Shown: positions 1 to 64,000 of the stretch, in pieces
Layout: every line of letters starts with the position of its first letter
Position numbering within the stretch: position 1 is the first letter of the stretch
Assembly (NCBI GenBank): GCA_017745595.1
Contig: WMBV01000001.1
Location: 248,001-312,000, forward strand
DNA length: 64,000 nucleotides
Direction: 5' to 3'
Source: Bordetella petrii
GTDB lineage: Bacteria > Pseudomonadota > Gammaproteobacteria > Burkholderiales > Burkholderiaceae_B
The notes under the pieces: generated by a model
The model's input: the letters and a program-made list of their open reading frames with translations, nothing else
Told to the model about the DNA's origin: nothing
The model's database searches: none
Position numbers and translations under genes: made by a program

Positions 1-1
1 G

Positions 2-862
2 GTGGTCGCCCTGGGGACGCGACTGTGCGAGCCGACCACCATCAACTACCAATGGCTGGCCTCGCCCCGGCCCCGCCAGGCGCTGGTGCACATTCATCCC
101 GATGCCAACGAAATCGGCCGGCTCTGTGTGCCTGAACTCGGCATCGTAGCCAGCCTGGACGGTTTCGCCGAGGCGGCGAACGGACTCGCGCCGACGCCAG
201 GCTGGTGTCCGCGCCGGCCGATTGCGCCCGCCGCTCCGCCCGGGCACGAACTGCCTCCCACGCCGGGCCCGCTGGACTTGAACGCGGCGGCCCGCCATGT
301 GGCCCGCACCCTGCCCGCGCGATCATGCGTGACTGTCGGTGCCGGAAACTACGCGCTTTACGCCCACCGGCACATTGCTTTCAAGGGCCTGGGCAGCCAA
401 TTGTCGCCGGCGGTCGGCGCCATGGGCTATGGCCTGCCGGCGGCCATCGCCGCCAAGTTGCACGACCGCGAAGCAGCGGTCGTGTGTTTCGCGGGCGACG
501 GCTGTTTTCAGATGACCATGCAAGAGCTCGCCACCGCCGTGCAAGTCCGGGCGGGCATCGTCATTCTGATCTTCAACAATGGCCTGTACGGCACCATACG
601 CCTGCACCAGGAGCGCGCCTATCCCGGCCGGGCGATGGGCACCGAACTGGTGAATCCCGATTTCGCGCTATTGGCGCGCAGCTACGGCGCATTCGGCCAA
701 GCCGTGAGGTGCAGCGAAGAGTTCGAGCCCGCGTACGACGCGGCCACCGCGTTCGCGCAAGAGCATGCCCTGCCGGCCGTGCTCGATCTGCACTACGATG
801 CAGACATCATTTTGCCGGACCGAACGCTGTCTCAAATACGGTCCGCCCGTTCTCCAGCATGA
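2..862 (+). CDS. Thiamine-diphosphate-dependent enzyme, C-terminal part (acetolactate synthase-like), 5' truncated by window
   Basis: The visible 286 residues match the central and C-terminal domains of the acetolactate synthase/benzoylformate decarboxylase superfamily. The C-terminal domain has the ThDP/Mg signature: GDG near residue 166 and the paired Asn of IFNNGLYG about 25 residues later. Family members are usually 540-600 residues, so roughly half the protein, including the Pyr domain, lies before the window, and the GTG at position 2 is probably not the real start. The stop overlaps the next start (ATGA at 859-862), so it is translationally coupled to the flavoenzyme subunits downstream. 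Its substrate cannot be read from the sequence; a 2-oxo acid decarboxylase or ligase is an inference from family. Confidence 0.85.
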   Translation: MVALGTRLCEPTTINYQWLASPRPRQALVHIHPDANEIGRLCVPELGIVASLDGFAEAANGLAPTPGWCPRRPIAPAAPPGHELPPTPGPLDLNAAARHVARTLPARSCVTVGAGNYALYAHRHIAFKGLGSQLSPAVGAMGYGLPAAIAAKLHDREAAVVCFAGDGCFQMTMQELATAVQVRAGIVILIFNNGLYGTIRLHQERAYPGRAMGTELVNPDFALLARSYGAFGQAVRCSEEFEPAYDAATAFAQEHALPAVLDLHYDADIILPDRTLSQIRSARSPA

Positions 863-1161
863 AACCCTTGATCCGTCGTGTGCATACTCCCGCCGCGCCT
901 CTCTTGCGGCTTACCTGGAATGGCCTGCCGCTGCAGGCCTACACCGGCGACACCGTACTGACCGCGCTGCTGACGGCCAGCGACCATCTGCGCCTGACGC
1001 TGGGCGACGGCGCACCCCGCGCTGGCTTCTGCCTCATAGGCGCCTGCCAGGACTGCTGGGTCCAGACGCAGGGCGGACAGCGCCTGCGGGCGTGTACCAC
1101 CCTGGCCGAAGACGGCATGAGCCTGGTCAGCGCACAGCCGGGAGCGGTCGCATGCCGCTGA
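859..1161 (+). CDS. (2Fe-2S)-binding small subunit, HcnA-like
   Basis: A 100-residue protein with a ferredoxin-type [2Fe-2S] cysteine pattern: CLIGACQDC supplies three cysteines and RACTT the fourth. This is the layout of HcnA of hydrogen cyanide synthase and of the gamma subunits of opine oxidase and proline/hydroxyproline dehydrogenases. It probably relays electrons between the two flavin subunits encoded next. The start is fixed by the ATGA overlap with the upstream ThDP enzyme, and its own 3' end overlaps the next start by 10 nt (1152-1161), so the genes form one translationally coupled unit. Confidence 0.88.
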   Translation: MKPLIRRVHTPAAPLLRLTWNGLPLQAYTGDTVLTALLTASDHLRLTLGDGAPRAGFCLIGACQDCWVQTQGGQRLRACTTLAEDGMSLVSAQPGAVACR

Positions 1162-2555
1162 ACCTGTCCCACCCGCACCGATCGACAACCGGCGCCGCGC
1201 CCCGCATGGTCATCGTGGGCGCCGGCCCCGCGGGCGTGCGTGCCGCGCAGGCCCTGTTGCGGCATGGCGTCAGGCCCGTTGTCATCGACGAGGCCGCCCT
1301 GCCCGGCGGCCAGATCTACCGCCAAGGTGCCGTGGCGCGAGCCAGCGTGCGCGCACGCTACGGCTTCGACTGGAGGCGGGCGCGGGCCATTCATGCCGCC
1401 GGCGCCGAACTCATCGCCCGTGCCGACTACCGTGCCGGCACCGTAGTGTGGAACGCCGCTCCCGGCCATCTGGACCTGATGCGGGACGGCAACGCCGACG
1501 AGCTGCCTTACACGCATCTGCTGCTCGCCACCGGCGCCACCGACCGCGTGCTGCCCTTTGCCGGCTGGACGCTGCCCGGGGTCTTCTCGCTCGGCGGCGC
1601 GCAGATTGCCTTGAAGGGCCAGCATTGCCTGATCGGGCCACGCATCGTATTCGCCGGCTCCGGCCCCTTGCTCTACCTGGTGGCCTACCAATATGCGCGC
1701 GCCGGCGGGCAGGTACAGGCCGTACTGGACCGCTCGTCGCCGGCTTCGCAGGCCGGCGCGCTGCCCGCCCTGATGAACCAGCCGGGCACCCTGGCCAAGG
1801 GGCTGTACTACCTGGGATGGCTGCGCGCCCATGGCGTGCCGGTATACCGCGCCGCGCAAGTCGAGGCCGCGCTGGGTGCCGGCCGCGTCGAATCCGTACG
1901 GGCGCTGATCGACGGCGCACCGCGCGAGATCGGCTGCGATGCGCTGGCGGTGGGCCACGGCCTGCGCGCCGAAACCCAGTTGGCTGACCTGCTGGATTGC
2001 GCCTTCGACTTCGACGCGGCACAGCGTGCCTGGCTGCCCCGGCGCGACGCCGATGGCCGCAGCTCGGTCGCGGGCGTATATCTGGCGGGCGATGGTGCCG
2101 GAATAGGCGGAGCCGTCCTGGCCGAACTCGCCGGCGAACGCGCCGCGCTGGCCATGCTGGCCGACCACGGCGTGCCGGTGGACATGGCGCGCATACGCGC
2201 GCTGGCGCGACGCCAGGCAAGATGGGCGCGCTTCCGGCGTGGCCTGGACCGTGCCTTCGAGTTGCCATCGGACGACACGCCTTGCGACGACGAGGTCATC
2301 GTGTGCCGCTGCGAAGAAATCCGGGCCTCGGCCGTGCGCGCGGCCGCCCGCGAATACGTCCTCGACGATCTGAACCGGCTCAAGGCGCTGACGCGCGTCG
2401 GCATGGGCTTGTGCCAGGGGCGCATGTGCCAGGCGGGCGCCGCGGAACTGCTGGCCAGCTGCCGCAACGTGCCGTTGTCGCAGATAGGCCGGCTGCGCAG
2501 CCAGGCCCCGGTCAAACCCGTGGCGCTGGGCAGCCTGGGCGGTACCCAGTCATGA
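1152..2555 (+). CDS. FAD/NAD(P)-binding oxidoreductase with BFD-type [2Fe-2S] domain, HcnB-like alpha subunit
   Basis: A 467-residue two-dinucleotide-fold flavoprotein. An FAD-binding GxGxxG (VIVGAGPAGVRAA) lies at about residues 18-30, LLATGATDR follows, and a second Rossmann motif (VFAGSGPLLYL) is near residue 165. The C-terminal region carries a BFD-like Fe-S domain with CRCEE and LCQGRMC cysteines. This is the organisation of HcnB/OoxA-type subunits, which pass electrons from the substrate-oxidising subunit to an acceptor. The start is the ATG that overlaps the 2Fe-2S gene; the stop overlaps the next gene (ATGA at 2552-2555). Hydrogen cyanide synthase itself is less likely than an imino-acid or opine dehydrogenase given the ThDP neighbour. 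Confidence 0.9.
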   Translation: MPLNLSHPHRSTTGAAPRMVIVGAGPAGVRAAQALLRHGVRPVVIDEAALPGGQIYRQGAVARASVRARYGFDWRRARAIHAAGAELIARADYRAGTVVWNAAPGHLDLMRDGNADELPYTHLLLATGATDRVLPFAGWTLPGVFSLGGAQIALKGQHCLIGPRIVFAGSGPLLYLVAYQYARAGGQVQAVLDRSSPASQAGALPALMNQPGTLAKGLYYLGWLRAHGVPVYRAAQVEAALGAGRVESVRALIDGAPREIGCDALAVGHGLRAETQLADLLDCAFDFDAAQRAWLPRRDADGRSSVAGVYLAGDGAGIGGAVLAELAGERAALAMLADHGVPVDMARIRALARRQARWARFRRGLDRAFELPSDDTPCDDEVIVCRCEEIRASAVRAAAREYVLDDLNRLKALTRVGMGLCQGRMCQAGAAELLASCRNVPLSQIGRLRSQAPVKPVALGSLGGTQS

Positions 2556-3658
2556 ATCCACTGCATGTCGACGTGGCCATCATCGGTGGCGGCCTGGTCG
2601 GGGCGAGCTCCGCGCTGGCGTTGCGCCAGGCCGGCGTGGCAACCGCGCTGATCGAGCGCGGGCGATGCGGAGCGCGAGCCAGCGGGGTCAATTTCGGCGG
2701 CGTGCGCCGCCAAGGCCGGTCGCCTGAACAGCTCTATTTGGCGCAGCGCGCGCATGGCATCTGGGCGCGGCTGCCCGAGCTGATCGGCACCGATGCCGAG
2801 TATGTGCGCTCGGGCCATCTCAAGCTGGCGCGCTCCCCGGCCGATCTGGAAAAGCTGGCCGCCTACCGGGAAAAGGTCCGCGAATTCGACCTGGGGCTCG
2901 AAATCATCGAAGGCGCGGCCTTGCGTCGCCGCTTCCCGGCCTTGGGCGGCAGCATTGCCGGCGGCTCGCTGTGCCCAGACGACGGGCAGGCCAATCCCCG
3001 TCTCGTGTCGCCCGCCTTTGCCCGCGCCGCCGAGCGCGCCGGCGCGCATTTGCTGGAATACTGCGCCGTCGAGCGTGTCGACACGCGGGGCGGCGATTTT
3101 CTGTTGACAGGAACCGACGGCCGGCAGATCCGCGCAGCAACCGTCATCAACGCATCGGGAGCCTGGGGCGCCGTTGTTGCGGGCTGGTTCGGCGATACGC
3201 TTCCGTTGCAGATCAAGTACCCCACCATGCTGGTCACCGAGCCGCTGACGCCGCAGATCGGCGTGTCGCTCGGCGTCGAGGGCGGCGGCTTCTATGCCCG
3301 GCAAGTAGCGCGCGGCAACGTGGTCATGGGCGGAGGTTACGGAACCGGGCTGCCAGGCGATCGCTCCCGCCCCGGCCGCGAGGCGCTCGCCGCGCTCGGG
3401 CGGACGGCCCCCCAGGTGCTGCCCGCCCTGGCGTACGCCAGCGTCATCCGGTGCTGGTCGGGCATCGAAGGCTATTTTGCCGACAAGAACCCTGTCATCG
3501 GCTTCAGCCGGAACACGCCGCGCCTGCTGCACGCCTTCGGTTTTTCGGGGGGCGGCTTCCAGATCGCCCCCGCGGTAGGCGAAGTGCTGGCGGACATGGT
3601 CACGGGACGCGGCGGGCTGGCCATGGCCGAGCGGTTCTGTCCCGGCCGATGGGCGTAA
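2552..3658 (+). CDS. FAD-dependent oxidoreductase of the DAO family, HcnC/OoxB-like beta subunit
   Basis: A 368-residue D-amino-acid-oxidase-fold protein (DadA/GlyOx family). The N-terminal FAD motif is VAIIGGGLVGASSALALR at residues 7-24. The C-terminal FAD-contact region is near residues 295-345 (CWSGIEGYFADKNPVIG, FGFSGGGFQIAP). It is expected to oxidise an amino acid, imino acid or opine C-N bond, handing electrons to the two preceding subunits. It is the last gene of the + strand unit; 119 nt separate it from the next + strand gene, which appears to have its own promoter. Confidence 0.9.
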   Translation: MNPLHVDVAIIGGGLVGASSALALRQAGVATALIERGRCGARASGVNFGGVRRQGRSPEQLYLAQRAHGIWARLPELIGTDAEYVRSGHLKLARSPADLEKLAAYREKVREFDLGLEIIEGAALRRRFPALGGSIAGGSLCPDDGQANPRLVSPAFARAAERAGAHLLEYCAVERVDTRGGDFLLTGTDGRQIRAATVINASGAWGAVVAGWFGDTLPLQIKYPTMLVTEPLTPQIGVSLGVEGGGFYARQVARGNVVMGGGYGTGLPGDRSRPGREALAALGRTAPQVLPALAYASVIRCWSGIEGYFADKNPVIGFSRNTPRLLHAFGFSGGGFQIAPAVGEVLADMVTGRGGLAMAERFCPGRWA

Positions 3659-3711
3659 GGCGGCGGGCATGTCGCGCGGGGCGGCCCGTCAAGACCCTTT
3701 GCGCTATCAAG

Positions 3712-3740
3712 TTGCACAAATCCGCCCGAACTTCGACAAT
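3712..3740 (+). promoter_or_regulatory. Candidate sigma-70 promoter for the YrbL-like gene
   Basis: TTGCAC (3712-3717) and GACAAT (3735-3740) are separated by exactly 17 nt and lie 37 nt before the proposed GTG start at 3778. Both hexamers match sigma-70 consensus at four or five of six positions. It is inferred from sequence alone. Confidence 0.35.
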
Positions 3741-3777
3741 TCCGGAACACTCAAGAACAAGCATCGATTTTTTTACT

Positions 3778-4539
3778 GTGCAACACGATTTCGCCACCCT
3801 GGACACCGCCCTGCGCGGCGTCCAGGGTCTGCTCGCCGCCGCGCCGGCCGCGCCCGCGGGCGGCTACGCCGCGGTCTTCGGGCCGCTGGATCTGTCCGGC
3901 GCCCAGGTCATGGCCCAGGGCGCCGACCGCTACGTGTTTCAGCACCCCCACGTGCCGTCGCTGCTGGTCAAGGTCATCAACCTGGAAGCTTACGCGGCCT
4001 ACCTGGAACGCAAGCCGTTCAAGCGGTTCTACAAGCGGTTCCAGCGCGACAGCGCCTACCGCGTGTACCTGGACGAGCTCTCGGAATACGTCACCACCAC
4101 CACCGTGCCGTCGGGCGTCTGGAACGTGCCCATGGCCCGTGTCGTGGGCCTGGCCCAGACCACCCTGGGGCTGGGCCAGCTGGTGGAAAAAATTACCGAT
4201 GACCACGGCAGGCTGGCTCCCACCCTCGAGCACATCATCGCGCGCGACGGCCTCGGCCCGGCCCTGGGCGCGCGGCTCGACGCATTCTTCGACGACCTGA
4301 TCGACGCCCACATCGTCATCAGCGACATGTCGGCCAGGAACATCGCCCTGGGCCGCAATGCCGACGGCAAGCCCGGCCTGTACCTGATCGACGGCTTCGG
4401 CGTGCTGCCCCTGATTCCGCTATATGCCTGGAGCAAGCGGCTGAACAAATGGCGCATGCGTCACAAGTACGCGCGGTGGCGCGCCCGCCTGCAGCGCCAG
4501 CACGACGAAGCTCGGGCTCAGGCCAGGATCGCGCCGTAG
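3778..4539 (+). CDS. YrbL-family (PhoP regulatory network) kinase-fold protein
   Basis: A protein of about 253 residues resembling the YrbL family, which has a protein-kinase-like fold. Visible are a lysine-bearing strand (SLLVKVINLEAYAAYLERKP), a catalytic-loop-like ISDMSARNIAL and a DFG-like LIDGFG. The C-terminal tail is very basic (KRLNKWRMRHKYARWRARLQRQ), suggesting membrane or nucleic acid contact. The GTG at 3778 is the first plausible start; no clear Shine-Dalgarno precedes it. Its end overlaps the convergent glycosylase gene by 22 nt. Family members are poorly characterised; the PhoP link comes from enteric bacteria and may not hold here. Confidence 0.72.
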   Translation: MQHDFATLDTALRGVQGLLAAAPAAPAGGYAAVFGPLDLSGAQVMAQGADRYVFQHPHVPSLLVKVINLEAYAAYLERKPFKRFYKRFQRDSAYRVYLDELSEYVTTTTVPSGVWNVPMARVVGLAQTTLGLGQLVEKITDDHGRLAPTLEHIIARDGLGPALGARLDAFFDDLIDAHIVISDMSARNIALGRNADGKPGLYLIDGFGVLPLIPLYAWSKRLNKWRMRHKYARWRARLQRQHDEARAQARIAP

Positions 4540-5255
4540 CGATCCATCCAGTCGTAGTCGCGCCCCGGCTGCTGGCCGCGCCGCAGCGGGTTGCGCGTGC
4601 AGAACGCCGCGTAGGCGGGGTCGACGAACCGGTAACGCAGGTGTTCGTCGCGGCCCGACGGAATGCCCAGCCGGGTGGTGCACACCACCCGTTCGGGCGA
4701 CTGGCCCACGTCTTCCACGAAAAACCGGGCCGGATCGAAGCGATGCGCGTCCCAGTCGGGCACTTTCAGGCCCAGGGCGCGGCACAGCAGGGTCTGGCCC
4801 GCGCACAGCCGGGCGGGCGCGCGCGGCTGGCCGCTGGCATCGGGGTTCAGCACCTGCATGCGGGCCAGCGCCGCGGGCCCCGATACGTCGTCGACCCACG
4901 GGTGCCCCGACTTGATCAATACGGCATTGCCCGGCCCGCCGGCGCTGAAATTCAGCGAATCGCCGCCGCGGGCGTAATACATGTAGACGGTGCCGCCGTC
5001 CATGAACAGCGCGCGCCGCTTGTGCGTATAGCCCAGCGACGCATGGCTGCCCTTTTCCACCAGGTAATAGGCTTCGGTTTCGATGATGCGGGCCGACAGC
5101 CACAGGCCGTCCAGGCGCCGGCGGATGACCTTGCCCAGCAGCTCGCGCGCCAGTTGGCAGGGATCGCGGTCGAAAAAGCTGTCGGGCAGCGCGGGCCCGG
5201 GCGCGCGGCCGCGCCGGGCAGCCGTCCGGGGACGCCTGGCGGGTTCGTTCGGCAT
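4518..5255 (-). CDS. 3-methyladenine DNA glycosylase (AAG/MPG family)
   Basis: A 245-residue glycosylase that excises alkylated purines in base-excision repair. The family opening FDRDPCQLARELLGKVI, the catalytic segment ARIIETEAYY (Glu as general base) and YMYYARGGDSLNFSA in the substrate-binding region are all present. The start at 5255 lies just after the stop of the upstream Spx/ArsC-like gene (5258), a 2-nt gap that suggests co-transcription with it and the pot genes. Its 3' end runs 22 nt into the convergent YrbL-like gene. The length matches bacterial members of the family (about 190-230) with a basic N-terminal extension. Confidence 0.92.
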   Translation of the reverse strand: MPNEPARRPRTAARRGRAPGPALPDSFFDRDPCQLARELLGKVIRRRLDGLWLSARIIETEAYYLVEKGSHASLGYTHKRRALFMDGGTVYMYYARGGDSLNFSAGGPGNAVLIKSGHPWVDDVSGPAALARMQVLNPDASGQPRAPARLCAGQTLLCRALGLKVPDWDAHRFDPARFFVEDVGQSPERVVCTTRLGIPSGRDEHLRYRFVDPAYAAFCTRNPLRRGQQPGRDYDWMDRYGAILA

Positions 5256-5257
5256 AT

Positions 5258-5617
5258 TCAGGCGAAGCGCTCGCCGTAGCGCTTTTCGGAAAAGCCCACC
5301 GTCACGTCGCCGTCGGGCGTTACGGTTACCGGCCGGCGCACCAGCGCCGGATAGTCGGCGATCAGGGCGGTCCAGTCGGCATCGGTCTGGGCCGCCTTGC
5401 GCTCGTCGGACAGGGCGCGCCAGGTCATGGACGTGCGGTTGACCAGTTTTTCCCAGCCGCCCACCTTGCCGGCCCAGGCGCGCAGCGTGGCGGCAGGCAC
5501 CGGATGATCGCGGTAGTCGATGAATTCGTGCGCCACGCCATGGGCGGACAGCCAGTCGCGCGCCTTGACGCAGGTGCTGCACTTGTTCAGGCCATACAGG
5601 GTTGCTTGGTGCTTCAT
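5258..5617 (-). CDS. Spx/MgsR (YffB/ArsC-like) thioredoxin-fold protein
   Basis: A 119-residue ArsC-family protein. YGLNKCSTCVKARDWL near the N-terminus provides a CxxC motif, and the C-terminal half has the family's RPVTV and GFSEKRYGERF. Proteobacterial homologues (YffB type) are uncharacterised oxidoreductases, not proven arsenate reductases; no ars genes are nearby. Its start overlaps the potI stop (ATGA at 5614-5617), so its translation is tied to the polyamine transporter operon, and the MPG glycosylase follows after 2 nt. Annotation as an arsenate reductase would be unsafe. Confidence 0.85.
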   Translation of the reverse strand: MKHQATLYGLNKCSTCVKARDWLSAHGVAHEFIDYRDHPVPAATLRAWAGKVGGWEKLVNRTSMTWRALSDERKAAQTDADWTALIADYPALVRRPVTVTPDGDVTVGFSEKRYGERFA

Positions 5618-6426
5618 TTGGATTCGGATTCCTTGCGCCATTGCAGGCGGTTGACCAGGATGACGCCTATGCCCACCGCCAGGATGAACAGGGTAGCCAG
5701 CGCGTTGACCTCGGGCTTCAGGCCCAGCCGCACTCGCGAAAACACTTCCATGGGCAGCGTGGTCGAGCCCGGCCCCGACAGGAACGACGCCACCACCACG
5801 TCGTCGAGCGACAGCGTGAACGACAGCAGCCAGGCCGACGCCAGCGCGGGCGCGATCAGCGGCAGCGTGATGCGGAAAAATACCGTGAGCGGCGTGGCGC
5901 CGAGATCGAGCGCGGCTTCTTCGAGCGAGCGGTCCAGGTCGCGGATGCGGGCCTGGATGATGACCGCCACGAAGGCCATGCACAGCGTGACGTGGCCCAC
6001 CCAGATGGTGAACATGCCATTTTCGGCCGGCCAGCCCAGGGTGCCGCGCATTTCCACGAACATCAGCAGCAGCGAAATGCCCAGCACCACTTCGGGAATG
6101 ACCAGCGGCGCGCTGAGCATGCCGACATACAGCGCGAAGCCGCGGAACCGCCCCATGCGCACCAGCACGTAGCCGGCCCAGGTGCCGATGACCACCGCCG
6201 CGGTGGCGGTCAGAGCGGCGATCTTGAACGACAGCCAGGCGGCGCGCAGCAGCGCTTCGTCGTGCAGGAGCGACGCGTACCAGCGCAGCGAAAAGCCGCT
6301 CCAGGAAGTGACCAGCGGCGAATCGTTGAACGAAAACACCATCAGGCTGACGATGGGGGCATACAAGAAGAAGTATCCCAGCCCCAGCGCCACCCCGCGC
6401 GCGGTTTTGTTGGGCCCCGTCGTCAT
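5614..6426 (-). CDS. potI: Polyamine ABC transporter permease (PotI type)
   Basis: A 270-residue inner-membrane permease with about six hydrophobic segments and the cytoplasmic EAA loop (EEAALDLGATPLTVFFRITLPL), which docks the ATPase. It forms the channel with PotH for putrescine/spermidine-type substrates. The start ATG overlaps the potH stop (6423-6426), and its stop overlaps the Spx-like gene, making a coupled potG-H-I-spx chain. Gene symbols follow the E. coli potFGHI order; the exact polyamine is not proven. Confidence 0.92.
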   Translation of the reverse strand: MTTGPNKTARGVALGLGYFFLYAPIVSLMVFSFNDSPLVTSWSGFSLRWYASLLHDEALLRAAWLSFKIAALTATAAVVIGTWAGYVLVRMGRFRGFALYVGMLSAPLVIPEVVLGISLLLMFVEMRGTLGWPAENGMFTIWVGHVTLCMAFVAVIIQARIRDLDRSLEEAALDLGATPLTVFFRITLPLIAPALASAWLLSFTLSLDDVVVASFLSGPGSTTLPMEVFSRVRLGLKPEVNALATLFILAVGIGVILVNRLQWRKESESK

Positions 6427-7343
6427 GCCCGCCCCCGCTGCGCCGCCTCTTGCTGGCGCACCTGGCTGTACTGGAACAGCGCCAGCGGCACCAGCAACAG
6501 CAGCACCATGACGCAGGTCACGGCCGAGGCCATGGGCCAGTCGGCATTGTTGAAGAACTCGTTCCACATGACGCGGCCCATCATCAGGGTATCGGCCCCG
6601 CCCAGCATTTCGGGAATGACGTATTCGCCCACCGACGGAATGAACACCAGCATGGCCCCCGCGATCACGCCCGGGCGCGACAGCGGCACGGTGATGCGCC
6701 AGAACGCCTGCCAGGGCCGCGCGCCCAGGTCGTAGGCGGCTTCGAGCAGGCGCAGGTCCATCTTGACCAGGTTGGCATACAGCGGCAGGATGAAAAACGG
6801 CAGGTAGGCATACACCAGCCCTATATATACCGCCAGGTCGGTGCGATAAATTTCGAGGGGGCTGGAAATAACGCCCAGGCCCATCAGCAGCTTGTTGAGC
6901 AGGCCGTCATTGCGCAGGATGCCCACCCAGGCATACACGCGCAGCAGCAGCGACGTCCAGAACGGCAGTATCACGCCCAGCAGCAGCACGTTGCGCACCG
7001 CCGGCGACGAACGCGCGATGTAGTACGCAATAGGATAGCCGATCAGCACGCAGCATATCGTGGTAACGGCGGCCATCTTCAGCGAATTCAGGTACGTGGC
7101 CAGGTACAGGCTGTCGGTGAACAGCAAGATGTAGCCGCGCAGGTGCAAGCTGAAATGCACGGCCTCGTCTTTGAATTCGGCCAGCGCCGTATAGGGCGGA
7201 ATGCCGAATTGCAGTTCGGCGAAGCTGATCTTGAGCACCAGCAGGAACGGCACCAGCAAGAACAGCGTCAGCCACAGGAACGGCGGGACCACCGCCAGGG
7301 TGCGGCCCGACGGTATCCAGTCGCGCACGGCGAAGGGCTTCAT
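6423..7343 (-). CDS. potH: Polyamine ABC transporter permease (PotH type)
   Basis: A 306-residue inner-membrane permease with an N-terminal TM segment (VVPPFLWLTLFLLVPFLLVL), further hydrophobic helices and an EAA loop (EAAYDLGARPWQAFWRITVPL). It pairs with PotI. The start at 7343 overlaps the potG stop at 7340 (ATGA), and the end overlaps potI, so the subunits are translated in tandem. The protein matches PotB/PotH-type permeases over its full length. Confidence 0.92.
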   Translation of the reverse strand: MKPFAVRDWIPSGRTLAVVPPFLWLTLFLLVPFLLVLKISFAELQFGIPPYTALAEFKDEAVHFSLHLRGYILLFTDSLYLATYLNSLKMAAVTTICCVLIGYPIAYYIARSSPAVRNVLLLGVILPFWTSLLLRVYAWVGILRNDGLLNKLLMGLGVISSPLEIYRTDLAVYIGLVYAYLPFFILPLYANLVKMDLRLLEAAYDLGARPWQAFWRITVPLSRPGVIAGAMLVFIPSVGEYVIPEMLGGADTLMMGRVMWNEFFNNADWPMASAVTCVMVLLLLVPLALFQYSQVRQQEAAQRGRA

Positions 7344-8467
7344 GAGGCCAGTACCAGGGCGCTGTCGGCGTCCCAGCTGACGAAGATTTCTTCGTCGATG
7401 CCGGGCGCGTCGATCTGGGCCAGCTGCAGGCTGGGCACGCTGGCCTCGACGATCTTGCCGGAATCGAGCCGCACCTGGTAGAGCGCGTAGCTGCCCATCC
7501 AGGCCATGTGGCTCACCATGCCATGCGCCCAGTTGTATTCGCCCGGCGGCTGCGTGCGCGACACCACCAGGCGTTCGGGACGGATGGACACGTGCACTTC
7601 CATGCCCAGCGGCTCGCTGACGCCGTGGCTGACATACAGCGGACGCGTGAGCTCGGCGCACTCGATGGCGACGTGGTCGGGTTCGTCGACCACGATGGTA
7701 CCCGTGAGCAGATTGGTGGAACCGATGAAGCCCGCCACGAAGCGCGAATTGGGAAACGCGTAGACGTCTTGCGGCGTGCCGCATTGCACGATCTGGCCTT
7801 CGGTCATGACGGCCAGGCGGTGGGCCATGGTCATGGCTTCTTCCTGGTCGTGCGTGACCATGATGCAGGTCACGCCCACCTGTTCCAGGATCTTGGTGAG
7901 TTCGATCTGGGTTTTCTGGCGGATCTGCTTGTCGAGCGCCGACATGGGTTCGTCGAGCAGCAGCAGCTTGGGCCGCTTGACCAGGCTGCGCGCCAGCGCC
8001 ACGCGCTGCTGCTGTCCGCCCGACAGCTGGTGCGGCTTGCGCCGCGCATAGCCGGCCATTTGCACCAGGTTCAGCGCCTGGAACACGCGGTCGTGGATTT
8101 CGGCGCGGTCGACCCCTTCCTGCTTCAGGCCGAAGGCCACGTTGGCCTCGACCGTCATGTGGGGAAACAGCGCGTACGACTGGAACATCATGTTCACCGG
8201 GCGCCGGTACGGTGGCACGGCGGTGATGTCTTCGCCGTCGAGCACGATCTGGCCCGAGGTGGCTTCTTCGAAGCCCGCCAGCATGCGCAGCAAGGTCGAC
8301 TTGCCGCAGCCCGAGCTGCCCAGCAGCGCGAAGATCTCGTTGCGCCGCACGGTCAGGTTGACCGAGCGCACGGCGACCACGTCGCCGAAGATCTTGACCA
8401 GGTCGGACACCCGCACGAATTCGTCGGGGTCGGCCGCATGCTGCGCCGCGTAACGGCTGTCGCTCAT
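7340..8467 (-). CDS. potG: Polyamine ABC transporter ATP-binding protein (PotG type)
   Basis: A 375-residue ABC ATPase that energises polyamine uptake. Walker A is GSSGCGKST, the signature LSGGQQQRVALARSL, Walker B LLLLDEPMSALD, and a switch His lies in TMVTH-like [10 protein letters not shown]. The C-terminal third has the TOBE-type regulatory domain of the PotA/PotG class. It begins 5 nt after the potF stop (8473) and overlaps potH by ATGA. The length is normal for PotG (about 377). Confidence 0.93.
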   Translation of the reverse strand: MSDSRYAAQHAADPDEFVRVSDLVKIFGDVVAVRSVNLTVRRNEIFALLGSSGCGKSTLLRMLAGFEEATSGQIVLDGEDITAVPPYRRPVNMMFQSYALFPHMTVEANVAFGLKQEGVDRAEIHDRVFQALNLVQMAGYARRKPHQLSGGQQQRVALARSLVKRPKLLLLDEPMSALDKQIRQKTQIELTKILEQVGVTCIMVTHDQEEAMTMAHRLAVMTEGQIVQCGTPQDVYAFPNSRFVAGFIGSTNLLTGTIVVDEPDHVAIECAELTRPLYVSHGVSEPLGMEVHVSIRPERLVVSRTQPPGEYNWAHGMVSHMAWMGSYALYQVRLDSGKIVEASVPSLQLAQIDAPGIDEEIFVSWDADSALVLAS

Positions 8468-8472
8468 GATGA

Positions 8473-9576
8473 CTATCGTCCGGACTTCAGTTCAGCCCAC
8501 ATGCGGGTCTGCAGGCGCTGGATGTTCAGGGGCTGGGCCTTGATCACGTAGAGCGTCTTGGCGACCTCGGGCGGCGGGTAGATCATGGGATTGTCGGCCA
8601 CGTCTTTCACCACGAACTCGCGCGCCGCCTTGTTGGCGTTGGGGTAGAACATGGTGTTGGTGATGGCCGCGTGTACCTGCGGCGTTTCGATATAGTTGAT
8701 GAACGCATGGGCGGCGTCGGGATGCGGCGCGTCTTTCGGAATGGCCATGACGTCGAACCAGGCCGGCGCCCCGCTCTGCGGGATGAAGTAATTGATTTCG
8801 TACGGGCGCTTGGCTTCTTGTGCGCGCTTGCGGGAAATCATCACGTCGCCCGAAAAGCCATACACCATGCACAGGTCGCCCACGGCCAGTTCGTCGATGT
8901 AGCCCGACGAGCTGAACTGGCGGATGTACGGGCGGATCTGCTTCAGCAAGGCCAGCGCGGCCTTGTAGTCGTCGGGGTTGTCGCTGTTGGGATCTTTGCC
9001 CAGGTATTTCAGCACCGCCGGAAACACCTGCGCGGCCTCGTCCAGCACCGATATGCCGCAGTCTTTCAGCTTGGCGGCGTTCTCGGGCTTGAACAGCATG
9101 TCCCAGCTGGCCAGGTCGACGCCGTCGCCCATGATCTGCTTGACCTTGGTGACGTTGTAGCCCAGGCCGTTGGTGCCGTAGCCCCACGGAATGACGTGCT
9201 CGTTGCCGGGATCGACCGACGCGACCAAAGCCATGATGTCGGGATCGAGGTTTTTCCAGTTCGGGATCTTGGACTTGTCCAGCTTCTGGTAGAGCCCGGC
9301 CTGGATCTGGCGCGAGGCATAGTGCGTGGACGGCACCACGACGTCATAGCCCGACTTGCCGGTCAGCAGCTTGGCCTGCAGCGTATCGTTGTTGTCGTAG
9401 ACGTCGTAGCGCACCTTGATGCCGGTTTCGCGCTCGAAACCCGGAATGGTATCGGGCGCCGTATATTCGGCCCAGTTATAGACATTGACGACCTGGTCTT
9501 GCGCCCACGCGCCCGCGGCGGCGGTGGCGGCCAGCGCCGCGCCCAGCGCCCATTGCATTCCCGCCTTGATTTTCAT
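8473..9576 (-). CDS. potF: Periplasmic polyamine-binding protein (PotF type)
   Basis: A 367-residue solute receptor with a Sec signal peptide (MKIKAGMQWALGAALAATAA, cleavage after AWA). The mature start QVVNVYNWAEYTAPDTIPGF is typical of PotF/PotD, and the Trp/Asp-rich pocket of the family is recognisable. It captures a polyamine and delivers it to PotGHI. It is the first gene of the operon, with a candidate promoter and operator just upstream (9606-9652). Putrescine specificity is suggested by similarity to PotF rather than PotD, but is inferred. Confidence 0.93.
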   Translation of the reverse strand: MKIKAGMQWALGAALAATAAAGAWAQDQVVNVYNWAEYTAPDTIPGFERETGIKVRYDVYDNNDTLQAKLLTGKSGYDVVVPSTHYASRQIQAGLYQKLDKSKIPNWKNLDPDIMALVASVDPGNEHVIPWGYGTNGLGYNVTKVKQIMGDGVDLASWDMLFKPENAAKLKDCGISVLDEAAQVFPAVLKYLGKDPNSDNPDDYKAALALLKQIRPYIRQFSSSGYIDELAVGDLCMVYGFSGDVMISRKRAQEAKRPYEINYFIPQSGAPAWFDVMAIPKDAPHPDAAHAFINYIETPQVHAAITNTMFYPNANKAAREFVVKDVADNPMIYPPPEVAKTLYVIKAQPLNIQRLQTRMWAELKSGR

Positions 9577-9605
9577 TGCGAGCCCCTTGCCTCTCAGTGC
9601 AAAAA

Positions 9606-9652
9606 TTTGCCAAAGGGCAAAATGATAAAGCCTTTTTACGCGGGGTTGTCCA
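9606..9652 (-). promoter_or_regulatory. Candidate potF promoter with overlapping inverted repeat
   Basis: Read on the minus strand, TGGACA (9652-9647) and TTTATC (9629-9624) are 17 nt apart. Immediately downstream is a perfect inverted repeat, TTTGCC at 9606-9611 and GGCAAA at 9616-9621 with a 4-nt spacer. It would sit at or just after the transcription start, a typical place for a repressor. No regulator gene for it lies nearby. Confidence 0.4.
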
Positions 9653-9693
9653 GGAAAAGCCGGAGAAGCCGGGCTTTTTGCCCCCGACTCGCC

Positions 9694-9783
9694 AGGTATC
9701 AGGCTCCGCAGGTGCCTGACACTGCTGTGTGCAGATACCGCCGCCCGCTTTCGGTGTCCGACACCCTGCGGGAGTCGGACACC
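9694..9783. repeat. REP-like palindrome pair (locus 1)
   Basis: A good copy of the 31-nt hairpin element (9753-9783: GGTGTCCGAC arm, CCCTGCGGG centre, GTCGGACACC arm) faces a decayed copy (9694-9723, with GCTCCGCAGG centre) across a 29-nt core. It lies between the kdkA-like stop and the potF promoter, so it ends one minus-strand unit before the next begins. See the REP finding for the family description. Confidence 0.85.
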
Positions 9784-9811
9784 TGGAGACCTGGAGCCCC
9801 CACCCCGCCGA

Positions 9812-10531
9812 TCAGTCCAGGCAGGCCCGGTATGCCTGGTCGAGCCGGGCCCAGAAGGCCAGGCCGGCCTGGCCGCCCACTTTTTGCAGCGAGCGCCGCA
9901 GGCGCAGCAGGTTGGCGCGGCGGGCGCGGGGCGACACGCCGCCCGCCGTGCCCCGGTCGAAGTCGATCAGCCACGCGCGGCCCTGGGCGTCGAGCAGGAT
10001 GTTGTAGGCGTTCAGGTCGGCATGCCACACCCCCAGCCGGTGCATGGCGGCAATGGCGCTGGCCGCGGCATCCCAGGCGGGCTCGTCCAGCACCTGCGCC
10101 AGCGGCCGCACCTGGGGAATGCGTTCCACCAGGATCGCGGCGCGGTAAGCCAGCCCCTGGCGCCAGTACGCCGCCGCCAGCGGCGCCGGCACGCTCAGGC
10201 CGCGCTCGCGCATCCAGGCCAGCAACCGGTATTCGCGAAAGCTGCGGGTGCGGGACTCGCCCTGCCACCCATAGGCATCGCGGCTGATCCGCGCCACCAG
10301 GCCGCCGCGCCGGTAGCGGCGCAGCACGCCCTGCCAATCGTCGTGCTGTACGAACCAGGCGGCCTGGCGCCCGCCGGCCTGCACCGGGCTGGCCTGCGCG
10401 CCATACCATTGCGGGTCGAGCCAGTGCGGGCCGGCCGCCCCCAGGCGGGGATCGCACAGCATGGCGCCGGCCGGCGGGCCGGCCCAGGCCAGCCGCTGCG
10501 CGCCCGCGTCGCGGGGCGCTTCAGTCGTCAC
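9812..10531 (-). CDS. kdkA: 3-deoxy-D-manno-octulosonic acid (Kdo) kinase, KdkA/WaaP family
   Basis: A 239-residue lipopolysaccharide kinase that would phosphorylate Kdo in the inner core at the cytoplasmic face of the inner membrane. The kinase catalytic loop HADLNAYNILLD and the metal-binding LIDFDRG are intact near residues 165-190, and the C-terminal LRRSLQK segment is also family-like. I chose the GTG at 10531, which overlaps the globin gene by 11 nt and gives the usual family length (about 240). An internal ATG (MLCDPRLG) would lose the N-terminal strand. The gene ends in front of the REP-like pair. Confidence 0.85.
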   Translation of the reverse strand: MTTEAPRDAGAQRLAWAGPPAGAMLCDPRLGAAGPHWLDPQWYGAQASPVQAGGRQAAWFVQHDDWQGVLRRYRRGGLVARISRDAYGWQGESRTRSFREYRLLAWMRERGLSVPAPLAAAYWRQGLAYRAAILVERIPQVRPLAQVLDEPAWDAAASAIAAMHRLGVWHADLNAYNILLDAQGRAWLIDFDRGTAGGVSPRARRANLLRLRRSLQKVGGQAGLAFWARLDQAYRACLD

Positions 10532-10946
10532 GGTTGCGCATCCAGTCGGCCACGCCATAGAACGCCTCGAGCAGCCGATCGATGAGTTCGGGCGCCAGCC
10601 CCTGGTCTTCCATGGCGCGTCCCATGCAGGCCAGCCACTGGTCGCGTTCGACGCGGCCGATGGAAAACGGCAGGTGGCGCGCCCGCAAGCGCGGATGGCC
10701 ATAGCGCTCGATGTAATAGTTGGGGCCGCCGAAATAGCCGCACAGGAACAGGAACAGCTTGTCGCGCGCCGAGTCCAGGCTGGGCCCGTGCGTGGCGCGC
10801 AAGGCGGCCAGGTCGGGCTCGATGTCCATCAGGTCGTAGAACCGATCGACCAGCGCGCGGATGGCGGGTTCGCCGCCCAGCGTGTCGAACAGCGTCGACG
10901 AGGTCTGCAGCGATTCGACCTGGGGTTGGACACGGGTGGGAGTCAT
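10521..10946 (-). CDS. Group II truncated haemoglobin (GlbO type)
   Basis: A 141-residue 2-on-2 globin. Tyr-B10 is in VDRFYDLM, the proximal His is in the RYGHPRLRARH segment, and Trp-G8 is in RDQWLACM; YFGGPNYY is characteristic of group II. Such proteins bind O2 and are linked to NO or peroxide chemistry. The start ATG overlaps the permease stop (TGATG at 10946), and its tail overlaps the Kdo kinase, so three unrelated-looking functions are translationally chained. Confidence 0.92.
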   Translation of the reverse strand: MTPTRVQPQVESLQTSSTLFDTLGGEPAIRALVDRFYDLMDIEPDLAALRATHGPSLDSARDKLFLFLCGYFGGPNYYIERYGHPRLRARHLPFSIGRVERDQWLACMGRAMEDQGLAPELIDRLLEAFYGVADWMRNRDD

Positions 10947-13480
10947 CAAGCTTCTCGCAAAGTCAGTAAAGGCGGGGCCCGCAGCACGCCGCGCAGCGCC
11001 ATCGCGGCCCCGGCCCAGGCGGCCGCCATGCCGACGCCCACGCCCGCCAGCCAGGGCCAGGCGCTGAGCGTAATACGGAAATCGAACACATAGGCGGACA
11101 AGGCCCAGGCAACGACACTGGCGCCGGCCGCCGCCAGCAGGCCGGCCAGCCCGCCCACGGCCAGCACTTCCAGGCGCTGGGCGCGCGCCAGCTGGGCCCG
11201 GGTGGCGCCCAGCGCGCGCAGCACGGCGGCCTCGCGCACCCGTTCGTCGCGGGTGGCCGTCAGGGCCGCGGCCAGCACCAGCACCCCGGCCGCCAGCGTG
11301 AACACGAATAATAGCTGGACCGCGGTGATCACCTGGTCCAGCACCGCCTGCAGCTGGTTCAGGATCGATCCCACGTCGAACACCGTCAGGTTGGGAAACT
11401 GGCGCAGCAGTTCGCGCGGCAGCTCGGCCTGGCCGGGCGGCAGGTGAAACGACGTGATCCAGCTTTGCGGCAGCCCCTGCAGCGCCGCCGGCGACAGCAG
11501 GGCGAAGAAGTTGACCTGCATGGAATCCCAGTCGACGCTGCGGGTGCCCGCCACCGTGACCTGGACTTGCTGGCCGCCGATATCGAAGGTCAGCACGTCG
11601 CCCGCCGACAGGCGCAGCGCGGTGGCCAGGCCGGACTCCAGCGAGACCTCGTGCGCATCGGGGCGCAGCCAGCGCCCCTGCTCGATGCGGTTGCCGGCCG
11701 GCAGCGTGGCGCCGTACGACAGATTGAATTCGCGGTCGACCAGGCGCTTGGCGCGCGGCTCGTCGTAGTCGGCCGGGCTGACCGCGCGGCCATCGACCGC
11801 GACCAGCCGGCCCCGCACCATGGGCCACAGCGCCACGCCGTCCAGGCCATGACCCGCCAGGAAATCGAGCACGGGCTGGCGCTGGTCGGGCTGGATGTTG
11901 ATCAGGAAACGGTTGGGCGCATCGGGGGGCAGCGTGCGCTGCCAACCCGCCACCAGGTCGGTGCGGGTCATGGCCAGCAGCAACAGCGCCATCAGGCCGA
12001 TGGCCAGCGCGCATACCTGGGTGATGGTGGCGGCGCGCCGGCGCACCACGCCGGCCAGCGCGAAGCGCAGCGCCGGCAGGCCGGCCACCGCGCCGCGCAG
12101 GCGGGCCAGGCCCAGCACACACAGCCAGGCCACCAGGGCGTACACCGCGAAGGCCCCCAGGAAGCCGCCCGCCACCACCGCGCCCAGCCGCGCGTTGCCG
12201 GCGAACCACCAGATCAGCAGGGCGAAGCCGGCCGCGCCCAGGGCATAGCCGGCCACGCCGCGGGCGCGCAGCGTGTCGGCATCGCGGCGCAGCACGCGGG
12301 CCGGGGGCACATGGCGCAACTGCGCCAGCGAGGGCAGCGCGAAGCCCAGCAGCAACAGCACCCCGGTGACCAGGCCCTGCAGGGCCGGAATGCCCGACGG
12401 CGCGGGCAGCCGGGTGTCGATCAGCCCGCCCAGCACCCATACCAGGCCCTGGTGCGCGGCATAGCCCAGCAGGCAACCGGCCGCCGAGGCGAACAGGCCG
12501 ACCAGCGTGAATTCCAGCACCAGCATGCGCGAAACCTGCGCCTGCACGGCGCCCAGGCAGCGCATCACCGCAATGCCGTCGCGGTGCCGCTGCATGAACC
12601 GCCCCGCCGCCAGCGCCACCGCCACCGCCGAGATCAGCACCGCCAGCAGCGCCACCAGCGACAGGAAGCGCTGCGCGCGGTCGAGCGTGCGCTGCACTTC
12701 GGGCCGCCCGGATTCCAGGGTAGCCAGCTTCTGGCCGCGCTGCAGGCGCGGCCGCAGCCAGTCGGTATACGCGGCCACCGCGGCCGGTTCGCCGGCCACC
12801 AGCAAGGCATAGCCGATGCGGCTGCCCGGCGCCACCAGGCCGGTGGCCGGCAGGTCGTCGGCGCGCATCATCACGCGCGGCGCCACGTTCACGAATTGCA
12901 TGCCGCGATCGGGCTCGTAGGTGATCACGCGCGCCACGCGCAGCCGGCTGTCGCCCAGGCCGATGGTGTCGCCCACCCCGATGTCCAGCAGCGCCAGCAA
13001 TTGCGGGTCGGCCCAGACCGTGCCGGGGGCCGGGATGTCGCGCGTCGGCGCGCCTTCGGCATAGGCTGCGTCGGCCACGCTCAGGCTGCCGCGCAGCGGA
13101 TAGCCCGGCTCGACCGCCTTGAGCGACACCAGCTGGGCGGCATCGCCCGCGCTGGCCATGGACGGAAACTGCAGGGTGCGCGACACGGCCAGCCCGCGCT
13201 CGCCGGCGGCGTCGGTGAACGCGGCCGCGATGGGTTCGTCGGCATCGAGCACCAGGTCGGCGCCCAGCATCTGGCTGGCATCGCGCTGCAATGCGCGGCC
13301 CACCCGGTCGGCCAGGAACCCCACACTGGTGACGGCCGCCACCGCCACGACCAGGGCCAGCACCAGCAGGCGCAGTTCGCCGGCGCGGGCGTCGCGCATC
13401 ATCATGCGGGCGCCCAGGCGCAGGGCCGCCAGCAGGCCGGGCGGCCGGGCGCGGGAAGAAGAATCAGGGAAATCCATCAT
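10946..13480 (-). CDS. FtsX-like ABC transporter permease (YbbP/COG3127 family)
   Basis: An 844-residue inner-membrane permease with a TM helix after the cytosolic N-terminus (LRLLVLALVVAVAAVTSVGFLADRV, about residues 38-62), large periplasmic domains, and two FtsX-type four-helix blocks, one mid-protein and one at the C-terminus. This is the YbbP layout, whose partner ATPase is normally YbbA, encoded next door. No ATPase gene is adjacent here: upstream is the divergent TRAP operon, downstream the globin. The start at 13480 (MMDF) is the first of two tandem Met codons. Confidence 0.88.
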   Translation of the reverse strand: MMDFPDSSSRARPPGLLAALRLGARMMMRDARAGELRLLVLALVVAVAAVTSVGFLADRVGRALQRDASQMLGADLVLDADEPIAAAFTDAAGERGLAVSRTLQFPSMASAGDAAQLVSLKAVEPGYPLRGSLSVADAAYAEGAPTRDIPAPGTVWADPQLLALLDIGVGDTIGLGDSRLRVARVITYEPDRGMQFVNVAPRVMMRADDLPATGLVAPGSRIGYALLVAGEPAAVAAYTDWLRPRLQRGQKLATLESGRPEVQRTLDRAQRFLSLVALLAVLISAVAVALAAGRFMQRHRDGIAVMRCLGAVQAQVSRMLVLEFTLVGLFASAAGCLLGYAAHQGLVWVLGGLIDTRLPAPSGIPALQGLVTGVLLLLGFALPSLAQLRHVPPARVLRRDADTLRARGVAGYALGAAGFALLIWWFAGNARLGAVVAGGFLGAFAVYALVAWLCVLGLARLRGAVAGLPALRFALAGVVRRRAATITQVCALAIGLMALLLLAMTRTDLVAGWQRTLPPDAPNRFLINIQPDQRQPVLDFLAGHGLDGVALWPMVRGRLVAVDGRAVSPADYDEPRAKRLVDREFNLSYGATLPAGNRIEQGRWLRPDAHEVSLESGLATALRLSAGDVLTFDIGGQQVQVTVAGTRSVDWDSMQVNFFALLSPAALQGLPQSWITSFHLPPGQAELPRELLRQFPNLTVFDVGSILNQLQAVLDQVITAVQLLFVFTLAAGVLVLAAALTATRDERVREAAVLRALGATRAQLARAQRLEVLAVGGLAGLLAAAGASVVAWALSAYVFDFRITLSAWPWLAGVGVGMAAAWAGAAMALRGVLRAPPLLTLREA

Positions 13481-13587
13481 TCTGCAATGGTAACCAATGG
13501 CCTGTTTGACAGGGGAATCCCGCTATCATGCGCGCTGGGCGTAACATGCGAGCGCCATACCAATATTTGCTCACCGGAGAAGACACC

Positions 13588-14565
13588 ATGCGTAAGACCT
13601 GGCTTGCCGCCACCCTTTTCGCTGCCTGCGCGGCCACCGCCGCGCTGCCCGCAGCCGCCCAGAACACCCTGAAAATGGCCTATGCGCTGTCCACCTCGTC
13701 GCACTACGGCGCCGGCGCGGAAGCCTTCGCCAAGTCGATCGAAGCCTCGACCAACGGCAAATACAAGGTGCAGCAGTTCGCCAACAGCGCGCTGGGCGGC
13801 GAACGCGAAGTCATCGAAGGCCTGCAGATCGGCACCATCGACCTGGCCATCGTGTCCACCGGCGCCACCCTGAATTTCGTGCCCGAGACCGGCGTCTTCG
13901 ACATTCCCTTCCTGCTGCGCGACCTGCAGCACGCCCGCAAGGTGCTCGACAGCAAGATCGGCCAGGACATGCTGGCCAAGTTCCCCGACCGCGGCATCGT
14001 GGCGCTGGCCTGGGGCGAACAAGGCTTTCGCCACCTGACCAACAACGTGCGGCCGGTGAAGACGCCCGCCGACGCCAAGGGCCTGAAGATCCGCACCACC
14101 GAAAACCCCATCCATATCGCGGCTTTCCGCGCCATCGGCATCCTGCCCACCCCCATGGCCTGGCCCGAAGTGGCCACCGCCCTGCAGCAAGGCACGATCG
14201 ACGGCCAGGAAAACCCGTTGTCGGTCATCACCTCGGCCAAGCTGTCGCAGATCCAGAAGTACCTGTCGCTGACCGGCCACGTCTACGGGCCCGCCCTGGT
14301 GCTGATGTCGGCCAACGTGTATGACGGCCTGTCCGATGCCGAGAGGGCCAGCTTCAAGGAAGCCGGCAAGGCCTCGGCCCAGGCCATGCGCGACTACGTC
14401 GACAACATCGAGAAAACCGGCGTCGAACAGCTGCGCAAAGAAGGCATGCAAGTCACCACCGACGTCGACCGCGACGCCTTCGCCGCCGCCGTGGAACCGG
14501 CCTACGCCGAGTACTACAAGAAGTACGACAAGAAGTTGATCCAGGCGATCCGCGACACCAAGTAA
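13588..14565 (+). CDS. dctP: TRAP transporter periplasmic substrate-binding protein (DctP family)
   Basis: A 325-residue DctP-type receptor. I chose the ATG at 13588 because a GGAGA ribosome site precedes it and the encoded N-terminus is a clean signal peptide (MRKTWLAATLFAACAATAAL, ending AAA-QNTLK). The family's carboxylate-binding Arg region is visible as KGLKIRTTENPIH, near residues 165-178. It binds an organic acid and presents it to DctQM. It starts about 107 nt after the divergent permease gene. Confidence 0.92.
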   Translation: MRKTWLAATLFAACAATAALPAAAQNTLKMAYALSTSSHYGAGAEAFAKSIEASTNGKYKVQQFANSALGGEREVIEGLQIGTIDLAIVSTGATLNFVPETGVFDIPFLLRDLQHARKVLDSKIGQDMLAKFPDRGIVALAWGEQGFRHLTNNVRPVKTPADAKGLKIRTTENPIHIAAFRAIGILPTPMAWPEVATALQQGTIDGQENPLSVITSAKLSQIQKYLSLTGHVYGPALVLMSANVYDGLSDAERASFKEAGKASAQAMRDYVDNIEKTGVEQLRKEGMQVTTDVDRDAFAAAVEPAYAEYYKKYDKKLIQAIRDTK

Positions 14566-14657
14566 GGCCGTCCCGGCCCGGCCGGGCCGCCGCGCGCGGT
14601 CCGGCCCCGTCTGCTTCATCCCGTATTCCCGCCCTTCTCCCGCATCCGGACTTCACC

Positions 14658-15158
14658 ATGCGCCAGCTTCGTCTTGCCGAAAGCGCTCTGTTCAAGGGTG
14701 TATCGGTCATTGCCCAGGTCCTGCTCGTGGCCTCGGCCGCCGCCGCCTTCTATCAGGTCATTGCCCGCTTCATCCTGCACGAACCCTCCGACTGGAGCGA
14801 GGTGCTGACCCGCGCGCTGCTGATCTGGACGGTGCTGCTGGGCATCGCCCTGGCCTTCCGCCGCGGCGCGATGATCAGCGTAGAGCTGCTGCACAACCTG
14901 CTGCAAGGCCACAAGCGGCGCTTGCTGGAACACCTGATCGCCATCATCTGCGTGGCCTTTCTGGTGTTCATCGCCTGGGTGGGCGGGCAGATGACTTACC
15001 GGGTGCGCTTCCAGAACGTGCCCAGCCTGAATATTTCGATTTCCTGGATTTACCTGGCGATTCCGGTGGGCACCTCGCTGGCGGCCATTGCCGTACTGGC
15101 GCGCTGGCTGCTCGGCGCCGACGAGCCCGCCCTGGTGCGCAACGACGCGCAGGGATGA
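14658..15158 (+). CDS. dctQ: TRAP transporter small permease (DctQ family)
   Basis: A 166-residue membrane protein with four hydrophobic segments and the DctQ landmark W(S)EVLTRALLIW followed by RRGAMISVELL. It couples the receptor to the large permease. It follows dctP by 92 nt of GC-rich DNA and is separated from dctM by an unusual 262-nt spacer holding a strong hairpin. Confidence 0.9.
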   Translation: MRQLRLAESALFKGVSVIAQVLLVASAAAAFYQVIARFILHEPSDWSEVLTRALLIWTVLLGIALAFRRGAMISVELLHNLLQGHKRRLLEHLIAIICVAFLVFIAWVGGQMTYRVRFQNVPSLNISISWIYLAIPVGTSLAAIAVLARWLLGADEPALVRNDAQG

Positions 15159-15221
15159 GGCCCACCCCCGAAGCGCTGCGCGCGTTCCACCTCGCGGCTG
15201 GCAGGCCGCTCGGATTCGCCA

Positions 15222-15255
15222 GGCAGGGAACAGTCCTCAAGGACTGTTCCCTGCC
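15222..15255. repeat. Perfect 15-bp inverted repeat between dctQ and dctM
   Basis: A 15-nt arm (GGCAGGGAACAGTCC) and its exact complement flank a TCAA loop. No T-run follows, so it is not a standard intrinsic terminator. The surrounding spacer (15159-15420) is very GC-rich and has several CCC/GGG-type inverted stretches, ending in an AT-rich 30 nt just before dctM. No convincing gene is seen in the spacer. It may be a repetitive element, an mRNA processing or stabilising hairpin, or an attenuator. Confidence 0.75.
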
Positions 15256-15420
15256 CGGGCTCATCCCCCTCAAGGGGGCGGCGCTGGCGGACCGGCGGAG
15301 CCGGAGCCGCGGCGCCCCGGATCGAGGCGCGCTGGTGCCATGTGGCGACAAGGAGCGCGTAGCAGCCGGGGAGCAGGCAGTGACGAAGAACTTATATGTA
15401 CTAACTAAAGAAAGTACGCC

Positions 15421-16698
15421 ATGTCTCAATTAATGATCTTGACGATGCTGATCTTCTTCGGGCTGTCGGTGCCCGTGGCGGTCGCGATCGGTCTGGCCAG
15501 CCTGGCTGGCGTGTCGCTGGGCGGGCTGCCCTGGCTGGTGGTGGCCCAGCAGCTGTATGCGGCGCTCGACAAATATCCGCTGGTGGCCGTGCCCTTCTTC
15601 ATTCTGGCCGGCAACCTGATGGAAGCGGGCGGCATTTCGGACCGCATGGTCGAGTTCGCCAAAAGCGTGGTGGGCGGCGTCCAGGGCGGGCTGGCCTGCA
15701 CCTGCGTGCTGACCTGCATGATCTTCGCCGCGGTGGCCGGCTCCAGCGTAGCCACCACCTTCGCCGTGGGCGCGATCCTGATCCCCGCGATGGTCCGCCA
15801 CGGCTACCCGGCGCCCTTCGCCGCGTCGCTGCAGGCCAGCGCGGCGGAACTGGGCGTGATCATCCCGCCGTCCATCCCGATGATTCTGTTCGCCGTGTCC
15901 ACCGACACCTCGACCGGCGAGCTCTTCATCGCCGGCGTCGTGCCCGGCATCCTGATCGGCGGCGCGCTGATGCTGTATGTGTGGCTGTACGCCAAGCGCC
16001 ACGGCCTGGGCAAACGCGACGGCGAAGGCCGCCTGCCGCTGTGGCCGGCCTTCAAGCGCGCCTGGCTGGCGCTGCTGATGCCGGTGATCATCCTGGGCGG
16101 CATCTATGGCGGCATCTTCACGCCCACCGAAGCCTCGGTCGTGGCGGTGGTGTACGCGGTGGTGGTCGGCAAGTTCGTCTACGGCAAGCTCAGCTTCCGC
16201 ACACTGTCCGACACCCTGCACCGCTCGGTGATTTCCACGTCGGTCATCATGTTCATCATCGCCAACGCCGGCGTGTTCAGCTTCCTGCTCAACCGGGCCG
16301 GCGTGCCCGACGCGCTGGGCACCTGGCTGGCGCAACTGTTCCACGACAAGACCGCCTTCCTGCTGGGCATGAATGCCGCGCTGTTCATCATCGGCATGTT
16401 CATCGAAACCTCGGCCTCGGTGGTGGTGCTGGCCCCGCTGCTGCTCCCGGTCGCCATGCAGTTCGGCGTCGAGCCGGTGCACTTCGGCGTCATCATGGTG
16501 GTCAACCTGGCGCTGGGCATGATCACGCCGCCATTCGGCGTGAACCTGTTCGCCGCTTGCGCGGTGGCCGGGCTGCCGTTGGAACGCCTGGTCCGCCCCC
16601 TGATTCCATTCGTATTGGTGGTCATCGCCTGCCTGATGGTCATTACCTACTGGCCCGGCCTGTCGCTGGGGCTGCGCGACCTGGTCTACGCCAAGTAG
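15421..16698 (+). CDS. dctM: TRAP transporter large permease (DctM family)
   Basis: A 425-residue, about 12-TM secondary transporter that uses an ion gradient to import the DctP ligand. Family landmarks include IPPSIPMILFAVSTDTSTGELFIAG near residue 156 and ITPPFGVNLFAACAVAGLPLE near residue 365. The start is preceded by a purine-rich AAAGAAAGT stretch. The gene is distanced from dctQ by the hairpin-bearing spacer but on the same strand, so it should be part of the same operon. Confidence 0.93.
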   Translation: MSQLMILTMLIFFGLSVPVAVAIGLASLAGVSLGGLPWLVVAQQLYAALDKYPLVAVPFFILAGNLMEAGGISDRMVEFAKSVVGGVQGGLACTCVLTCMIFAAVAGSSVATTFAVGAILIPAMVRHGYPAPFAASLQASAAELGVIIPPSIPMILFAVSTDTSTGELFIAGVVPGILIGGALMLYVWLYAKRHGLGKRDGEGRLPLWPAFKRAWLALLMPVIILGGIYGGIFTPTEASVVAVVYAVVVGKFVYGKLSFRTLSDTLHRSVISTSVIMFIIANAGVFSFLLNRAGVPDALGTWLAQLFHDKTAFLLGMNAALFIIGMFIETSASVVVLAPLLLPVAMQFGVEPVHFGVIMVVNLALGMITPPFGVNLFAACAVAGLPLERLVRPLIPFVLVVIACLMVITYWPGLSLGLRDLVYAK

Positions 16699-16728
16699 CC
16701 GGCCGCCGCGTGTGATACCGTTGCTGGC

Positions 16729-17133
16729 GTGATGAATGTTCCGTTTCCCATCCGCCAGGAATGCCCGCCCGGGGCCTGTATCTGCGACCGCGACCGGCTG
16801 CTGGCCGCGCCTGGCGGCGATATCCGCATCCTGCGCCTGACCCGCGAAGAAGAAAAAAAACTGGTGGCGCGCCTGGAAAACCTGGCCAGCCTGGACGATC
16901 TGCGGCGCATGCAGCAGCTGATGCATGCGCAGCTGGGCATTCTGCTGACCATCGCGCCGGGCGCCCACGAAGTGCGCACGGTGCGCGGCCTGCGCATCGA
17001 AATCGCCGACCTGCCCGGGCTGTGCAACAAGACCCGGCAAACCCTCCCCGCGGCCATCCGCCGCGGCCTGGAACGCAAGCCGGAAATCGTTTATACGCTG
17101 CTTGATTCGTACGACCTGCTGGGTGGCGCCTGA
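16729..17133 (+). CDS. Conserved-looking hypothetical protein with N-terminal Cys cluster
   Basis: A 134-residue protein I do not recognise. The N-terminus has ECPPGACICDRDR (C-x4-C-x-C) and another Cys lies in LPGLCNK. The middle is a charged helix (LTREEEKKLVARLENLASLDDLRRMQQLMHAQ region). It starts 30 nt after dctM, so it may ride on the TRAP transcript. Two Met codons in tandem (16729, 16732) are equally possible starts. A small metal- or Fe-S-binding protein is conceivable, but nothing beyond the cysteines supports it. Confidence 0.6.
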   Translation: MMNVPFPIRQECPPGACICDRDRLLAAPGGDIRILRLTREEEKKLVARLENLASLDDLRRMQQLMHAQLGILLTIAPGAHEVRTVRGLRIEIADLPGLCNKTRQTLPAAIRRGLERKPEIVYTLLDSYDLLGGA

Positions 17134-17164
17134 ACGCCGCCGCCCACTGTAGCGCCGCGACGGC

Positions 17165-17908
17165 TCATCCAGCCGCGTCGCTGCCCTGCGCAGGAAACAC
17201 GCCGCCCAGGCGAACCGTCAGTTGCCGGGCCGCCTGCAATACCGGCCCGGCGAAAGCCGGATCTAGACGTTCGGTAGGCATGGTAAGCGTCAGCGTACCG
17301 GCCAATTGCTGGTCGGCGCCGAATACTGGCGCGGCCACGCCGGCCACTTCGGCAAGACGATCGCCCGCCAGCACCGCCACCTGCTCGCGGCGGATGCGCG
17401 CATAAATCTCGCCCTGCTCGCCGCTGTAGGCCAGCATGACCCTGCCGCCTGCACCATGGTCGAGCGGCAGCAGGTCGCCCACCCGGATATGGTCGCGCAC
17501 CGGCCGCGGTGAATCGACCCGGTGCAGGCACAGCCGCCTGGCCCCCTGACGAATGTAAAACGCGGCGCTTTCCTGCGTTTGCGCCACCAGCTCGTGCAGC
17601 ACGGGCATCACCAGGGGTTCCAGCGAGAACGAGTTGGCATACACCAGGTGCAGACGCGCGATTTCCGGCCCCAGCGCATAGCGGCCATCGGGCAGCTTGA
17701 CCACGAAATGCGCGTGTTCCAGTGACGACAGCATGCGCAACACCGTGCTTTTGTGGATGCGCGTACGCGCCGCGATATCGGCCAGCGAGGGATGGGGCAA
17801 TTCGCCCGAGAACACGGCCAGCACGGCCAACGCGCGGTCCAGCGTAGCGACACCGCCGGCGGCGGCATTCAGATCGGCAACTGAAGGAATGGCGGGTCTG
17901 CGGGGCAT
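17165..17908 (-). CDS. IclR-family transcriptional regulator
   Basis: A 247-residue regulator with an N-terminal winged HTH (SLADIAARTRIHKSTVLRML, near residues 42-61) and the C-terminal IclR effector domain (GDLLPLDHGAGGRVMLAY and related). An ATG upstream at 17971 is in frame, but the extra residues are hydrophobic and would overlap the operator region, so the start at 17908 (MPRRPAIPS) is preferred. It is divergent from the catabolic operon at 18005 and most likely controls it through the palindrome at 17978-18000. Confidence 0.9.
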   Translation of the reverse strand: MPRRPAIPSVADLNAAAGGVATLDRALAVLAVFSGELPHPSLADIAARTRIHKSTVLRMLSSLEHAHFVVKLPDGRYALGPEIARLHLVYANSFSLEPLVMPVLHELVAQTQESAAFYIRQGARRLCLHRVDSPRPVRDHIRVGDLLPLDHGAGGRVMLAYSGEQGEIYARIRREQVAVLAGDRLAEVAGVAAPVFGADQQLAGTLTLTMPTERLDPAFAGPVLQAARQLTVRLGGVFPAQGSDAAG

Positions 17909-17946
17909 GCGGGCAAGGGGGAACAACCAAAACCAGGCAGTGTAGC

Positions 17947-18000
17947 TTGACACCTGCTTCAGTCGCGCCATATCATAAAGATAGAATATCGTTCTATCTT
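17947..18000 (+). promoter_or_regulatory. Promoter of the catabolic operon with overlapping IclR operator candidate
   Basis: TTGACA (17947-17952) and TATCAT (17971-17976), 18 nt apart, form a strong sigma-70 promoter. A perfect 9-bp inverted repeat, AAGATAGAA (17978-17986) and TTCTATCTT (17992-18000), sits directly on the expected transcription start and ends 4 nt before the ATG at 18005. A bound repressor would block initiation, and in RNA the repeat could also fold over the start region, which has no Shine-Dalgarno. Confidence 0.7.
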
Positions 18001-18004
18001 AACA

Positions 18005-18766
18005 ATGTCCCTTGCCACAGACAACCTGCGCATCGAACGGCACTCCGGCTGGTCAGTAATCCATATCAACCGCCCCGACAAGCGCAACGCTCTGAACCGC
18101 GCCATGCGCACCGGCCTATTGGCCGCCCTGCGCAGCCTGGAACACGAAGCGCACGCCATCGTGCTGACCGGCAGCGGCAGCGCCTTCTGCGCCGGTCTGG
18201 ACCTAAAAGAGCAGGCGGCCGACCGCGCCGCCGGACGCGACACGGGCTCGGCGGAATGGCTGGAACTCAATGCCGCGATCCGCGCGCACCCCGCGGTGTT
18301 CATTGCGGCGGTCAACGGCGTGACGCTGGGCGGCGGTGTCACCTTCATGAATTCTTGCGACCTGGCCCTGGCCAGCACCGAGGCCAGTTTTGCCTGCCCC
18401 GAATTGGGCTTCGGCTCTTATGCCAGCGCCTCCGGCCCCACCACGCAGTTGTCGGGCATCGCCCGCAAGCGTGCCGCCTGGCTGCTGCTGACCACCGACC
18501 GCCTGGACGCGGCCACGTTCGAGCGCTGGGGGTTGATAAACGAAGTTGTTGCGCCGGCAGCCTTGCTGCCGCGCGCCACCGGCCTGGCCGCGCGCCTCGC
18601 CGGGCATGACCCGACGGTGCTCGCCGCCGTCAAGCACGCCCTGGACCACATTCCCGCCGTGGTCCGCGGCTGGCGCGAAGCCATGGAGTACGGCCAACGC
18701 GTCAATGCCGATCTCCGGCGCCACAACCCACGCAGCTCTATTCCCGCACAGGAGACAACTCCATGA
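18005..18766 (+). CDS. Enoyl-CoA hydratase/isomerase (crotonase family)
   Basis: A 253-residue crotonase. The first oxyanion-hole segment is GSGSAFCAGLDLKEQA and the second AAVNGVTLGGGVTFMNSCDLAL. It is expected to hydrate, or otherwise act on, an acyl-CoA thioester made by the CoA-transferases downstream. It is the first gene of the operon, directly behind the operator, and its stop overlaps the Bug receptor start (ATGA at 18763-18766). The usual catalytic Glu pair of short-chain hydratases is not clearly conserved by eye, so a specialised reaction is possible. Confidence 0.88.
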   Translation: MSLATDNLRIERHSGWSVIHINRPDKRNALNRAMRTGLLAALRSLEHEAHAIVLTGSGSAFCAGLDLKEQAADRAAGRDTGSAEWLELNAAIRAHPAVFIAAVNGVTLGGGVTFMNSCDLALASTEASFACPELGFGSYASASGPTTQLSGIARKRAAWLLLTTDRLDAATFERWGLINEVVAPAALLPRATGLAARLAGHDPTVLAAVKHALDHIPAVVRGWREAMEYGQRVNADLRRHNPRSSIPAQETTP

Positions 18767-19740
18767 CTATCCGCCTTTCCCGCCGGTCGATGCTGGCTTT
18801 GCTGGGCGCCGCCGCCCTGGCGCCAGCCCATGGTCAACAGTCCTATCCGAACAAGCCTGTCACCATCGTGGTGCCCTTCTCGGTAGGCGGCAGCACCGAC
18901 CTGGTGGCGCGCCTGATCGGCGACCAGCTCGGCGAGGCACTGGGTCAGCCCGCCATCGTCACCAACCGCACCGGCGGTGGCGGTGTGGTGGGCTGGAGCA
19001 ATGTGGCGCGCGCCGAACCCGATGGCTACACCGTGCTCACCACCGAAATGTCGTTCGCCATCGCGCCCGGCCTGCTGTCGAACCTGCCGTTCGACGCCAA
19101 GAAAGGCTTCACGCACATCACCACCGCCGTGCAGGTGCCGCACGTGCTGGTGGTCAACCCCAACGTGCCGGCCAAGACTGTGCAGGAACTGATCGCGCTG
19201 GCCAAGCAAAAACCCGGCGAGCTGTTCTACGGCTCGGGCGGCAACGGCACCAACACCCACCTGGCGGCCGAGTTATTCAAAGACGCGGCCGGTGACCTGG
19301 ACATCGTGCACGTGCCCTACAAGGGCGCGGGTGCCGTACTGGCCGACCTGATGGGCGGCCAGGTGCAGATGCTGATCACCTCGCTGCCCACGGCCCTGCC
19401 CCACATCCAGTCGGGCAAGCTGCGCGCCTTGATGATGGCCAGCGACAAGCGCAGCCCCGCGCTGCCCGACGTGCCCAGCGCGCCCGAAGTGGGCCTGCCG
19501 CGCATGGACATCAAGTTCTGGATCGGCTTCGCCGCCCCCGCCGGCACCCCGCAGGCGGCCATCGACAAGCTCAACCAGTCCATCATTGCCACCCTGCGCC
19601 TGCCCGCCTCGCAGCAGCGACTTGAGCAGATGGGCATGGAAACCATCGGCAATACACCGGCCGAGGCCGCGCGCCTGGTCCAGCAAGAGATGGACCGCTG
19701 GGCCGAGGTCATCAAACAACGCGGCATCAAAGTCGACTGA
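18763..19740 (+). CDS. Tripartite tricarboxylate transporter (Bug) substrate-binding protein
   Basis: A 325-residue periplasmic receptor of the Bug/TctC family. A signal peptide (SRRSMLALLGAAALAPAHG, twin-Arg-like) is followed by the family opening SYPNKPVTIVVPFSVGGSTD. Bug proteins bind carboxylates such as citrate, malate, nicotinate or aromatic acids and often lack dedicated TctAB partners, as here. Its place inside a CoA-ester catabolic operon implies it captures the pathway substrate. The start is fixed by the ATGA overlap with the hydratase gene. Confidence 0.93.
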   Translation: MTIRLSRRSMLALLGAAALAPAHGQQSYPNKPVTIVVPFSVGGSTDLVARLIGDQLGEALGQPAIVTNRTGGGGVVGWSNVARAEPDGYTVLTTEMSFAIAPGLLSNLPFDAKKGFTHITTAVQVPHVLVVNPNVPAKTVQELIALAKQKPGELFYGSGGNGTNTHLAAELFKDAAGDLDIVHVPYKGAGAVLADLMGGQVQMLITSLPTALPHIQSGKLRALMMASDKRSPALPDVPSAPEVGLPRMDIKFWIGFAAPAGTPQAAIDKLNQSIIATLRLPASQQRLEQMGMETIGNTPAEAARLVQQEMDRWAEVIKQRGIKVD

Positions 19741-19750
19741 GCCTTCAGAC

Positions 19751-20953
19751 ATGGCATACCGACCTTTGCACGACATCCGCGTCCTGGACCTGACCAATGT
19801 GCTGGCAGGCCCCTTCGCCTGCCACCAGCTTGCCCACCTGGGCGCCCACGTCATCAAGGTCGAGGCGCGCGGCACGGGCGATCTGGCGCGCCAGCTGGGC
19901 GCCGATCCGGTCCTGAACCAGCGCGGCATGGGCGCTTCTTTTCTGGCACAGAATGCCGGCAAGCGCTCGATCACCATCGATCTCAAGCAACCGGATGGCA
20001 AGGCGGTGTTCCGCCGCCTGGTGCAACAGGCCGACGTGGTGGTCGAGAATTTCCGGCCGGGTGTCATGCAGCGGCTGGGACTGGGCTTTGAACAGTTGCG
20101 CACCGACAATCCTCGGCTGGTCTACTGCGCCATCTCGGGTTTCGGGCAGGACGGGCCGCTGCGCAACCTGCCCGCCTACGACCAGATTGTGCAGGGCATG
20201 TCGGGCGCCATGAGCATCACGGGCAGCCCCGAGTCGGCGCCACTGCGGGTGGGCTATCCGGCGGCCGACACCATCGGCGGCATGACGGCCGCGTATGCCA
20301 TCGCGGCGGCACTGGCCGACCGTCAGCGCACGCAGGCTTGTTTCATCGACATTTCCATGCTGGAAGCCATGATGGCCACCATGGGTTGGGCGGTTTCCAA
20401 CTACCTGGTGGCCGGCCGCGAGGCACGGCCGATGGGTAACGAGAACATGACGGCCAGCCCCTCGGGCACCTTCCAGACCGGCGCCGGGCTGCTCAATATC
20501 GCCGCCAACCGGCAAACCCAGTTCGAGGCGCTGTGCCGCGTCATCGGTCGTCCGGAGCTGGTACAGGACGCACGCTACGCCGAACGCGAAGCGCGCCTGC
20601 GCCATCGCTACGAGCTCAAGGCCGATATCGAACAAGCGCTGCAGGCCAGAAGCGCCGAAGAATGGTGGCCCCTGCTGACTGCAGCCAGCGTGCCGGCGGG
20701 CCCCGTCTACACGGTGCCGCAGGCGCTGGCGCACCCGCAGATCGCCGAGCGCGGCATGATCGCCACGTTTCCCGACGCGCCGGGCGTACAACGCGATGTC
20801 AGTGTGCTGCGCACCGGCATCAAGCTGGATGGCCAGGCGCCGGCCGTGGATACCCCTCCTCCGACGCTAGGCCAGCACACCGACGCCATTCTGGCGGAAC
20901 TGGGCTACAGCGCGGCTGACATTGCAGCACTCAAAGCGGAGCAGGCAGTATGA
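19751..20953 (+). CDS. CaiB/BaiF (class III) CoA-transferase
   Basis: A 400-residue class III CoA-transferase. The N-terminal family motif is IRVLDLTNVLAGPFACHQLAHLG region, and the catalytic Asp expected in YPAADTIGG is Asp173. It would move CoA from a donor thioester to a carboxylic acid. It follows the Bug gene by 10 nt and overlaps the second transferase by ATGA (20950-20953). Its substrate is unknown; see the pathway finding. Confidence 0.92.
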   Translation: MAYRPLHDIRVLDLTNVLAGPFACHQLAHLGAHVIKVEARGTGDLARQLGADPVLNQRGMGASFLAQNAGKRSITIDLKQPDGKAVFRRLVQQADVVVENFRPGVMQRLGLGFEQLRTDNPRLVYCAISGFGQDGPLRNLPAYDQIVQGMSGAMSITGSPESAPLRVGYPAADTIGGMTAAYAIAAALADRQRTQACFIDISMLEAMMATMGWAVSNYLVAGREARPMGNENMTASPSGTFQTGAGLLNIAANRQTQFEALCRVIGRPELVQDARYAEREARLRHRYELKADIEQALQARSAEEWWPLLTAASVPAGPVYTVPQALAHPQIAERGMIATFPDAPGVQRDVSVLRTGIKLDGQAPAVDTPPPTLGQHTDAILAELGYSAADIAALKAEQAV

Positions 20954-22389
20954 GCAACAGGCAAACCGGCAAAGTATCGGCCTTTGAGGAACTGATGCAG
21001 GTGCGCAACCTGGGCGCCATCGACCCGGGCGAAGTCACCATCTCGGGCCACGACCCGTTCTACAACACGCCGTACCGCGTGGGCGAGGCCGTGGCGGCCA
21101 GCATCGCCGCGGCAGGCGTGGCGGCCAACGACATCTGGCAACTGCGCACCGGCCGGCGCCAGACCTTGAGTGTGGACGTACGGGCCGCCGCCGCCACGCT
21201 TCGTACGGTCGACTACACCCGTGCCCGCCAGCCTGACGGCAGCTACGCGCACGTGCCGATCCCCCAGGCTATGTCGCATATGCTGTTGGTGACCCAGCCG
21301 TGGCCGACGCGCGACGGCCAATGGCTGTTGCCGCATCTGAATCTGCCGCACCTGTCGGCGCGCGTGCTTGATGTCCTGCAATGCGAAAGCACGCCGGCCG
21401 CGGTCAGCGCGGCCGTGGGCCGCTGGGACGCCGACGCGCTGGAAGACGCCATTGCCGCGGCGCGCGCCTGCGGCGGCAAAATCCGCACCGAAGCTGAATG
21501 GCTGGCTCATCCGCAAGGCCGCTATCTGGCCGGCCAGCCGGTGATCGAGATCACCAAGCTGGACGATTCGGCGCCCGAGCCGTTCCTACCGGGCGCTCGC
21601 CCCCTGTCGGGCGTGCGCGTGCTGGACCTGACACGCATCCTGGCCGGCCCCGTCGCTGGCCGCAGCCTGGCCGAGCACGGTGCCGACGTGCTGATGGTAA
21701 CGGCGCCGCACTTGCCGCAAACGCCGGAGCACGTGCGCGACACCAGCCATGGCAAGCGCAGCTGCTTCCTGGATCTGCGCCAGCGCGGCGACGCGGACAC
21801 CATGCGTGCGCTGTTGCGCGAGGCCGATGTCTTCATCGACGGCTACCGGCCCGGCAGCCTGGCCGGCCTGGGCTTCGCGCCCGACGAACTGACGCGCCTG
21901 CGGCCAGGTCTGGTGCAGTTGTCGGTCAGTTGCTTCGGTTCGGGCGGCCCATGGGCTGATCGGGCCGGTTGGGAACAGGTGGCGCAGGCCGTGACCGGCG
22001 TGTGCCATCGCAACGGCCAGCTAACCAACCAGGGCCGGCCCAAGCTGGTGTTCGCGCCGCTGTGCGACTACACCACCGGCTACCTGGGTGCGTTGGGCGT
22101 GATGCTGGCCCTGGCGCGCCGTGCGCGCGAAGGCGGCAGCTACCGGGTGCACGTTTCACTGTGCCAATCGGCCATGTTCGCGCAACGCCAGGGGCTACTC
22201 GATACCTACCAGAATGCCCCTCAACAACTCGACGCCGATGAGCTCGAGACCTACACAGTGGCGTCGGATACCTGCTACGGGCCCCTGAAAACCCTGGGTC
22301 CGGTGCTGCGCATGTCTGAAACCGCGCCGCGATGGGCCATTCCCACGCCACGCCTGGGCGGCAACCCCGCCGCCTGGCAATCCCGCTGA
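20950..22389 (+). CDS. Second CaiB/BaiF-type CoA-transferase with extended N-terminus
   Basis: A 479-residue protein. The standard CaiB start motif (SGVRVLDLTRILAGPVAGRS) is displaced to about residue 218, and the catalytic Asp of APLCDYTTGY is Asp373. The first roughly 210 residues resemble the small-domain half of CaiB proteins (RDGQWLLPHLN, EAEWLAHPQGRYL), so the domain order appears shuffled relative to the 400-residue neighbour. It overlaps that neighbour by ATGA, so the two may form a heteromer or act in sequence. Transferase activity is inferred from the retained Asp. Confidence 0.85.
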   Translation: MSNRQTGKVSAFEELMQVRNLGAIDPGEVTISGHDPFYNTPYRVGEAVAASIAAAGVAANDIWQLRTGRRQTLSVDVRAAAATLRTVDYTRARQPDGSYAHVPIPQAMSHMLLVTQPWPTRDGQWLLPHLNLPHLSARVLDVLQCESTPAAVSAAVGRWDADALEDAIAAARACGGKIRTEAEWLAHPQGRYLAGQPVIEITKLDDSAPEPFLPGARPLSGVRVLDLTRILAGPVAGRSLAEHGADVLMVTAPHLPQTPEHVRDTSHGKRSCFLDLRQRGDADTMRALLREADVFIDGYRPGSLAGLGFAPDELTRLRPGLVQLSVSCFGSGGPWADRAGWEQVAQAVTGVCHRNGQLTNQGRPKLVFAPLCDYTTGYLGALGVMLALARRAREGGSYRVHVSLCQSAMFAQRQGLLDTYQNAPQQLDADELETYTVASDTCYGPLKTLGPVLRMSETAPRWAIPTPRLGGNPAAWQSR

Positions 22390-22403
22390 TTCTCCGAGGT
22401 GCC

Positions 22404-23240
22404 ATGACCACTCCCGACTCCGATTCCCGCCAGCTTGCGCAAGACTGGTGGCGCACGTCCATCATCGACATGCAGCCCGGCGTAATCCGCTATCGCGGCT
22501 ATGCCATCGAAGACCTGATCGGCCACATCGGGCTGGCGCACATGATCTGGCTGCTGACACGCGGCGAGCTGCCCGGGCCGCAGCAGGCCGGTCTGCTCGA
22601 AGCCGCGCTGATGTCGGCGGTGGACCACGGGCCGCAGGCGCCCAGCATTGCCATCGCACGCATGGCGGCCACCTGTGGAGTGGGCCTGAACAGCGCCATG
22701 GCCTCGGCCGTGAATGTGTTGGGCGACGTGCACGGCGGCGCGGGCGAACAGGCGCTGCAGCTGTACCTGGATGCAGCCGCGCGCGTCGATGCCGGCACGC
22801 CCCTGGCGCAAGCCGTAGCCGATGCCGTGGACGCTTATGCCGAAGTGCACGGCCAGACCATTCCTGGTTTCGGCCATCGCTTCCATCCCGTGGATCCGCG
22901 CAGCGCGCCGCTGCTGGCGCTGGTGGACCGTGCCGCGCAGGCCGGTGCGGTCAGCGGCCGCCACGCCGCCACGGCACGCGCCATCGAAGCCCTGCTGCAT
23001 GCGCGCAAGGGCAAGCCCATTCCCATGAACATCGACGGCGCCACCGCGGTGATTTATGCCGAACTGGGGTTCGCCCCGGCGCTGGCGCGCGGCCTGTTCT
23101 GCCTGTCACGCTCGGTGGGCGTACTGGCGCACGCATGGGAACAGACCCTGCAGGGCGGCCGCATCAAGGGTCCCATGCCGCGCCAGTTTCTGCCCACCTA
23201 CGACGGCCCGCCGCCCCGGCCGCTACCCGCCACGGAGTAA
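22404..23240 (+). CDS. Citryl-CoA lyase-like protein (citrate synthase superfamily)
   Basis: A 278-residue member of the citrate synthase fold, about 100-150 residues shorter than true citrate synthases and close in size to citryl-CoA lyases. The three superfamily catalytic positions are present: His110 (DVHGGAGEQ), His158 (PGFGHRFHP) and Asp211 (MNIDGATA). Such enzymes cleave citryl-CoA, or an analogue, to acetyl-CoA and a 2-oxo acid. The gene lies 14 nt after the CoA-transferase pair, a placement that fits a final C-C cleavage step. A condensing reaction in reverse cannot be excluded. Confidence 0.87.
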   Translation: MTTPDSDSRQLAQDWWRTSIIDMQPGVIRYRGYAIEDLIGHIGLAHMIWLLTRGELPGPQQAGLLEAALMSAVDHGPQAPSIAIARMAATCGVGLNSAMASAVNVLGDVHGGAGEQALQLYLDAAARVDAGTPLAQAVADAVDAYAEVHGQTIPGFGHRFHPVDPRSAPLLALVDRAAQAGAVSGRHAATARAIEALLHARKGKPIPMNIDGATAVIYAELGFAPALARGLFCLSRSVGVLAHAWEQTLQGGRIKGPMPRQFLPTYDGPPPRPLPATE

Positions 23241-23243
23241 GCC

Positions 23244-24179
23244 ATGTGGAATCTATCGTTCGAGCCACCCCAGGTCGTGCCGGCGCACGCACTGGCTTCC
23301 CTGCCCGAGGCCTTGCGCCTGCGCCGCCCGAGCGAATGGGCCGCCGCCAATAAGCCCGGGCAGACCGTCGACAGTTTCCTGGAAGGCCCCGCGTTCGACC
23401 GCGCGGGCAATTTGTATCTGACCGACATTGTGCATGGACGCATCTTCCGTCTGGCACCCAACGGCCAGTGGCACACGGTCGCCGAAACCGGTGGCTGGCC
23501 CAACGGCATCGCCATCGATCCCGACGGCGACCTGTGGGTGGCCGACTACCGGCGCGGCCTGCTGCGCGTGCGGCCGGCGGACGGCGCGGTGGAGACCGTG
23601 CTGGGACACCGCAACTCGGAAAGCTTCAAGGGCCTCAACGACCTGCACTTCGACCTGCAGGGCAATCTGTATTTCACCGACCAGGGCCAAACCGGCCTGC
23701 ACGACCCGAGCGGCCGCGTCTATCGCCTGCGGCCGTCCGGACTGCTGGATCTGTTGCTGTCCAACGGCCCCAGCCCCAACGGCATCGCGCTGGACCCAGC
23801 CGGCCACGTGCTGTATGTGGCCATGACCCGCGCCAACGCCATCTGGCGTGCGCCCTTGCTGGCCGACGGCTCGCTGTCGAAAGTGGGCGCCTTCCGTACC
23901 TTCTTCGGCGCCAGCGGCCCCGATGGTCTGGCAGTGGATGCCGCGGGCCGGCTGGTCGTGGCCCACGCCAGCCTGGGTGGCGCCTTTGTGTTGAACCCGC
24001 GCGGAGAAATCACCCATTTCATCCGCAGCCCGGCCGGCACCACCGTCACCAACCTGGCTTTCCGCCCCGGCACGCCCACCTTGGTAATGACCGAATCACA
24101 AACCGGCACGGTGCTGGAAGCCACCCTGCCCGACCCGGGCGCACCGTTGTGGTCCCATGCCGACGCAACGCGTACCTGA
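23244..24179 (+). CDS. SMP-30/gluconolactonase-family protein
   Basis: A 311-residue six-bladed beta-propeller of the SMP-30/gluconolactonase/LRE family. It shows repeated blade motifs (FDRAGNLYLTDI, IDPDGDLWVADY, FDLQGNLYFTDQ), a metal-site-like EGPAFD near residue 49 and SPNGIALDP near residue 175. It has no signal peptide, so it is cytoplasmic. These enzymes open lactones or related esters. It starts 3 nt after the lyase stop and is the last gene of the operon, suggesting that a lactone is the substrate, a by-product, or an intermediate tautomer. Confidence 0.9.
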   Translation: MWNLSFEPPQVVPAHALASLPEALRLRRPSEWAAANKPGQTVDSFLEGPAFDRAGNLYLTDIVHGRIFRLAPNGQWHTVAETGGWPNGIAIDPDGDLWVADYRRGLLRVRPADGAVETVLGHRNSESFKGLNDLHFDLQGNLYFTDQGQTGLHDPSGRVYRLRPSGLLDLLLSNGPSPNGIALDPAGHVLYVAMTRANAIWRAPLLADGSLSKVGAFRTFFGASGPDGLAVDAAGRLVVAHASLGGAFVLNPRGEITHFIRSPAGTTVTNLAFRPGTPTLVMTESQTGTVLEATLPDPGAPLWSHADATRT

Positions 24180-24194
24180 AGCGGAATATGGCAA

Positions 24195-24351
24195 GGTCTG
24201 GCTCTGCAGGTGCCAGACACTGAAATGTGCAGGCGTGCGCGGTGTCTGGCTCCGTAGGTGCCAGACACCGCGCAGCAGAGAAGCTCTGCCCAGTTCGGTG
24301 AGCCCGGCCAGGCATCGGTGTCTGACACCCGCTACGCGGGAGTCAGACACC
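24195..24351. repeat. REP-like palindrome cluster (locus 2, three copies)
   Basis: Three related hairpins, 24195-24220 and 24241-24269 (variant centres CTCTGCAGG and CTCCGTAGG) and a standard copy at 24317-24351 with a slightly longer centre, fill the space between the convergent lactonase and paaK genes. This is the most decayed and most numerous cluster in the window. No other feature is seen in this spacer. Confidence 0.8.
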
Positions 24352-24359
24352 TTGAAGCG

Positions 24360-25673
24360 TCAACGCGGCCGCTTGTCCACCACCCGCCGCGCCTTGCCCG
24401 TCAGGGTGCGTTCGACGAAACCGCAGTCGGCCACGCGCACCCGCGCGGTGACGCCGATGTACGACTTGACCGCATGCTGCAGCTGCTTGCCCAGCGCCTC
24501 GCGCTCGGCGTCGGCCAGGCTGGCGAATTCGTCGCGCACTTCGGTCAGGATCTCCAGCTCGTCCAGATGGCCGGTGCGTGTCAGCACCAGCTGGTAGTGC
24601 GGCGCCAATTGCGCGATTTTCAGCACCTGCTCTTCGACCTGGGTGGGAAACAGGTTCACCCCGCGCACGATCAGCATGTCGTCGCTGCGGCCGGTGATCT
24701 TGCCGATGCGCCGCATGCTGCGCGAGGTGGGCGCCAGCAGCCGGGTCAGGTCGCGGGTGCGATAGCGGATGATGGGCATGGCTTCTTTGGTCAGCGAGGT
24801 GAACACCAGCTCGCCCGGCTCGCCGTCGGCCACCGGCACGCCGGTATCCGGATGGACGATCTCGGCATAGAAATGGTCTTCCCACACCACCGGGCCGTCT
24901 TTGGATTCCACGCATTCGCTGGCCACGCCCGGCCCCATCACCTCCGACAAACCGTAAATGTCCACGGCATCCAGCCCGGCTTCGGCTTCGATGTCCTGGC
25001 GCATCTGCCCCGTCCAGGGCTCGGCGCCGAAAATCCCGACGCGCAGCGAACTCTGGCGCGGGTCGATGCCCTGGCGGCGCTGCTCTTCGATGATGTTGCA
25101 GAAGTACGAGGGCGTCACCATGATGATGTCTGGACGCAAATCGTTGATCAGCTGCACCTGCTTTTCGGTCTGGCCGCCCGACATCGGAATCACGGTGCAC
25201 CCCAGCCGTTCGGCGCCGTAATGCGCGCCCAGCCCGCCGGTGAACAGCCCGTAGCCGTAGGCCACGTGCACGATGTCGCCCGGCTTGCCGCCCGCCGCCC
25301 GGATCGAACGCGCCACCAGGCCGGCCCAGTTGTCGAGGTCGCGCGCGGTATAGCCCACGACCGTCGGCTTGCCGGTGGTGCCGCTGGACGCATGCACGCG
25401 CGCGACCTGCTCGCGCGGCACCGCGAACATGCCAAACGGATAATTGGCGCGCAGGTCTTGCTTGGTGGTGAACGGGAACCTGGCAAGATCGGATAACTGC
25501 TTCAGGTCGTCCGGATGCACGCCGGCCGCGTCGAACGCCTGCCTGTAGTGCGGCACGTTCTGGTAGGCATGCGCCAGGGTCCGCTTCAGGCGCTCGAGCT
25601 GCAGCGCTTCGATTTCATCGCGGCTGGCATGTTCTATGGGATCCAGCCCGGGCCTGCTCTCGGTATTGGACAT
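24360..25673 (-). CDS. paaK: Phenylacetate-CoA ligase
   Basis: A 437-residue AMP-forming ligase that converts phenylacetate to phenylacetyl-CoA with ATP and CoA, the entry step of the aerobic paa pathway. The P-loop-like SSGTTGKPTVVGYT motif (about residues 96-109) and the C-terminal RGVNLFPTQVEE hinge region typical of PaaK are present. Its length matches the family (about 430). It is the last gene of the minus-strand paa run, 79 nt after paaI, and meets the convergent lactonase across the REP cluster. Confidence 0.95.
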   Translation of the reverse strand: MSNTESRPGLDPIEHASRDEIEALQLERLKRTLAHAYQNVPHYRQAFDAAGVHPDDLKQLSDLARFPFTTKQDLRANYPFGMFAVPREQVARVHASSGTTGKPTVVGYTARDLDNWAGLVARSIRAAGGKPGDIVHVAYGYGLFTGGLGAHYGAERLGCTVIPMSGGQTEKQVQLINDLRPDIIMVTPSYFCNIIEEQRRQGIDPRQSSLRVGIFGAEPWTGQMRQDIEAEAGLDAVDIYGLSEVMGPGVASECVESKDGPVVWEDHFYAEIVHPDTGVPVADGEPGELVFTSLTKEAMPIIRYRTRDLTRLLAPTSRSMRRIGKITGRSDDMLIVRGVNLFPTQVEEQVLKIAQLAPHYQLVLTRTGHLDELEILTEVRDEFASLADAEREALGKQLQHAVKSYIGVTARVRVADCGFVERTLTGKARRVVDKRPR

Positions 25674-25752
25674 GAGGTCGTCTCCTGGAATGCTGTGCGG
25701 CGCGACGCCGCTTTATCGTAATAAGTGTGGCGGTACAGAAAAATCGGGGCCT

Positions 25753-26223
25753 TCACACGTCCGGCGGCACGCCGACGATCTGCCCCTTGATCCGGTGTGA
25801 GCGGCCGCGGAACAGCGCCAGCTGCCGCCCGTCCTGGTTGGTGACGACCACGTCATAGACACCGGTGCGCCCCGCCAGCGACCGTTCCTGGGCCACCGCC
25901 GTCAACAGGTCGCCCTCGAGACCCGGGGCCAGGAAATCGATGGTGCAGCCCGACGCGACGGTACTGGCGTTGCGCGAGTTGCAGGCAAAGGCGAACGCAC
26001 TGTCGGCCAGCGCGAAAAGAAAGCCGCCATGGCAGGTCTGGTGGCCGTTCAGCATGTCGGGGCGCACGCGCATGGTCAGGCGCGCGAAGCCGGGGCCGAT
26101 CTCGGCCACCTGCATGTCCAGCCCCTGCGTGGCGGCATCCACCGCATACATGGCGGCGCCCACGGCCTGGGCCAGTTCGTGCGGGTCGCCGGGCACATCG
26201 ACGGCGGGTACGTGTACGGTCAT
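25753..26223 (-). CDS. paaI: Phenylacetyl-CoA pathway thioesterase
   Basis: A 156-residue hot-dog-fold thioesterase. The family segment NGHQTCHGGFLFALADSAFAFAC holds the helix and the catalytic Asp, and ASGCTIDFLAPG follows. PaaI releases CoA from hydroxylated phenylacetyl-CoAs and dead-end thioesters. The start ATG overlaps the paaG stop (TGATG at 26223). Its size fits PaaI (about 140), with a short N-terminal addition. Confidence 0.92.
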   Translation of the reverse strand: MTVHVPAVDVPGDPHELAQAVGAAMYAVDAATQGLDMQVAEIGPGFARLTMRVRPDMLNGHQTCHGGFLFALADSAFAFACNSRNASTVASGCTIDFLAPGLEGDLLTAVAQERSLAGRTGVYDVVVTNQDGRQLALFRGRSHRIKGQIVGVPPDV

Positions 26224-27011
26224 CAGCGCCCCTTGAATTGCGGTTCGCGCTTGCCCAGGAACGCGGCCACGCCTTCGGCGTAGTCGGCGCTGCGGCCCAG
26301 CTCGCGCATCAGGTCGCGCTCGAGATCCAGCTGCGCGGACAAGTCGTTGTGCAGGCTGGCCTGCAGGGCCTGCTTGGTGCTGGCCAGCCCCCGCGTGGGC
26401 GCGGCGGCGAAATGCGCCGCCAGCTTGTCCAGCGCGCCGTCGAACTCGTCGTCGGCCACGCACTGCCAGATCAACCCCCAGTCTTGCGCCTGCCGCGCGC
26501 CCAGCTTGTCGCCCAGCATCGCCAGCCCCATGGCGCGCGCCCGCCCCACCAGCCGCGGCAACACGAAGGTGCCGCCGGTGTCGGGAATCAGGCCCAGCCG
26601 GCAGAACGACTGGATGAAGCTGGCCGATTCTTTGGCGATGACGATGTCGCCCGCGAATGCCAGGTTGGCGCCCGCCCCCGCGGCCACGCCGTTCACGCCC
26701 ACCACTACCGGCAGGGGCAGCGCGTTCAGGCGGCGCACCAGCGGCGCGTAGTACTTGTCGACGGTCTCGCCCAGGTCGGGCGGCGTGCCGTCGGCCGCCA
26801 TTTGCCGCTCGCTCAGGTCTTGCCCGGCGCAGAAACCCCGGCCCGCGCCCGTCAGCACCAGCACGCGCGCCCCCTCGCGCTCGACGCGGGTCAGCGCGTC
26901 GGCCACCTCGCCGTGCATGGCGGCCGTGAAGCTGTTGAGCTTGTCGGGGCGATTGAGCGTCAGCCGGGCGATGCCGCCGGACAGGTCGAACAAGATGTTC
27001 TGGTAAGTCAT
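26223..27011 (-). CDS. paaG: Ring 1,2-epoxyphenylacetyl-CoA isomerase
   Basis: A 262-residue crotonase that rearranges the ring epoxide to the oxepin-CoA. Oxyanion-hole segments GAGRGFCAGQDLSERQ and VGVNGVAAGAGANLAFAGDI are present, along with the PaaG-like SFIQSFCRLGLIPDTGGTF. It lies 11 nt after the paaN stop and overlaps paaI. PaaG rather than PaaF is chosen by the DLSERQ and GLIPDTGGTF motifs. Confidence 0.92.
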   Translation of the reverse strand: MTYQNILFDLSGGIARLTLNRPDKLNSFTAAMHGEVADALTRVEREGARVLVLTGAGRGFCAGQDLSERQMAADGTPPDLGETVDKYYAPLVRRLNALPLPVVVGVNGVAAGAGANLAFAGDIVIAKESASFIQSFCRLGLIPDTGGTFVLPRLVGRARAMGLAMLGDKLGARQAQDWGLIWQCVADDEFDGALDKLAAHFAAAPTRGLASTKQALQASLHNDLSAQLDLERDLMRELGRSADYAEGVAAFLGKREPQFKGR

Positions 27012-27022
27012 GGCGTGCCCTT

Positions 27023-28687
27023 TCAGATGTGGCGGCGCGTCTGCACGACGCGATAGCGGTTGGCCACGAAGGCGGAATCCGACAGCGCCGCGTTGGCGGC
27101 GGGGTTGGCGCCGGTACCGTGAAAGTCGCTGAAGGCGGCGGTCTGGTTCACGAACACCGGGCCGGTCAGGTTCAGCGACAAGGCCACGCCCGCGACCTCG
27201 GCGGCATCCTGCACCTGGCGGGCGACGGCCTCGTCGGTGGTGTAGGCCGACAGCGACAGCGCGCCGTGGCGCACGACGCTGTCGCGCGCCAGCGCAATGC
27301 TGTGCGCCGTGGAATCGGTAGCCACCACGAAGGCGATGGGGCCGAACCATTCTTGCGCGATGGCCGGATTGCCGGCTTCGGCGCGCAACAGCAACGGCGT
27401 GCGCACGCGGGCGCCGTCGAACTGCGGATGCGCCAGCGCCTGGCTGTCGGCCACCACCGGCAGCCCCAGGGCGCGCGCCTGGTCGATGCGCGCCGCGATG
27501 CCTTCGTTCTGGATGGCGCCGGTCAGTTCCACCGCCTTGGCCGGATCGGCGCACAGCTTCTGCAGGGCCGTGCCCAGCGCCGCGGCGACCTCGTCGAAGC
27601 TGGCGTGGCCATCGGCGGTGTCGATGCCGTCGCGCGGCACGTAGATATTCTGCGGCGCCGTGCACATTTGGCCCGAATACAGTGCCAGCGAAAAGGCCAG
27701 GTTGCGCGCCATGCCTTTCAGGTCATCGGTGGAATCGACGATCACCTGGTTGACGCCGGCTTTCTCGGTGTACACCTGCGCCTGCCGCGCATGCTGCTCC
27801 AGCCAATTGCCGTTGGCGCTGCTGCCGGTGAAGTCGATGATCTTTACCGCCGGGTCCTGCGCCAATTGCCGCGCCGTGTCGTCGTCCGCCGCATGCGCGG
27901 CCAATTGCACCACGTCGGCGTCGAAGCCCGCTTCGGCCAGCACCTCGCGCGCCACCTGCACGGTAATGGCCAGCGGCAGGATCGCGCCCGGATGCGGCTT
28001 GACGATCACCGTGTTGCCGGTGGCCAGGCTGGCGAACAGGCCCGGATATCCATTCCAGGTAGGAAAGGTCGAGCATCCGATCACCAGCGCGACGCCGCGC
28101 GGCACTACCGTGAAGCGCTTTTCCATCTTGATGGGATCATTCTTGCCTTGTGGCTTTTCCCAGAGCGCCACGCCCGGAATGCGCGCCATTTCCTGCCAGG
28201 CATAGGTCACGGCCTCGACCCCGCGATCCTGCGCATGCGGGCCACCCGCCTGGAACGCCATCATGAAGCCCTGCCCCGTCGTGTGCTGCACGGCATGGGC
28301 GACTTCAAAACTGCGCCGGTTCAGGCGCGCCAGGATTTCCAACGACACGCCGACCCATGCGCGCGGCCCGGCGCGGCGCCATTGCTCCAGCGCGCGGGCG
28401 GCGTTCTGCACCAGGGTGGCGGGCGGCACGCGCGCATAATCGATATCCAGCGCAAAACCGTAAGGCGACTGCTCGCCGCCCACCGTGCCCTGGGCGCCGG
28501 CCGGCGCCAGCGGAAAGGCCTGGCCGCGCAGGGCCTCGAAGGCCGCGCGGCCGTCTTCGCCGGCCGTTTCCCCGTAATGGCGCGGGCTGGGCGATTCGGC
28601 AAACGGGCTCCAGTAGCCACGCTCGGCCGCGGCGGCCTGGGCTCGTTCAAGCAAGGCCTGGTGGCGTTCGAAAAAATCAGTGGGCAC
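27023..28687 (-). CDS. paaN: Phenylacetic acid degradation protein PaaN (aldehyde dehydrogenase fold)
   Basis: A 554-residue aldehyde dehydrogenase-like protein matching the PaaN family, which substitutes for the ALDH half of PaaZ. The catalytic Cys lies in YSGQMCTAPQNIYVP (about residue 342), and KFTVVPRGVALVIGCSTFPTW begins the cofactor domain. It should oxidise the ring-opening semialdehyde; the MaoC-type hydratase domain of E. coli PaaZ is absent here. The start codon is GTG at 28687 (PTDFFERHQ). Start choice and the PaaN/PaaZ label are the main uncertainties. Confidence 0.87.
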   Translation of the reverse strand: MPTDFFERHQALLERAQAAAAERGYWSPFAESPSPRHYGETAGEDGRAAFEALRGQAFPLAPAGAQGTVGGEQSPYGFALDIDYARVPPATLVQNAARALEQWRRAGPRAWVGVSLEILARLNRRSFEVAHAVQHTTGQGFMMAFQAGGPHAQDRGVEAVTYAWQEMARIPGVALWEKPQGKNDPIKMEKRFTVVPRGVALVIGCSTFPTWNGYPGLFASLATGNTVIVKPHPGAILPLAITVQVAREVLAEAGFDADVVQLAAHAADDDTARQLAQDPAVKIIDFTGSSANGNWLEQHARQAQVYTEKAGVNQVIVDSTDDLKGMARNLAFSLALYSGQMCTAPQNIYVPRDGIDTADGHASFDEVAAALGTALQKLCADPAKAVELTGAIQNEGIAARIDQARALGLPVVADSQALAHPQFDGARVRTPLLLRAEAGNPAIAQEWFGPIAFVVATDSTAHSIALARDSVVRHGALSLSAYTTDEAVARQVQDAAEVAGVALSLNLTGPVFVNQTAAFSDFHGTGANPAANAALSDSAFVANRYRVVQTRRHI

Positions 28688-28741
28688 GACAGTCTCCAGA
28701 TGAATTGAATGTTGTTGGCAAGCGGGTGTCCGGGCGGCGGG

Positions 28742-29830
28742 TCAGGTTTCCTGGTCGAAGTCCAGCACCAGGCGGTCGCTGACCGGAAAGCTCTGGCAGC
28801 TGAGCACGAAGCCGCGCGCCACCTCGTAGTCTTCCAGGGCGAAGTTGGCGTCCATATCGACCTCGCCTTCGACGACCTTGCAGCGGCAGGTGGAACACAC
28901 GCCGCCCTTGCACGAATACGGCAACTCGATGCCTTGCGCCAGCGCCGAGTCCAGCACGCTGTCTTGGTTCTTGGCGATGAAAAAGCTGCGGCGGTGGCCG
29001 TCCTGCACCACGGTGACCTCGCACTGCCCCTTGCCGGGGGCCACCGGCGCGTCGCGGCCCGTGCGCAACGCGCGCGGGCCGCGCGGCGCGCCGAACAGCT
29101 CGAACTTGATGTTCGGCTTCGGCACGCCGCGCGCCTGCAGGTGCTGCACCACGCTTTCGATCATGGTCTGCGGACCGCACACGAAGGCATAGTCGATCTC
29201 TTCCGCGGGCATCCAGGCCGACAACAGCTGGTCGACCTTGTCGCCGTCCAGGCGGCCGTTGAACAGTTCGATGTCCTGGCTTTCGCGGCTCATGATGTAC
29301 ACCAGCGAAAACCGTTCCATGTACAGGTTCTTCAGGTCTTCGATTTCTTCGCGGAACAACACCGACGACGACGCGCGATTGCCGAAGAACAGGGTGAAGC
29401 GGCTGTGCGGTTCGGTGGACAGGGCCGTCTTCACCAGCGAAAACACCGGCGTGATGCCGCTGCCCACGGCAAAGGCCACATAGTGGCGGCGCTGTCCGGG
29501 CTCGAAGTCCACCGTGAAATTGCCGGCCGGCGGCATCACCTCGAGGGTCTGGCCGGGCTGCAATTCATGGTTGGCCCAGCTCGAGAACGCGCCCTCGTCG
29601 ACTTTCTTGATGGCCACGCGCAGCACCCCGTCGCCCGGGGCCGAACAGATGGAATACGAACGGCGCAATTCCTCGCCGTTCAGTTCGGTGCGCAGGGTCA
29701 GATACTGGCCCGGCCGGAACGCGAAGCGCGGCCGCAGATGCTCGGGCAGGTCGAAGGTAACCACCACCGCGTCGCGCGTGTTGCGCGACACCGAGGCAAC
29801 TTTCAGGGAATGGAATGACGTCTCGCTCAT
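28742..29830 (-). CDS. paaE: Phenylacetyl-CoA epoxidase reductase subunit
   Basis: A 362-residue ferredoxin-NADP reductase fusion that feeds electrons to the PaaABC(E) di-iron epoxidase. FAD motif RSYSICSAP, NAD-binding GSGITPVFSLVKTAL and a C-terminal plant-type 2Fe-2S domain (CKGGVCSTCRC plus a later Cys) are present. The Met at 29830 (MSETSFHSLK) gives the family length; an upstream in-frame Met would add an unrelated tail. It lies 17 nt after the paaD stop. Confidence 0.95.
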   Translation of the reverse strand: MSETSFHSLKVASVSRNTRDAVVVTFDLPEHLRPRFAFRPGQYLTLRTELNGEELRRSYSICSAPGDGVLRVAIKKVDEGAFSSWANHELQPGQTLEVMPPAGNFTVDFEPGQRRHYVAFAVGSGITPVFSLVKTALSTEPHSRFTLFFGNRASSSVLFREEIEDLKNLYMERFSLVYIMSRESQDIELFNGRLDGDKVDQLLSAWMPAEEIDYAFVCGPQTMIESVVQHLQARGVPKPNIKFELFGAPRGPRALRTGRDAPVAPGKGQCEVTVVQDGHRRSFFIAKNQDSVLDSALAQGIELPYSCKGGVCSTCRCKVVEGEVDMDANFALEDYEVARGFVLSCQSFPVSDRLVLDFDQET

Positions 29831-29847
29831 GGCGCGTCGCTGCCTGC

Positions 29848-30360
29848 TCAGTGTGTCTTGAAATAATCGAACGGCTCGCGGCACGCGCCGCAGCGATACA
29901 GGGCCTTGCACGAGGTCGAGCCGAAAAGGCTGATCGGGCGCGTCTGCGCCGAACCGCAATGCGGACACGCCACGACCGGCGCGGCCGCGCGCCGGCTGAT
30001 GCCCGACACGTCGATGGCGCGCTCGGCCGGCGCCGCGATGCCATAGCCCTTCAGGGCCGCCCGCCCGCGTTCGCTCATCCAGTCGGTGGTCCAGGCCGGC
30101 GCCAGCCGGGTTTCGACCCGCACCGCCGCCACGCCATGGCCGGCCAGCGTGCGCTCGATGTCATGGGTGATCTCGCGCATGGCCGGGCAGCCCGAATAAG
30201 TGGGGGTGATGGTGACCACGCAAGTATCGCCATCCCAGGCCACCTGGCGCACCACGCCCAGATCCACCACCGACAGCACGGGGATCTCGGGGTCGGGCAC
30301 GCTTTCCAGCCAGGCCATGACCTGGCGCGGCGTGGCCGGCGCGGCGACGGCCCCGCTCAC
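29848..30360 (-). CDS. paaD: PaaD-family Fe-S assembly/maturation protein of the epoxidase
   Basis: A 170-residue PaaD (formerly PaaJ). An N-terminal DUF59 (MIP18) region has VPDPEIPVLSVVDLGVV and TYSGCPAM, and a C-terminal zinc-ribbon-like cluster has ACPHCGS and YRCGACREPFDYFK. It is thought to help assemble the metal centres of the PaaABCE complex. The start is a GTG overlapping the paaC stop (GTGA at 30357-30360), so no Met is needed. Confidence 0.93.
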   Translation of the reverse strand: MSGAVAAPATPRQVMAWLESVPDPEIPVLSVVDLGVVRQVAWDGDTCVVTITPTYSGCPAMREITHDIERTLAGHGVAAVRVETRLAPAWTTDWMSERGRAALKGYGIAAPAERAIDVSGISRRAAAPVVACPHCGSAQTRPISLFGSTSCKALYRCGACREPFDYFKTH

Positions 30361-31121
30361 CACACGGCTCCCGGATGGGCGCGCGGCAGCGATTGCATCT
30401 CGGCCAGCAGGTAGCTCAGGGCCTCGGTGTGCCGCCCCTGGCGGCCGCCCTGCAGCGCGGCGTGATGCGCCTCGGCGTCGTCGGGCAGCGCCAGCGTGGC
30501 CTCGTCCATCACTTCGCGCACGTGGGCCAGCCAGGGTTCGCGCAAGGCCGCCAGTTCGCAGCCGATGCCGCGCGCGGCCAGGTCGCGGTCGACCGCGTCG
30601 TCGATGAACAGCTCGCCGGTGTAGCGCCACGCGGCCTCGACGGCCTCTTGCATGCGCGCGTGGCTTTCCGGCGTGCCGTCGCCCAGCCGCACCACCAGGT
30701 CCGACGAGCGGCGCACGTGATAAGTGACTTCTTTCAGCGATTTGGCGGCGATCGCGGCCACCCGCTCGTCGCTCGATTGCGCCAGCCGCTGCAGCAGGAA
30801 GTAGTGCCACGCATCGAAGAAAAACTGCCGCGCCAGGGTATCGCCGTAGTGGCCGTTGGGCCGCTCGACCAGCGTCGCGTTGCGGAACTCGTGCGCGTGG
30901 CGCAAATACGCCAGCGCGTCTTCATCGCGGCCCGCCCCCTCGACCTCGCCGGCCAGGGTCAGCCACATGCGCGCCTGGCCCAGCAGGTCGAGCGCGGTAT
31001 TGGTCAGCGCCAGGTCTTCTTCCAGCGCCGGGCCGTGCCCGCACCATTCGGACAGGCGCTGCGACAACACCAGGGAAGTATCGCCCAGGCGCAGCAGGTA
31101 TTCGAAAAAAGGCTGGTCCAT
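30357..31121 (-). CDS. paaC: Phenylacetyl-CoA epoxidase structural subunit C
   Basis: A 254-residue ferritin-like subunit, the structural partner of PaaA in the multicomponent epoxidase. The opening LRLGDTSLVLSQRLSEW and the FFDAWHYFLLQRL and KEVTYHVRRSSDLVVRLGDG regions match PaaC (formerly PaaI). It lies 9 nt after the paaB stop and is coupled to paaD by GTGA. The catalytic di-iron ligands reside in PaaA, not here. Confidence 0.94.
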   Translation of the reverse strand: MDQPFFEYLLRLGDTSLVLSQRLSEWCGHGPALEEDLALTNTALDLLGQARMWLTLAGEVEGAGRDEDALAYLRHAHEFRNATLVERPNGHYGDTLARQFFFDAWHYFLLQRLAQSSDERVAAIAAKSLKEVTYHVRRSSDLVVRLGDGTPESHARMQEAVEAAWRYTGELFIDDAVDRDLAARGIGCELAALREPWLAHVREVMDEATLALPDDAEAHHAALQGGRQGRHTEALSYLLAEMQSLPRAHPGAVW

Positions 31122-31130
31122 GTCGGCGCC

Positions 31131-31415
31131 CTACATGTGCTTGATTTCGTCGGGCATCGGAAAGAACGTGGGGTGCCGATAGACCTTGCTGTTGGCCGGA
31201 TCGAACAGCGGCTCTTTGTCGCCCGGGCTGCTGGCCACGATATCGGCGGCGCGCACTACCCAGATGCTCAGGCCCTCGTTGCGCCGCGTGTAAACGTCGC
31301 GCGCATGGTTGATGGCCATTTCGGCGTCGGGGGCATGCAGGCTGCCCACGTGCTTGTGCGCCAGGCCGTGCTGGCTGCGGATGAACACTTCCCACAGCGG
31401 CCATTCCTTGCTCAT
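31131..31415 (-). CDS. paaB: Phenylacetyl-CoA epoxidase subunit B
   Basis: A 94-residue PaaB with the recognisable EWPLWEVFIRSQHGLAHKHVGSLHAPDA opening and the YTRRNEGLSIWVV segment. PaaB bridges PaaAC heterodimers and is needed for assembly and activity. The length equals that of known PaaB (about 95). It is located 63 nt after paaA and 9 nt before paaC. Confidence 0.95.
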   Translation of the reverse strand: MSKEWPLWEVFIRSQHGLAHKHVGSLHAPDAEMAINHARDVYTRRNEGLSIWVVRAADIVASSPGDKEPLFDPANSKVYRHPTFFPMPDEIKHM

Positions 31416-31478
31416 GATGCGTATCCTTCAGGAACGGGCCGGCGGCGCGGCCCGGGTAACCAAGATCGATGCGGCGCT

Positions 31479-32468
31479 TCAGGCTGCCTTGCGGCGCGCC
31501 TGCTTGTCGGCGTAGGCCGACAGTCCGTCGCGCACCCAGGCGCCGGCTTCGTGCGCCTGCTTGCGCGCCGCCAGGCGCTCGCGGTTGCAGGGGCCGTGGC
31601 CCTTGATCACCGCATAGAACTCGCTCCAGTCGATCTCGCCGAAATCGTAGTGGCCGCGCTCGGCGTTCCACTTCAGGGCGGGGTCGGGCACGGTCAGGCC
31701 CAGGTAGTCGGCCTGCGGCACGGTCTGGTCCACCATCTTCTGCCGCAATTCGTCGTTCGAGAACAGTTTGATCTTCCAGGCCATCGATTGCGCGCTGTTG
31801 GGCGACTCGGCATCCGATGGGCCGAACATCATCAGCGCCGGCCACCACCAGCGGTTCAGGGCGTCCTGGCACATGGCCTTCTGTTCCGGCGTGCCGTGCA
31901 GGCACATCTGCATCAACAGATCGTAGCCCTGGCGCTGGTGAAACGACTCTTCCTTGCAGACGCGCACCATGGCGCGCGCATACGGGCCATAAGAACAGCG
32001 GCACAGCGGGATCTGGTTGATGATGGCCGAGCCGTCGACCAGCCAGCCGATCATGCCGATGTCGGCCCAGGTCAGCGTGGGGTAGTTGAAGATGCTGGAA
32101 TATTTGGCGCGCCCGGCGTGCAGGTCGTCGACCAGTTCGTCGCGCGATACGCCCAGGGTCTCGGCGGCGCTGTACAGGTACAGGCCGTGGCCGGCCTCGT
32201 CTTGCACCTTGGCCAGCAAGATGGCCTTGCGCTTGAGCGACGGGGCGCGGGTGATCCAGTTGCCTTCGGGCAGCATGCCCACGATTTCGGAATGGGCGTG
32301 CTGCGAGATCTGGCGGATGAGGGTCTTGCGATAGGCCGCTGGCATCCAGTCTTGCGGCTCGATGCGCACGCCGTCATCGATGCGGCGCTGGAACGCCTGT
32401 TCGGGCCCGGTGAGTTGATCGCGGCTTCGAACCTGCGTGACGCCGGTTTCGACAAGCTGTGCGTACAT
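31479..32468 (-). CDS. paaA: Phenylacetyl-CoA epoxidase catalytic subunit A
   Basis: A 329-residue di-iron oxygenase subunit that epoxidises the ring of phenylacetyl-CoA. Carboxylate-bridged di-iron ligands are evident in [10 protein letters not shown] (ExxH) and CKEESFHQR (ExxH). The start at 32468 (MYAQLVETG) is preceded by an AAGGAGA ribosome site. It is the first gene of the run, with a strong promoter at 32542-32570 facing paaX, and matches PaaA over its full length. Confidence 0.96.
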
Positions 32469-32541
32469 GTTCGTCTCCTTGGGTCGCGCCGCGCCGGCGA
32501 CGGCGTGCGCGCCGGCCATTCGGGTGGCCCGGCATGAGACG

Positions 32542-32605
32542 ATTATTTAATACACAAATTTAATTGTCAAACCTATTTTTGTATCACATTAGATATGTGT
32601 ATCAT
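32542..32605. promoter_or_regulatory. Divergent paaA-paaX promoter/operator region
   Basis: On the minus strand TTGACA (32570-32565) and AATAAT (32547-32542), 17 nt apart, give a near-consensus paaA promoter. For paaX, TATCAT at 32600-32605 is a plausible -10. Repeats that a PaaX dimer could use are a direct repeat TGTATCA (32580-32586 and 32598-32604) and an inverted pair ATACACA (32550-32556) / TGTGTAT (32596-32602). The region is AT-rich compared with its surroundings. Confidence 0.55.
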
Positions 32606-32635
32606 GTTGACCGTTGTCATACGAGCCCCGATTAC

Positions 32636-33619
32636 ATGGCCGATTCCCCTTCTCCCATCAGCCGCTATATCGCCCGGCTGCTCAAGGAAGACCCGCCGCG
32701 CGCCAAGTCGCTGTGCGTCAGCCTGCTGGGCGACGCACTGGCCTGCCATGGCGGGGCCATCTGGCTGGGGGGCATCATCGAATTGCTGGAGCCGCTGGGC
32801 ATCAACGAGCGGCTGCTGCGCACCAGCGTGTTCCGGCTGGTGGCCCAGGGTTGGCTGCAGGCCGAACGGCACGGGCGCCGCAGCCTGTATCAGTTGTCGG
32901 ACCAGGGCCGCCGCCACACGGCGCATGCCTCGCAGCGCATCTATGTGGGTCCGGCCGCCGAGTGGAACGGCGAATGGACGCTGGTGGCCCTGCCGCGCCT
33001 GGGCCACAATGGCCTGGCCGAACGCACCGAACTGCGCCGCGAACTGGCCTGGGAAGGCTTCGGCATGATCGCGCCGGGGCTGTTTGCCCATCCGCAGGCC
33101 GACGCGCACACCGCCCACGACATCCTGGAAAAGCTCGGCATTCCCGACAAGGCCCTGGTGCTGTCCGGGCGCGATCTGGCCGGCGCCGGCGGCCTGCCCA
33201 TCGCCAGCCTGGCGCCACAGTGCTGGAGCCTGGACGCGCTGGCCTCGCAATACCGCCATTTCTCGCGCCAGTTCGGCCCGCTGGAAAAACTGCTGGACGA
33301 TCCGCCGGATCCGGCCGACGCTTTCGCCGCGCGCATGCTCTTGCTGCACACCTGGCGCCGCATCGTGCTGCACGACCCGCAACTGCCGGTGCCGATGCTG
33401 CCCGAACGCTGGCCCGGCCACCCCGCCCGCGCGCTGTGCGGCCAGATCTACTGGAAATTGTTCGACGCGTCGGAACAGCACCTGAACGCCGTGGCAGGCC
33501 GCGACAACGAACGCTACACCCCCCTGTCGCCCGCCGCCTACACGCGCTTCGGCGGCCGCCCCGACGCCCAGGTGTCTGACTCCCGCAGGGTGTCAGACAC
33601 CGATGGCACGACACTTTAA
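32636..33619 (+). CDS. paaX: Phenylacetate catabolon repressor
   Basis: A 327-residue PaaX-type GntR-like repressor. An N-terminal winged helix around residues 45-85 includes GINERLLRTSVFRLVAQGWL, and the central and C-terminal domains bind phenylacetyl-CoA. ATG 32636 is preferred; an in-frame ATG at 32564 would fall in the promoter. The last residues (QVSDSRRVSDTDGTTL) are encoded by a REP-like element, so the natural C-terminus was probably near residue 310. It is divergent from the paa operon it should repress, with phenylacetyl-CoA as inducer by family knowledge. Confidence 0.93.
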   Translation: MADSPSPISRYIARLLKEDPPRAKSLCVSLLGDALACHGGAIWLGGIIELLEPLGINERLLRTSVFRLVAQGWLQAERHGRRSLYQLSDQGRRHTAHASQRIYVGPAAEWNGEWTLVALPRLGHNGLAERTELRRELAWEGFGMIAPGLFAHPQADAHTAHDILEKLGIPDKALVLSGRDLAGAGGLPIASLAPQCWSLDALASQYRHFSRQFGPLEKLLDDPPDPADAFAARMLLLHTWRRIVLHDPQLPVPMLPERWPGHPARALCGQIYWKLFDASEQHLNAVAGRDNERYTPLSPAAYTRFGGRPDAQVSDSRRVSDTDGTTL

Positions 33620-33687
33620 GACACAGAACCGCATTTGTGCCGCGCATGGCCAGGTGCCTGACACCCTGGCGGAAGCCAGACACCTGG
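33571..33687. repeat. REP-like palindrome pair (locus 3), overlapping the paaX 3' end
   Basis: A standard copy at 33571-33601 lies inside the paaX reading frame. A longer inverted, partly diverged copy occupies 33650-33687 (CCAGGTGCCTGAC arm). A 48-nt core separates them. The pair sits between convergent paaX and nnrE and could act as a bidirectional transcript end. Confidence 0.85.
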
Positions 33688-33706
33688 CAACCGTTGCGCC
33701 CCGCGC

Positions 33707-34360
33707 CTAGCCGATCGTCACGCCCAGCGTATCCAGGTGCCGTTCTCCGGCGGCCTCGCGGCCGGGGCCGCGCACTTCCAGGCCGCGCGCCGTGCCGATG
33801 AAAGACAGCGTCCAGCGCGCCCTGACGGGGCGGCCCAGGACGCGGCCGTTGTCGGCATCGACGCCGCTGGGCACATCCAGCGCCAGCACGGGCAGACTCA
33901 ACGCATTGACCTGATCGACCAGCGCCTGCCAGTCGGCACCCAAGGGGCGATTCAACCCGATGCCGAACAGGCCGTCGATGAGCACGCCGGGAAGCGGGTC
34001 GAGAGACAGGCCCGGATGTTCCACCCCGCCCTGCGCGCGCCAGCCGGCGTAGGCCCGCGCCGCGTCGGCGGGCATCCCGCGCGGCCCCTTGGGCATCGCC
34101 ACCCGCACGGCATACCCCGCCGCCAGCAGGCGCGTGGCCGCCACCAGGGCATCGCCGCCGTTGTTGCCCGGCCCCACCAGGGCCAGCACGGCGCTGCCGG
34201 CCGGAAAACGCGCGGCGATGAAGCCGGCCGCCGCGGCGCCGGCCAGGGGCATCAGGGCGCGGCCCTGCGCCAGCGCCTGCTGTTCGGCCCGGCGGATCTG
34301 GGCGACGGAATAAGACGGCGTGCGTGGTGCCTGGTACACGGGCGGACACACGGCAGGCAC
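33707..34360 (-). CDS. nnrE: NAD(P)H-hydrate epimerase (YjeF N-terminal domain only)
   Basis: A 217-residue YjeF_N protein that epimerises damaged NAD(P)H hydrates so they can be repaired. Signature segments are [17 protein letters not shown] (nucleotide site), [15 protein letters not shown] and [14 protein letters not shown]. The kinase-like YjeF C-terminal dehydratase domain found in E. coli NnrD/YjeF fusions is missing. The start is a GTG at 34360, one base after the orn stop. It converges with paaX across a REP pair. Confidence 0.9.
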
Positions 34361-34361
34361 C

Positions 34362-34907
34362 CTACACTTTCAGGAAGTGCTCGCGGTAGTACTTCAGTTC
34401 GTCGATGGACTCGTAGATATCGGCCAGTGCCTCGTGCTTGCTTTTTTTGTCGAAGCCCTTGTACACCGCGGGCACCCAGCGGCGCGCCAGTTCTTTCAGG
34501 GTGCTGACGTCGAGGTTGCGGTAATGAAAGAAGCGTTCCAGGTTGGGCATGTAGGCATACATGAACCGGCGGTCCTGGCTGATGGTATTGCCGCACAGGG
34601 GCGATTTGCCCGCCGGCACGTGCTGCGCCAGGAAATCGAGCAAGGTCTGCTCGGCCTGCGCTTCGGTCAGAGTGGACGCGCGCACTTTGTCGATCAGGCC
34701 GCTTTTGCCGTGGGTGGACTTGTTCCAGTTGTCCATGGCGTCGAGCAGGCTGTCGGGCTGGTGCACGACCAGCACGGGGCCTTCGGCCACGACGCTCAGG
34801 TCGGGCTCGGTGACTACCACCGCCACTTCGATGATGCGTTCCTTGGTGGGATCGAGGCCCGTCATTTCCATGTCGAGCCAGACCAGGCGATTTTCGTTCG
34901 CAGCCAT
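34362..34907 (-). CDS. orn: Oligoribonuclease
   Basis: A 181-residue DEDDh 3'-5' exonuclease that degrades 2-5 nt RNAs, including pGp[11 protein letters not shown] supplies the first acidic residues and [17 protein letters not shown] the terminal His/Asp pair; [20 protein letters not shown] is typical of Orn. ATG 34907 gives the normal length (about 181). It is divergent from the M48 protease (GTG 34956) across 48 nt. Confidence 0.96.
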
Positions 34908-34955
34908 ATAATTTGCCTTTAAAACACTACATTTTCTCATACGCTTCCCCTATCC

Positions 34956-36215
34956 GTGCCGCTGACTTATCTGACCCTGCTTTTTGTTTCGTTCCTGTTG
35001 GCCGACATTTGCGTGCGCCTGTGGCTGGCCACGCGGCAGATCCGCCACGTGGCCAGCCACCGCGACCAGGTGCCGCCAGAGTTCGCGCCGCGCATCGGCC
35101 TGGCCAGCCACCAGCGCGCGGCCGATTACACCGTGGCGCGGGTTCGGCTGGGCATGCTTGAACGGGTCTACGACGCGGTGCTGTTGGTGGCGCTGACGCT
35201 GCTGGGCGGGCTGCAGGCCATCGACCTGCTGGTGGCGCAGGTCACCTCGAACGACCTGCTGCGGCAATTGCTGCTGCTGGGCAGCGTGGCGCTGCTGCTG
35301 GGCCTGCTGGGGCTGCCGTTCACCCTGTGGCGGCAATTCCGGCTGGAAGCGCGCTTTGGCTTCAACCGCATGACCCCCGGCCTGTTCGCCGCCGACCTGG
35401 CCAAGGGCATCCTGGTCGCGCTGGTGCTGGGGGCGCCGCTGGCGGCCGCCATCCTGTGGCTGATGGCCGAGGCCGGCAACCTGTGGTGGGTGTGGGCCTG
35501 GGGCCTCTGGACGGCCTTCAACCTGCTGCTGCTGTTCATCTACCCCAGCTTCATCGCGCCGCTGTTCAATAAATTCACGCCGCTGTCCGATCCCGAGCTG
35601 GCCAGCCGCATCAAACAACTGGCGCAGCGCTGCGGCTTCGCCCTGAACGGCTTGTTCGTCATGGACGGCTCGCGCCGCTCGGCCCACGGCAACGCGTACT
35701 TCACCGGTTTCGGCAAATCGCGCCGCATCGTGTTCTTCGACACCTTGCTGGCGCGCCTGAACTCCGATGAAATCGAGGCCGTGCTGGCGCACGAACTGGG
35801 CCACTTCGCCAAGCGCCACATCATCAAGCGCATCGCGCTCAGCTTCGGCGCCGCCCTGCTGTTCTTCGCGCTGCTGGGGTGGCTGGCCCGGCAGCCGTGG
35901 TTCTACGAAAGCCTGGGCGTCTTGCCGCGCCTGGACGGCCACAACGACGCCATGGCGCTGTTGCTGTTTTTCCTGGTGATCCCGGTGTTCACCTTCATGC
36001 TGACCCCGGTGGCCAGCTGGTATTCGCGCCGCGACGAATTCGAAGCCGACCGCTACGCCGCCACCCAAAGCTCGGCCGGCAAGCTGGTGTCGGCGCTGGT
36101 CAAACTGTACGATGACAACGCCGCCACCCTGACCCCCGACCCCGTGCATTCCGCCTTCTACGACAGCCACCCTCCCGCCGCCGTGCGCATCCGCCACCTG
36201 ACGCAGGGCACATGA
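34956..36215 (+). CDS. M48-family membrane metalloprotease (Ste24 endopeptidase-like)
   Basis: A 419-residue integral membrane protease with several hydrophobic helices, the zinc motif HELGHFAKRH near residue 275 and the distal EFEADRYA Glu near residue 360. This is the Ste24/CAAX-protease I arrangement; bacterial members are thought to serve membrane-protein quality control. The start is a GTG at 34956, read from the family-like start PLTYLTLLFVSFLLADI. Its stop overlaps rsgA (ATGA at 36212-36215). Confidence 0.9.
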   Translation: MPLTYLTLLFVSFLLADICVRLWLATRQIRHVASHRDQVPPEFAPRIGLASHQRAADYTVARVRLGMLERVYDAVLLVALTLLGGLQAIDLLVAQVTSNDLLRQLLLLGSVALLLGLLGLPFTLWRQFRLEARFGFNRMTPGLFAADLAKGILVALVLGAPLAAAILWLMAEAGNLWWVWAWGLWTAFNLLLLFIYPSFIAPLFNKFTPLSDPELASRIKQLAQRCGFALNGLFVMDGSRRSAHGNAYFTGFGKSRRIVFFDTLLARLNSDEIEAVLAHELGHFAKRHIIKRIALSFGAALLFFALLGWLARQPWFYESLGVLPRLDGHNDAMALLLFFLVIPVFTFMLTPVASWYSRRDEFEADRYAATQSSAGKLVSALVKLYDDNAATLTPDPVHSAFYDSHPPAAVRIRHLTQGT

Positions 36216-37183
36216 GCCCGCCGGCCCGCCCCAAGGGCGAACACCAGGACGCGGAACGCGAAGGCGCGCCTGCAAACCCCGCCGGCGCGCCCCTGGAAGG
36301 CCGCATCATCGCGGCCCATGGCCGCCACTATGTGGTGGAATTTCCCGATGGGTCGATACGCCATTGCTTTCCCCGCGGCAAGAAAGCCGGCGCCACCGTG
36401 GGCGACCGGGTGCGCGTGGCGCCCCAGGGCCGCGACGAGGGCGCCATCGACACCATCCTGCCACGCGCCAACCTGCTGTTCCGCTCCGACGAAACCCGCG
36501 CCAAGCAATTCGCCGCCAACGTCGACCAGTTGCTGATCGTGGTGGCGGTCGAGCCCACGTTTTCCGACGACCTGGCCGGGCGCGCGCTGGCTGGCGCCTG
36601 GAGCGCCGGCATCGAGCCCGTGGTCATTCTGAACAAGGTCGACCTGGCCGCCGGCCTGGAAGACGCCCGCGCGCGGCTGGCCTCGGTGCAAGCCCTGGGG
36701 GTGCCGGTCATCGAAGTCAGCGCCCACGACGCCGCGGCCGTGCGGGCCCGGTTGGCCCCGCGGCTGGCCGGGCGCACCACCCTGTTGCTGGGACAAAGCG
36801 GCATGGGCAAATCCACCCTGCTCAATGCCCTGGTGCCCGACGCCGACGCGGCCACGCGCGAGCATTCCACCGCGCTCGACATGGGCCGCCACACCACCAC
36901 CAGCACCCGGCTGTACCACCTGCCGGCGCCCGGCGGCGACCTGATCGACTCACCGGGATTCCAGGCCTTCGGCCTGCAACACCTGTCGGGCGAGGACATC
37001 CTGCGCGGCTTTCCGGAATTCACCCCGCATATCGAGCACTGCCGCTTCTACAACTGCACGCACCGCCACGAACCCGGCTGCGGCGTAGTGGCGGCGCTGC
37101 AGGCCGGCTCCATCGACGCGGGCCGGTACGCCCTGTACCGGCGCATCCTGGAAGAAAGCGAAGCCGCGCAGCAACGCTATTAA
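36212..37183 (+). CDS. rsgA: Ribosome small-subunit-dependent GTPase RsgA
   Basis: A 323-residue circularly permuted GTPase that matures the 30S subunit. An N-terminal OB domain precedes G4 (LNKVDLA), which comes before G1 (LGQSGMGKST) and G3 (DSPGF); a zinc site (HCRFYNCTHRHEPGC) is at the C-terminus. The start is fixed by overlap with the M48 gene. The proline/acid-rich N-terminal 25 residues are probably disordered. It ends before a REP pair facing nudL. Confidence 0.95.
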   Translation: MSPPARPKGEHQDAEREGAPANPAGAPLEGRIIAAHGRHYVVEFPDGSIRHCFPRGKKAGATVGDRVRVAPQGRDEGAIDTILPRANLLFRSDETRAKQFAANVDQLLIVVAVEPTFSDDLAGRALAGAWSAGIEPVVILNKVDLAAGLEDARARLASVQALGVPVIEVSAHDAAAVRARLAPRLAGRTTLLLGQSGMGKSTLLNALVPDADAATREHSTALDMGRHTTTSTRLYHLPAPGGDLIDSPGFQAFGLQHLSGEDILRGFPEFTPHIEHCRFYNCTHRHEPGCGVVAALQAGSIDAGRYALYRRILEESEAAQQRY

Positions 37184-37257
37184 GAGCCGCTGCAGGCCGG
37201 ACGGGCCAGATGCAGCCCAGGTGCCCGACTGCCCAGGTGTCTGACTCAAAGGCCCGA

Positions 37258-37347
37258 GGTGTCTGACTCCCGCAGGGTGTCGGACACCGATGGGTACGAA
37301 AGGTATCGCGTGCTCCGGTGTCCGACACCCTGCGGGAGTCAGACACC
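37258..37347. repeat. REP-like palindrome pair (locus 4)
   Basis: Two 31-nt hairpins in inverted order (37258-37288 and 37317-37347) flank a 28-nt core. A partial arm copy lies just upstream (AGGTGTCTGACTC at 37235-37247). It is located between convergent rsgA and the CoA pyrophosphatase gene. Confidence 0.88.
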
Positions 37348-37373
37348 TGACGAGCACCCGATGCCCGCGAGCC

Positions 37374-38105
37374 TCAGCCCTGGCCGTGGGCCAGCCGCTC
37401 GCGCACCAGATGGTACAGGTTGCGCAGCATGCCCGCCGTGGCGCCCCAGATGAAGTGCCCCTGCCACGGCATGGCGTAATACTGCCGCTCGCGCCCGTCG
37501 GGCAACGGAGCCCGGTACAGCCGGTGATTGGCCGGGTCCATCAGGAAAGCCAGCGGCACCTCGAAAACCTCGGCTACCTCGAAGGAATCGGGGGCCAGGG
37601 TAAATCCGGGCCGCACCAGCGACACCACCGGAGTGATCGAAAACCCGGTCGAGGTCAGATACACCGGCATGCTGCCCAGCACGTCCACATATTCGTTGCC
37701 CAGCCCCGTTTCTTCTTCGGCCTCGCGCAGCGCGGCGGCCACGGGAGTGGCGTCGAACGTTTCCAGGCGCCCGCCCGGAAAACTGATTTGCCCGGCATGG
37801 TCGTGCAGGTGCGCGGCGCGCTGCGTCAGCATGACGCGCACGCCGCTGGGATGCGCCACCAGCGGGATCAGCACGGCGGCCAGCACCGGCGCGCCTTCGC
37901 GGCCGGGATGACGGTATTCAGTGGAACCCAGCGGATCTTGCGGCCAGGGCCCCGGGCGGCTGAACGCGCCACGCAGCAAATCGGGAACGAGCCGGTCGGG
38001 CGAAACGGGGGCCAGGTCGGTATTGGCCGGCTGCCAGACCTGTGCGGCGGGATCGAATGGCGGCGAAACGCGAGGCCGGCGGGGTCGGGACGTAGGATCA
38101 GGCAT
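37374..38105 (-). CDS. nudL: Nudix CoA pyrophosphatase (NudL family)
   Basis: A 243-residue Nudix hydrolase likely to cleave CoA derivatives to acyl-phosphopantetheine and 3',5'-ADP. The Nudix box is FPGGRLETFDATPVAAALRE ending EAEEETGL, with the preceding QISFPGGR of the CoA-type subgroup. It begins 16 nt past the rplS terminator hairpin, on the same strand, and so may depend on read-through or its own promoter. Confidence 0.87.
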   Translation of the reverse strand: MPDPTSRPRRPRVSPPFDPAAQVWQPANTDLAPVSPDRLVPDLLRGAFSRPGPWPQDPLGSTEYRHPGREGAPVLAAVLIPLVAHPSGVRVMLTQRAAHLHDHAGQISFPGGRLETFDATPVAAALREAEEETGLGNEYVDVLGSMPVYLTSTGFSITPVVSLVRPGFTLAPDSFEVAEVFEVPLAFLMDPANHRLYRAPLPDGRERQYYAMPWQGHFIWGATAGMLRNLYHLVRERLAHGQG

Positions 38106-38121
38106 ACCTGCTGCGGAAATG

Positions 38122-38149
38122 AAAAAGGCACCTTTGCAGGTGCCTTTTT
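38122..38149 (-). terminator. Intrinsic terminator after rplS
   Basis: GGCACCT (38127-38133) and AGGTGCC (38138-38144) pair across TTGC. On the minus strand the stem is followed by a T-run (38126-38122); it has T's on the plus side too, so it can also work in reverse. It lies 61 nt beyond the rplS stop. Confidence 0.85.
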
Positions 38150-38210
38150 AACCCGGAATGCGGACAAGCGCGGTAATGTCCGGCCATGGCCGGTACCGCG
38201 CCCGGGATCA

Positions 38211-38591
38211 TCAAGCCTTTTTGGGCTGCTTGAGGACCAGCTTTTCCTTGATGCGCGCCGACTTGCCCGAACGGCTGCGCAGGTAGTACAGCTTGGCGCG
38301 GCGCACGTCGCCGCGGCGCTTGACTTCGATGCCGGCGATTTGCGGCGAGTACAGCTGGAACGTACGTTCGACGGCTTCGCCCGACGAAATCTTGCGGACG
38401 ATGAACGACGAGTTCAGGCCGCGGTTACGCTTGGCGATGACGACGCCTTCGTAGGCCTGCACGCGCTTGCGGGTACCTTCGACGACATTGACGCTGACCA
38501 CCACCGTGTCGCCAGGGGCGAATTCGGGCATGGTTTTGTCGCCGGTCAGGCGCTTGATTTCTTCCTGTTCCAGGATAGCGATGAGGTTCAT
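38211..38591 (-). CDS. rplS: 50S ribosomal protein L19
   Basis: A 126-residue L19, located at the 30S-50S interface. The family opening [14 protein letters not shown] and the conserved [38 protein letters not shown] and [14 protein letters not shown] are all present. ATG 38591 is the standard start. Unlike the common rpsP-rimM-trmD-rplS order, trmD is not next to it here; the upstream spacer contains a REP element and then an oppositely oriented exporter gene. Confidence 0.97.
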
Positions 38592-38931
38592 GTGAACTCC
38601 GAGACCATCGTACCTTGCGGTGTTTTTACGCTGCGGGCCGGCGAAACCGGCCACTTTGCTGTGCGCGAGGCAGAGGATGAGGTTAGGTAAACCCGGTATT
38701 CTACATCAAAAAAACCTTTGCCCAGGTGTCTGACTCCCGCAGGGTGTCAGACACCGAAGCCAGCAAAGGCAGCCTCCTGCTCACTCAAGCGCGGTCAGGC
38801 ATCCTGTCGGGAGCCTGACCCCTGCCACCGCAGCCGGCCCCCTTCGGGCAGCGAATAAGAGTACGCTTTAGGGTTTTTGCGCCTACGTTGTCACAAACTC
38901 GCCATTTTCACCCCGCGCAGCGCTTCCCTTC
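38592..38931. other. 340-bp spacer between rplS and the EamA gene
   Basis: It holds no convincing gene. On the minus strand TAGAAT (38703-38698) behind a T-rich stretch could be the -10 of the rplS promoter. The middle is taken by REP-like copies (separate entry). The last 60 nt upstream of 38932 are AT-moderate and should hold the EamA leader; no clear sigma-70 promoter was identified there. Confidence 0.5.
38725..38820. repeat. REP-like palindromes (locus 5)
   Basis: One perfect 31-nt hairpin (38725-38755) and a shorter diverged inverted relative (38793-38820, GGTCAGGC arm with ATCCTGTCGGGA centre) about 37 nt away. It is the only locus in the window that lies between divergent genes, so the element cannot be a terminator for either neighbour. 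Confidence 0.8.
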
Positions 38932-39804
38932 ATGTCTCTTGCGTCCCTGATATTAGTCATTCTGGCGGCAATGGCGCACGCCACCTGGAACCTGCTGGCC
39001 AAACGGGCCGCGATGGTCGGACCGGTGTTCGTTTTTGCCTATGGCCTGTGCGCGGTCCTGGTGTATGCCCCGTGGGTCACCTGGATCCTGCTGCACGAGG
39101 GCATGGCCTGGACCTGGCCGGTGGTGCTGTGCATTCTGGCCTCGAGCGCCCTGCACCTGGGCTACAGCCTGTGCCTGCAGCGCGGCTACCAGGTGGCGGA
39201 TTTATCGGTGGTGTACCCCATTGCGCGAGGGACCGGGCCCTTGCTGTCGACCACCGGGGCCTTCTTGCTGCTGGGCGAGCCGGCAACGGCCACCGGCATC
39301 GGCGGCATGCTGTGCGTCGTGGGCGGAGTGCTGCTGATCGCCACGCAAGGGCGCCTGTCGTTGTTCCGCCAGCCCCAGGCGTGGGTGGGCGTGCGTTGGG
39401 GCGGGGTCATCGGCCTGTTCATTGCCGCCTACACCGTGGTGGACGCCTATGGCGTCAAGGTGCTGCTCATTATGCCGGTGTTGTTCGACTGGTTTACCTG
39501 CCTGGCCCGCACCGTGATGATGGGGCCGCATATCATGCGGCGGCGCGCCGAAAACTGGCAGGCCATGCGCGGCCATTGGCACCTGGCCCTGGCCGTGGGG
39601 GTGTTGTCGCCGCTGGGCTACATCTTGGTGCTGTATGCCCTGCGCAACGGCGCGCCCCTGAGCCTGGTGGCCCCTGCGCGGGAAATGTCGATGATGCTGG
39701 GCACGCTGGCAGGCATGTTCCTGCTGCGCGAGAAAGTGGGTATCGGCCGGCTGGCCGGCTGCGCGGCGATTCTGGTGGGCGTGGTGCTGCTGGGATCGAG
39801 TTAG
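38932..39804 (+). CDS. EamA-family (DMT superfamily) transporter
   Basis: A 290-residue inner-membrane protein with ten predicted helices in two EamA repeats (first repeat opening ASLILVILAAMAHATWNLLA). Members export amino acids or metabolites, but the substrate cannot be inferred. It stands alone: a REP-bearing spacer upstream and a convergent small gene downstream (39839). Confidence 0.88.
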   Translation: MSLASLILVILAAMAHATWNLLAKRAAMVGPVFVFAYGLCAVLVYAPWVTWILLHEGMAWTWPVVLCILASSALHLGYSLCLQRGYQVADLSVVYPIARGTGPLLSTTGAFLLLGEPATATGIGGMLCVVGGVLLIATQGRLSLFRQPQAWVGVRWGGVIGLFIAAYTVVDAYGVKVLLIMPVLFDWFTCLARTVMMGPHIMRRRAENWQAMRGHWHLALAVGVLSPLGYILVLYALRNGAPLSLVAPAREMSMMLGTLAGMFLLREKVGIGRLAGCAAILVGVVLLGSS

Positions 39805-39838
39805 GGTTCCGTGCTCGTGCCCGCGGCCACCCCGGCCC

Positions 39839-40252
39839 TTAGAACCCCGCCGCGGCGCCCAGCCACATCAGGCCGGGAATCAGTGCGCCCCACATGGCCA
39901 CCAGCAGGACATCGACCACCATCTGGCGGACCGTGACGCCCTGCCGGGCGGCATGCGCCACCGAGCCCAGCGATTGGCTGTGCGCGGCCTGGCCGGCGAC
40001 GGCCCGAGGGGTGGCGGTACCGGTGCCGGTACCTGGCACGGCGGGCACCACCGGAGCCGGCGGAACCGGGCGTTGTGCCTGCGGCACGGCCGCCGGGCTG
40101 GGGCCGCGCGACAGACCCGTGGAAAAAGGCCACCTGGCGGGCTGGCGCAACACGCCGCCGGCCGCCTGGGCCAGCATGCGCGGCAACCACGCCGGCAGGC
40201 GCGAGGGCGCCAGCGAGGCAACGGAATCGGGGGCAAGCGTAGCGGTGGTCAT
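39839..40252 (-). CDS. Hypothetical Pro/Ala-rich protein with C-terminal TM helix
   Basis: A 137-residue protein I do not recognise. Residues 1-90 are rich in Pro, Ala, Arg and Gln and look unstructured; residues 104-136 (VTVRQMVVDVLLVAMWGALI and onward) form one hydrophobic helix. It lies 13 nt after the radical SAM stop, on the same strand, so it may be co-transcribed with that SOS-box gene. No function is claimed. Confidence 0.5.
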   Translation of the reverse strand: MTTATLAPDSVASLAPSRLPAWLPRMLAQAAGGVLRQPARWPFSTGLSRGPSPAAVPQAQRPVPPAPVVPAVPGTGTGTATPRAVAGQAAHSQSLGSVAHAARQGVTVRQMVVDVLLVAMWGALIPGLMWLGAAAGF

Positions 40253-40265
40253 GGAGAGGCTCCGT

Positions 40266-41555
40266 TCAAAATAGCGATAACTGCGACACGGCTTGCCGCG
40301 ACAGCGACGAACCGGAAGACCGGCCGCCCCGCCGGGCGGCCGGGGCCGCCGCGGGCGATGTGGGCAACACGGGCGCCTGGAACAAATGGGTGGCCAGCTG
40401 CGGCCGGGTGATATTCAGGCCCAGCTTGCGCACCGCCAGGCGGAAGCGCTGGCGCAGCAGGTCGGCCCACAGGCCGGTGCCCCGCATGCGGGTGCCGAAA
40501 TTGGGATCGTTGCGCCGGCCGTTGCGCAGGTCTTCGATGCGGTGCAGGACGCGCTGGGCGCGGTCGGGGTAATGGGCTTGCAGCCATTCTTCGAAGACGG
40601 CCCTCACTTCCCAAGGCAGGCGCAGCACCGTATAGCTGGCATAGCAGGCGCCCGCCTGGCGGGCTTCCTGGAGAATGTGTTCCAGGGATTCGTCGTTGAT
40701 GAACGGAATGACGGGCGCCACCAGCACGCCCACCGGCACGCCGGCGTTGGCCAGGGTGCGCACGGCCTGGATGCGGCGCCAGGGGGCCGAGGCGCGCGGT
40801 TCGAGCGTGCGGGCCATGTCGGTGTCGAGCGTGGTGATGCTGACGTACACCGTGACCAGGCGCCGTTCGGCCAGGGCCTGGAGCAGGTCGAGGTCGCGCT
40901 CGACCAGGGCGTTCTTGGTGACCAGCGTGGCGGGGTGGCCGGTTTGCAGCAGCAGCTCGAGCACGCCGCGAGTCAGTTGCCATTGGCGCTCGATGGGCTG
41001 GTAGACGTCGGTGGCCGACCCGATGTTGATGGGCGACACCCGGTACCCCGGCCGGGCCAGTTCGGCCCGCAGCACATCGACCGCGTTGGCCTTGGCAATG
41101 AGGCGGGTTTCGAAATCGAGGCCGGGCGAATAGCCCAGGTAGGCATGCGTGGGCCGCGCGTAGCAGTAGACGCAGCCGTGTTCGCAGCCCCGGTACGGGT
41201 TGACCGCCACGTCGAAGGGGATGTCGGGCGAATCGTTGCGCGACAGCAGCTTGCGGGCCTGCTCGGGCTTGACGCTGGTTTTCAGCGGCGGCTCGGCCGC
41301 GATGGGAATGTAACGGGCGGAGGACTCGGCGACGGTGCCGTGGGGAGCGTCGGACGTGGCGGGCTCGGCCCAATCGGCGCTGCCTAGGGTGTCGGCCGGC
41401 AGGTGGGTGGCGGCCCAGCCATCGTCGGCGGGCGCGCGGTCGGTTTGCTGGAAACGGTGCCGAACATTAGTAACCGCTCCCCGGCCGCGCAAGGCGGCGG
41501 GGGCGGCAGCCGGGGACCCAGAACCGGCGGAAAAAGCGTGATCGGTGCGTTCCAT
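40266..41555 (-). CDS. Radical SAM protein, PA0069 family (SplB-related)
   Basis: A 429-residue radical SAM protein with the cluster motif C-x3-C-x2-C in GCEHGCVYCYARP (about residue 120). RGRGAVTN near the N-terminus is typical of the family. By general knowledge the Pseudomonas gene PA0069 belongs to the LexA/SOS regulon, and a near-consensus SOS box precedes this gene too. Related spore photoproduct lyase repairs DNA, so a repair role is suspected but unproven. ATG 41555 is chosen because an upstream Met (41570) lies within the SOS box. Confidence 0.87.
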   Translation of the reverse strand: MERTDHAFSAGSGSPAAAPAALRGRGAVTNVRHRFQQTDRAPADDGWAATHLPADTLGSADWAEPATSDAPHGTVAESSARYIPIAAEPPLKTSVKPEQARKLLSRNDSPDIPFDVAVNPYRGCEHGCVYCYARPTHAYLGYSPGLDFETRLIAKANAVDVLRAELARPGYRVSPINIGSATDVYQPIERQWQLTRGVLELLLQTGHPATLVTKNALVERDLDLLQALAERRLVTVYVSITTLDTDMARTLEPRASAPWRRIQAVRTLANAGVPVGVLVAPVIPFINDESLEHILQEARQAGACYASYTVLRLPWEVRAVFEEWLQAHYPDRAQRVLHRIEDLRNGRRNDPNFGTRMRGTGLWADLLRQRFRLAVRKLGLNITRPQLATHLFQAPVLPTSPAAAPAARRGGRSSGSSLSRQAVSQLSLF

Positions 41556-41560
41556 GAAAG

Positions 41561-41580
41561 TACTGTACAAAAAACCAGTA
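41561..41580 (-). promoter_or_regulatory. LexA (SOS) box upstream of the radical SAM gene
   Basis: TACTG (41561-41565), ten bases, then CAGTA (41576-41580) form the palindromic frame of the proteobacterial SOS box; the core CTGT-N8-ACAG has one mismatch. It lies 5 bp before the ATG at 41555, so it would overlap the transcription start of a nearly leaderless mRNA. No Shine-Dalgarno is evident. Confidence 0.75.
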
Positions 41581-41765
41581 CTTTCAGCAAGCCCCTTGTG
41601 CCCTGAACAGGCGACGTCCCACTTTACCGCAAGACGCGCCGGCCGTCTGAAGAATTCATTTCGCCACTTGGAAAACGGCCGTAAACCCGCGTCGTTATTG
41701 AGTTTTGCCGAAAAACAACAGGGCTCGGCCGCCCGGCCGCCAGCCGCGCTCGCGGGATGCGCGCG

Positions 41766-42532
41766 TCAGGCGGAAACCGACGGCGCCCGCTCGACCGCCA
41801 CAGCAATGACGCGGTTGCCGGCATGCAGGCCGCATTCCTTGGAATCCGACGATTCCCACCACCAGCGCCCGGCCCGCACGTCTTCGCCGGGGCGCACGGC
41901 ACGCGTACACGGTTCGCAGCCGATCGACGGATAGCCCTGGTCGTGCAGCGGGTTGTACGGGATGTCCAATGCGCGGATCACGTGCCACACGTCGTCCTCG
42001 CTCCAGGATGCCAGCGGGTTGTACTTGTACAGGCCGAACACCGCGTCTTGCTCGGCCTCGGGCAGCTCGCCGCGGGTCGCGGCCTGCCCGCGGCGCTGCC
42101 CGGTGATCCACGCGCCGCGCCCGGCCAGCGCACGCTTCAGGGGCTCGACTTTGCGGATCTGGCAGCAGGCCTTGCGCAATTCCACGCTTTCATAAAACGC
42201 ATAGGCGCCGTGCGCCTGCACATGAGCCTGCACGGCCGCGGCGTCCGGGCGGTACACGGTAATGCCGCGGCCGTAGCGGGCCTGCACCGCGTCCAGCATG
42301 CCCAGCGTTTCGGCGTGCAGGCGTCCCGTATCCAGCGTGAACACTTCCAGGTCGATTCCGCCGTCATAGATGGCATGGGTCAGCAGCATGTCTTCGGCCG
42401 CCAGCGACGAGGCCAGCGCGGCATCGGGATACTGCCGGGCGATGTCGCGCAGGCGTGCCTGCAGCGCGTGCCAGCGGGCCGCGACGGCGGGTGCCAGGAC
42501 GGTGGCGGGATTCAGGGCGGTAGCGGAATGCG

Positions 42533-42536
<4 letters not shown>
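41766..42536 (-). CDS. cysH: Assimilatory adenylyl-/phosphoadenylylsulfate reductase
   Basis: A 256-residue PP-loop reductase that makes sulfite from APS (or PAPS). The paired-cysteine motifs KACCQIRK and CEPCTR ... ECGLH bind a 4Fe-4S cluster, which marks the APS-using type rather than the cluster-free E. coli PAPS type. The C-terminal catalytic Cys of ECGLH is present. Its ATG overlaps the cysA stop (42533-42536), an unusual coupling of reduction to uptake. cysDNIJ are not in the window. Confidence 0.94.
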
Positions 42537-43597
<1,061 letters not shown>

Positions 43598-43610
43598 GCA
43601 GACCACTCCT

Positions 43611-44519
43611 TCATGCGGCCGCCGGCCGGGCCAGCCCGGGCGCGGCGGCCGGCTCGGGCGGCACGGCGGCGGCCAGCGGGCGGGCGCCGCGCCATTCGAC
43701 CAGGTTCTTGACCACCAGCGTCACCAGCGCCAGCAAGGCCAGCAACGACGCCACCGCGAAGGCGGCCGAAAACTGGTATTCGTTGTAAAGAATCTCGACG
43801 TGCAGCGTCATGGTGTTGGTCAGCCCGCGCACGTGCCCCGACACCACCGACACCGCGCCGAACTCGCCCATGGCGCGGGCATTGCACAGAATGGCGCCAT
43901 ACAGCAGGCCCCACTTGATATTGGGCAGCGTGACGCGCCAGAAAATCTGCCAGCCGCTGGCCCCGAGCGTCAGCGCGGCCTGCTCTTCTTCGCTGCCCTG
44001 TGCCTGCATCAGCGGAATCAGCTCGCGCGCGATGAACGGGAAGGTGACGAACAGCGTGGCCAGCACCACGCCCGGCACGGCATAGACGATCTTCAGGTCG
44101 TGATCCTGCAGCCACGGGCCCAGCCAGCCCTGCGAGCCGAACAGCAGCACGAACACCAGGCCCGCCACCACGGGCGATACCGAGAACGGCAGGTCGATCA
44201 AGGTGATCAGAAACTGCTTGCCGCGGAACTGGAACTTGGCGATGGCCCACGCGGCCGCCACGCCGAACACAAGGTTCAACGGCAGCGCGACCGCGGCCAC
44301 CCACAGCGTCAGCTTGATCGCGTCCCAGGCATCGGGCTCGGTGATGGCGGCCAGGTATAGTTCCCAGCCCTTCTTGAAGGCTTCGGCAAATACCGCCACC
44401 AGCGGCGCCAGCAGGAACAACGCCAGAAAGCCCAGCGCCAGCGCCAGCAACAGGCCGCGCACCCAGCGCGCTTCGGTCAGGTGATCGGGCCGGGCGTCAG
44501 CCGCCGCGCCCGCGCTCAT
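43611..44519 (-). CDS. cysW: Sulfate ABC transporter permease CysW
   Basis: A 302-residue inner-membrane permease with about six helices and an EAA-type loop ([22 protein letters not shown]). It forms the channel with CysT. Its start ATG overlaps the cysT stop (44516-44519). The C-terminal tail is Ala/Pro-rich ([19 protein letters not shown]), a probably disordered addition not seen in typical CysW. Confidence 0.94.
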
Positions 44520-45403
44520 GCCAGTCTCCCGCCGCGCCGCGCCTGCCAGCCTTGCAGCAAATTGATCAACAGCAGCAACGCGAACGACAGCACCAGCATC
44601 ACCGTGGCGATGGCGGCGGCGCCGGCGTAGTCGAATTGCTCGAGCTTCGAGATGATCAGCAGGGGCGTGATTTCCGACACCATGGGACGGTTGCCGGCAA
44701 TGAACACCACCGACCCGTATTCCCCCACCGCGCGCGCGAAGGCCAGCGCGAAACCCGTGAGCAGGGCCGGCAAGACCGTGGGCAGCAGCACGCGCCGCAC
44801 GGTTTGCCAGCGGCTGGCCCCCAGGCTGGACGCGGCCTCTTCGATTTCGCGTTCGATGTCTTCCAGCACCGGCTGCACCGTGCGCACCACGAACGGAATA
44901 CCGATGAAGATCAGCGCCACCACGATGCCCAGCGGCGTGAAAGCCACCTTCAGCCCCAGCCACTGTTCCAGCGGGCCGCCCAGCCAGCCGTTCTTGGCGT
45001 ACAGCGCGGTCAGCGCGATGCCGGCCACCGCCGTGGGCAGCGCGAAAGGCAGGTCCACCAGCGCATCCACGATTTTCTTGCCCGGGAACCGGTAGCGCAC
45101 CAGCACCCAGGCCACCAGCATGCCGAACACCAGGTTCACCAGCGCGGCCAGCAAGGCGGCGCCGAAGGTCAACCGGTACGATGCCAGCACGCGGGGCGCG
45201 GTCACCGTATCCCAGAATCCGCCCCACCCCAGCCCCGCGCTCTTGAGCGGCAGCGACGCCAGCGGTATCAGCACCAGCAGGCTCAAATACAGCACCGCAT
45301 AGCCCATGGAAAGGCCGAAGCCCGGCAGGACACCGGGCCGCCGCCTGGGGCGTCCACCGGCGGCAGCGCCCGCCTTCGCCGTTGCAAAGGGACTCGTGTT
45401 CAT
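44516..45403 (-). CDS. cysT: Sulfate ABC transporter permease CysT (CysU)
   Basis: A 295-residue permease, the partner of CysW. The hydrophobic opening [40 protein letters not shown] and an EAA loop ([21 protein letters not shown]) are all CysT-like. It begins 24 nt after the sbp stop. An Arg/Gly-rich N-terminal extension of about 25 residues precedes the first helix. Confidence 0.94.
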
Positions 45404-45427
45404 GTTTGCATTCCGCCGCCGCGCCGC

Positions 45428-46462
45428 TTATTTGCCGTTGGGCAAATAGATCTGGTCGAAGGTGCCGCCATCGCTGAAGTGCGTTTTCTGCGCCTTCTGC
45501 CAGCCGCCGAAGACCGGGTCGTCGATGGTGACCAGTTTCACTTTGGGGAACTGGTCGGCGAACTTGGCCGCCATCTGCGGATCGGTGGGCCGGTAGTAAT
45601 TGCGGGCGATGATCTCCTGCGCCTGCGGCGTGTACAGGAATTCAAGATAGGCCTGCGCCGCGGCGCGCGTGCCCTTGCGGTCGACGTTCTTGTCCACCAC
45701 CGCCACCGGCGGCTCGGCCAGGATCGATAACGATGGCACGACGATGTCGAACTGGTCCGGGCCCAGCTCTTTCAGCGCCAGGAAGGCTTCGTTTTCCCAG
45801 GCCAGCAAGACATCGCCCACGCCGCGCTCGACGAACGTGGTGGTCGCGCCGCGCGCGCCGGTGTCCAGCACCGGCACATGGCGAAACAGCTCGCCCACGA
45901 AGGCCTTGGCCTGCTCGGCGCTGCCGGCGTGGTGCTCCAGCGCGTAGGCCCAGGCCGCCAGGTAGTTCCAGCGCGCGCCGCCCGAGGTTTTAGGGTTGGG
46001 CGTAATCACCTCGACGCCCTCTTTGACCAGGTCGTTCCAATCGTGGATCTGCTTCGGATTGCCCTTGCGCACCAGGAACACGATGGTCGACGTGTAAGGC
46101 GAGCTGTTGCGCGGCAGGCGGCTCTGCCAGTTGCCGGGCAGCAGGCCGCGGGCCGCGATGGCGTCGATGTCGTAGGCCAGCGCCAGCGTCACCACGTCGG
46201 CGTCCAGGCCATCGATCACCGAACGGGCCTGCTTGCCGGAACCGCCGTGCGACTGGCGGATAGTCAGGGCCACGCCCGACTTGTCCTGGTATGCCTGGAT
46301 GAAGGCCGCATCCACTTCGCGGTACAGCTCGCGTGTCGGGTCATACGACACGTTCAACAACGACTGCGCTTGTTGCGCCTGTGCCGGCAGGCCCAGCACG
46401 AAGGTGGCGGCGATGGCGGCCAGCGAGGCCCAGAGTCTTTTCTTTTGCAGCATGCCTTGCAT
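45428..46462 (-). CDS. sbp: Periplasmic sulfate-binding protein
   Basis: A 344-residue sulfate receptor. A signal peptide ([23 protein letters not shown]) leads to [17 protein letters not shown], the family opening, and [24 protein letters not shown], which contacts the anion. Two in-frame Met codons (46462, 46453) give similar signal peptides; neither has a strong ribosome site. It is the first gene of the sulfate operon. Confidence 0.93.
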
Positions 46463-46518
46463 CCGATTGATATCAGCAATGCAGGCAAGTGTGCGGGTTG
46501 ACCCTACTAAACGGAACT

Positions 46519-46533
46519 AACCATTTTTTGGTT
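46519..46533. promoter_or_regulatory. Short inverted repeat in the sbp leader region
   Basis: AACCA (46519-46523) and TGGTT (46529-46533) flank a T5 spacer about 57 bp upstream of sbp. The position would suit a regulator such as CysB, which controls sulfur genes in related bacteria, but the repeat does not by itself match a known CysB site. Confidence 0.25.
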
Positions 46534-46573
46534 GCTCATCGCTGGCAGGTATAAGCGCCGTTGCGCGCCGGGC

Positions 46574-46600
46574 AAAAAAAACCGCGCCCAGAGGGCGCGG
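46574..46600 (-). terminator. Intrinsic terminator after the peroxiredoxin gene
   Basis: CCGCGCCC (46582-46589) pairs with GGGCGCGG (46593-46600) around AGA, followed on the minus strand by eight T's (46581-46574). It sits 54 nt past the peroxiredoxin stop and separates it from the sulfate operon. Confidence 0.9.
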
Positions 46601-46654
46601 AGGCGGCACCTGGCGCGGGCAAGGCGCATGTGCCCCGCCCACGCCTGGGGTTAT

Positions 46655-47296
46655 TTACTTATTCGGCTGGGGCGTGACGCGCAGGTACGGACGCACTGCC
46701 TTGTAGCCTTTGGGAAATTTCTGCTTCAGCACGGCTTCGTCTTGCAGCGACGGCACGATGATGACGTCGTCGCCGTCTTCCCAGTTGACCGGCGTGGCCA
46801 CGCTGTGGCTGTCGGTCAGTTGCAGCGAGTCGATGACACGCAGGATTTCATTGAAATTGCGGCCCGTGCTGGCGGGATAGGTGATGATCAGGCGCACCTT
46901 CTTCGCCGGGTCCACCACGAATACCGAACGCACGGTAACGGTGGCGCTGGCGTTCGGATGGATCATGTCGTACAACTCGGACACTTTCCGGTCGTCGTCG
47001 GCGATGATCGGAAAGTTGACCTTGGTGGACTGTGTATCGTTGATGTCTTCGATCCACTTGTTGTGCGAATCCACGCCGTCTACCGACAGCGCCAGCACCT
47101 TGACGTTGCGCTTGGCGAACTCGTCGGCCAGCTTGGCGGTGTAGCCCAGTTCGGTGGTGCACACCGGCGTGAAGTCGGCCGGATGCGAAAACAATACTCC
47201 CCAGCTGTCGCCCAGGAACTCATGGAAGCGGATCGGGCCGATGGACGATTTTTGCTCGAAATCCGGGGCGGTGTCGCCCAGACGAAGTTGGCTCAT
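46655..47296 (-). CDS. 1-Cys peroxiredoxin (Prx6/AhpC-TSA family)
   Basis: A 213-residue peroxiredoxin that reduces H2O2 and organic peroxides. The peroxidatic Cys46 sits in HPADFTPVCTTELG, and it is the only cysteine in the protein, so it is of the 1-Cys type needing an external reductant. The C-terminal domain (ATPVNWEDGDDVIIVPSLQD) is Prx6-like. ATG 47296 follows a GGAGAC ribosome site; an upstream in-frame Met adds a non-family tail. It ends in a strong terminator. Confidence 0.93.
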   Translation of the reverse strand: MSQLRLGDTAPDFEQKSSIGPIRFHEFLGDSWGVLFSHPADFTPVCTTELGYTAKLADEFAKRNVKVLALSVDGVDSHNKWIEDINDTQSTKVNFPIIADDDRKVSELYDMIHPNASATVTVRSVFVVDPAKKVRLIITYPASTGRNFNEILRVIDSLQLTDSHSVATPVNWEDGDDVIIVPSLQDEAVLKQKFPKGYKAVRPYLRVTPQPNK

Positions 47297-47425
47297 GGAA
47301 GTCTCCGTGCGGTAAGTGCCGCCGGCCTGTCGGCCGGCAGTCTGCAAAAGGCGACCCCGCGGGGCGGGATCGATGCGTCAGACGATTCTTACATCAATTC
47401 GGTATGACTGGAAATACGTTAGGGG

Positions 47426-47453
47426 CATATGCTTAATAATATTAAGCAATATG
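47426..47453. promoter_or_regulatory. AT-rich imperfect palindrome between acyl-CoA dehydrogenase and peroxiredoxin genes
   Basis: CATATGCTTAAT (47426-47437) pairs with ATTAAGCAATATG (47441-47453) around AAT, with one unpaired T. It covers the acyl-CoA dehydrogenase stop (47444-47442) and lies about 130 bp upstream of the peroxiredoxin start. It could be an operator for the peroxiredoxin or a transcript-end hairpin. It stands out from its GC-rich surroundings. Confidence 0.45.
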
Positions 47454-49268
47454 TGCTTGCGCGGCGCACGCATCGGCCACATCGCCCGCCCGCGCCGCGG
47501 CCGACAGCGACAAGGCGCGCGGCAAGATCTGCGCGCCGTAAAACAAGGCCGTGGACAGCTTGGCCCGGTAAAAGGGGTCGGTGGTGCCTTCGGCCAGCTG
47601 CTGCTGGCAAGCCAGCGCCGCGCGCGCCATTTGCCAGCCGCCATGCACGATGCCGGCCAGCATCAGGTACGGCACACTGGCCGCATAAACGGCGCGGATA
47701 TTCGACTGCGCATGCTCCAGAATGAACGCCACCGCGCCGTCATAGGCCTGGACGGCCTGGTCCAGGTTGACGCGCAGCAGTGTCAGCGCGCCCCGGTCGG
47801 CGGGCTGGGCGCGGCTGGCCGCGGCATCCAGCGCCTTGAGCGTGTCGCGCATGGCGGCAATGCAGGCGTAGGCCGTGGCGCCGCCGTCGCGCAGCGTCTT
47901 GCGGCTTACCAGGTCATTGGCCTGGATGGCGGTGGTGCCCTCGTAAATGGGCAGGATGCGGGCATCGCGGTAGTACTGGGCGGCGCCCGTTTCTTCGATA
48001 TAGCCCATGCCGCCGTGCACCTGGATGCCCAGCGAGGCCACCTCGACCGCCGACTCCGTGGAAAACCCCTTGACGATGGGCACCAGGTATTCGTAAAAGG
48101 CGCGATTGCGCGCGCGCACCTCGGCATCCGGGTGGTGCACCCCCTTGTCGTGCGCGGCGGCCGCCACGAACGACACGGCCCGCGCGGCCTCGGTCAGGCC
48201 GCGCATCGTCAGCAGCATGCGCTGCACGTCGGGATGGCGCACGATGGCCACCGGCCCCGCCGACCCTTCCACCGCCCGCCCCTGCACGCGCTCTTGCGCG
48301 TAGGCCAGCGCGTGCTGATAGGCCCGCTCGGCCACCGCGATGCCCTGCTGGCCCACGCCGAAGCGTGCCGCGTTCATCATGATGAACATGTATTCCAGGC
48401 CGCGGTTCTGCTCGCCCACCAGGTAGCCCACCGCGCCCTCGCCGGCCTCGCCCTTGCCCGATCCGTACAGCAGCACGGCGGTGGGACTGCCGTGGATGCC
48501 CAGCTTGTGTTCGAGCGAGGCGCACCAGACGTCGTTGCGCGGGCCCAGGCTGCCGTCGTCGTTGACCAGGAACTTGGGCACGATGAACAGCGATATGCCC
48601 TTGACCCCGGCCGGGGCGTCGGGCGTGCGCGCCAGGACCAGGTGGACGATGTTCTCGGCCAGGTCGTGGTCGCCGTAGGTAATGAAGATTTTCTGCCCGC
48701 TCAGGCGATACGTGCCGTCGCCTTGCGGCACGGCGCGGGTCGCCACCTGGGCCAGGTCCGAGCCGGCCTGCGGCTCGGTCAGGTTCATGGTGCCGGTCCA
48801 CTTGCCGGCGATCAGGTTGGACACGTAGGTCTGGCGCTGCGCGTCGGACCCCACCGTCAGCAAGGCCTCGATCACGCCGTCGGTCAGCATGGGGCACAGC
48901 GAAAACGCCAGGCTGGCCGCCTGGATGTTTTCGCTGGGGGCCACGGCCACCAGCTTGGGCAGGCCCTGGCCGCCCCATTGCGCCGGATGCTGCAGCCCCT
49001 GCCAGCCGCTGGCCGCGTATTCGGCAAACCCCTCGCGAAACCCCGGCGTGGTGGTCACCTGGCCGTCTTCCCAGCGCGGCGGCTGGGTATCGCCCGGCAC
49101 GTTCAGGGGCACGATGGCCTGTTCGACGAAACGGGCGTTCTCGTCCAGGATGGCGTCGACCAGGTCCGGCGTGACTTCTTCGAAGCCAGGCAGCTTCAGG
49201 ATTTCGTCCAGGCCGGCCAGCGCCTTGAGGGTGAAACGAAAGTCCTGCAACGGGGTGACGTAGGGCAT
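47442..49268 (-). CDS. Acyl-CoA dehydrogenase (DmdC-like long form)
   Basis: A 608-residue flavoprotein of the long acyl-CoA dehydrogenase class that includes 3-methylmercaptopropionyl-CoA dehydrogenase. FAD-contact segments are TMNLTEPQAGSDLAQVATRA and GQKIFITYGDHDLAENIVHLV; the C-terminal IQVHGGMGYIEETGAAQYYRD and LPIYEGTTAIQANDL hold the expected catalytic Glu. Electrons should go to the ETF encoded just upstream. ATG 49268 follows a GGAGAAAC ribosome site. The substrate is not predictable. Confidence 0.9.
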   Translation of the reverse strand: MPYVTPLQDFRFTLKALAGLDEILKLPGFEEVTPDLVDAILDENARFVEQAIVPLNVPGDTQPPRWEDGQVTTTPGFREGFAEYAASGWQGLQHPAQWGGQGLPKLVAVAPSENIQAASLAFSLCPMLTDGVIEALLTVGSDAQRQTYVSNLIAGKWTGTMNLTEPQAGSDLAQVATRAVPQGDGTYRLSGQKIFITYGDHDLAENIVHLVLARTPDAPAGVKGISLFIVPKFLVNDDGSLGPRNDVWCASLEHKLGIHGSPTAVLLYGSGKGEAGEGAVGYLVGEQNRGLEYMFIMMNAARFGVGQQGIAVAERAYQHALAYAQERVQGRAVEGSAGPVAIVRHPDVQRMLLTMRGLTEAARAVSFVAAAAHDKGVHHPDAEVRARNRAFYEYLVPIVKGFSTESAVEVASLGIQVHGGMGYIEETGAAQYYRDARILPIYEGTTAIQANDLVSRKTLRDGGATAYACIAAMRDTLKALDAAASRAQPADRGALTLLRVNLDQAVQAYDGAVAFILEHAQSNIRAVYAASVPYLMLAGIVHGGWQMARAALACQQQLAEGTTDPFYRAKLSTALFYGAQILPRALSLSAAARAGDVADACAAQAHIA

Positions 49269-49357
49269 TGTTTCTCCAGGGGTCAAATGGCGATTGTTGT
49301 GCTCTCCCGGGCCAATCTTAAACCTTTTGGGCTTCTATCAAGGTGCCCTTCGGTTAA

Positions 49358-49474
49358 GGTGTCTGACTCCCGGACTGTTAAGGTGTCTGACTCCCGCAGG
49401 GTGTCAGACACCGCGCTTTATTGGGCAATCCCTGCACACTTCGGTGTCTGACACCCTTGCGGGAGTCAGACACC
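49358..49474. repeat. REP-like palindrome pair plus half copy (locus 6)
   Basis: Standard copies at 49382-49412 and inverted 49443-49474 flank a 30-nt core. A duplicated 5' half copy precedes them (49358-49380). They lie between etfA and the acyl-CoA dehydrogenase, two minus-strand genes, just after the etfA terminator hairpin. Confidence 0.88.
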
Positions 49475-49483
49475 TTCATAAAC

Positions 49484-49530
49484 TAAAACCGGGCGTGCCC
49501 CGCCGGAAGCTTTCGGCCAGGCACGCCCGG
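49484..49530 (-). terminator. Terminator-like hairpin after etfA
   Basis: An 11-bp stem, CCGGGCGTGCC (49489-49499) with GGCACGCCCGG (49520-49530), is followed on the minus strand by TTTTAG. A small secondary stem sits in its loop. It lies 19 nt past the etfA stop. Confidence 0.7.
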
Positions 49531-49549
49531 CTCAGGCGTGGCGCGCGGT

Positions 49550-50479
49550 TTACAGCGCGTTGACCAGCTCGGGCACGACCTGGAACAGGTCGCCCACCAG
49601 GCCGTAGTCGGCCACGCCGAAGATCGGCGCTTCGGCGTCTTTGTTGATCGCCACGATGACTTTCGAGTCTTTCATGCCCGCCAGATGCTGGATGGCCCCC
49701 GAGATGCCCACCGCCACGTACAGCTGCGGAGCGACGATCTTGCCGGTCTGGCCGACCTGCCAGTCGTTCGGGGCATAGCCCGCGTCGACCGCCGCGCGCG
49801 AGGCGCCCAGCGCCGCGCCCAGCTTGTCGGCCAGCGGGTCCAGGATCTTGAAGTTCTCGGCGCTGCCCAGGCCGCGTCCGCCCGACACCACCACGCGCGC
49901 GCCGGCCAGCTCGGGGCGGTCGCTCTTGGCCACTTCGCGGCCCACGAACGACGATTTGCCCGAATCGGCCACCGCTTCGACGCTTTCCACCGCGCCCGCG
50001 CCGCCCGAGGCTGCCACCGCGTCAAAGCCGGTGGTGCGCACCGTGATCACCTTGACGGCATCGGCCGATTGCACCGTGGCAATGGCGTTGCCCGCATAAA
50101 TGGGGCGCTGGAAGGTGTCGGCCGATTCCACGCCGATGATGTCGGAAATCTGCGCCACGTCGAGCTTGGCGGCCACGCGCGGAGCCACGTTCTTGCCCGA
50201 GGCCGTGGCCGGGAACAGGATGTGGCTGTAGTTCGAGGCCACGGCCAGCACCTGGGCGGCCAGGTTCTCGGCCAGGCCATCGGCCAGTTGCGGCGCGTCG
50301 GCCAGCAGCACCTTGGCCACGCCGGCGGCCTGCGCGGCCTGCTCGGCCACGGCCTTGGCATCGCTGCCCGCCACCAGCACGTGCACATCGCCGCCCACCT
50401 TGGCCGCGGCCGCGATGGTGTTCAGGGTGGCGCCCTTCAGTTGGGCGTTGTCGTGTTCGGCAATAACCAGCGTCGTCAT
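49550..50479 (-). CDS. etfA: Electron transfer flavoprotein alpha subunit
   Basis: A 309-residue ETF alpha subunit that binds FAD and carries electrons from acyl-CoA dehydrogenases to ETF-ubiquinone oxidoreductase. The C-terminal FAD domain has [14 protein letters not shown], then [27 protein letters not shown] and [10 protein letters not shown]. Its start overlaps the etfB stop (TGATG at 50479). The length is standard (about 310). Confidence 0.96.
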
Positions 50480-51228
50480 CAGAGCACCTTCGCTTCGTTC
50501 TTGAGTTTGTCGACCAGCGCGGCCACGTCGGCCACCTTGATGCCCGCCTTGCGGGCCGGCGGTTCGCTGACCTTCAGCGTCTTCAGGCGCGGCGCGGGAT
50601 CCACGCCCAGGTCTTGCGGCGTGACGGTATCCAGCGGCTTTTTCTTGGCCTTCATGATGTTCGGCAGCGTGACGTAGCGCGGTTCGTTCAGGCGCAGGTC
50701 GGTGGTGACGATGGCCGGCAGCTTCAGCTTGATGGTTTCCAGGCCGCCGTCGACCTCGCGCGTAACGGTGGCTTCGCCGTCGGCGATGTCGACCTTGCTG
50801 GCAAACGTGGCCTGCGGCCAGTCCAGCAGCGCGGCCAGCATCTGGCCGGTTTGGTTGGCGTCGTCATCGATGGCCTGCTTGCCCAGGATGACCAGCTGCG
50901 GCTGTTCTTTGTCGACCAGGCTCTTGAGCAGCTTGGCTACCGCCAGCGGCTGCAGCTCGGCATCGGTCTGGACCAGGATGCCGCGGTCGGCGCCGATGGC
51001 CATGGCGGTGCGCAGGGTTTCCTGGCATTGCGCCACGCCGCAAGACACGGCCACGACCTCGGTGGCGCCGCCCTTTTCTTTCAGCCGCGTGGCTTCTTCG
51101 ACGGCGATTTCGTCGAACGGGTTCATGGACATCTTCACGTTCGCGATATCCACGCCCGTTTGATCCGACTTGACGCGAACCTTGACGTTGTAGTCAACCA
51201 CGCGCTTAACAGGTACCAGCACCTTCAT
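50479..51228 (-). CDS. etfB: Electron transfer flavoprotein beta subunit
   Basis: A 249-residue ETF beta subunit that binds AMP and forms the dimer with EtfA. The opening [20 protein letters not shown], the signature [15 protein letters not shown] and the recognition loop [21 protein letters not shown] are intact. A near-ideal AGGAGG (51241-51236) sits 7 nt before the ATG, consistent with high expression. It leads the etfBA pair. Confidence 0.96.
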
Positions 51229-51255
51229 CCAGCAGCCTCCTAATGATAAATAATT

Positions 51256-51272
51256 GGCCGGCGCAGCCGGCC
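51256..51272. other. GC-rich hairpin ahead of etfB
   Basis: GGCCGGC (51256-51262) and GCCGGCC (51266-51272) pair around GCA. It lies between the deacetylase stop and etfB, just before an AT-rich stretch holding the etfB ribosome site. It may be a weak terminator for the upstream gene; the T-run is poor. Confidence 0.4.
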
Positions 51273-51295
51273 CCGCATTGCACAATTCGTTGATT

Positions 51296-52219
51296 CTACA
51301 ACTTTGCCAGCGTCCGTATATGGGCGACCACGCTGCGCCCCAGGGCGGACAAGTTGTAACCGCCCTCGAGCAGGCTGACGATGCGCCCCTGGGCATGGCG
51401 GTCGGCGACCTCGGCCACGCAATCGGTGATCCAGGCGTAATCGGCTTCGACCAGCCCCATCTGGCCCATGTCGTCTTCGCGGTGGGCGTCGAAGCCTGCC
51501 GAGAACAGGATCAGTTCGGGCGCATGCGCCTGCAGGCGCGGCAGCCAGACGTCGCGCACCACGTCGCGAACGGCCGCGCCATCAGTGTACGCGGGCACCG
51601 GCACGTTGGCCATGTTGGCGGCCGGATGCCCGGTGCCGCTATTGGGAAAGAAAGGATGCTGGAAGAAACTGCACATCAGCACCCGCTCGTCGCCGGCGAA
51701 CGCCTCTTCGGTGCCGTTGCCATGGTGCACGTCGAAATCGACGATGGCCAGGCGCCGCACGCCATGCACATGCAGCGCGTGCTGCGCCGCAATAGCCACG
51801 TTGTTCAGGAAGCAGAATCCCATGGCCTGGTCGCGGCGCGCATGATGGCCGGGAGGGCGCACCGCGCAGAAGGCATTGGCGGCCTGCCCGCCCATGACCG
51901 CGTCGACGGCGGCGATGCCCGCGCCCGCGGCGTGCAGCGCGGCCTCGTAGGTATGCGGATTCATCATCGTATCGGGGTCGATGCTGCAATAGCCCTCGGC
52001 CGGCGAACGGGCCCGCAGGCTGTCGAGATAGCCGGGCGTATGCACGCGCAGAATGGCCTCGCGCGTGGCGGGCGGCGCTTCCTGTTCGAGCAGGAACGGC
52101 ATCAGGCCGCTGGCCAGCAGCTGATCGGCGATGGCGTCCAGCCTCTGCGGGCTTTCGGGATGCCAACTGCCCATTTCATGCAGCTTGCACGACGGGTGGG
52201 TAAGATACATGGTCTCCAT
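51296..52219 (-). CDS. Histone deacetylase-family (class II-like) amidohydrolase
   Basis: A 307-residue zinc deacetylase of the HDAC/AcuC/acetylpolyamine amidohydrolase superfamily. The catalytic His pair lies in [21 protein letters not shown] and the metal site in [15 protein letters not shown], with a later [12 protein letters not shown] Asp. The bacterial substrate is unknown; acetylated small molecules or protein lysines are both possible. ATG 52219 ([11 protein letters not shown]) is used; 52210 is an alternative with a better GGAG. It is divergent from mltB by only about 10 bp. Confidence 0.9.
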
Positions 52220-52229
52220 AAGGAAGATT

Positions 52230-53366
52230 ATGTTCATCTGTCGGCGATTCCTGCAAATCGGCATGCTTTCCGTGGTCATGGCCGGTTGCGCAAGCTCACC
52301 TCAACCGGGCTCGCCCCAGGCCCGCACCGCTTCCGAAACCGCCCACGGAACGGCCCCCATCCGCATCGGCCCCACCCAGCCGCCGGGCGAACCGCCGGCC
52401 GCCTCCACCGCCACGGGCGAACTGCGCCCCCAGGCACGCGCCTATGCCGAACAACTGGCCGCCGAACGCGGCCTGCCGCTGGACCCCATCGTGGCCGCGC
52501 TGGCCGATTCCCGCTACAACGCCACGGTGGCCCGGCTGATTGCCCCCGCCCCGCCCGGCCGCAAGGTATGGCGCAGCTGGGTCACCTACCGGGCCCGTTT
52601 CGTCGAACCCAAGCGCATCAAGTGGGGCGCCCAGTTCTGGGAAGAAAATCAGACTGTGCTGAACCAGGCTGCGCAGCGCTACGGCGTGCCCGCCGCGATC
52701 ATCGTGTCCATCATCGGCGTCGAAACCCTGTATGGGCGCAACATGGGCAGTTTCCGCGTGCTCGATGCCCTGGCCACGCTGGCCTTCGACTACCCCGACC
52801 CGAACAAGCCCGAGCGCGCCGACATGTTCCGCGGGCAACTGGGCGACTTCATCACCCTGGCGCTGCAAGACAAGCTGGCCCTGGACGCGCGCGGCTCGTA
52901 TGCCGGCGCCATCGGCATGCCGCAATTCATGCCGGGCAGCATCATGCGCTACGCGGTCGACGGCGACCACGACGGCCATATCGACCTGGCCGGCAGCGTG
53001 GCCGATACGGTGATGTCGGTGGGGAATTTCCTGGTCGAGCACGGCTGGCAGCGCGGCCTGCCGGTATTCGCGCCGGTGGTCCTGCCGCCCGACCCGTCCG
53101 CGCTGGCCTCGGGCGGGCTGCAGCCCACGCAAACGTGGGCCAGCCTGCGGGCCGCGGGCGCGCGGCTCGCCCCGGGCGCCGACGGCGCGGGCTGGATCGA
53201 CCATCCGCTGGGGGTCGTAGACCTGCAGGAAGAAGCGCGCGGCACCGTGCAATACCGAACGGCCACGCCAAACTTTTTTGCCCTGACGCAATACAACCGC
53301 AGTTATTTCTATGCCACCGCGGTTGCCGACCTGGCGGCCGCGCTACAGGCCCGCACGGGATACTGA
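52230..53366 (+). CDS. mltB: Membrane-bound lytic murein transglycosylase B (lipoprotein)
   Basis: A 378-residue lytic transglycosylase that cleaves peptidoglycan to 1,6-anhydro products. A lipoprotein signal ends in VMAGC with Cys20; a low-complexity linker follows. The catalytic Glu165 is in VSIIGVETLYGRNMGSF, and the family segments DFITLALQDKLALD and GAIGMPQFMPGS are present. ATG 52230 follows AAGGAAG. The start codon is about 10 bp from the divergent deacetylase start, so promoters must lie inside the neighbouring coding sequence. Confidence 0.93.
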   Translation: MFICRRFLQIGMLSVVMAGCASSPQPGSPQARTASETAHGTAPIRIGPTQPPGEPPAASTATGELRPQARAYAEQLAAERGLPLDPIVAALADSRYNATVARLIAPAPPGRKVWRSWVTYRARFVEPKRIKWGAQFWEENQTVLNQAAQRYGVPAAIIVSIIGVETLYGRNMGSFRVLDALATLAFDYPDPNKPERADMFRGQLGDFITLALQDKLALDARGSYAGAIGMPQFMPGSIMRYAVDGDHDGHIDLAGSVADTVMSVGNFLVEHGWQRGLPVFAPVVLPPDPSALASGGLQPTQTWASLRAAGARLAPGADGAGWIDHPLGVVDLQEEARGTVQYRTATPNFFALTQYNRSYFYATAVADLAAALQARTGY

Positions 53367-53373
53367 CCGTGCC

Positions 53374-53395
53374 GCGGGCGCCGGCCGGCGCCCGC
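53374..53395. other. 22-bp perfect palindrome between mltB and cysM
   Basis: GCGGGCGCCGG and its complement meet with no spacer. It lies in the 34 nt separating two convergent stops. It may help end both transcripts, but there is no T-run on either side. Confidence 0.45.
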
Positions 53396-53400
53396 CCCGC

Positions 53401-54321
53401 TTAGCGGGTTTCGTTGAACACGCCGGTCGACAGGTAGCGGTCGCCGCGGTCGCAGACGATGAACACGATGGTGGCGTTTTCGACGCGCTCGGCCACCCGC
53501 AGCGCCGCCACCAATGCCCCCGCCGACGAAATGCCGCCGAAAATGCCTTCTTCGGCGGCCAGCCGGCGCGCCATGGTCTCGGCCTCGGCCTGGCCGATGG
53601 ACTCATAAGCGTCGACCAGGCTGCGGTCGAAGATTTTCGGCATGTAGGCCTCGGGCCACTTGCGGATGCCGGGAATCTGCGAGCCTTCGGCCGGCTGCGC
53701 CCCGACGACCTGCACCTGGGGGTTGCGCGACTTCAGATAGGTGGACACGCCCATGATGGTGCCGGTGGTGCCCATGGCACTGACGAAGTGGCTGACGCGG
53801 CCGTCGGTCTGCGTCCAGATCTCGGGGCCGGTGCTCTCGATGTGGGCGCGCGGATTGTCGGGGTTGCCGAACTGATCCAGTACCGTGCCCTTGCCTTCGG
53901 CCTGCATGGCGGTGGCCAGGTCGCGCGCGTATTCCATGCCGCCCTTGCTGGCCGGCGTCAGGATGAGCTCGGCGCCATACGCGGCCATGGCCGCGCGGCG
54001 TTCCACCGACAGGTTGTCGGGCATGATCAGCACCATGCGATAGCCGCGCATGGCGGCCGTCATGGCCAGCGCGATGCCGGTATTGCCGCTGGTGGCTTCG
54101 ATCAGGGTGTCGCCCGGCTTGATTTCGCCGCGCTCTTCGGCGCGCAGGATCATGGACAGCGCCGGCCGGTCTTTGACCGACCCCGCGGGGTTGTTGCCTT
54201 CCAGCTTGGCCAGGATGACGTTGCCCCGTGCCTGGCCCGCCGCGCCCGGAATGCGCTGCAGGCGGACCAGCGGCGTGTTGCCGACGGTTTGTTCGATAGT
54301 GGGATAAGTAGTGGTAGCCAT
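53401..54321 (-). CDS. cysM: Cysteine synthase B
   Basis: A 306-residue PLP enzyme that makes cysteine or S-sulfocysteine from O-acetylserine with sulfide or thiosulfate. The PLP Lys is in NNPAGSVKDRPA and the phosphate loop is TSGNTGIALAM; SKGGMEYARDLA and VSAMGTTGTIMGVSTYLK favour CysM over CysK. ATG 54321 is standard. It is separated from the comEA-like gene by 76 nt on the same strand. Confidence 0.94.
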   Translation of the reverse strand: MATTTYPTIEQTVGNTPLVRLQRIPGAAGQARGNVILAKLEGNNPAGSVKDRPALSMILRAEERGEIKPGDTLIEATSGNTGIALAMTAAMRGYRMVLIMPDNLSVERRAAMAAYGAELILTPASKGGMEYARDLATAMQAEGKGTVLDQFGNPDNPRAHIESTGPEIWTQTDGRVSHFVSAMGTTGTIMGVSTYLKSRNPQVQVVGAQPAEGSQIPGIRKWPEAYMPKIFDRSLVDAYESIGQAEAETMARRLAAEEGIFGGISSAGALVAALRVAERVENATIVFIVCDRGDRYLSTGVFNETR

Positions 54322-54397
54322 GCGGCCGATAATAACCGCTGGCGCGGCGGCGCGGCACCAAAGCCGCGCTTGCGCCAGGGATACCGCCGGCCGGCGT

Positions 54398-54877
54398 TCA
54401 GCGCGGGGTAAGCCCGGGCAGCGCCGGGGCGAACTGCGGCATGGCCACGCTGCCCGGGGTCAGCACCGGCACGCCCTGCCCGGCCGTCAATCCGGCGGCC
54501 CGCAGGCTGCCCAGGCGCTTGGGGCCGATGCCCCGCACGCGGTCGGACAGGTCTTCCAGCGATTCGAACGGGCCGGCGCGCTCGCGCTCTTGCACGATGA
54601 TCTGCGCCGTGCGCGGGCCCACCCCATGCAGCGCCTCGAGCTGGTCGGCCGTTGCCGCATTGACGTCCAGGGATTGGGCGGGCAGCGCCGCCAGACTCAG
54701 GCCGCCGGCCATCGCAAAGCGCCCCATGCTGTGGGCCAGGGGGCGGCGCACCGGCGCGGTGCCGGCCCGCCCGGGCTGGCGCGGCGCCACCAGGGGCCAG
54801 CGCGGGGCATGGCGAAAGACAGAACGCGGCGGCGCCGGCAAAGGCGCGGCCACCGGGTCGTGCAAGAAAGGATTCAT
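54398..54877 (-). CDS. ComEA-like helix-hairpin-helix protein
   Basis: A 159-residue protein with a ComEA-type HhH DNA-binding unit at residues 68-125 (SLDVNAATADQLEALHGVG, then GPFESLEDLSDRVRGIGPKR). The N-terminal 60 residues are Pro/Arg-rich with only a weak hydrophobic stretch (FAMAGGLSLAALPA), so export is uncertain. Family members bind incoming DNA in competence. It lies 127 nt downstream of hldD, same strand; no other com genes are seen. Confidence 0.8.
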   Translation of the reverse strand: MNPFLHDPVAAPLPAPPRSVFRHAPRWPLVAPRQPGRAGTAPVRRPLAHSMGRFAMAGGLSLAALPAQSLDVNAATADQLEALHGVGPRTAQIIVQERERAGPFESLEDLSDRVRGIGPKRLGSLRAAGLTAGQGVPVLTPGSVAMPQFAPALPGLTPR

Positions 54878-55004
54878 GGCGAGGCTCCGTACTAGACCGG
54901 CGGATCGGCCGATCCGCCTGGCCTGCCATGATGCGGTCCGGCGCGCGCGGCCAGGCCGCGCGTGAACGGAAAGATCAGCCGCGGAAACTACGCAGCGCGC
55001 CGGG

Positions 55005-55997
55005 TCAGGCCTTGCGTGCCCGCCAGTAGCGCACGTACTCGGCCACGCCGGTCTGCACATCGCGCATGGGGGCCGTGAAGCCGGCGGCGCGCAGCTGCGT
55101 CGCGTCGGCCTGGGTATAGCTTTGGTAGCGGCCCTTCAGGTCGTCGGGAAACGGTATATAGCGCAGCAGGCCCTGCTCGACCAGCTTGTCCAGCGGCAAG
55201 GCGGTTTCGCCGCGCTCTTCGCGCAGCGTATTGACGACCGCGGCGGCCACGTCGTTGAAGGGCTGCGCGCGGCCCGTGCCGCAATTGAAGATGCCGGACA
55301 CCGAGGGGTGGTCGAGGAAATGCAGATTCACCGCCACCACGTCTTCGACCGAGATGAAGTCGCGGCTTTGACCGCCGTCGGCGTAGCCGTCCCAGCCCGA
55401 GAACAGCCGTACGTGCCCTTCGGCCAGGAACTGGTTCATGTTGTGGAACGCCACCGAGGCCATGCGGCCTTTGTGCTGTTCGTGCGGCCCGTACACGTTG
55501 AAGTAGCGCAGCCCCACCACCTGGGCGGTGAGCCGGCTCATGCGCGTGCGCAATACCTGGTCGAACAGCAGCTTCGAATAACCGTATACATTCAGCGGAC
55601 GTTCGTTGGCCGGGTCTTCGACATACACCGACGAGCCGCCATACACGGCCGCCGACGAGGCGTACAGGAAAGGAACGCGTTGCGCCTGGCAGTACTCGAA
55701 CAATTCGAGCGTGACCCGGTAATTGTTGTCGAGCATGTAGCGGCCGTTGCGCTCGGTGGTGTCCGAGCACGCGCCCTGGTGCAGCATGGCGCGCACCGGC
55801 GGCAGCGAGCCCGCCAGCACGCGGCGGCGGAATTCGTCTTTGTCGAGATAGTCGGCGATCTGGCAATCGACCAGATTGAGGAACTTGTCGCCCTCGGTCA
55901 GGTCGTCGACCGCGATGATGTCCTGGATGCCGCGGCGGTTCAGGCCGCGCACCAGGTTGCTGCCGATGAAACCGGCGGCGCCTGTGACGACGATCAT
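55005..55997 (-). CDS. hldD: ADP-L-glycero-D-manno-heptose-6-epimerase
   Basis: A 330-residue SDR epimerase that makes the heptose donor of the LPS inner core. The Rossmann motif is [17 protein letters not shown] at the N-terminus, the catalytic YxxxK is YGYSK, and QGACSDTTE and [20 protein letters not shown] are HldD-specific. Its ATG overlaps the hldA stop (55994-55997). The length is normal (about 310-330). Confidence 0.96.
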
Positions 55998-56935
55998 GTG
56001 GATTCTCCTGCGAGTTCTGCGGCGGTGACGATCGAGGTGCCCAGCTTGCCGACGACGATGCCGCCGGCCCGGTTGGCCCAGCCCATGGCGTCGACCCAGG
56101 GCTGGCCGATGGCCCGCATGGCGGCCAGCGTGGCCAGCACGGTATCGCCGGCGCCGGACACGTCGAATACTTCGTGTGCCTGCGCATCGACGTGTTCGCG
56201 CCCCGCCGCGGTGAAAAGCGTCATGCCTTGTTCGGAACGGGTGATCAGCAAGGCTTCGAGATCGAGATCGGCGCGCAGCCGCTGGGCGCGCTCGGTCAGT
56301 TGCGATTCGGAATTCCAGCGGCCCACGGCCTGCTGCATTTCGGCCCGGTTGGGGGTTACCAAAGTGGCGCCCCGATAGCGCGTGTAGTCGTCGCCCTTGG
56401 GATCGACCAGCACCGGCACGCCGGCGGCGCGTGCCTGCGCGATCAGGGGTTCGACCCGTTCGAGCGCGCCCTTGGCGTAGTCGGACAGCACCACCACGTC
56501 GTGGCCGGCCAGGTGGCGCGCCACGCGCGCCTCGAGGTCGTCGAGCGTGGACGCGGTCGGCGGTTGCTCGAAATCGACGCGCAACAACTGCTGCTGGCGG
56601 CCCAGCACGCGCATTTTCAGCGTGGTGGGGTGCTCGGTGTCGGCCACCAGGTCGGCCTGCACGCCCGCTTGCGCGGCCAGGCGGCCGATGCTGTCGCCGG
56701 CCTCGTCGGCGCCCACGATGCCCACCAGGGTGGCCTGCCCGCCCAGCGCGGCGACGTTGCGCGCCACGTTGGCGGCGCCGCCCAGCCGGTCTTCGCGGCG
56801 CGCCACGCGCACCACGGGCACCGGCGCCTCGGGCGAGATGCGGTCGACCTCGCCGAACCAATAGCGGTCCAGCATGACGTCGCCCACGACCAGCACACGG
56901 CTGCGCGCGATGGCCTCGGCGGGAAATGGCTTCAT
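55994..56935 (-). CDS. hldA: D-glycero-beta-D-manno-heptose-7-phosphate kinase (monofunctional)
   Basis: A 313-residue ribokinase-family (PfkB) enzyme phosphorylating heptose-7-phosphate. The family has [21 protein letters not shown] at the start, [14 protein letters not shown], and the C-terminal anion-hole [11 protein letters not shown]. The nucleotidyltransferase domain of E. coli HldE is absent, so HldC must be elsewhere. The start overlaps the lapB stop (56932-56935), and the end overlaps hldD, giving a coupled lapB-hldA-hldD chain. Confidence 0.94.
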
Positions 56936-58155
56936 TCGAGTTCTTCCAGACGGCGCGGCGCGTAGGTTTCCCAGGCATTGCAGCCGGGACACTGCCAATA
57001 GTAACGCCGCGCCTGGAAGCCGCAATTGCGGCAGGCGTAGCGGTCCAGGCGCTGCGTATGCTTGTGGATCAGGCTGCGCAGCAGGCTGAGATCGGCGCCG
57101 CGCACCGGTCCCTGCTCTTGCTGGCTGCCGTTGGCGCTGCCCAGCTCGGCTTCGAGCAGGCGGTCGAGCCCCAGCAGCGAAGGATGGTGCCGCAGCGCGC
57201 CGCGCGCGAAGGCCCAGGCGGGGGCGGCGCCCTGCTGCACCCGCAGCTCGCGGAACACCACGTTGAAGAGGTCCAGCGAGGGGTGATGCGCGTACTGCTT
57301 CTGCAGCACTTCCAGGCCTTCGGCGGCCTGGCCGGCGGCGCGATAGTTGGCGAGCAGCTGCTCGGCCACCAGGCCGGCGAATTCGGGCGCCTCGGCCAGG
57401 ATGCCTTCCAGGTACATGCGCTCGCGCTTGGGATCTTGTTCGAGCTGCGCCAGGCGGGCGCGCAGCATGGCGGTGCGCACCTTGCTGGACTTGCCGGCGG
57501 GCTCGCCCTGGCCGGCCTGGCGGGCGGCGTGATCGGCGGCGTCCAGGGCGGTATGCGCCGCGTCGGCGTTGAACGGCTTGGCCGCCAGGGCCGACTGCGC
57601 CTGCTCGCAGTAATAGTGCACGATCTGGGGCACCGGCTCGTCGACCAGGCCGTGCAGCGTCTTGACGGCCTCGATGGCGCGCGGCCAATCGTGCTCGGAC
57701 TCGTAGATGCGGATCAGCGAGCGCAGCGCCGGCAAGGCATAACGGGTGTCTTTCAGTTGCTCGAAGGCGGCTTCGGCCCGGTCGAGCATGCCCGCCTTGA
57801 GGAAGTCGTGCGCCAGTTCATGCTGGGCATGCTCGCGCTCGGCCTCGGGCAGGTCGGAGCGGCTGAGCAGGCTTTGATGCACCCGGATGGCGCGTTCCAT
57901 TTCGCCGCGCCGGCGAAACAGGCTGCCCAGGGCGAAGTGCAATTCGGTGGTTTCGGGATCGAGCTTCGCGACTTCGACGAACGCGTCGATCGCGCGGTCG
58001 GGTTGCTCGTTGAGCAGGAAATTCAGGCCGCGGAAGTACGAGTCGGGCAAGGTGCGCGTTTCGCGCAGCATCTGCCGGAAATCGAAACGTGCCGCCAACC
58101 AGCCCAGTGCGAACAGCACGGGCACGAAAATAAGCCACCAAGGTTCAAAATCCAC
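56932..58155 (-). CDS. lapB: LPS assembly regulatory protein LapB (YciM)
   Basis: A 407-residue TPR protein with one N-terminal membrane helix ([20 protein letters not shown]), many tetratricopeptide repeats from about residue 40, and a C-terminal rubredoxin-like zinc ribbon (CRNCG ... CPGCNAWE). By family knowledge it steers LpxC degradation by FtsH to balance LPS synthesis. The start is GTG at 58155; no Met fits better. It is placed between lapA and the heptose genes, which suits its role. Confidence 0.94.
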
Positions 58156-58200
58156 GCTGCGAGCCCTATACCGTTCGTAGAAAAAGCGGGACGGCGCTGC

Positions 58201-58515
58201 TTACAGCGGCGACATGGGGGCAATGGCCTCGGGCGCCACCACGGGCTGCGCGCCATTGGCGGCGGCCTGCAGGCGCTCGACCTCGCGGCGCAGGCGCATG
58301 GCCTCGCGGCGGCGGCGCATGGCGGCCGGCACGGTCAACAGCAGGCCGAACAGCGTGCCCAGCACGAAGGCGGCCAGCATGACCACGATCAGGGGAACGT
58401 CTTGCACCACATAGTCGGCATAGAACTTGACCACGACAGGGTCGGTGTTCTTCAAGGCGAACATCAACACCGCAATGAAAACGAGCAATCGCAGGGCCCA
58501 GACAAAGTAGCGCAT
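58201..58515 (-). CDS. lapA: LapA-domain membrane protein
   Basis: A 104-residue LapA (YciS) protein with two hydrophobic helices (LRLLVFIAVLMFALKN and VPLIVVMLAAFVLGTLFGLLLTV) joined by a short loop, then an Arg-rich coiled-coil (MRRRREAMRLRREVERLQAA). It works with LapB in LPS control. It lies 45 nt before lapB on the same strand. Confidence 0.93.
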   Translation of the reverse strand: MRYFVWALRLLVFIAVLMFALKNTDPVVVKFYADYVVQDVPLIVVMLAAFVLGTLFGLLLTVPAAMRRRREAMRLRREVERLQAAANGAQPVVAPEAIAPMSPL

Positions 58516-58608
58516 GACGCATGCTCCAGAGGTTCGAGACTTTCAATTGTAAGCGGAAGCCGGGCCGGCAAAACAGCGAATAACGCATGGCCATCGCCAG
58601 TCATGGCA

Positions 58609-58696
58609 GGTGTCTGACTCCCTCAGGGTGTCAGACACCTGGGGGCAAGACTGTCTGCCCATATCGGTGTCCGACACCCTGCGGGAGTCGGACACC
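58609..58696. repeat. REP-like palindrome pair (locus 7)
   Basis: Copies at 58609-58639 (centre CCCTCAGGG) and inverted 58666-58696 (centre CCCTGCGGG) flank a 26-nt core. They lie between lapA and the ihfB terminator, so this pair separates two minus-strand transcription units. Confidence 0.88.
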
Positions 58697-58715
58697 TGCC
58701 GATATCGCCCTCCAC

Positions 58716-58751
58716 CAAAAACAAAGCCCCTTGCATGATCAAGGGGCTTTG
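58716..58751 (-). terminator. Intrinsic terminator after ihfB
   Basis: An 11-bp stem, CAAAGCCCCTT (58722-58732) with AAGGGGCTTTG (58741-58751), has an 8-nt loop. On the minus strand it is followed by an interrupted T-run. It lies 43 nt past the ihfB stop. Confidence 0.85.
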
Positions 58752-58793
58752 CCATCGGTACAGTCAGGCACGGGCGGGAAGAGCCCGCCAGCG

Positions 58794-59150
58794 CTACATG
58801 GCGTGCAGGCCAAGCAGCGTGGGCTGGGGTTCGTCCGGGGTGTCGTCGGCTGGCGCGTCGGCCAGGCCGCCGGCCAGGTCGACCCGCTCGCGCAGTTCCT
58901 TGCCGGCCTTGAAGTGCGGCACCTGTTTGCCAGGCACCAGCACTTGTTCGCCCGACTTGGGATTGCGCCCGATACGGGGTGAGCGCTGCGACAGCGAAAA
59001 GCTGCCAAAACCGCGGATCTCGATGCGCTGACCCGAGGCCAGGGCCTGGGTCATTGCCTCGAGCATGGCTTTGACGGCGTCATCGGTGTCGCGGGCGGCC
59101 AGCTGGGGATAGCGGGCCGCCAGTGCGGCGATCAGCTCCGACTTGGTCAC
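58794..59150 (-). CDS. ihfB: Integration host factor beta subunit
   Basis: A 118-residue IHF beta that bends DNA with IHF alpha. [14 protein letters not shown] at the start, [24 protein letters not shown] (residues 48-71) with the intercalating Pro, and [14 protein letters not shown] are all typical. E. coli IHF beta is 94 residues; here an acidic, Pro-rich tail of about 25 residues is added ([13 protein letters not shown]). The start is GTG at 59150, 2 nt after the rpsA stop, so it is probably co-transcribed with rpsA. Confidence 0.95.
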
Positions 59151-59152
59151 TA

Positions 59153-60865
59153 TCAGCCGTCGTTGCGCTGTTGATCCAGCTTGGCCTTGAGCAGCGCGCC
59201 CAGGTTGGTGGTACCCGAGGAGGCGCTGGCTTCGGACATGCGCTGGATGGTGTCGGCGGTTTCGGCGTTGTCGCGCGCCTTGATCGACAGCTGGATCGAA
59301 CGCGTCTTGCGGTCGATGTTGACGATCATGGCTTCGATGTTCTCGCCCGCCTTCAGCACGGTGGTGGCGTCTTCGACGCGGCCCGACGAGATTTCGGAGG
59401 CACGCAGGTAGCCTTCGACGTCGACCGACAGCGTCACGACCGCGCCCTTGGGCTCGACCGACTTGATCACGCCCGGCACCACGGCACCCTTGTCGTAGGT
59501 GGCGACGAAGTTATTGAAGGGGTCGCCTTCCAGCTGCTTGATGCCCAGCGAGATGCGTTCCTTGTCGGTGTCGATGCCCAGGACCACGGCTTCGATTTCG
59601 TCGCCCTTCTTGAAGTTGCGCACGGCTTCTTCGCCCGATTCCGTCCAGGACAGGTCGGACAGGTGCACCAGGCCGTCGATGCCGCCGGGCAGGCCGACGA
59701 ACACGCCGAAGTCGGTGATCGACTTGATGGCGCCGCGGACCTTGTCGCCACGCTTGAAGTTGGTGGCGAACTCTTCCCACGGGTTCTGGCGGCACTGCTT
59801 CATGCCCAGCGAAATGCGGCGGCGGTCTTCGTCGATTTCCAGGACCATGACTTCGACTTCTTCGCCCAGGGTCACGACCTTGCGCGGATCGACGTTCTTG
59901 TTGGTCCAGTCCATTTCGGAGACGTGCACCAGGCCTTCGATGCCGGCTTCCACTTCGACGAACGCGCCGTAGTCGGTCAGGTTGGTAACCTTGCCGAACA
60001 GGCGGGTGCCTTGCGGATAGCGACGGGCCAGGCCCACCCACGGATCTTCGCCCAGTTGCTTGACGCCCAGCGAGACGCGGCTCTTTTCCTGGTCGAACTT
60101 GAGGACCTTGGCTTCGACTTCCTGGCCCACTTGCAGGACTTCGGACGGGTGACGCACACGGCGCCAGGCCATGTCGGTGATGTGCAGCAGGCCATCGATG
60201 CCGCCCAGGTCGACGAACGCGCCGTAGTCGGTGATGTTCTTGACCACGCCCTTGACCACGGCACCTTCGTGCAGGGTCTCGAGCAGTTTCTGGCGCTCTT
60301 CGCCCATGCTGGCTTCCAGCACCTGGCGGCGCGACAGCACGACGTTGTTGCGCTTGCGGTCGAGCTTGATGACCTTGAATTCGAGGGTCTTGCCTTCGTA
60401 CGGGGTGGTGTCCTTGACGGGGCGCAGGTCGACCAGCGAGCCCGGCAGGAACGCGCGGATGCCGTTGGTCATGACGGTGAGGCCGCCCTTGACCTTGCCG
60501 GTGATGGTGCCGGTGACCAGCTCGCCGTTTTCGAGGGCCTTTTCCAGTTGCAGCCAGGCCGACAGGCGCTTGGCGCGGTCACGCGACAGGATGGTGTCGC
60601 CGTAGCCGTTTTCCAGGGAATCGATGGCCACCGAGACGAAATCGCCGGGTTGCACTTCGAGCTCGCCCTGGTCGTTCAGGAACTCTTCCAGGGGGATCAG
60701 TGCTTCGGACTTCAGGCCGGCGTTGACGACGACAAAGTTGTGGTCGACGCGCACGACTTCGGCGCTGATGACTTCGCCGGACTTCATGTCCTGGCTCTTG
60801 AGGCTTTCTGCGAAGAGGTCGGCGAAGCTTTCGCCGCCGGTGGCGGGGGTGGAAACGGAAGACAT
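59153..60865 (-). CDS. rpsA: 30S ribosomal protein S1
   Basis: A 570-residue S1 with six S1 (OB-fold) RNA-binding repeats; [20 protein letters not shown] and [21 protein letters not shown] are two of them. It delivers mRNA to the 30S subunit. The ATG at 60865 ([11 protein letters not shown]) is preferred; an in-frame Met at 60880 would add five residues, and neither has a clear Shine-Dalgarno, which is common for rpsA. Located between cmk and ihfB, the classical gammaproteobacterial and betaproteobacterial order. Confidence 0.95.
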
Positions 60866-60981
60866 GGGGTTGAAATCCATTGGGCCAAAATGGCCGTTAA
60901 AAACACACCGAAGCGGATTGCCCGCGACAGTGGAGTGAATGAACCTGCCAGGGCCCGCGGCCCCGGGACGTTGCCCGGTAA

Positions 60982-61683
60982 CTACGAACCGCCGCCAGGG
61001 ACGGAATTTTTCCAGAAATCGAGTACTGCCTGCACCGTTTGCTCGATGGTCAGGTACGACGAATCGAGTACGTGCGCGTCGGCCGCCGGTACCAGCGGCG
61101 CCGCGCTGCGCTGCATGTCGCGCGCATCGCGTTCGCGCATATCGTGCAAAAGGTCGGTTAGCTTAGCAGAAATCCCCTTTTCGATCAACTGCTTACAGCG
61201 TCTTTCGGCCCGCGCCTCGACGTCGGCCACCAGGAATACCTTCAGGGCGGCGTCGGGAAATACCACCGTGCCCATGTCGCGGCCGTCGGCCACCAGCCCG
61301 GGGGGTACCCGGAACGCGCGCTGGCGCTCGAGCAGGGCCTGCCGCACGGCCGGATACGCGGCGATGCGCGAGGCGAAGTTGCCGACGCGCTCCTGGCGTA
61401 TGGCCTCGCCCGCCTCGACGCCGTCCAGGTAGATGTGGCGGCCTTCGAAACGGGCGTTCAGGTCGCGCGCCACGCCCGCCACCGCGCCCTCGTCTTCGGC
61501 CGCCAGGCTGCGGTTCAGGGCCGCCAGCGCGGTCAGGCGGTACAAGGCCCCGCTGTCGAGCACGGCCCAGCCCAGCGCCTTGGCCACGCGATGGGCCACC
61601 GTGCCCTTGCCCGAGGCCGTGGGGCCGTCGATGGCGATGACGGGCACCGCGGCCTCGGCGGAAGAAACGGAGTCAGTCGTCAT
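60982..61683 (-). CDS. cmk: Cytidylate kinase
   Basis: A 233-residue NMP kinase that phosphorylates CMP and dCMP. The P-loop is [26 protein letters not shown] and [13 protein letters not shown] are also typical, and the C-terminal half includes the [13 protein letters not shown] lid. Its start overlaps the aroA 3' end by 11 nt. About 100 nt separate it from rpsA. Confidence 0.95.
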
Positions 61684-63013
61684 GGCGATGAGCGCCGGAC
61701 ACCAGGCCGGCATAGACGTCGAAGTAATCGGGAAAGGTCTTGCTGACGCAGCCCGGATCCAGGATGCGCACGGCGGCCGGCCCGAAGGCGGCCAGCGAGA
61801 AACACATCGCCATGCGGTGGTCGTCCCAGGTGCCGATCCGGGCATCGCGCCAGCCGTCCGCCGGCGGCGGGGTAATGCGCAACCAATCGGGGCCGGACTC
61901 GACCTGCGCGCCCAGCTTGGCCAGTTCGGTGTGCATGGCGTGGATGCGGTCGGTTTCCTTGACCCGCCAGCTGCCGATATTGCGCAGGCGGCACGGGCCG
62001 TCGGCATAGAGCGCCAGCGCCGCCGCGGTCATGGCGGCGTCGGGGATCAGGTTGAAATCGGTGTCGAACGCCTTCAGGCGACCGCCCTGGTCGACCCGCA
62101 CGCCGCGCGCCTCGATCCAGTCGGGGCCGTAATCGACCTGCACCCCCATGTCGGCCAGGGTGCGGGCGAACGCCACGTCGCCCTGGATGCTGTCGGCGCC
62201 CACGCCGGTGACCCGCACCGGCCCCCCGCCGATGGCGCCCAGCGCCAGGAAATAGGACGCCGACGACGCGTCGCCCTCGACCGCGATGGCGCCGGGGCTG
62301 CGATACGCCGCGCCGGCCTCGATGGTGAACCGTTGCCAGCCATCGCGCCGCACCTGCACGCCGTACCGCGCCATCAGGTTCAGGGTGATGTCGATATAGG
62401 GCTTGGAGATCAGTTCGCCGGCCACTTCGATAACCACCGGCTGGTCGCTGCCCTGCGCCAGCACGGGCGCGGCCAGCAGCAGCGCCGTCAGGAACTGGCT
62501 GGACACGGCGCCCTGCACGCGCGCCGGCGCGTCGGCCCGGATCCGGCCGGCGCGGATGTCCAGCGGCGGGTAGCCCTCCTGCCCCAGGTATTCGATTTGC
62601 GCGCCCCATTGCCGCAATGCGTCGACCAGGTCGCCGATGGGGCGCTCGTGCATGCGCGGCACGCCCGACAGCCGGTATTGCCCGCCCATCAGGGCCAGCG
62701 CCGCGGTCAAGGGCCGGAACGCCGTGCCGGCATTGCCCAGGAACAGATCGGCCTGCCGCACCGGGAAACGGCCGGCGCCGGTGACCGCCGCGCGGCCCGC
62801 GCCCGCCTCGGTCAGTTCGATCCCCAGCTGGCGCAGCGCCGCCAGCATCACGCGGGTATCGTCGGAATCGAGCAGGCCCGAGATGTCGGTGCGGCCGGCC
62901 GCCAGGGCGGCCAGCAGCAGCACCCGGTTGGATATGCTCTTGGAGCCCGGCAAGGCGACCCGCCCCCGCGCCTGCCGGGCACGGGGCAGATCGAGATACG
63001 GCTGTGCGGTCAT
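61673..63013 (-). CDS. aroA: 3-phosphoshikimate 1-carboxyvinyltransferase (EPSP synthase)
   Basis: A 446-residue EPSP synthase, step six of the shikimate pathway. The two inverted beta/alpha domains carry [18 protein letters not shown] near the start, [17 protein letters not shown] (the loop containing the class-I type glyphosate-sensitive Gly, with Phe in place of the common Met), and [12 protein letters not shown] at the end. It overlaps cmk by 11 nt and is 5 nt from tyrA. Confidence 0.95.
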
Positions 63014-63018
63014 GGCAA

Positions 63019-63921
63019 CTACTCCTTGCGCCAGTTGCGGCGCGCCCGGGCGGCGCGTTCGAGCAGCGCCTCGAGCGCCGCGCCATCGCCGTCGGCCATG
63101 GCGCGCTCGGCCTGGTCCAGCACCCCGCGCACCGCCGCCAGTTCGGCGCGCAGCGCGTCGCGGTTGGACAGGAAAATGTCGCGCCACATTTCGGGCGACC
63201 CGGCCGCGATGCGCGTGAAATCGCGGAACCCCGAGCCGGCCAGGGCCAGCCGCCCCGCCGCGTCGTCGGCGGCCGCCACCTGGGCCATGTACGCCGCCGC
63301 CAGCAGATGCGGCATATGGCTGACCGACGCCAGCACCCGGTCGTGCGCATCGGCGTCCATGTCGATGACATGGGCACCGCAAGCCTGCCACAAATCGCGC
63401 ACCCGCGCGACCGCGGCCGGCGCGTTTTCCGGCAAGGGCGTCAGAATGACCGTGCGGCGCCGGTACAGCGCCGCGTCGGCCGCCTCGGGTCCACTGCGCT
63501 CGGCGCCGGCCACCGGGTGGCCGGGCACGAACTGGCCGATGCGGTCGCCCAGCGCGGCCCGCGCCGCGGCCACGACCTCTGCCTTGGTGCTGCCGGCATC
63601 GGTAAGCACCGTGTGGGCGCCCAAATGCGGGCACAATTGCGCCAATACGGCGCCCAGCCCCCCTACCGGCGTGGCCAGCAGGATGACGTCGGCCCGGGCG
63701 GCCTCTTGCGGCGTCACGGCGGCATCGATCAGGCCCAGTTCCTGCGCCCGCGCCAGCGACTGCGCATTGCGCCCGACCCCCAGCACGCGCCCCACCTGGC
63801 CCGCCTGGCGCAATGCCAGCGCGGCCGAGCCGCCGATCAGGCCCACGCCCACCACCGCCAGGACAGGAATCAGGGGGCCCGCGGCCCCCTGTGTCGTGTT
63901 GCCGGCCGATGGGCGCGTCAT
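63019..63921 (-). CDS. tyrA: Prephenate/arogenate dehydrogenase
   Basis: A 300-residue TyrA that makes the tyrosine precursor. The NAD-binding [19 protein letters not shown] is at the N-terminus, then LLATPVG and the active-site region [11 protein letters not shown] and [12 protein letters not shown]. No chorismate mutase domain is fused. ATG 63921 overlaps the hisC stop (63918-63921), so the aromatic genes are translationally linked. Confidence 0.94.
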
Positions 63922-64000
63922 GCGGCCAGGATCTCGGTCAGCGCGGCCACGAACCGCTGGTTTTCTTCGGGCAGGCCGATGGTTACGCGCAGCCATTCGG
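63918..64000 (-). CDS. hisC: Histidinol-phosphate aminotransferase, C-terminal end (cut by window)
   Basis: The last 26 codons read [16 protein letters not shown] then [10 protein letters not shown] and stop. [13 protein letters not shown] is the recognisable C-terminal motif of HisC. The rest lies beyond position 64000. It overlaps tyrA by ATGA, matching the hisC-tyrA-aroA arrangement of many beta-proteobacteria. Confidence 0.85.

Follow-up and report, generated by a model that had tools for sequence, protein, structure and literature searches.

Which acid would a probably IclR-controlled operon of Bordetella petrii break down, and is its citrate-synthase-fold lyase the citryl-CoA lyase that its family name implies? 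The operon lies in a window of 64,000 nucleotides of contig WMBV01000001.1, which is the whole stretch of DNA that was analysed. To our search of the open-licence literature, no paper with such an operon appeared among the matches listed, in agreement with the first-pass annotation, and no pathway for the lyase family was found among them.

Layout of the operon and its probable operator

The Pfam search revealed seven genes, a divergent IclR gene and a six-gene operon, whose positions and families agreed with those of the first-pass annotation. The features were as follows.

17165..17908, minus strand: IclR-family regulator (Pfam IclR_C and HTH_IclR), 247 aa if it begins where L123 indicates; the longest ORF extends to 17971
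17947..17976, plus strand: predicted sigma-70-like promoter TTGACA-18-TATCAT, 11/12 consensus match
17978..18000, no strand: probable IclR operator, the perfect palindrome AAGATAGAA-N5-TTCTATCTT, recognized by its conservation across genomes
18005..18766, plus strand: crotonase-family protein (Pfam ECH_1)
18763..19740, plus strand: Bug/TctC periplasmic receptor (Pfam TctC, 263.7 bits)
19751..20953, plus strand: CaiB1, class III CoA-transferase (CoA_transf_3), 400 aa, with Asp173 in AADTIGG
20950..22389, plus strand: CaiB2, 479-residue class III CoA-transferase relative, with Asp373 in LCDYTTG
22404..23240, plus strand: citrate-synthase-fold CoA-ester lyase, 278 aa (Pfam Citrate_synt; NF004864 'citryl-CoA lyase')
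23244..24179, plus strand: SMP-30/gluconolactonase family protein, predicted to be a probable lactonase (Pfam SGL, 134.6 bits)

The start of CaiB1 was corrected to 19751, and comparison with the relative L123 suggested that IclR probably starts at 17908 rather than at 17971. L123, from a second genome of the genus, carried the entire gene set in the same order at 65-89% identity, indicating that the arrangement did not arise by chance. The gene-to-gene steps within the operon were -4, 10, -4, 14, and 3 bases. This spacing, the one promoter-like site and the conserved operator suggest that the operon is co-transcribed. The minus-strand genes at 24360-27665 (PaaK, thioesterase, and crotonase), which face the operon, were phenylacetate-like and were left out of it.

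The IclR comparison was based on 38 match rows, of which 8 were lyase-type, 22 were examined as other loci, and 8 weaker ones were left out. The operator core was perfect in seven of the eight genomes having both a window-type IclR and the lyase, and it carried two mismatches in the eighth. No second site within two mismatches was found in the window's own genome, and no such operator was found at six Cupriavidus IclRs that were 59-60% identical to the window IclR. Four genomes had a one-mismatch site: in G087 it was located at an HMG-CoA-lyase-type IclR, at G040:C3 and G097:C1 it was not, and the fourth genome was G048.

The lyase and its CoA-transferase partner

The lyase scored 459.8 bits against the NCBIfam profile NF004864 (cut-off 261), which already names the family citryl-CoA lyase. 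Its best PDB relative by sequence was 6hxp, the Hydrogenobacter citryl-CoA lyase (E 8.5e-39). A Foldseek search with the AF2 model (mean pLDDT 89.7) also ranked 6hxp first (E 8.1e-17), followed by ATP-citrate-lyase modules. At least 552 stretches of one public genome collection encoded relatives of the lyase. Among 115 distinct relatives (at least 50% identity over at least 240 residues), H75, H110, H158, R166, D211, and R236 were identical in all; the 278-residue length and the His110/His158/Asp211 triad of the first-pass annotation were both recovered.

Gly256 was kept in 114 of the 115 relatives. It aligned with Arg359 of 1vgm and, by count in the same alignment, with a Lys of 6hxp. The authors of 1vgm list Arg359 as substrate-binding and prime it as coming from the other subunit. 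The lyase has no basic residue at this position, where a residue of the neighbouring subunit reaches the oxaloacetate site, and the replacement of this Arg by Gly makes citryl-CoA doubtful as its substrate. Arg253 and Lys255, which were invariant next to Gly256, might compensate for the lost Arg, so that the loss of one Arg may leave the substrate unsettled. The conserved triad is itself no proof of cleavage, because one group holds (PMC10115795) that the homologous module of human ATP-citrate lyase is allosteric and not catalytic.

We then considered the lyase beside its closest known counterparts. It resembles the Hydrogenobacter thermophilus citryl-CoA lyase and the ATP-citrate lyase module in fold, length, and catalytic His/His/Asp, and a retro-aldol release of acetyl-CoA would be expected of it as of them. 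Unlike these enzymes, it has a class III CoA-transferase partner, Gly256 in place of Lys/Arg, and operons with transporters; the partner of 6hxp is a synthetase.

To compare the neighbourhoods of the lyase, 141 loci were collected, of which 97 had 4 kb on both sides and 87 remained after removal of near copies. In 82 of the 87 loci a CaiB gene lay no more than 4 kb from the lyase, and 79 of these proteins were at least 50% identical to CaiB1. The comparison, which the first-pass annotation had suggested, indicated that the conserved unit is CaiB plus lyase. The nearest solved relatives of CaiB1 were YfdE and succinate-HMG CoA-transferase. The CoA_transf_3 domain spanned CaiB1 fully and matched only residues 219-427 of CaiB2; we take Asp173 and Asp373 to be the catalytic Asp of the class III motif. 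A reordering of domains in CaiB2 received an hhalign probability of 36%, and its structure model had a pLDDT of only 33. True copies of CaiB2 were located near the lyase in L061 and L123 among the 87 loci, so CaiB2 is optional in the cluster. A count of 38/87 was discarded because the CaiB2 query also matched CaiB1.

The remaining neighbours were variable; because the queries behind the lactonase, TPP, and similar counts were drawn from these same neighbourhoods, the counts favour near over far. Lactonase-family genes were found near the lyase in 18/87 loci (SMP-30 in 10, Amidohydro_2 in 8) and farther out in 1, with 13 changes of presence on the lyase tree. Only a weak match (75.9 bits against a cut-off of 400) marks the Amidohydro_2 proteins as lactonases, the SMP-30 of L141 was distant (32%), and those of L011 and L016 looked shortened. 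Among 106 loci, 8 carried an orthologue of the window-type Bug receptor (55-86%), and in 7 of these a lactonase-family gene accompanied it. A 2-hydroxyacid dehydrogenase with RraA was found in 8/87 loci, a TPP enzyme in 8/87, and an aldehyde dehydrogenase in 9/87; the RraA-like proteins belong to a family that includes oxaloacetate decarboxylase/CHA aldolase. No downstream enzyme was common to all 87 loci. The sets varied by clade, so the lyase family may serve several side chains. Reading the substrate from one common neighbour was ruled out for the same reason.

Apparent exchange with HMG-CoA-lyase-type loci

In 19 of the 22 other IclR loci, a gene for an HMG-CoA-lyase-type protein (HMGL) was located near the related IclR, and a CaiB was also present in 17. 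No HMGL gene was found in the 87 lyase loci, and no lyase gene in the 22 other IclR loci. The operator was present within three mismatches in 15 of the 19 HMGL-type loci; in L239 and L241, where IclR and HMGL are co-directional, the search covered the stretch between these two genes. It was missing in 5 of the 22 loci, and L248 and L249 had it without HMGL. The HMGL of L196 passed NF004283. The HMGL and CaiB of L196, L197, and L231 share with the window a related IclR, the operator, the Bug receptor, and SMP-30 (in 7/19 HMGL-type loci), and they differ from it in a lyase of Pfam PF00682 and in the CaiB subfamily. From these comparisons, the two unrelated lyases seem to replace each other beside related switches.

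It is somewhat improbable that the two lyases act on different substrates and that only the regulator family, the operator type, and the lactonase were reused. Such a reuse would be consistent with the 32-33% identity between the CaiBs paired with the two kinds and with an identity of only 47-57% between the HMGL-type IclRs and the window IclR, at which a shared inducer is a matter of inference. Among the 19 HMGL-type genomes, three (G018, G030, and G087) also carried the lyase at another locus; the two lyases are thus not exclusive per genome, which again fits separate substrates. However, five HMGL-type and four lyase-type SMP-30s, the window's included, were mixed in one supported clade, with L239 and L241 outside. 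Loci of both types also have in common the window-type Bug, an MR/MLE enzyme (75%), and a dehydrogenase trio, which accompanied the lyase in L013 and HMGL in L237/L240.

A proposed pathway and its alternatives

Observations on the order of the genes, on the sequence of the operator, and on conservation, fold, residues, and gene exchange led us to infer every reaction, the donor of CoA, and the parts played by a lactone and an inducer. We consider it moderately probable that the operon serves catabolism under the control of IclR and that CaiB1 and the lyase, as its core, parallel bacterial citrate lyase at the level of CoA. CaiB1 would take CoA from acetyl-CoA or succinyl-CoA and attach it to a branched tertiary-hydroxyl acid at the CH2-COO end; cleavage of the resulting CoA ester by the lyase would then yield acetyl-CoA and a keto acid. 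With acetyl-CoA as the donor, the donor would be regenerated, and the net reaction would convert the acid to the keto acid and acetate. This net reaction would require nothing else, which would explain why the genes for CaiB1 and the lyase are the ones that stay constant. In the window, the Bug receptor would catch the acid or its lactone, SMP-30 would open the lactone, and the crotonase and CaiB2 would be optional extras that widen the intake. Bacterial citrate lyase consists of the CitF transferase, the CitE lyase, and an ACP. The window core shares its two-step logic of acyl exchange onto a thiol carrier followed by cleavage, and differs from it in using CoA instead of a dedicated ACP and in its families (CoA_transf_3 and Citrate_synt).

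The route proposed by the first-pass annotation begins with the uptake of an aconitate- or itaconate-like acid. Its CoA ester would be formed next, the crotonase would hydrate this to a citryl- or citramalyl-type ester, and cleavage would follow, with the lactonase serving a lactone. The gene content agrees with this route, since L123 and L061 have the full set and L135 has all of it but CaiB2, and the crotonase and SMP-30 co-occurred in these three. However, the crotonase was present in only 3/87 lyase loci and in 3/8 operons facing a window-type IclR, the window included, and was missing from the other five. In addition, Thr113 and Glu133 occupied the first and second catalytic-Glu positions in 4/4 sequences, which we take to correspond to Glu144 and Glu164 of rat enoyl-CoA hydratase; one of the two catalytic glutamates of that enzyme is missing from the window crotonase. 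These results indicated that hydration is not a core step and, together with Gly256 of the lyase, make the hydration route very unlikely. CoA activation and a citryl-CoA-type C-C cleavage withstood the comparison, with 6hxp as the nearest structure and CaiB as the partner; import and lactone opening did so as accessories, obligatory hydration did not, and the citryl-CoA intermediate became doubtful in view of Gly256 and of HMGL in the lyase's place in relatives. A genuine citryl-CoA lyase would, together with CaiB1, stand in for citrate lyase during growth on citrate, homocitrate, hydroxycitrate, or their lactones, and would yield oxaloacetate or a different keto acid with two carboxylates; we also regard this identity of the lyase as unlikely. 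Two findings argue against it: Gly replaces the inter-subunit Arg in 114/115 relatives, and HMGL genes occupy the position of the lyase in other loci. In addition, citrate can pass straight into the TCA cycle and is not known to form a stable gamma-lactone. The NCBIfam name and score, 6hxp, and the RraA-like proteins favour it, as do TctA near the lyase in 14/87 loci and CitA/DpiA-type two-component genes beside some relatives. A TcuA-like flavoprotein among the neighbours, slightly below its cut-off (350.5 of 369 bits), likewise speaks for citrate-like acids.

Returning to the CaiB1-lyase unit, the change from Arg to Gly and the HMGL genes in the lyase's place suggested that a keto acid with one carboxylate, of the pyruvate, hydroxypyruvate, or acetoacetate type, is more likely the product than oxaloacetate. 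Only tentatively do we propose the combined reading that the lyase is not a citryl-CoA lyase, gives such a product, is interchangeable with the HMGL type, and belongs to a lactone-fed pathway. A candidate route would lead from 2-hydroxyparaconate through itatartarate and itatartaryl-CoA to hydroxypyruvate and acetyl-CoA; HMG or a mevalonolactone-derived acid are other candidate substrates. 2-Hydroxyparaconate is an itaconate derivative of fungi that is inhibitory to bacteria. PMC9875883 describes PA0880, which has 127 residues and is related to a putative ring-cleaving dioxygenase, as a 2-hydroxyparaconate lactonase, and itatartarate as a dead end that piles up. The lactone of PA0880 comes from an acid R-C(OH)(COOH)-CH2-COOH, the kind of substrate that the window core would need; unlike PA0880, the lactonase candidate of the window is an SMP-30 protein. 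CoA transfer followed by cleavage to acetyl-CoA and a keto acid, as proposed here, is also described for the itaconate pathway Ict/Ich/Ccl in PMC12290011. No CitE-type citramalyl-CoA lyase was found by Pfam among the eight proteins scanned, unlike in the itaconate degradation cluster. The window lyase belongs to Citrate_synt, unlike Ccl, which is of CitE type.

Collectively, these data link the lyase family to a single constant partner, to a defined operator, and to lactonase-family genes that recur, and the Gly256 change argues against the name citryl-CoA lyase. The two unrelated lyases beside related switches constitute a natural experiment that makes the substrate testable. If the proposal is true, the family annotation would be wrong and bacterial metabolism would gain a widespread route by which branched hydroxy acids and their lactones are used, while cleavage of itatartaryl-CoA would provide a route past itatartarate.

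Operon content and the constant CaiB–lyase pair

In the window, an IclR gene on the minus strand faces divergent genes for a crotonase, a Bug (TctC-type) receptor, two class III CoA-transferases (CaiB1 and CaiB2), a citrate-synthase-fold lyase and an SMP-30 protein, in that order, with junctions of 4-base overlaps or gaps of at most 14 bases. Gene positions and family profile matches bore out the gene set, coordinates and families of the first-pass annotation; it had known no described operon of this kind, and our literature search, of incomplete coverage, likewise found none in print. A second genome of the genus (L123; L, compared locus) carried the same complete set in the same order, at 65–89% identity. 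DctQ and DctM TRAP permease genes were observed upstream of the IclR gene (14658–16698), and none adjoin the IclR gene of L123.

Five of the eight operons facing a window-type IclR (L124, L125, L126, L127 and L138) held only the Bug, CaiB1 and lyase genes of the window's set. Crotonase and SMP-30 genes were additional in three (window, L123, L135), and CaiB2 in two of these. Among 87 deduplicated lyase loci, a CaiB gene lay near the lyase in 82 (all except L013, L016, L043, L075 and L095), and 79 of these CaiBs were at least 50% identical to CaiB1. IclR was near in 41 loci, Bug in 35, TctA in 14 and crotonase in 3. Lactonase-family genes accompanied the lyase in 18 loci (10 with SMP-30, 8 with Amidohydro_2) and lay farther out in one more. 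In this comparison, far stretches totalled 915 kb versus 696 kb near, and the counts are biased to near because Amidohydro_2, TPP and similar queries were taken from lyase neighbourhoods.

The operon core does not require the crotonase. The earlier proposal of import, CoA activation, crotonase hydration and citryl-CoA-type cleavage of an aconitate- or itaconate-like acid was supported in part, though not as regards an obligatory hydration step. The closest solved relatives of the crotonase were enoyl-CoA hydratases; its first catalytic Glu is Thr in 4/4 orthologues and the second Glu is kept. Its activity may be that of an isomerase or a decarboxylase, or a modified form of the hydratase reaction. 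CaiB2 (20950–22389; 479 residues) has a recognisable CoA-transferase half at residues 217–427 with about 215 other residues ahead of it, and its fold is possibly reordered. CaiB2 relatives (E ≤ 1e-60) occurred in 32/121 family genomes, often adjoining a Bug gene.

On the lyase tree, the distribution of SMP-30 calls for 8 changes (6 or more when judged by well-supported branches) and that of lactonase-family genes of any kind for 13, which indicated repeated gain or loss of such genes by the unit. The Amidohydro_2 proteins weakly resembled fuconolactonase (75.9 bits; cut-off 400), the SMP-30 protein of L141 was distant (32% identity), and those of L011 and L016 were apparently shortened.

Other neighbourhoods were also observed. 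In L007, L066, L076 and L077 (Azoarcus, Aromatoleum, Thiobacillus MAG), the CaiB–lyase pair lay near a QuiC-type 3-dehydroshikimate dehydratase split into two separate halves, with AroD and a TPP enzyme, and with AroE in three of the four (profiles for L077 only). Lyase and CaiB adjoined a TcuA-like tricarballylate-dehydrogenase relative in L008, L012 and L015 (L012: 350.5 bits, cut-off 369), and an aconitase was also near in L012. Genes for a D-2-hydroxyacid dehydrogenase and an RraA-like protein (PRK06201) both neighboured the lyase in 8/87 loci, always as a pair:
L036, L039, L043, L074, L129, L134, L137, L139: dehydrogenase/RraA-like loci

Lyase family, distribution and pocket residues

The lyase scored 459.8 bits against the NCBIfam citryl-CoA lyase profile (cut-off 261), and its closest solved relative was the citryl-CoA lyase 6hxp. 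Its structure model (pLDDT 89.7) matched 6hxp first and ATP-citrate-lyase modules next, which upheld the fold assigned earlier. A caveat comes from human ATP-citrate lyase, where one group describes the homologous module as allosteric and its Asp1026 as dispensable for cleavage (PMC10115795). The lyase exceeded the cut-off in 26/121 genomes of the window's family and in 2/321 of a class sample, own genome included. At least 552 stretches in one genome collection encode relatives (80 kept), and 134/72,556 plasmid records had a place that matched 80% or more of the query length, whatever the identity; 22 of the best places were 60–80% identical. The own genome (G000) also gave eight weaker profile match rows, two in one gene (contigs C44, C20, C68, C66, C11, C22), some in proteins of citryl-CoA-lyase size and others in longer citrate-synthase-type proteins.

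The substrate-binding residues of Sulfolobus tokodaii citrate synthase 1vgm are given in PMC5021468 as His184, His219, His259, Arg268, Arg339 and Arg359'. Their lyase counterparts H75, H110, H158, R166 and R236, as well as D211, were invariant in 115/115 relatives. The counterpart of Arg359', a residue of the other subunit, was Gly256 in 114/115, by the register of the HMMER alignment (R253–R356, G256–R359, P257–P360); Hydrogenobacter citryl-CoA lyase has Lys there (by our count in the alignment). This replacement suggests that the pocket takes a keto acid lacking one of the two carboxylates of oxaloacetate. The invariant residues Arg253 and Lys255 could make up for the missing Arg.

The predicted operator and an apparent exchange of lyases

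Two elements were predicted between the IclR and crotonase genes:
17947–17976: sigma-70-like promoter
17978–18000: perfect palindrome AAGATAGAA-N5-TTCTATCTT, predicted operator

The 19-base core occurred once in the window at up to 2 mismatches (0.01 expected). The next-best sites in the own genome were four, each with 3 mismatches, and a reversed control pattern gave two hits. The core was perfect beside the IclR orthologue in 7/8 family genomes where IclR faces the lyase operon (G000, G053, G047, G120, G077, G100, G045) and had 2 mismatches in the eighth (G005). Evidence against came from L046 and L061, where the site had 3 and 4 mismatches, and from six Cupriavidus IclRs (59–60% identity), which had no operator of the window type.

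Two genomes with a perfect operator had no lyase over the cut-off; at their loci, L196 and L197, an IclR with 56% identity stands opposite genes for Bug, an HMG-CoA-lyase-type protein (HMGL) and another CaiB. IclR was found in 32/121 family genomes. Besides the eight lyase loci, 22 further IclR loci were compared. HMGL lay within about 5 kb of IclR in 19 of them (more than 4 kb in L242 and L244), with IclRs 47–57% identical to the window's, and these loci held a CaiB in 17/19 as retrieved (not L237 or L247) and SMP-30 in 7/19. The operator was present at up to 3 mismatches in 15/19, with at most 4/300 shuffles as good, and not at this level in L237, L240, L242 or L244; L248 and L249 had the operator without HMGL. 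HMGL was found in 0/87 lyase loci and the lyase in 0/22 further IclR loci. Three of the 19 HMGL genomes (G018, G030, G087) hold a lyase elsewhere; that of G018, and that of G030 if its locus is L036 (a contig of the same length), sits with the dehydrogenase/RraA set. The HMGLs of L196 and L240 passed NF004283, hydroxymethylglutaryl-CoA lyase (299.5 and 277.5 bits; cut-off 246).

Five HMGL-locus SMP-30s formed one supported clade with those of the window, L123, L135 and L061, with L239 and L241 outside. L135 (lyase) and L245 (HMGL) share an MR/MLE-type enzyme at 75% identity. A window-type receptor (at least 55% identity; next best 43%) occurred in 8/106 loci of both lyase types; seven had a lactonase-family gene within 6 kb (four SMP-30, three Amidohydro_2) and the eighth the MR/MLE enzyme (Fisher p 1.3e-4, the loci being non-independent). 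Genes of oxidoreductase, SSADH and 4-hydroxybutyrate-dehydrogenase-like type accompany either lyase; profiles applied to those of L240 and to some of those in L013 gave scores below the cut-offs:
L013 (Roseibium, lyase), 4368–8828: dehydrogenase trio
L237 (HMGL), 1809–6391: dehydrogenase trio
L240 (HMGL), 683–6508: dehydrogenase trio, oxidoreductase CurA-like; CaiB also present

Since related regulators, operators, receptors and lactonases occur in both locus types, the lyase and HMGL appear to have been exchanged while the rest stayed.

Proposed route and candidate acids

The sequences show the operon, its switch, the constant pair, the residues and the apparent lyase exchange, and a most likely route can be proposed. 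The Bug receptor would pass the acid, or its lactone, on to a permease encoded elsewhere, the SMP-30 protein would open the lactone, CaiB1 would charge the acid with CoA, and the lyase would free acetyl-CoA and a keto acid. The nearest solved relatives of CaiB1 were succinate-HMG CoA-transferase and YfdE, an acetyl-CoA:oxalate CoA-transferase. With acetyl-CoA as donor, the cycle would close itself, as in citrate lyase, whose cycle runs on its own carrier protein; here, CoA would replace that carrier.

Candidate acids are itatartarate, whose lactone is 2-hydroxyparaconate, HMG-type acids, citramalate, which forms no gamma-lactone, and citrate-type acids, the last disfavoured because of Gly256. 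PMC9875883 reports, from work with P. aeruginosa genes, that a small enzyme opens 2-hydroxyparaconate to itatartarate, which accumulates, and that a mixture of the two supported no growth of the engineered P. putida strains under test. The itaconate route, as outlined in PMC12290011, uses a CoA transferase, a hydratase and citramalyl-CoA lyase. The lyase family already has a name; as far as our searches reached, such a pathway, its operator and the apparent replacement of one lyase by an unrelated one would be new.
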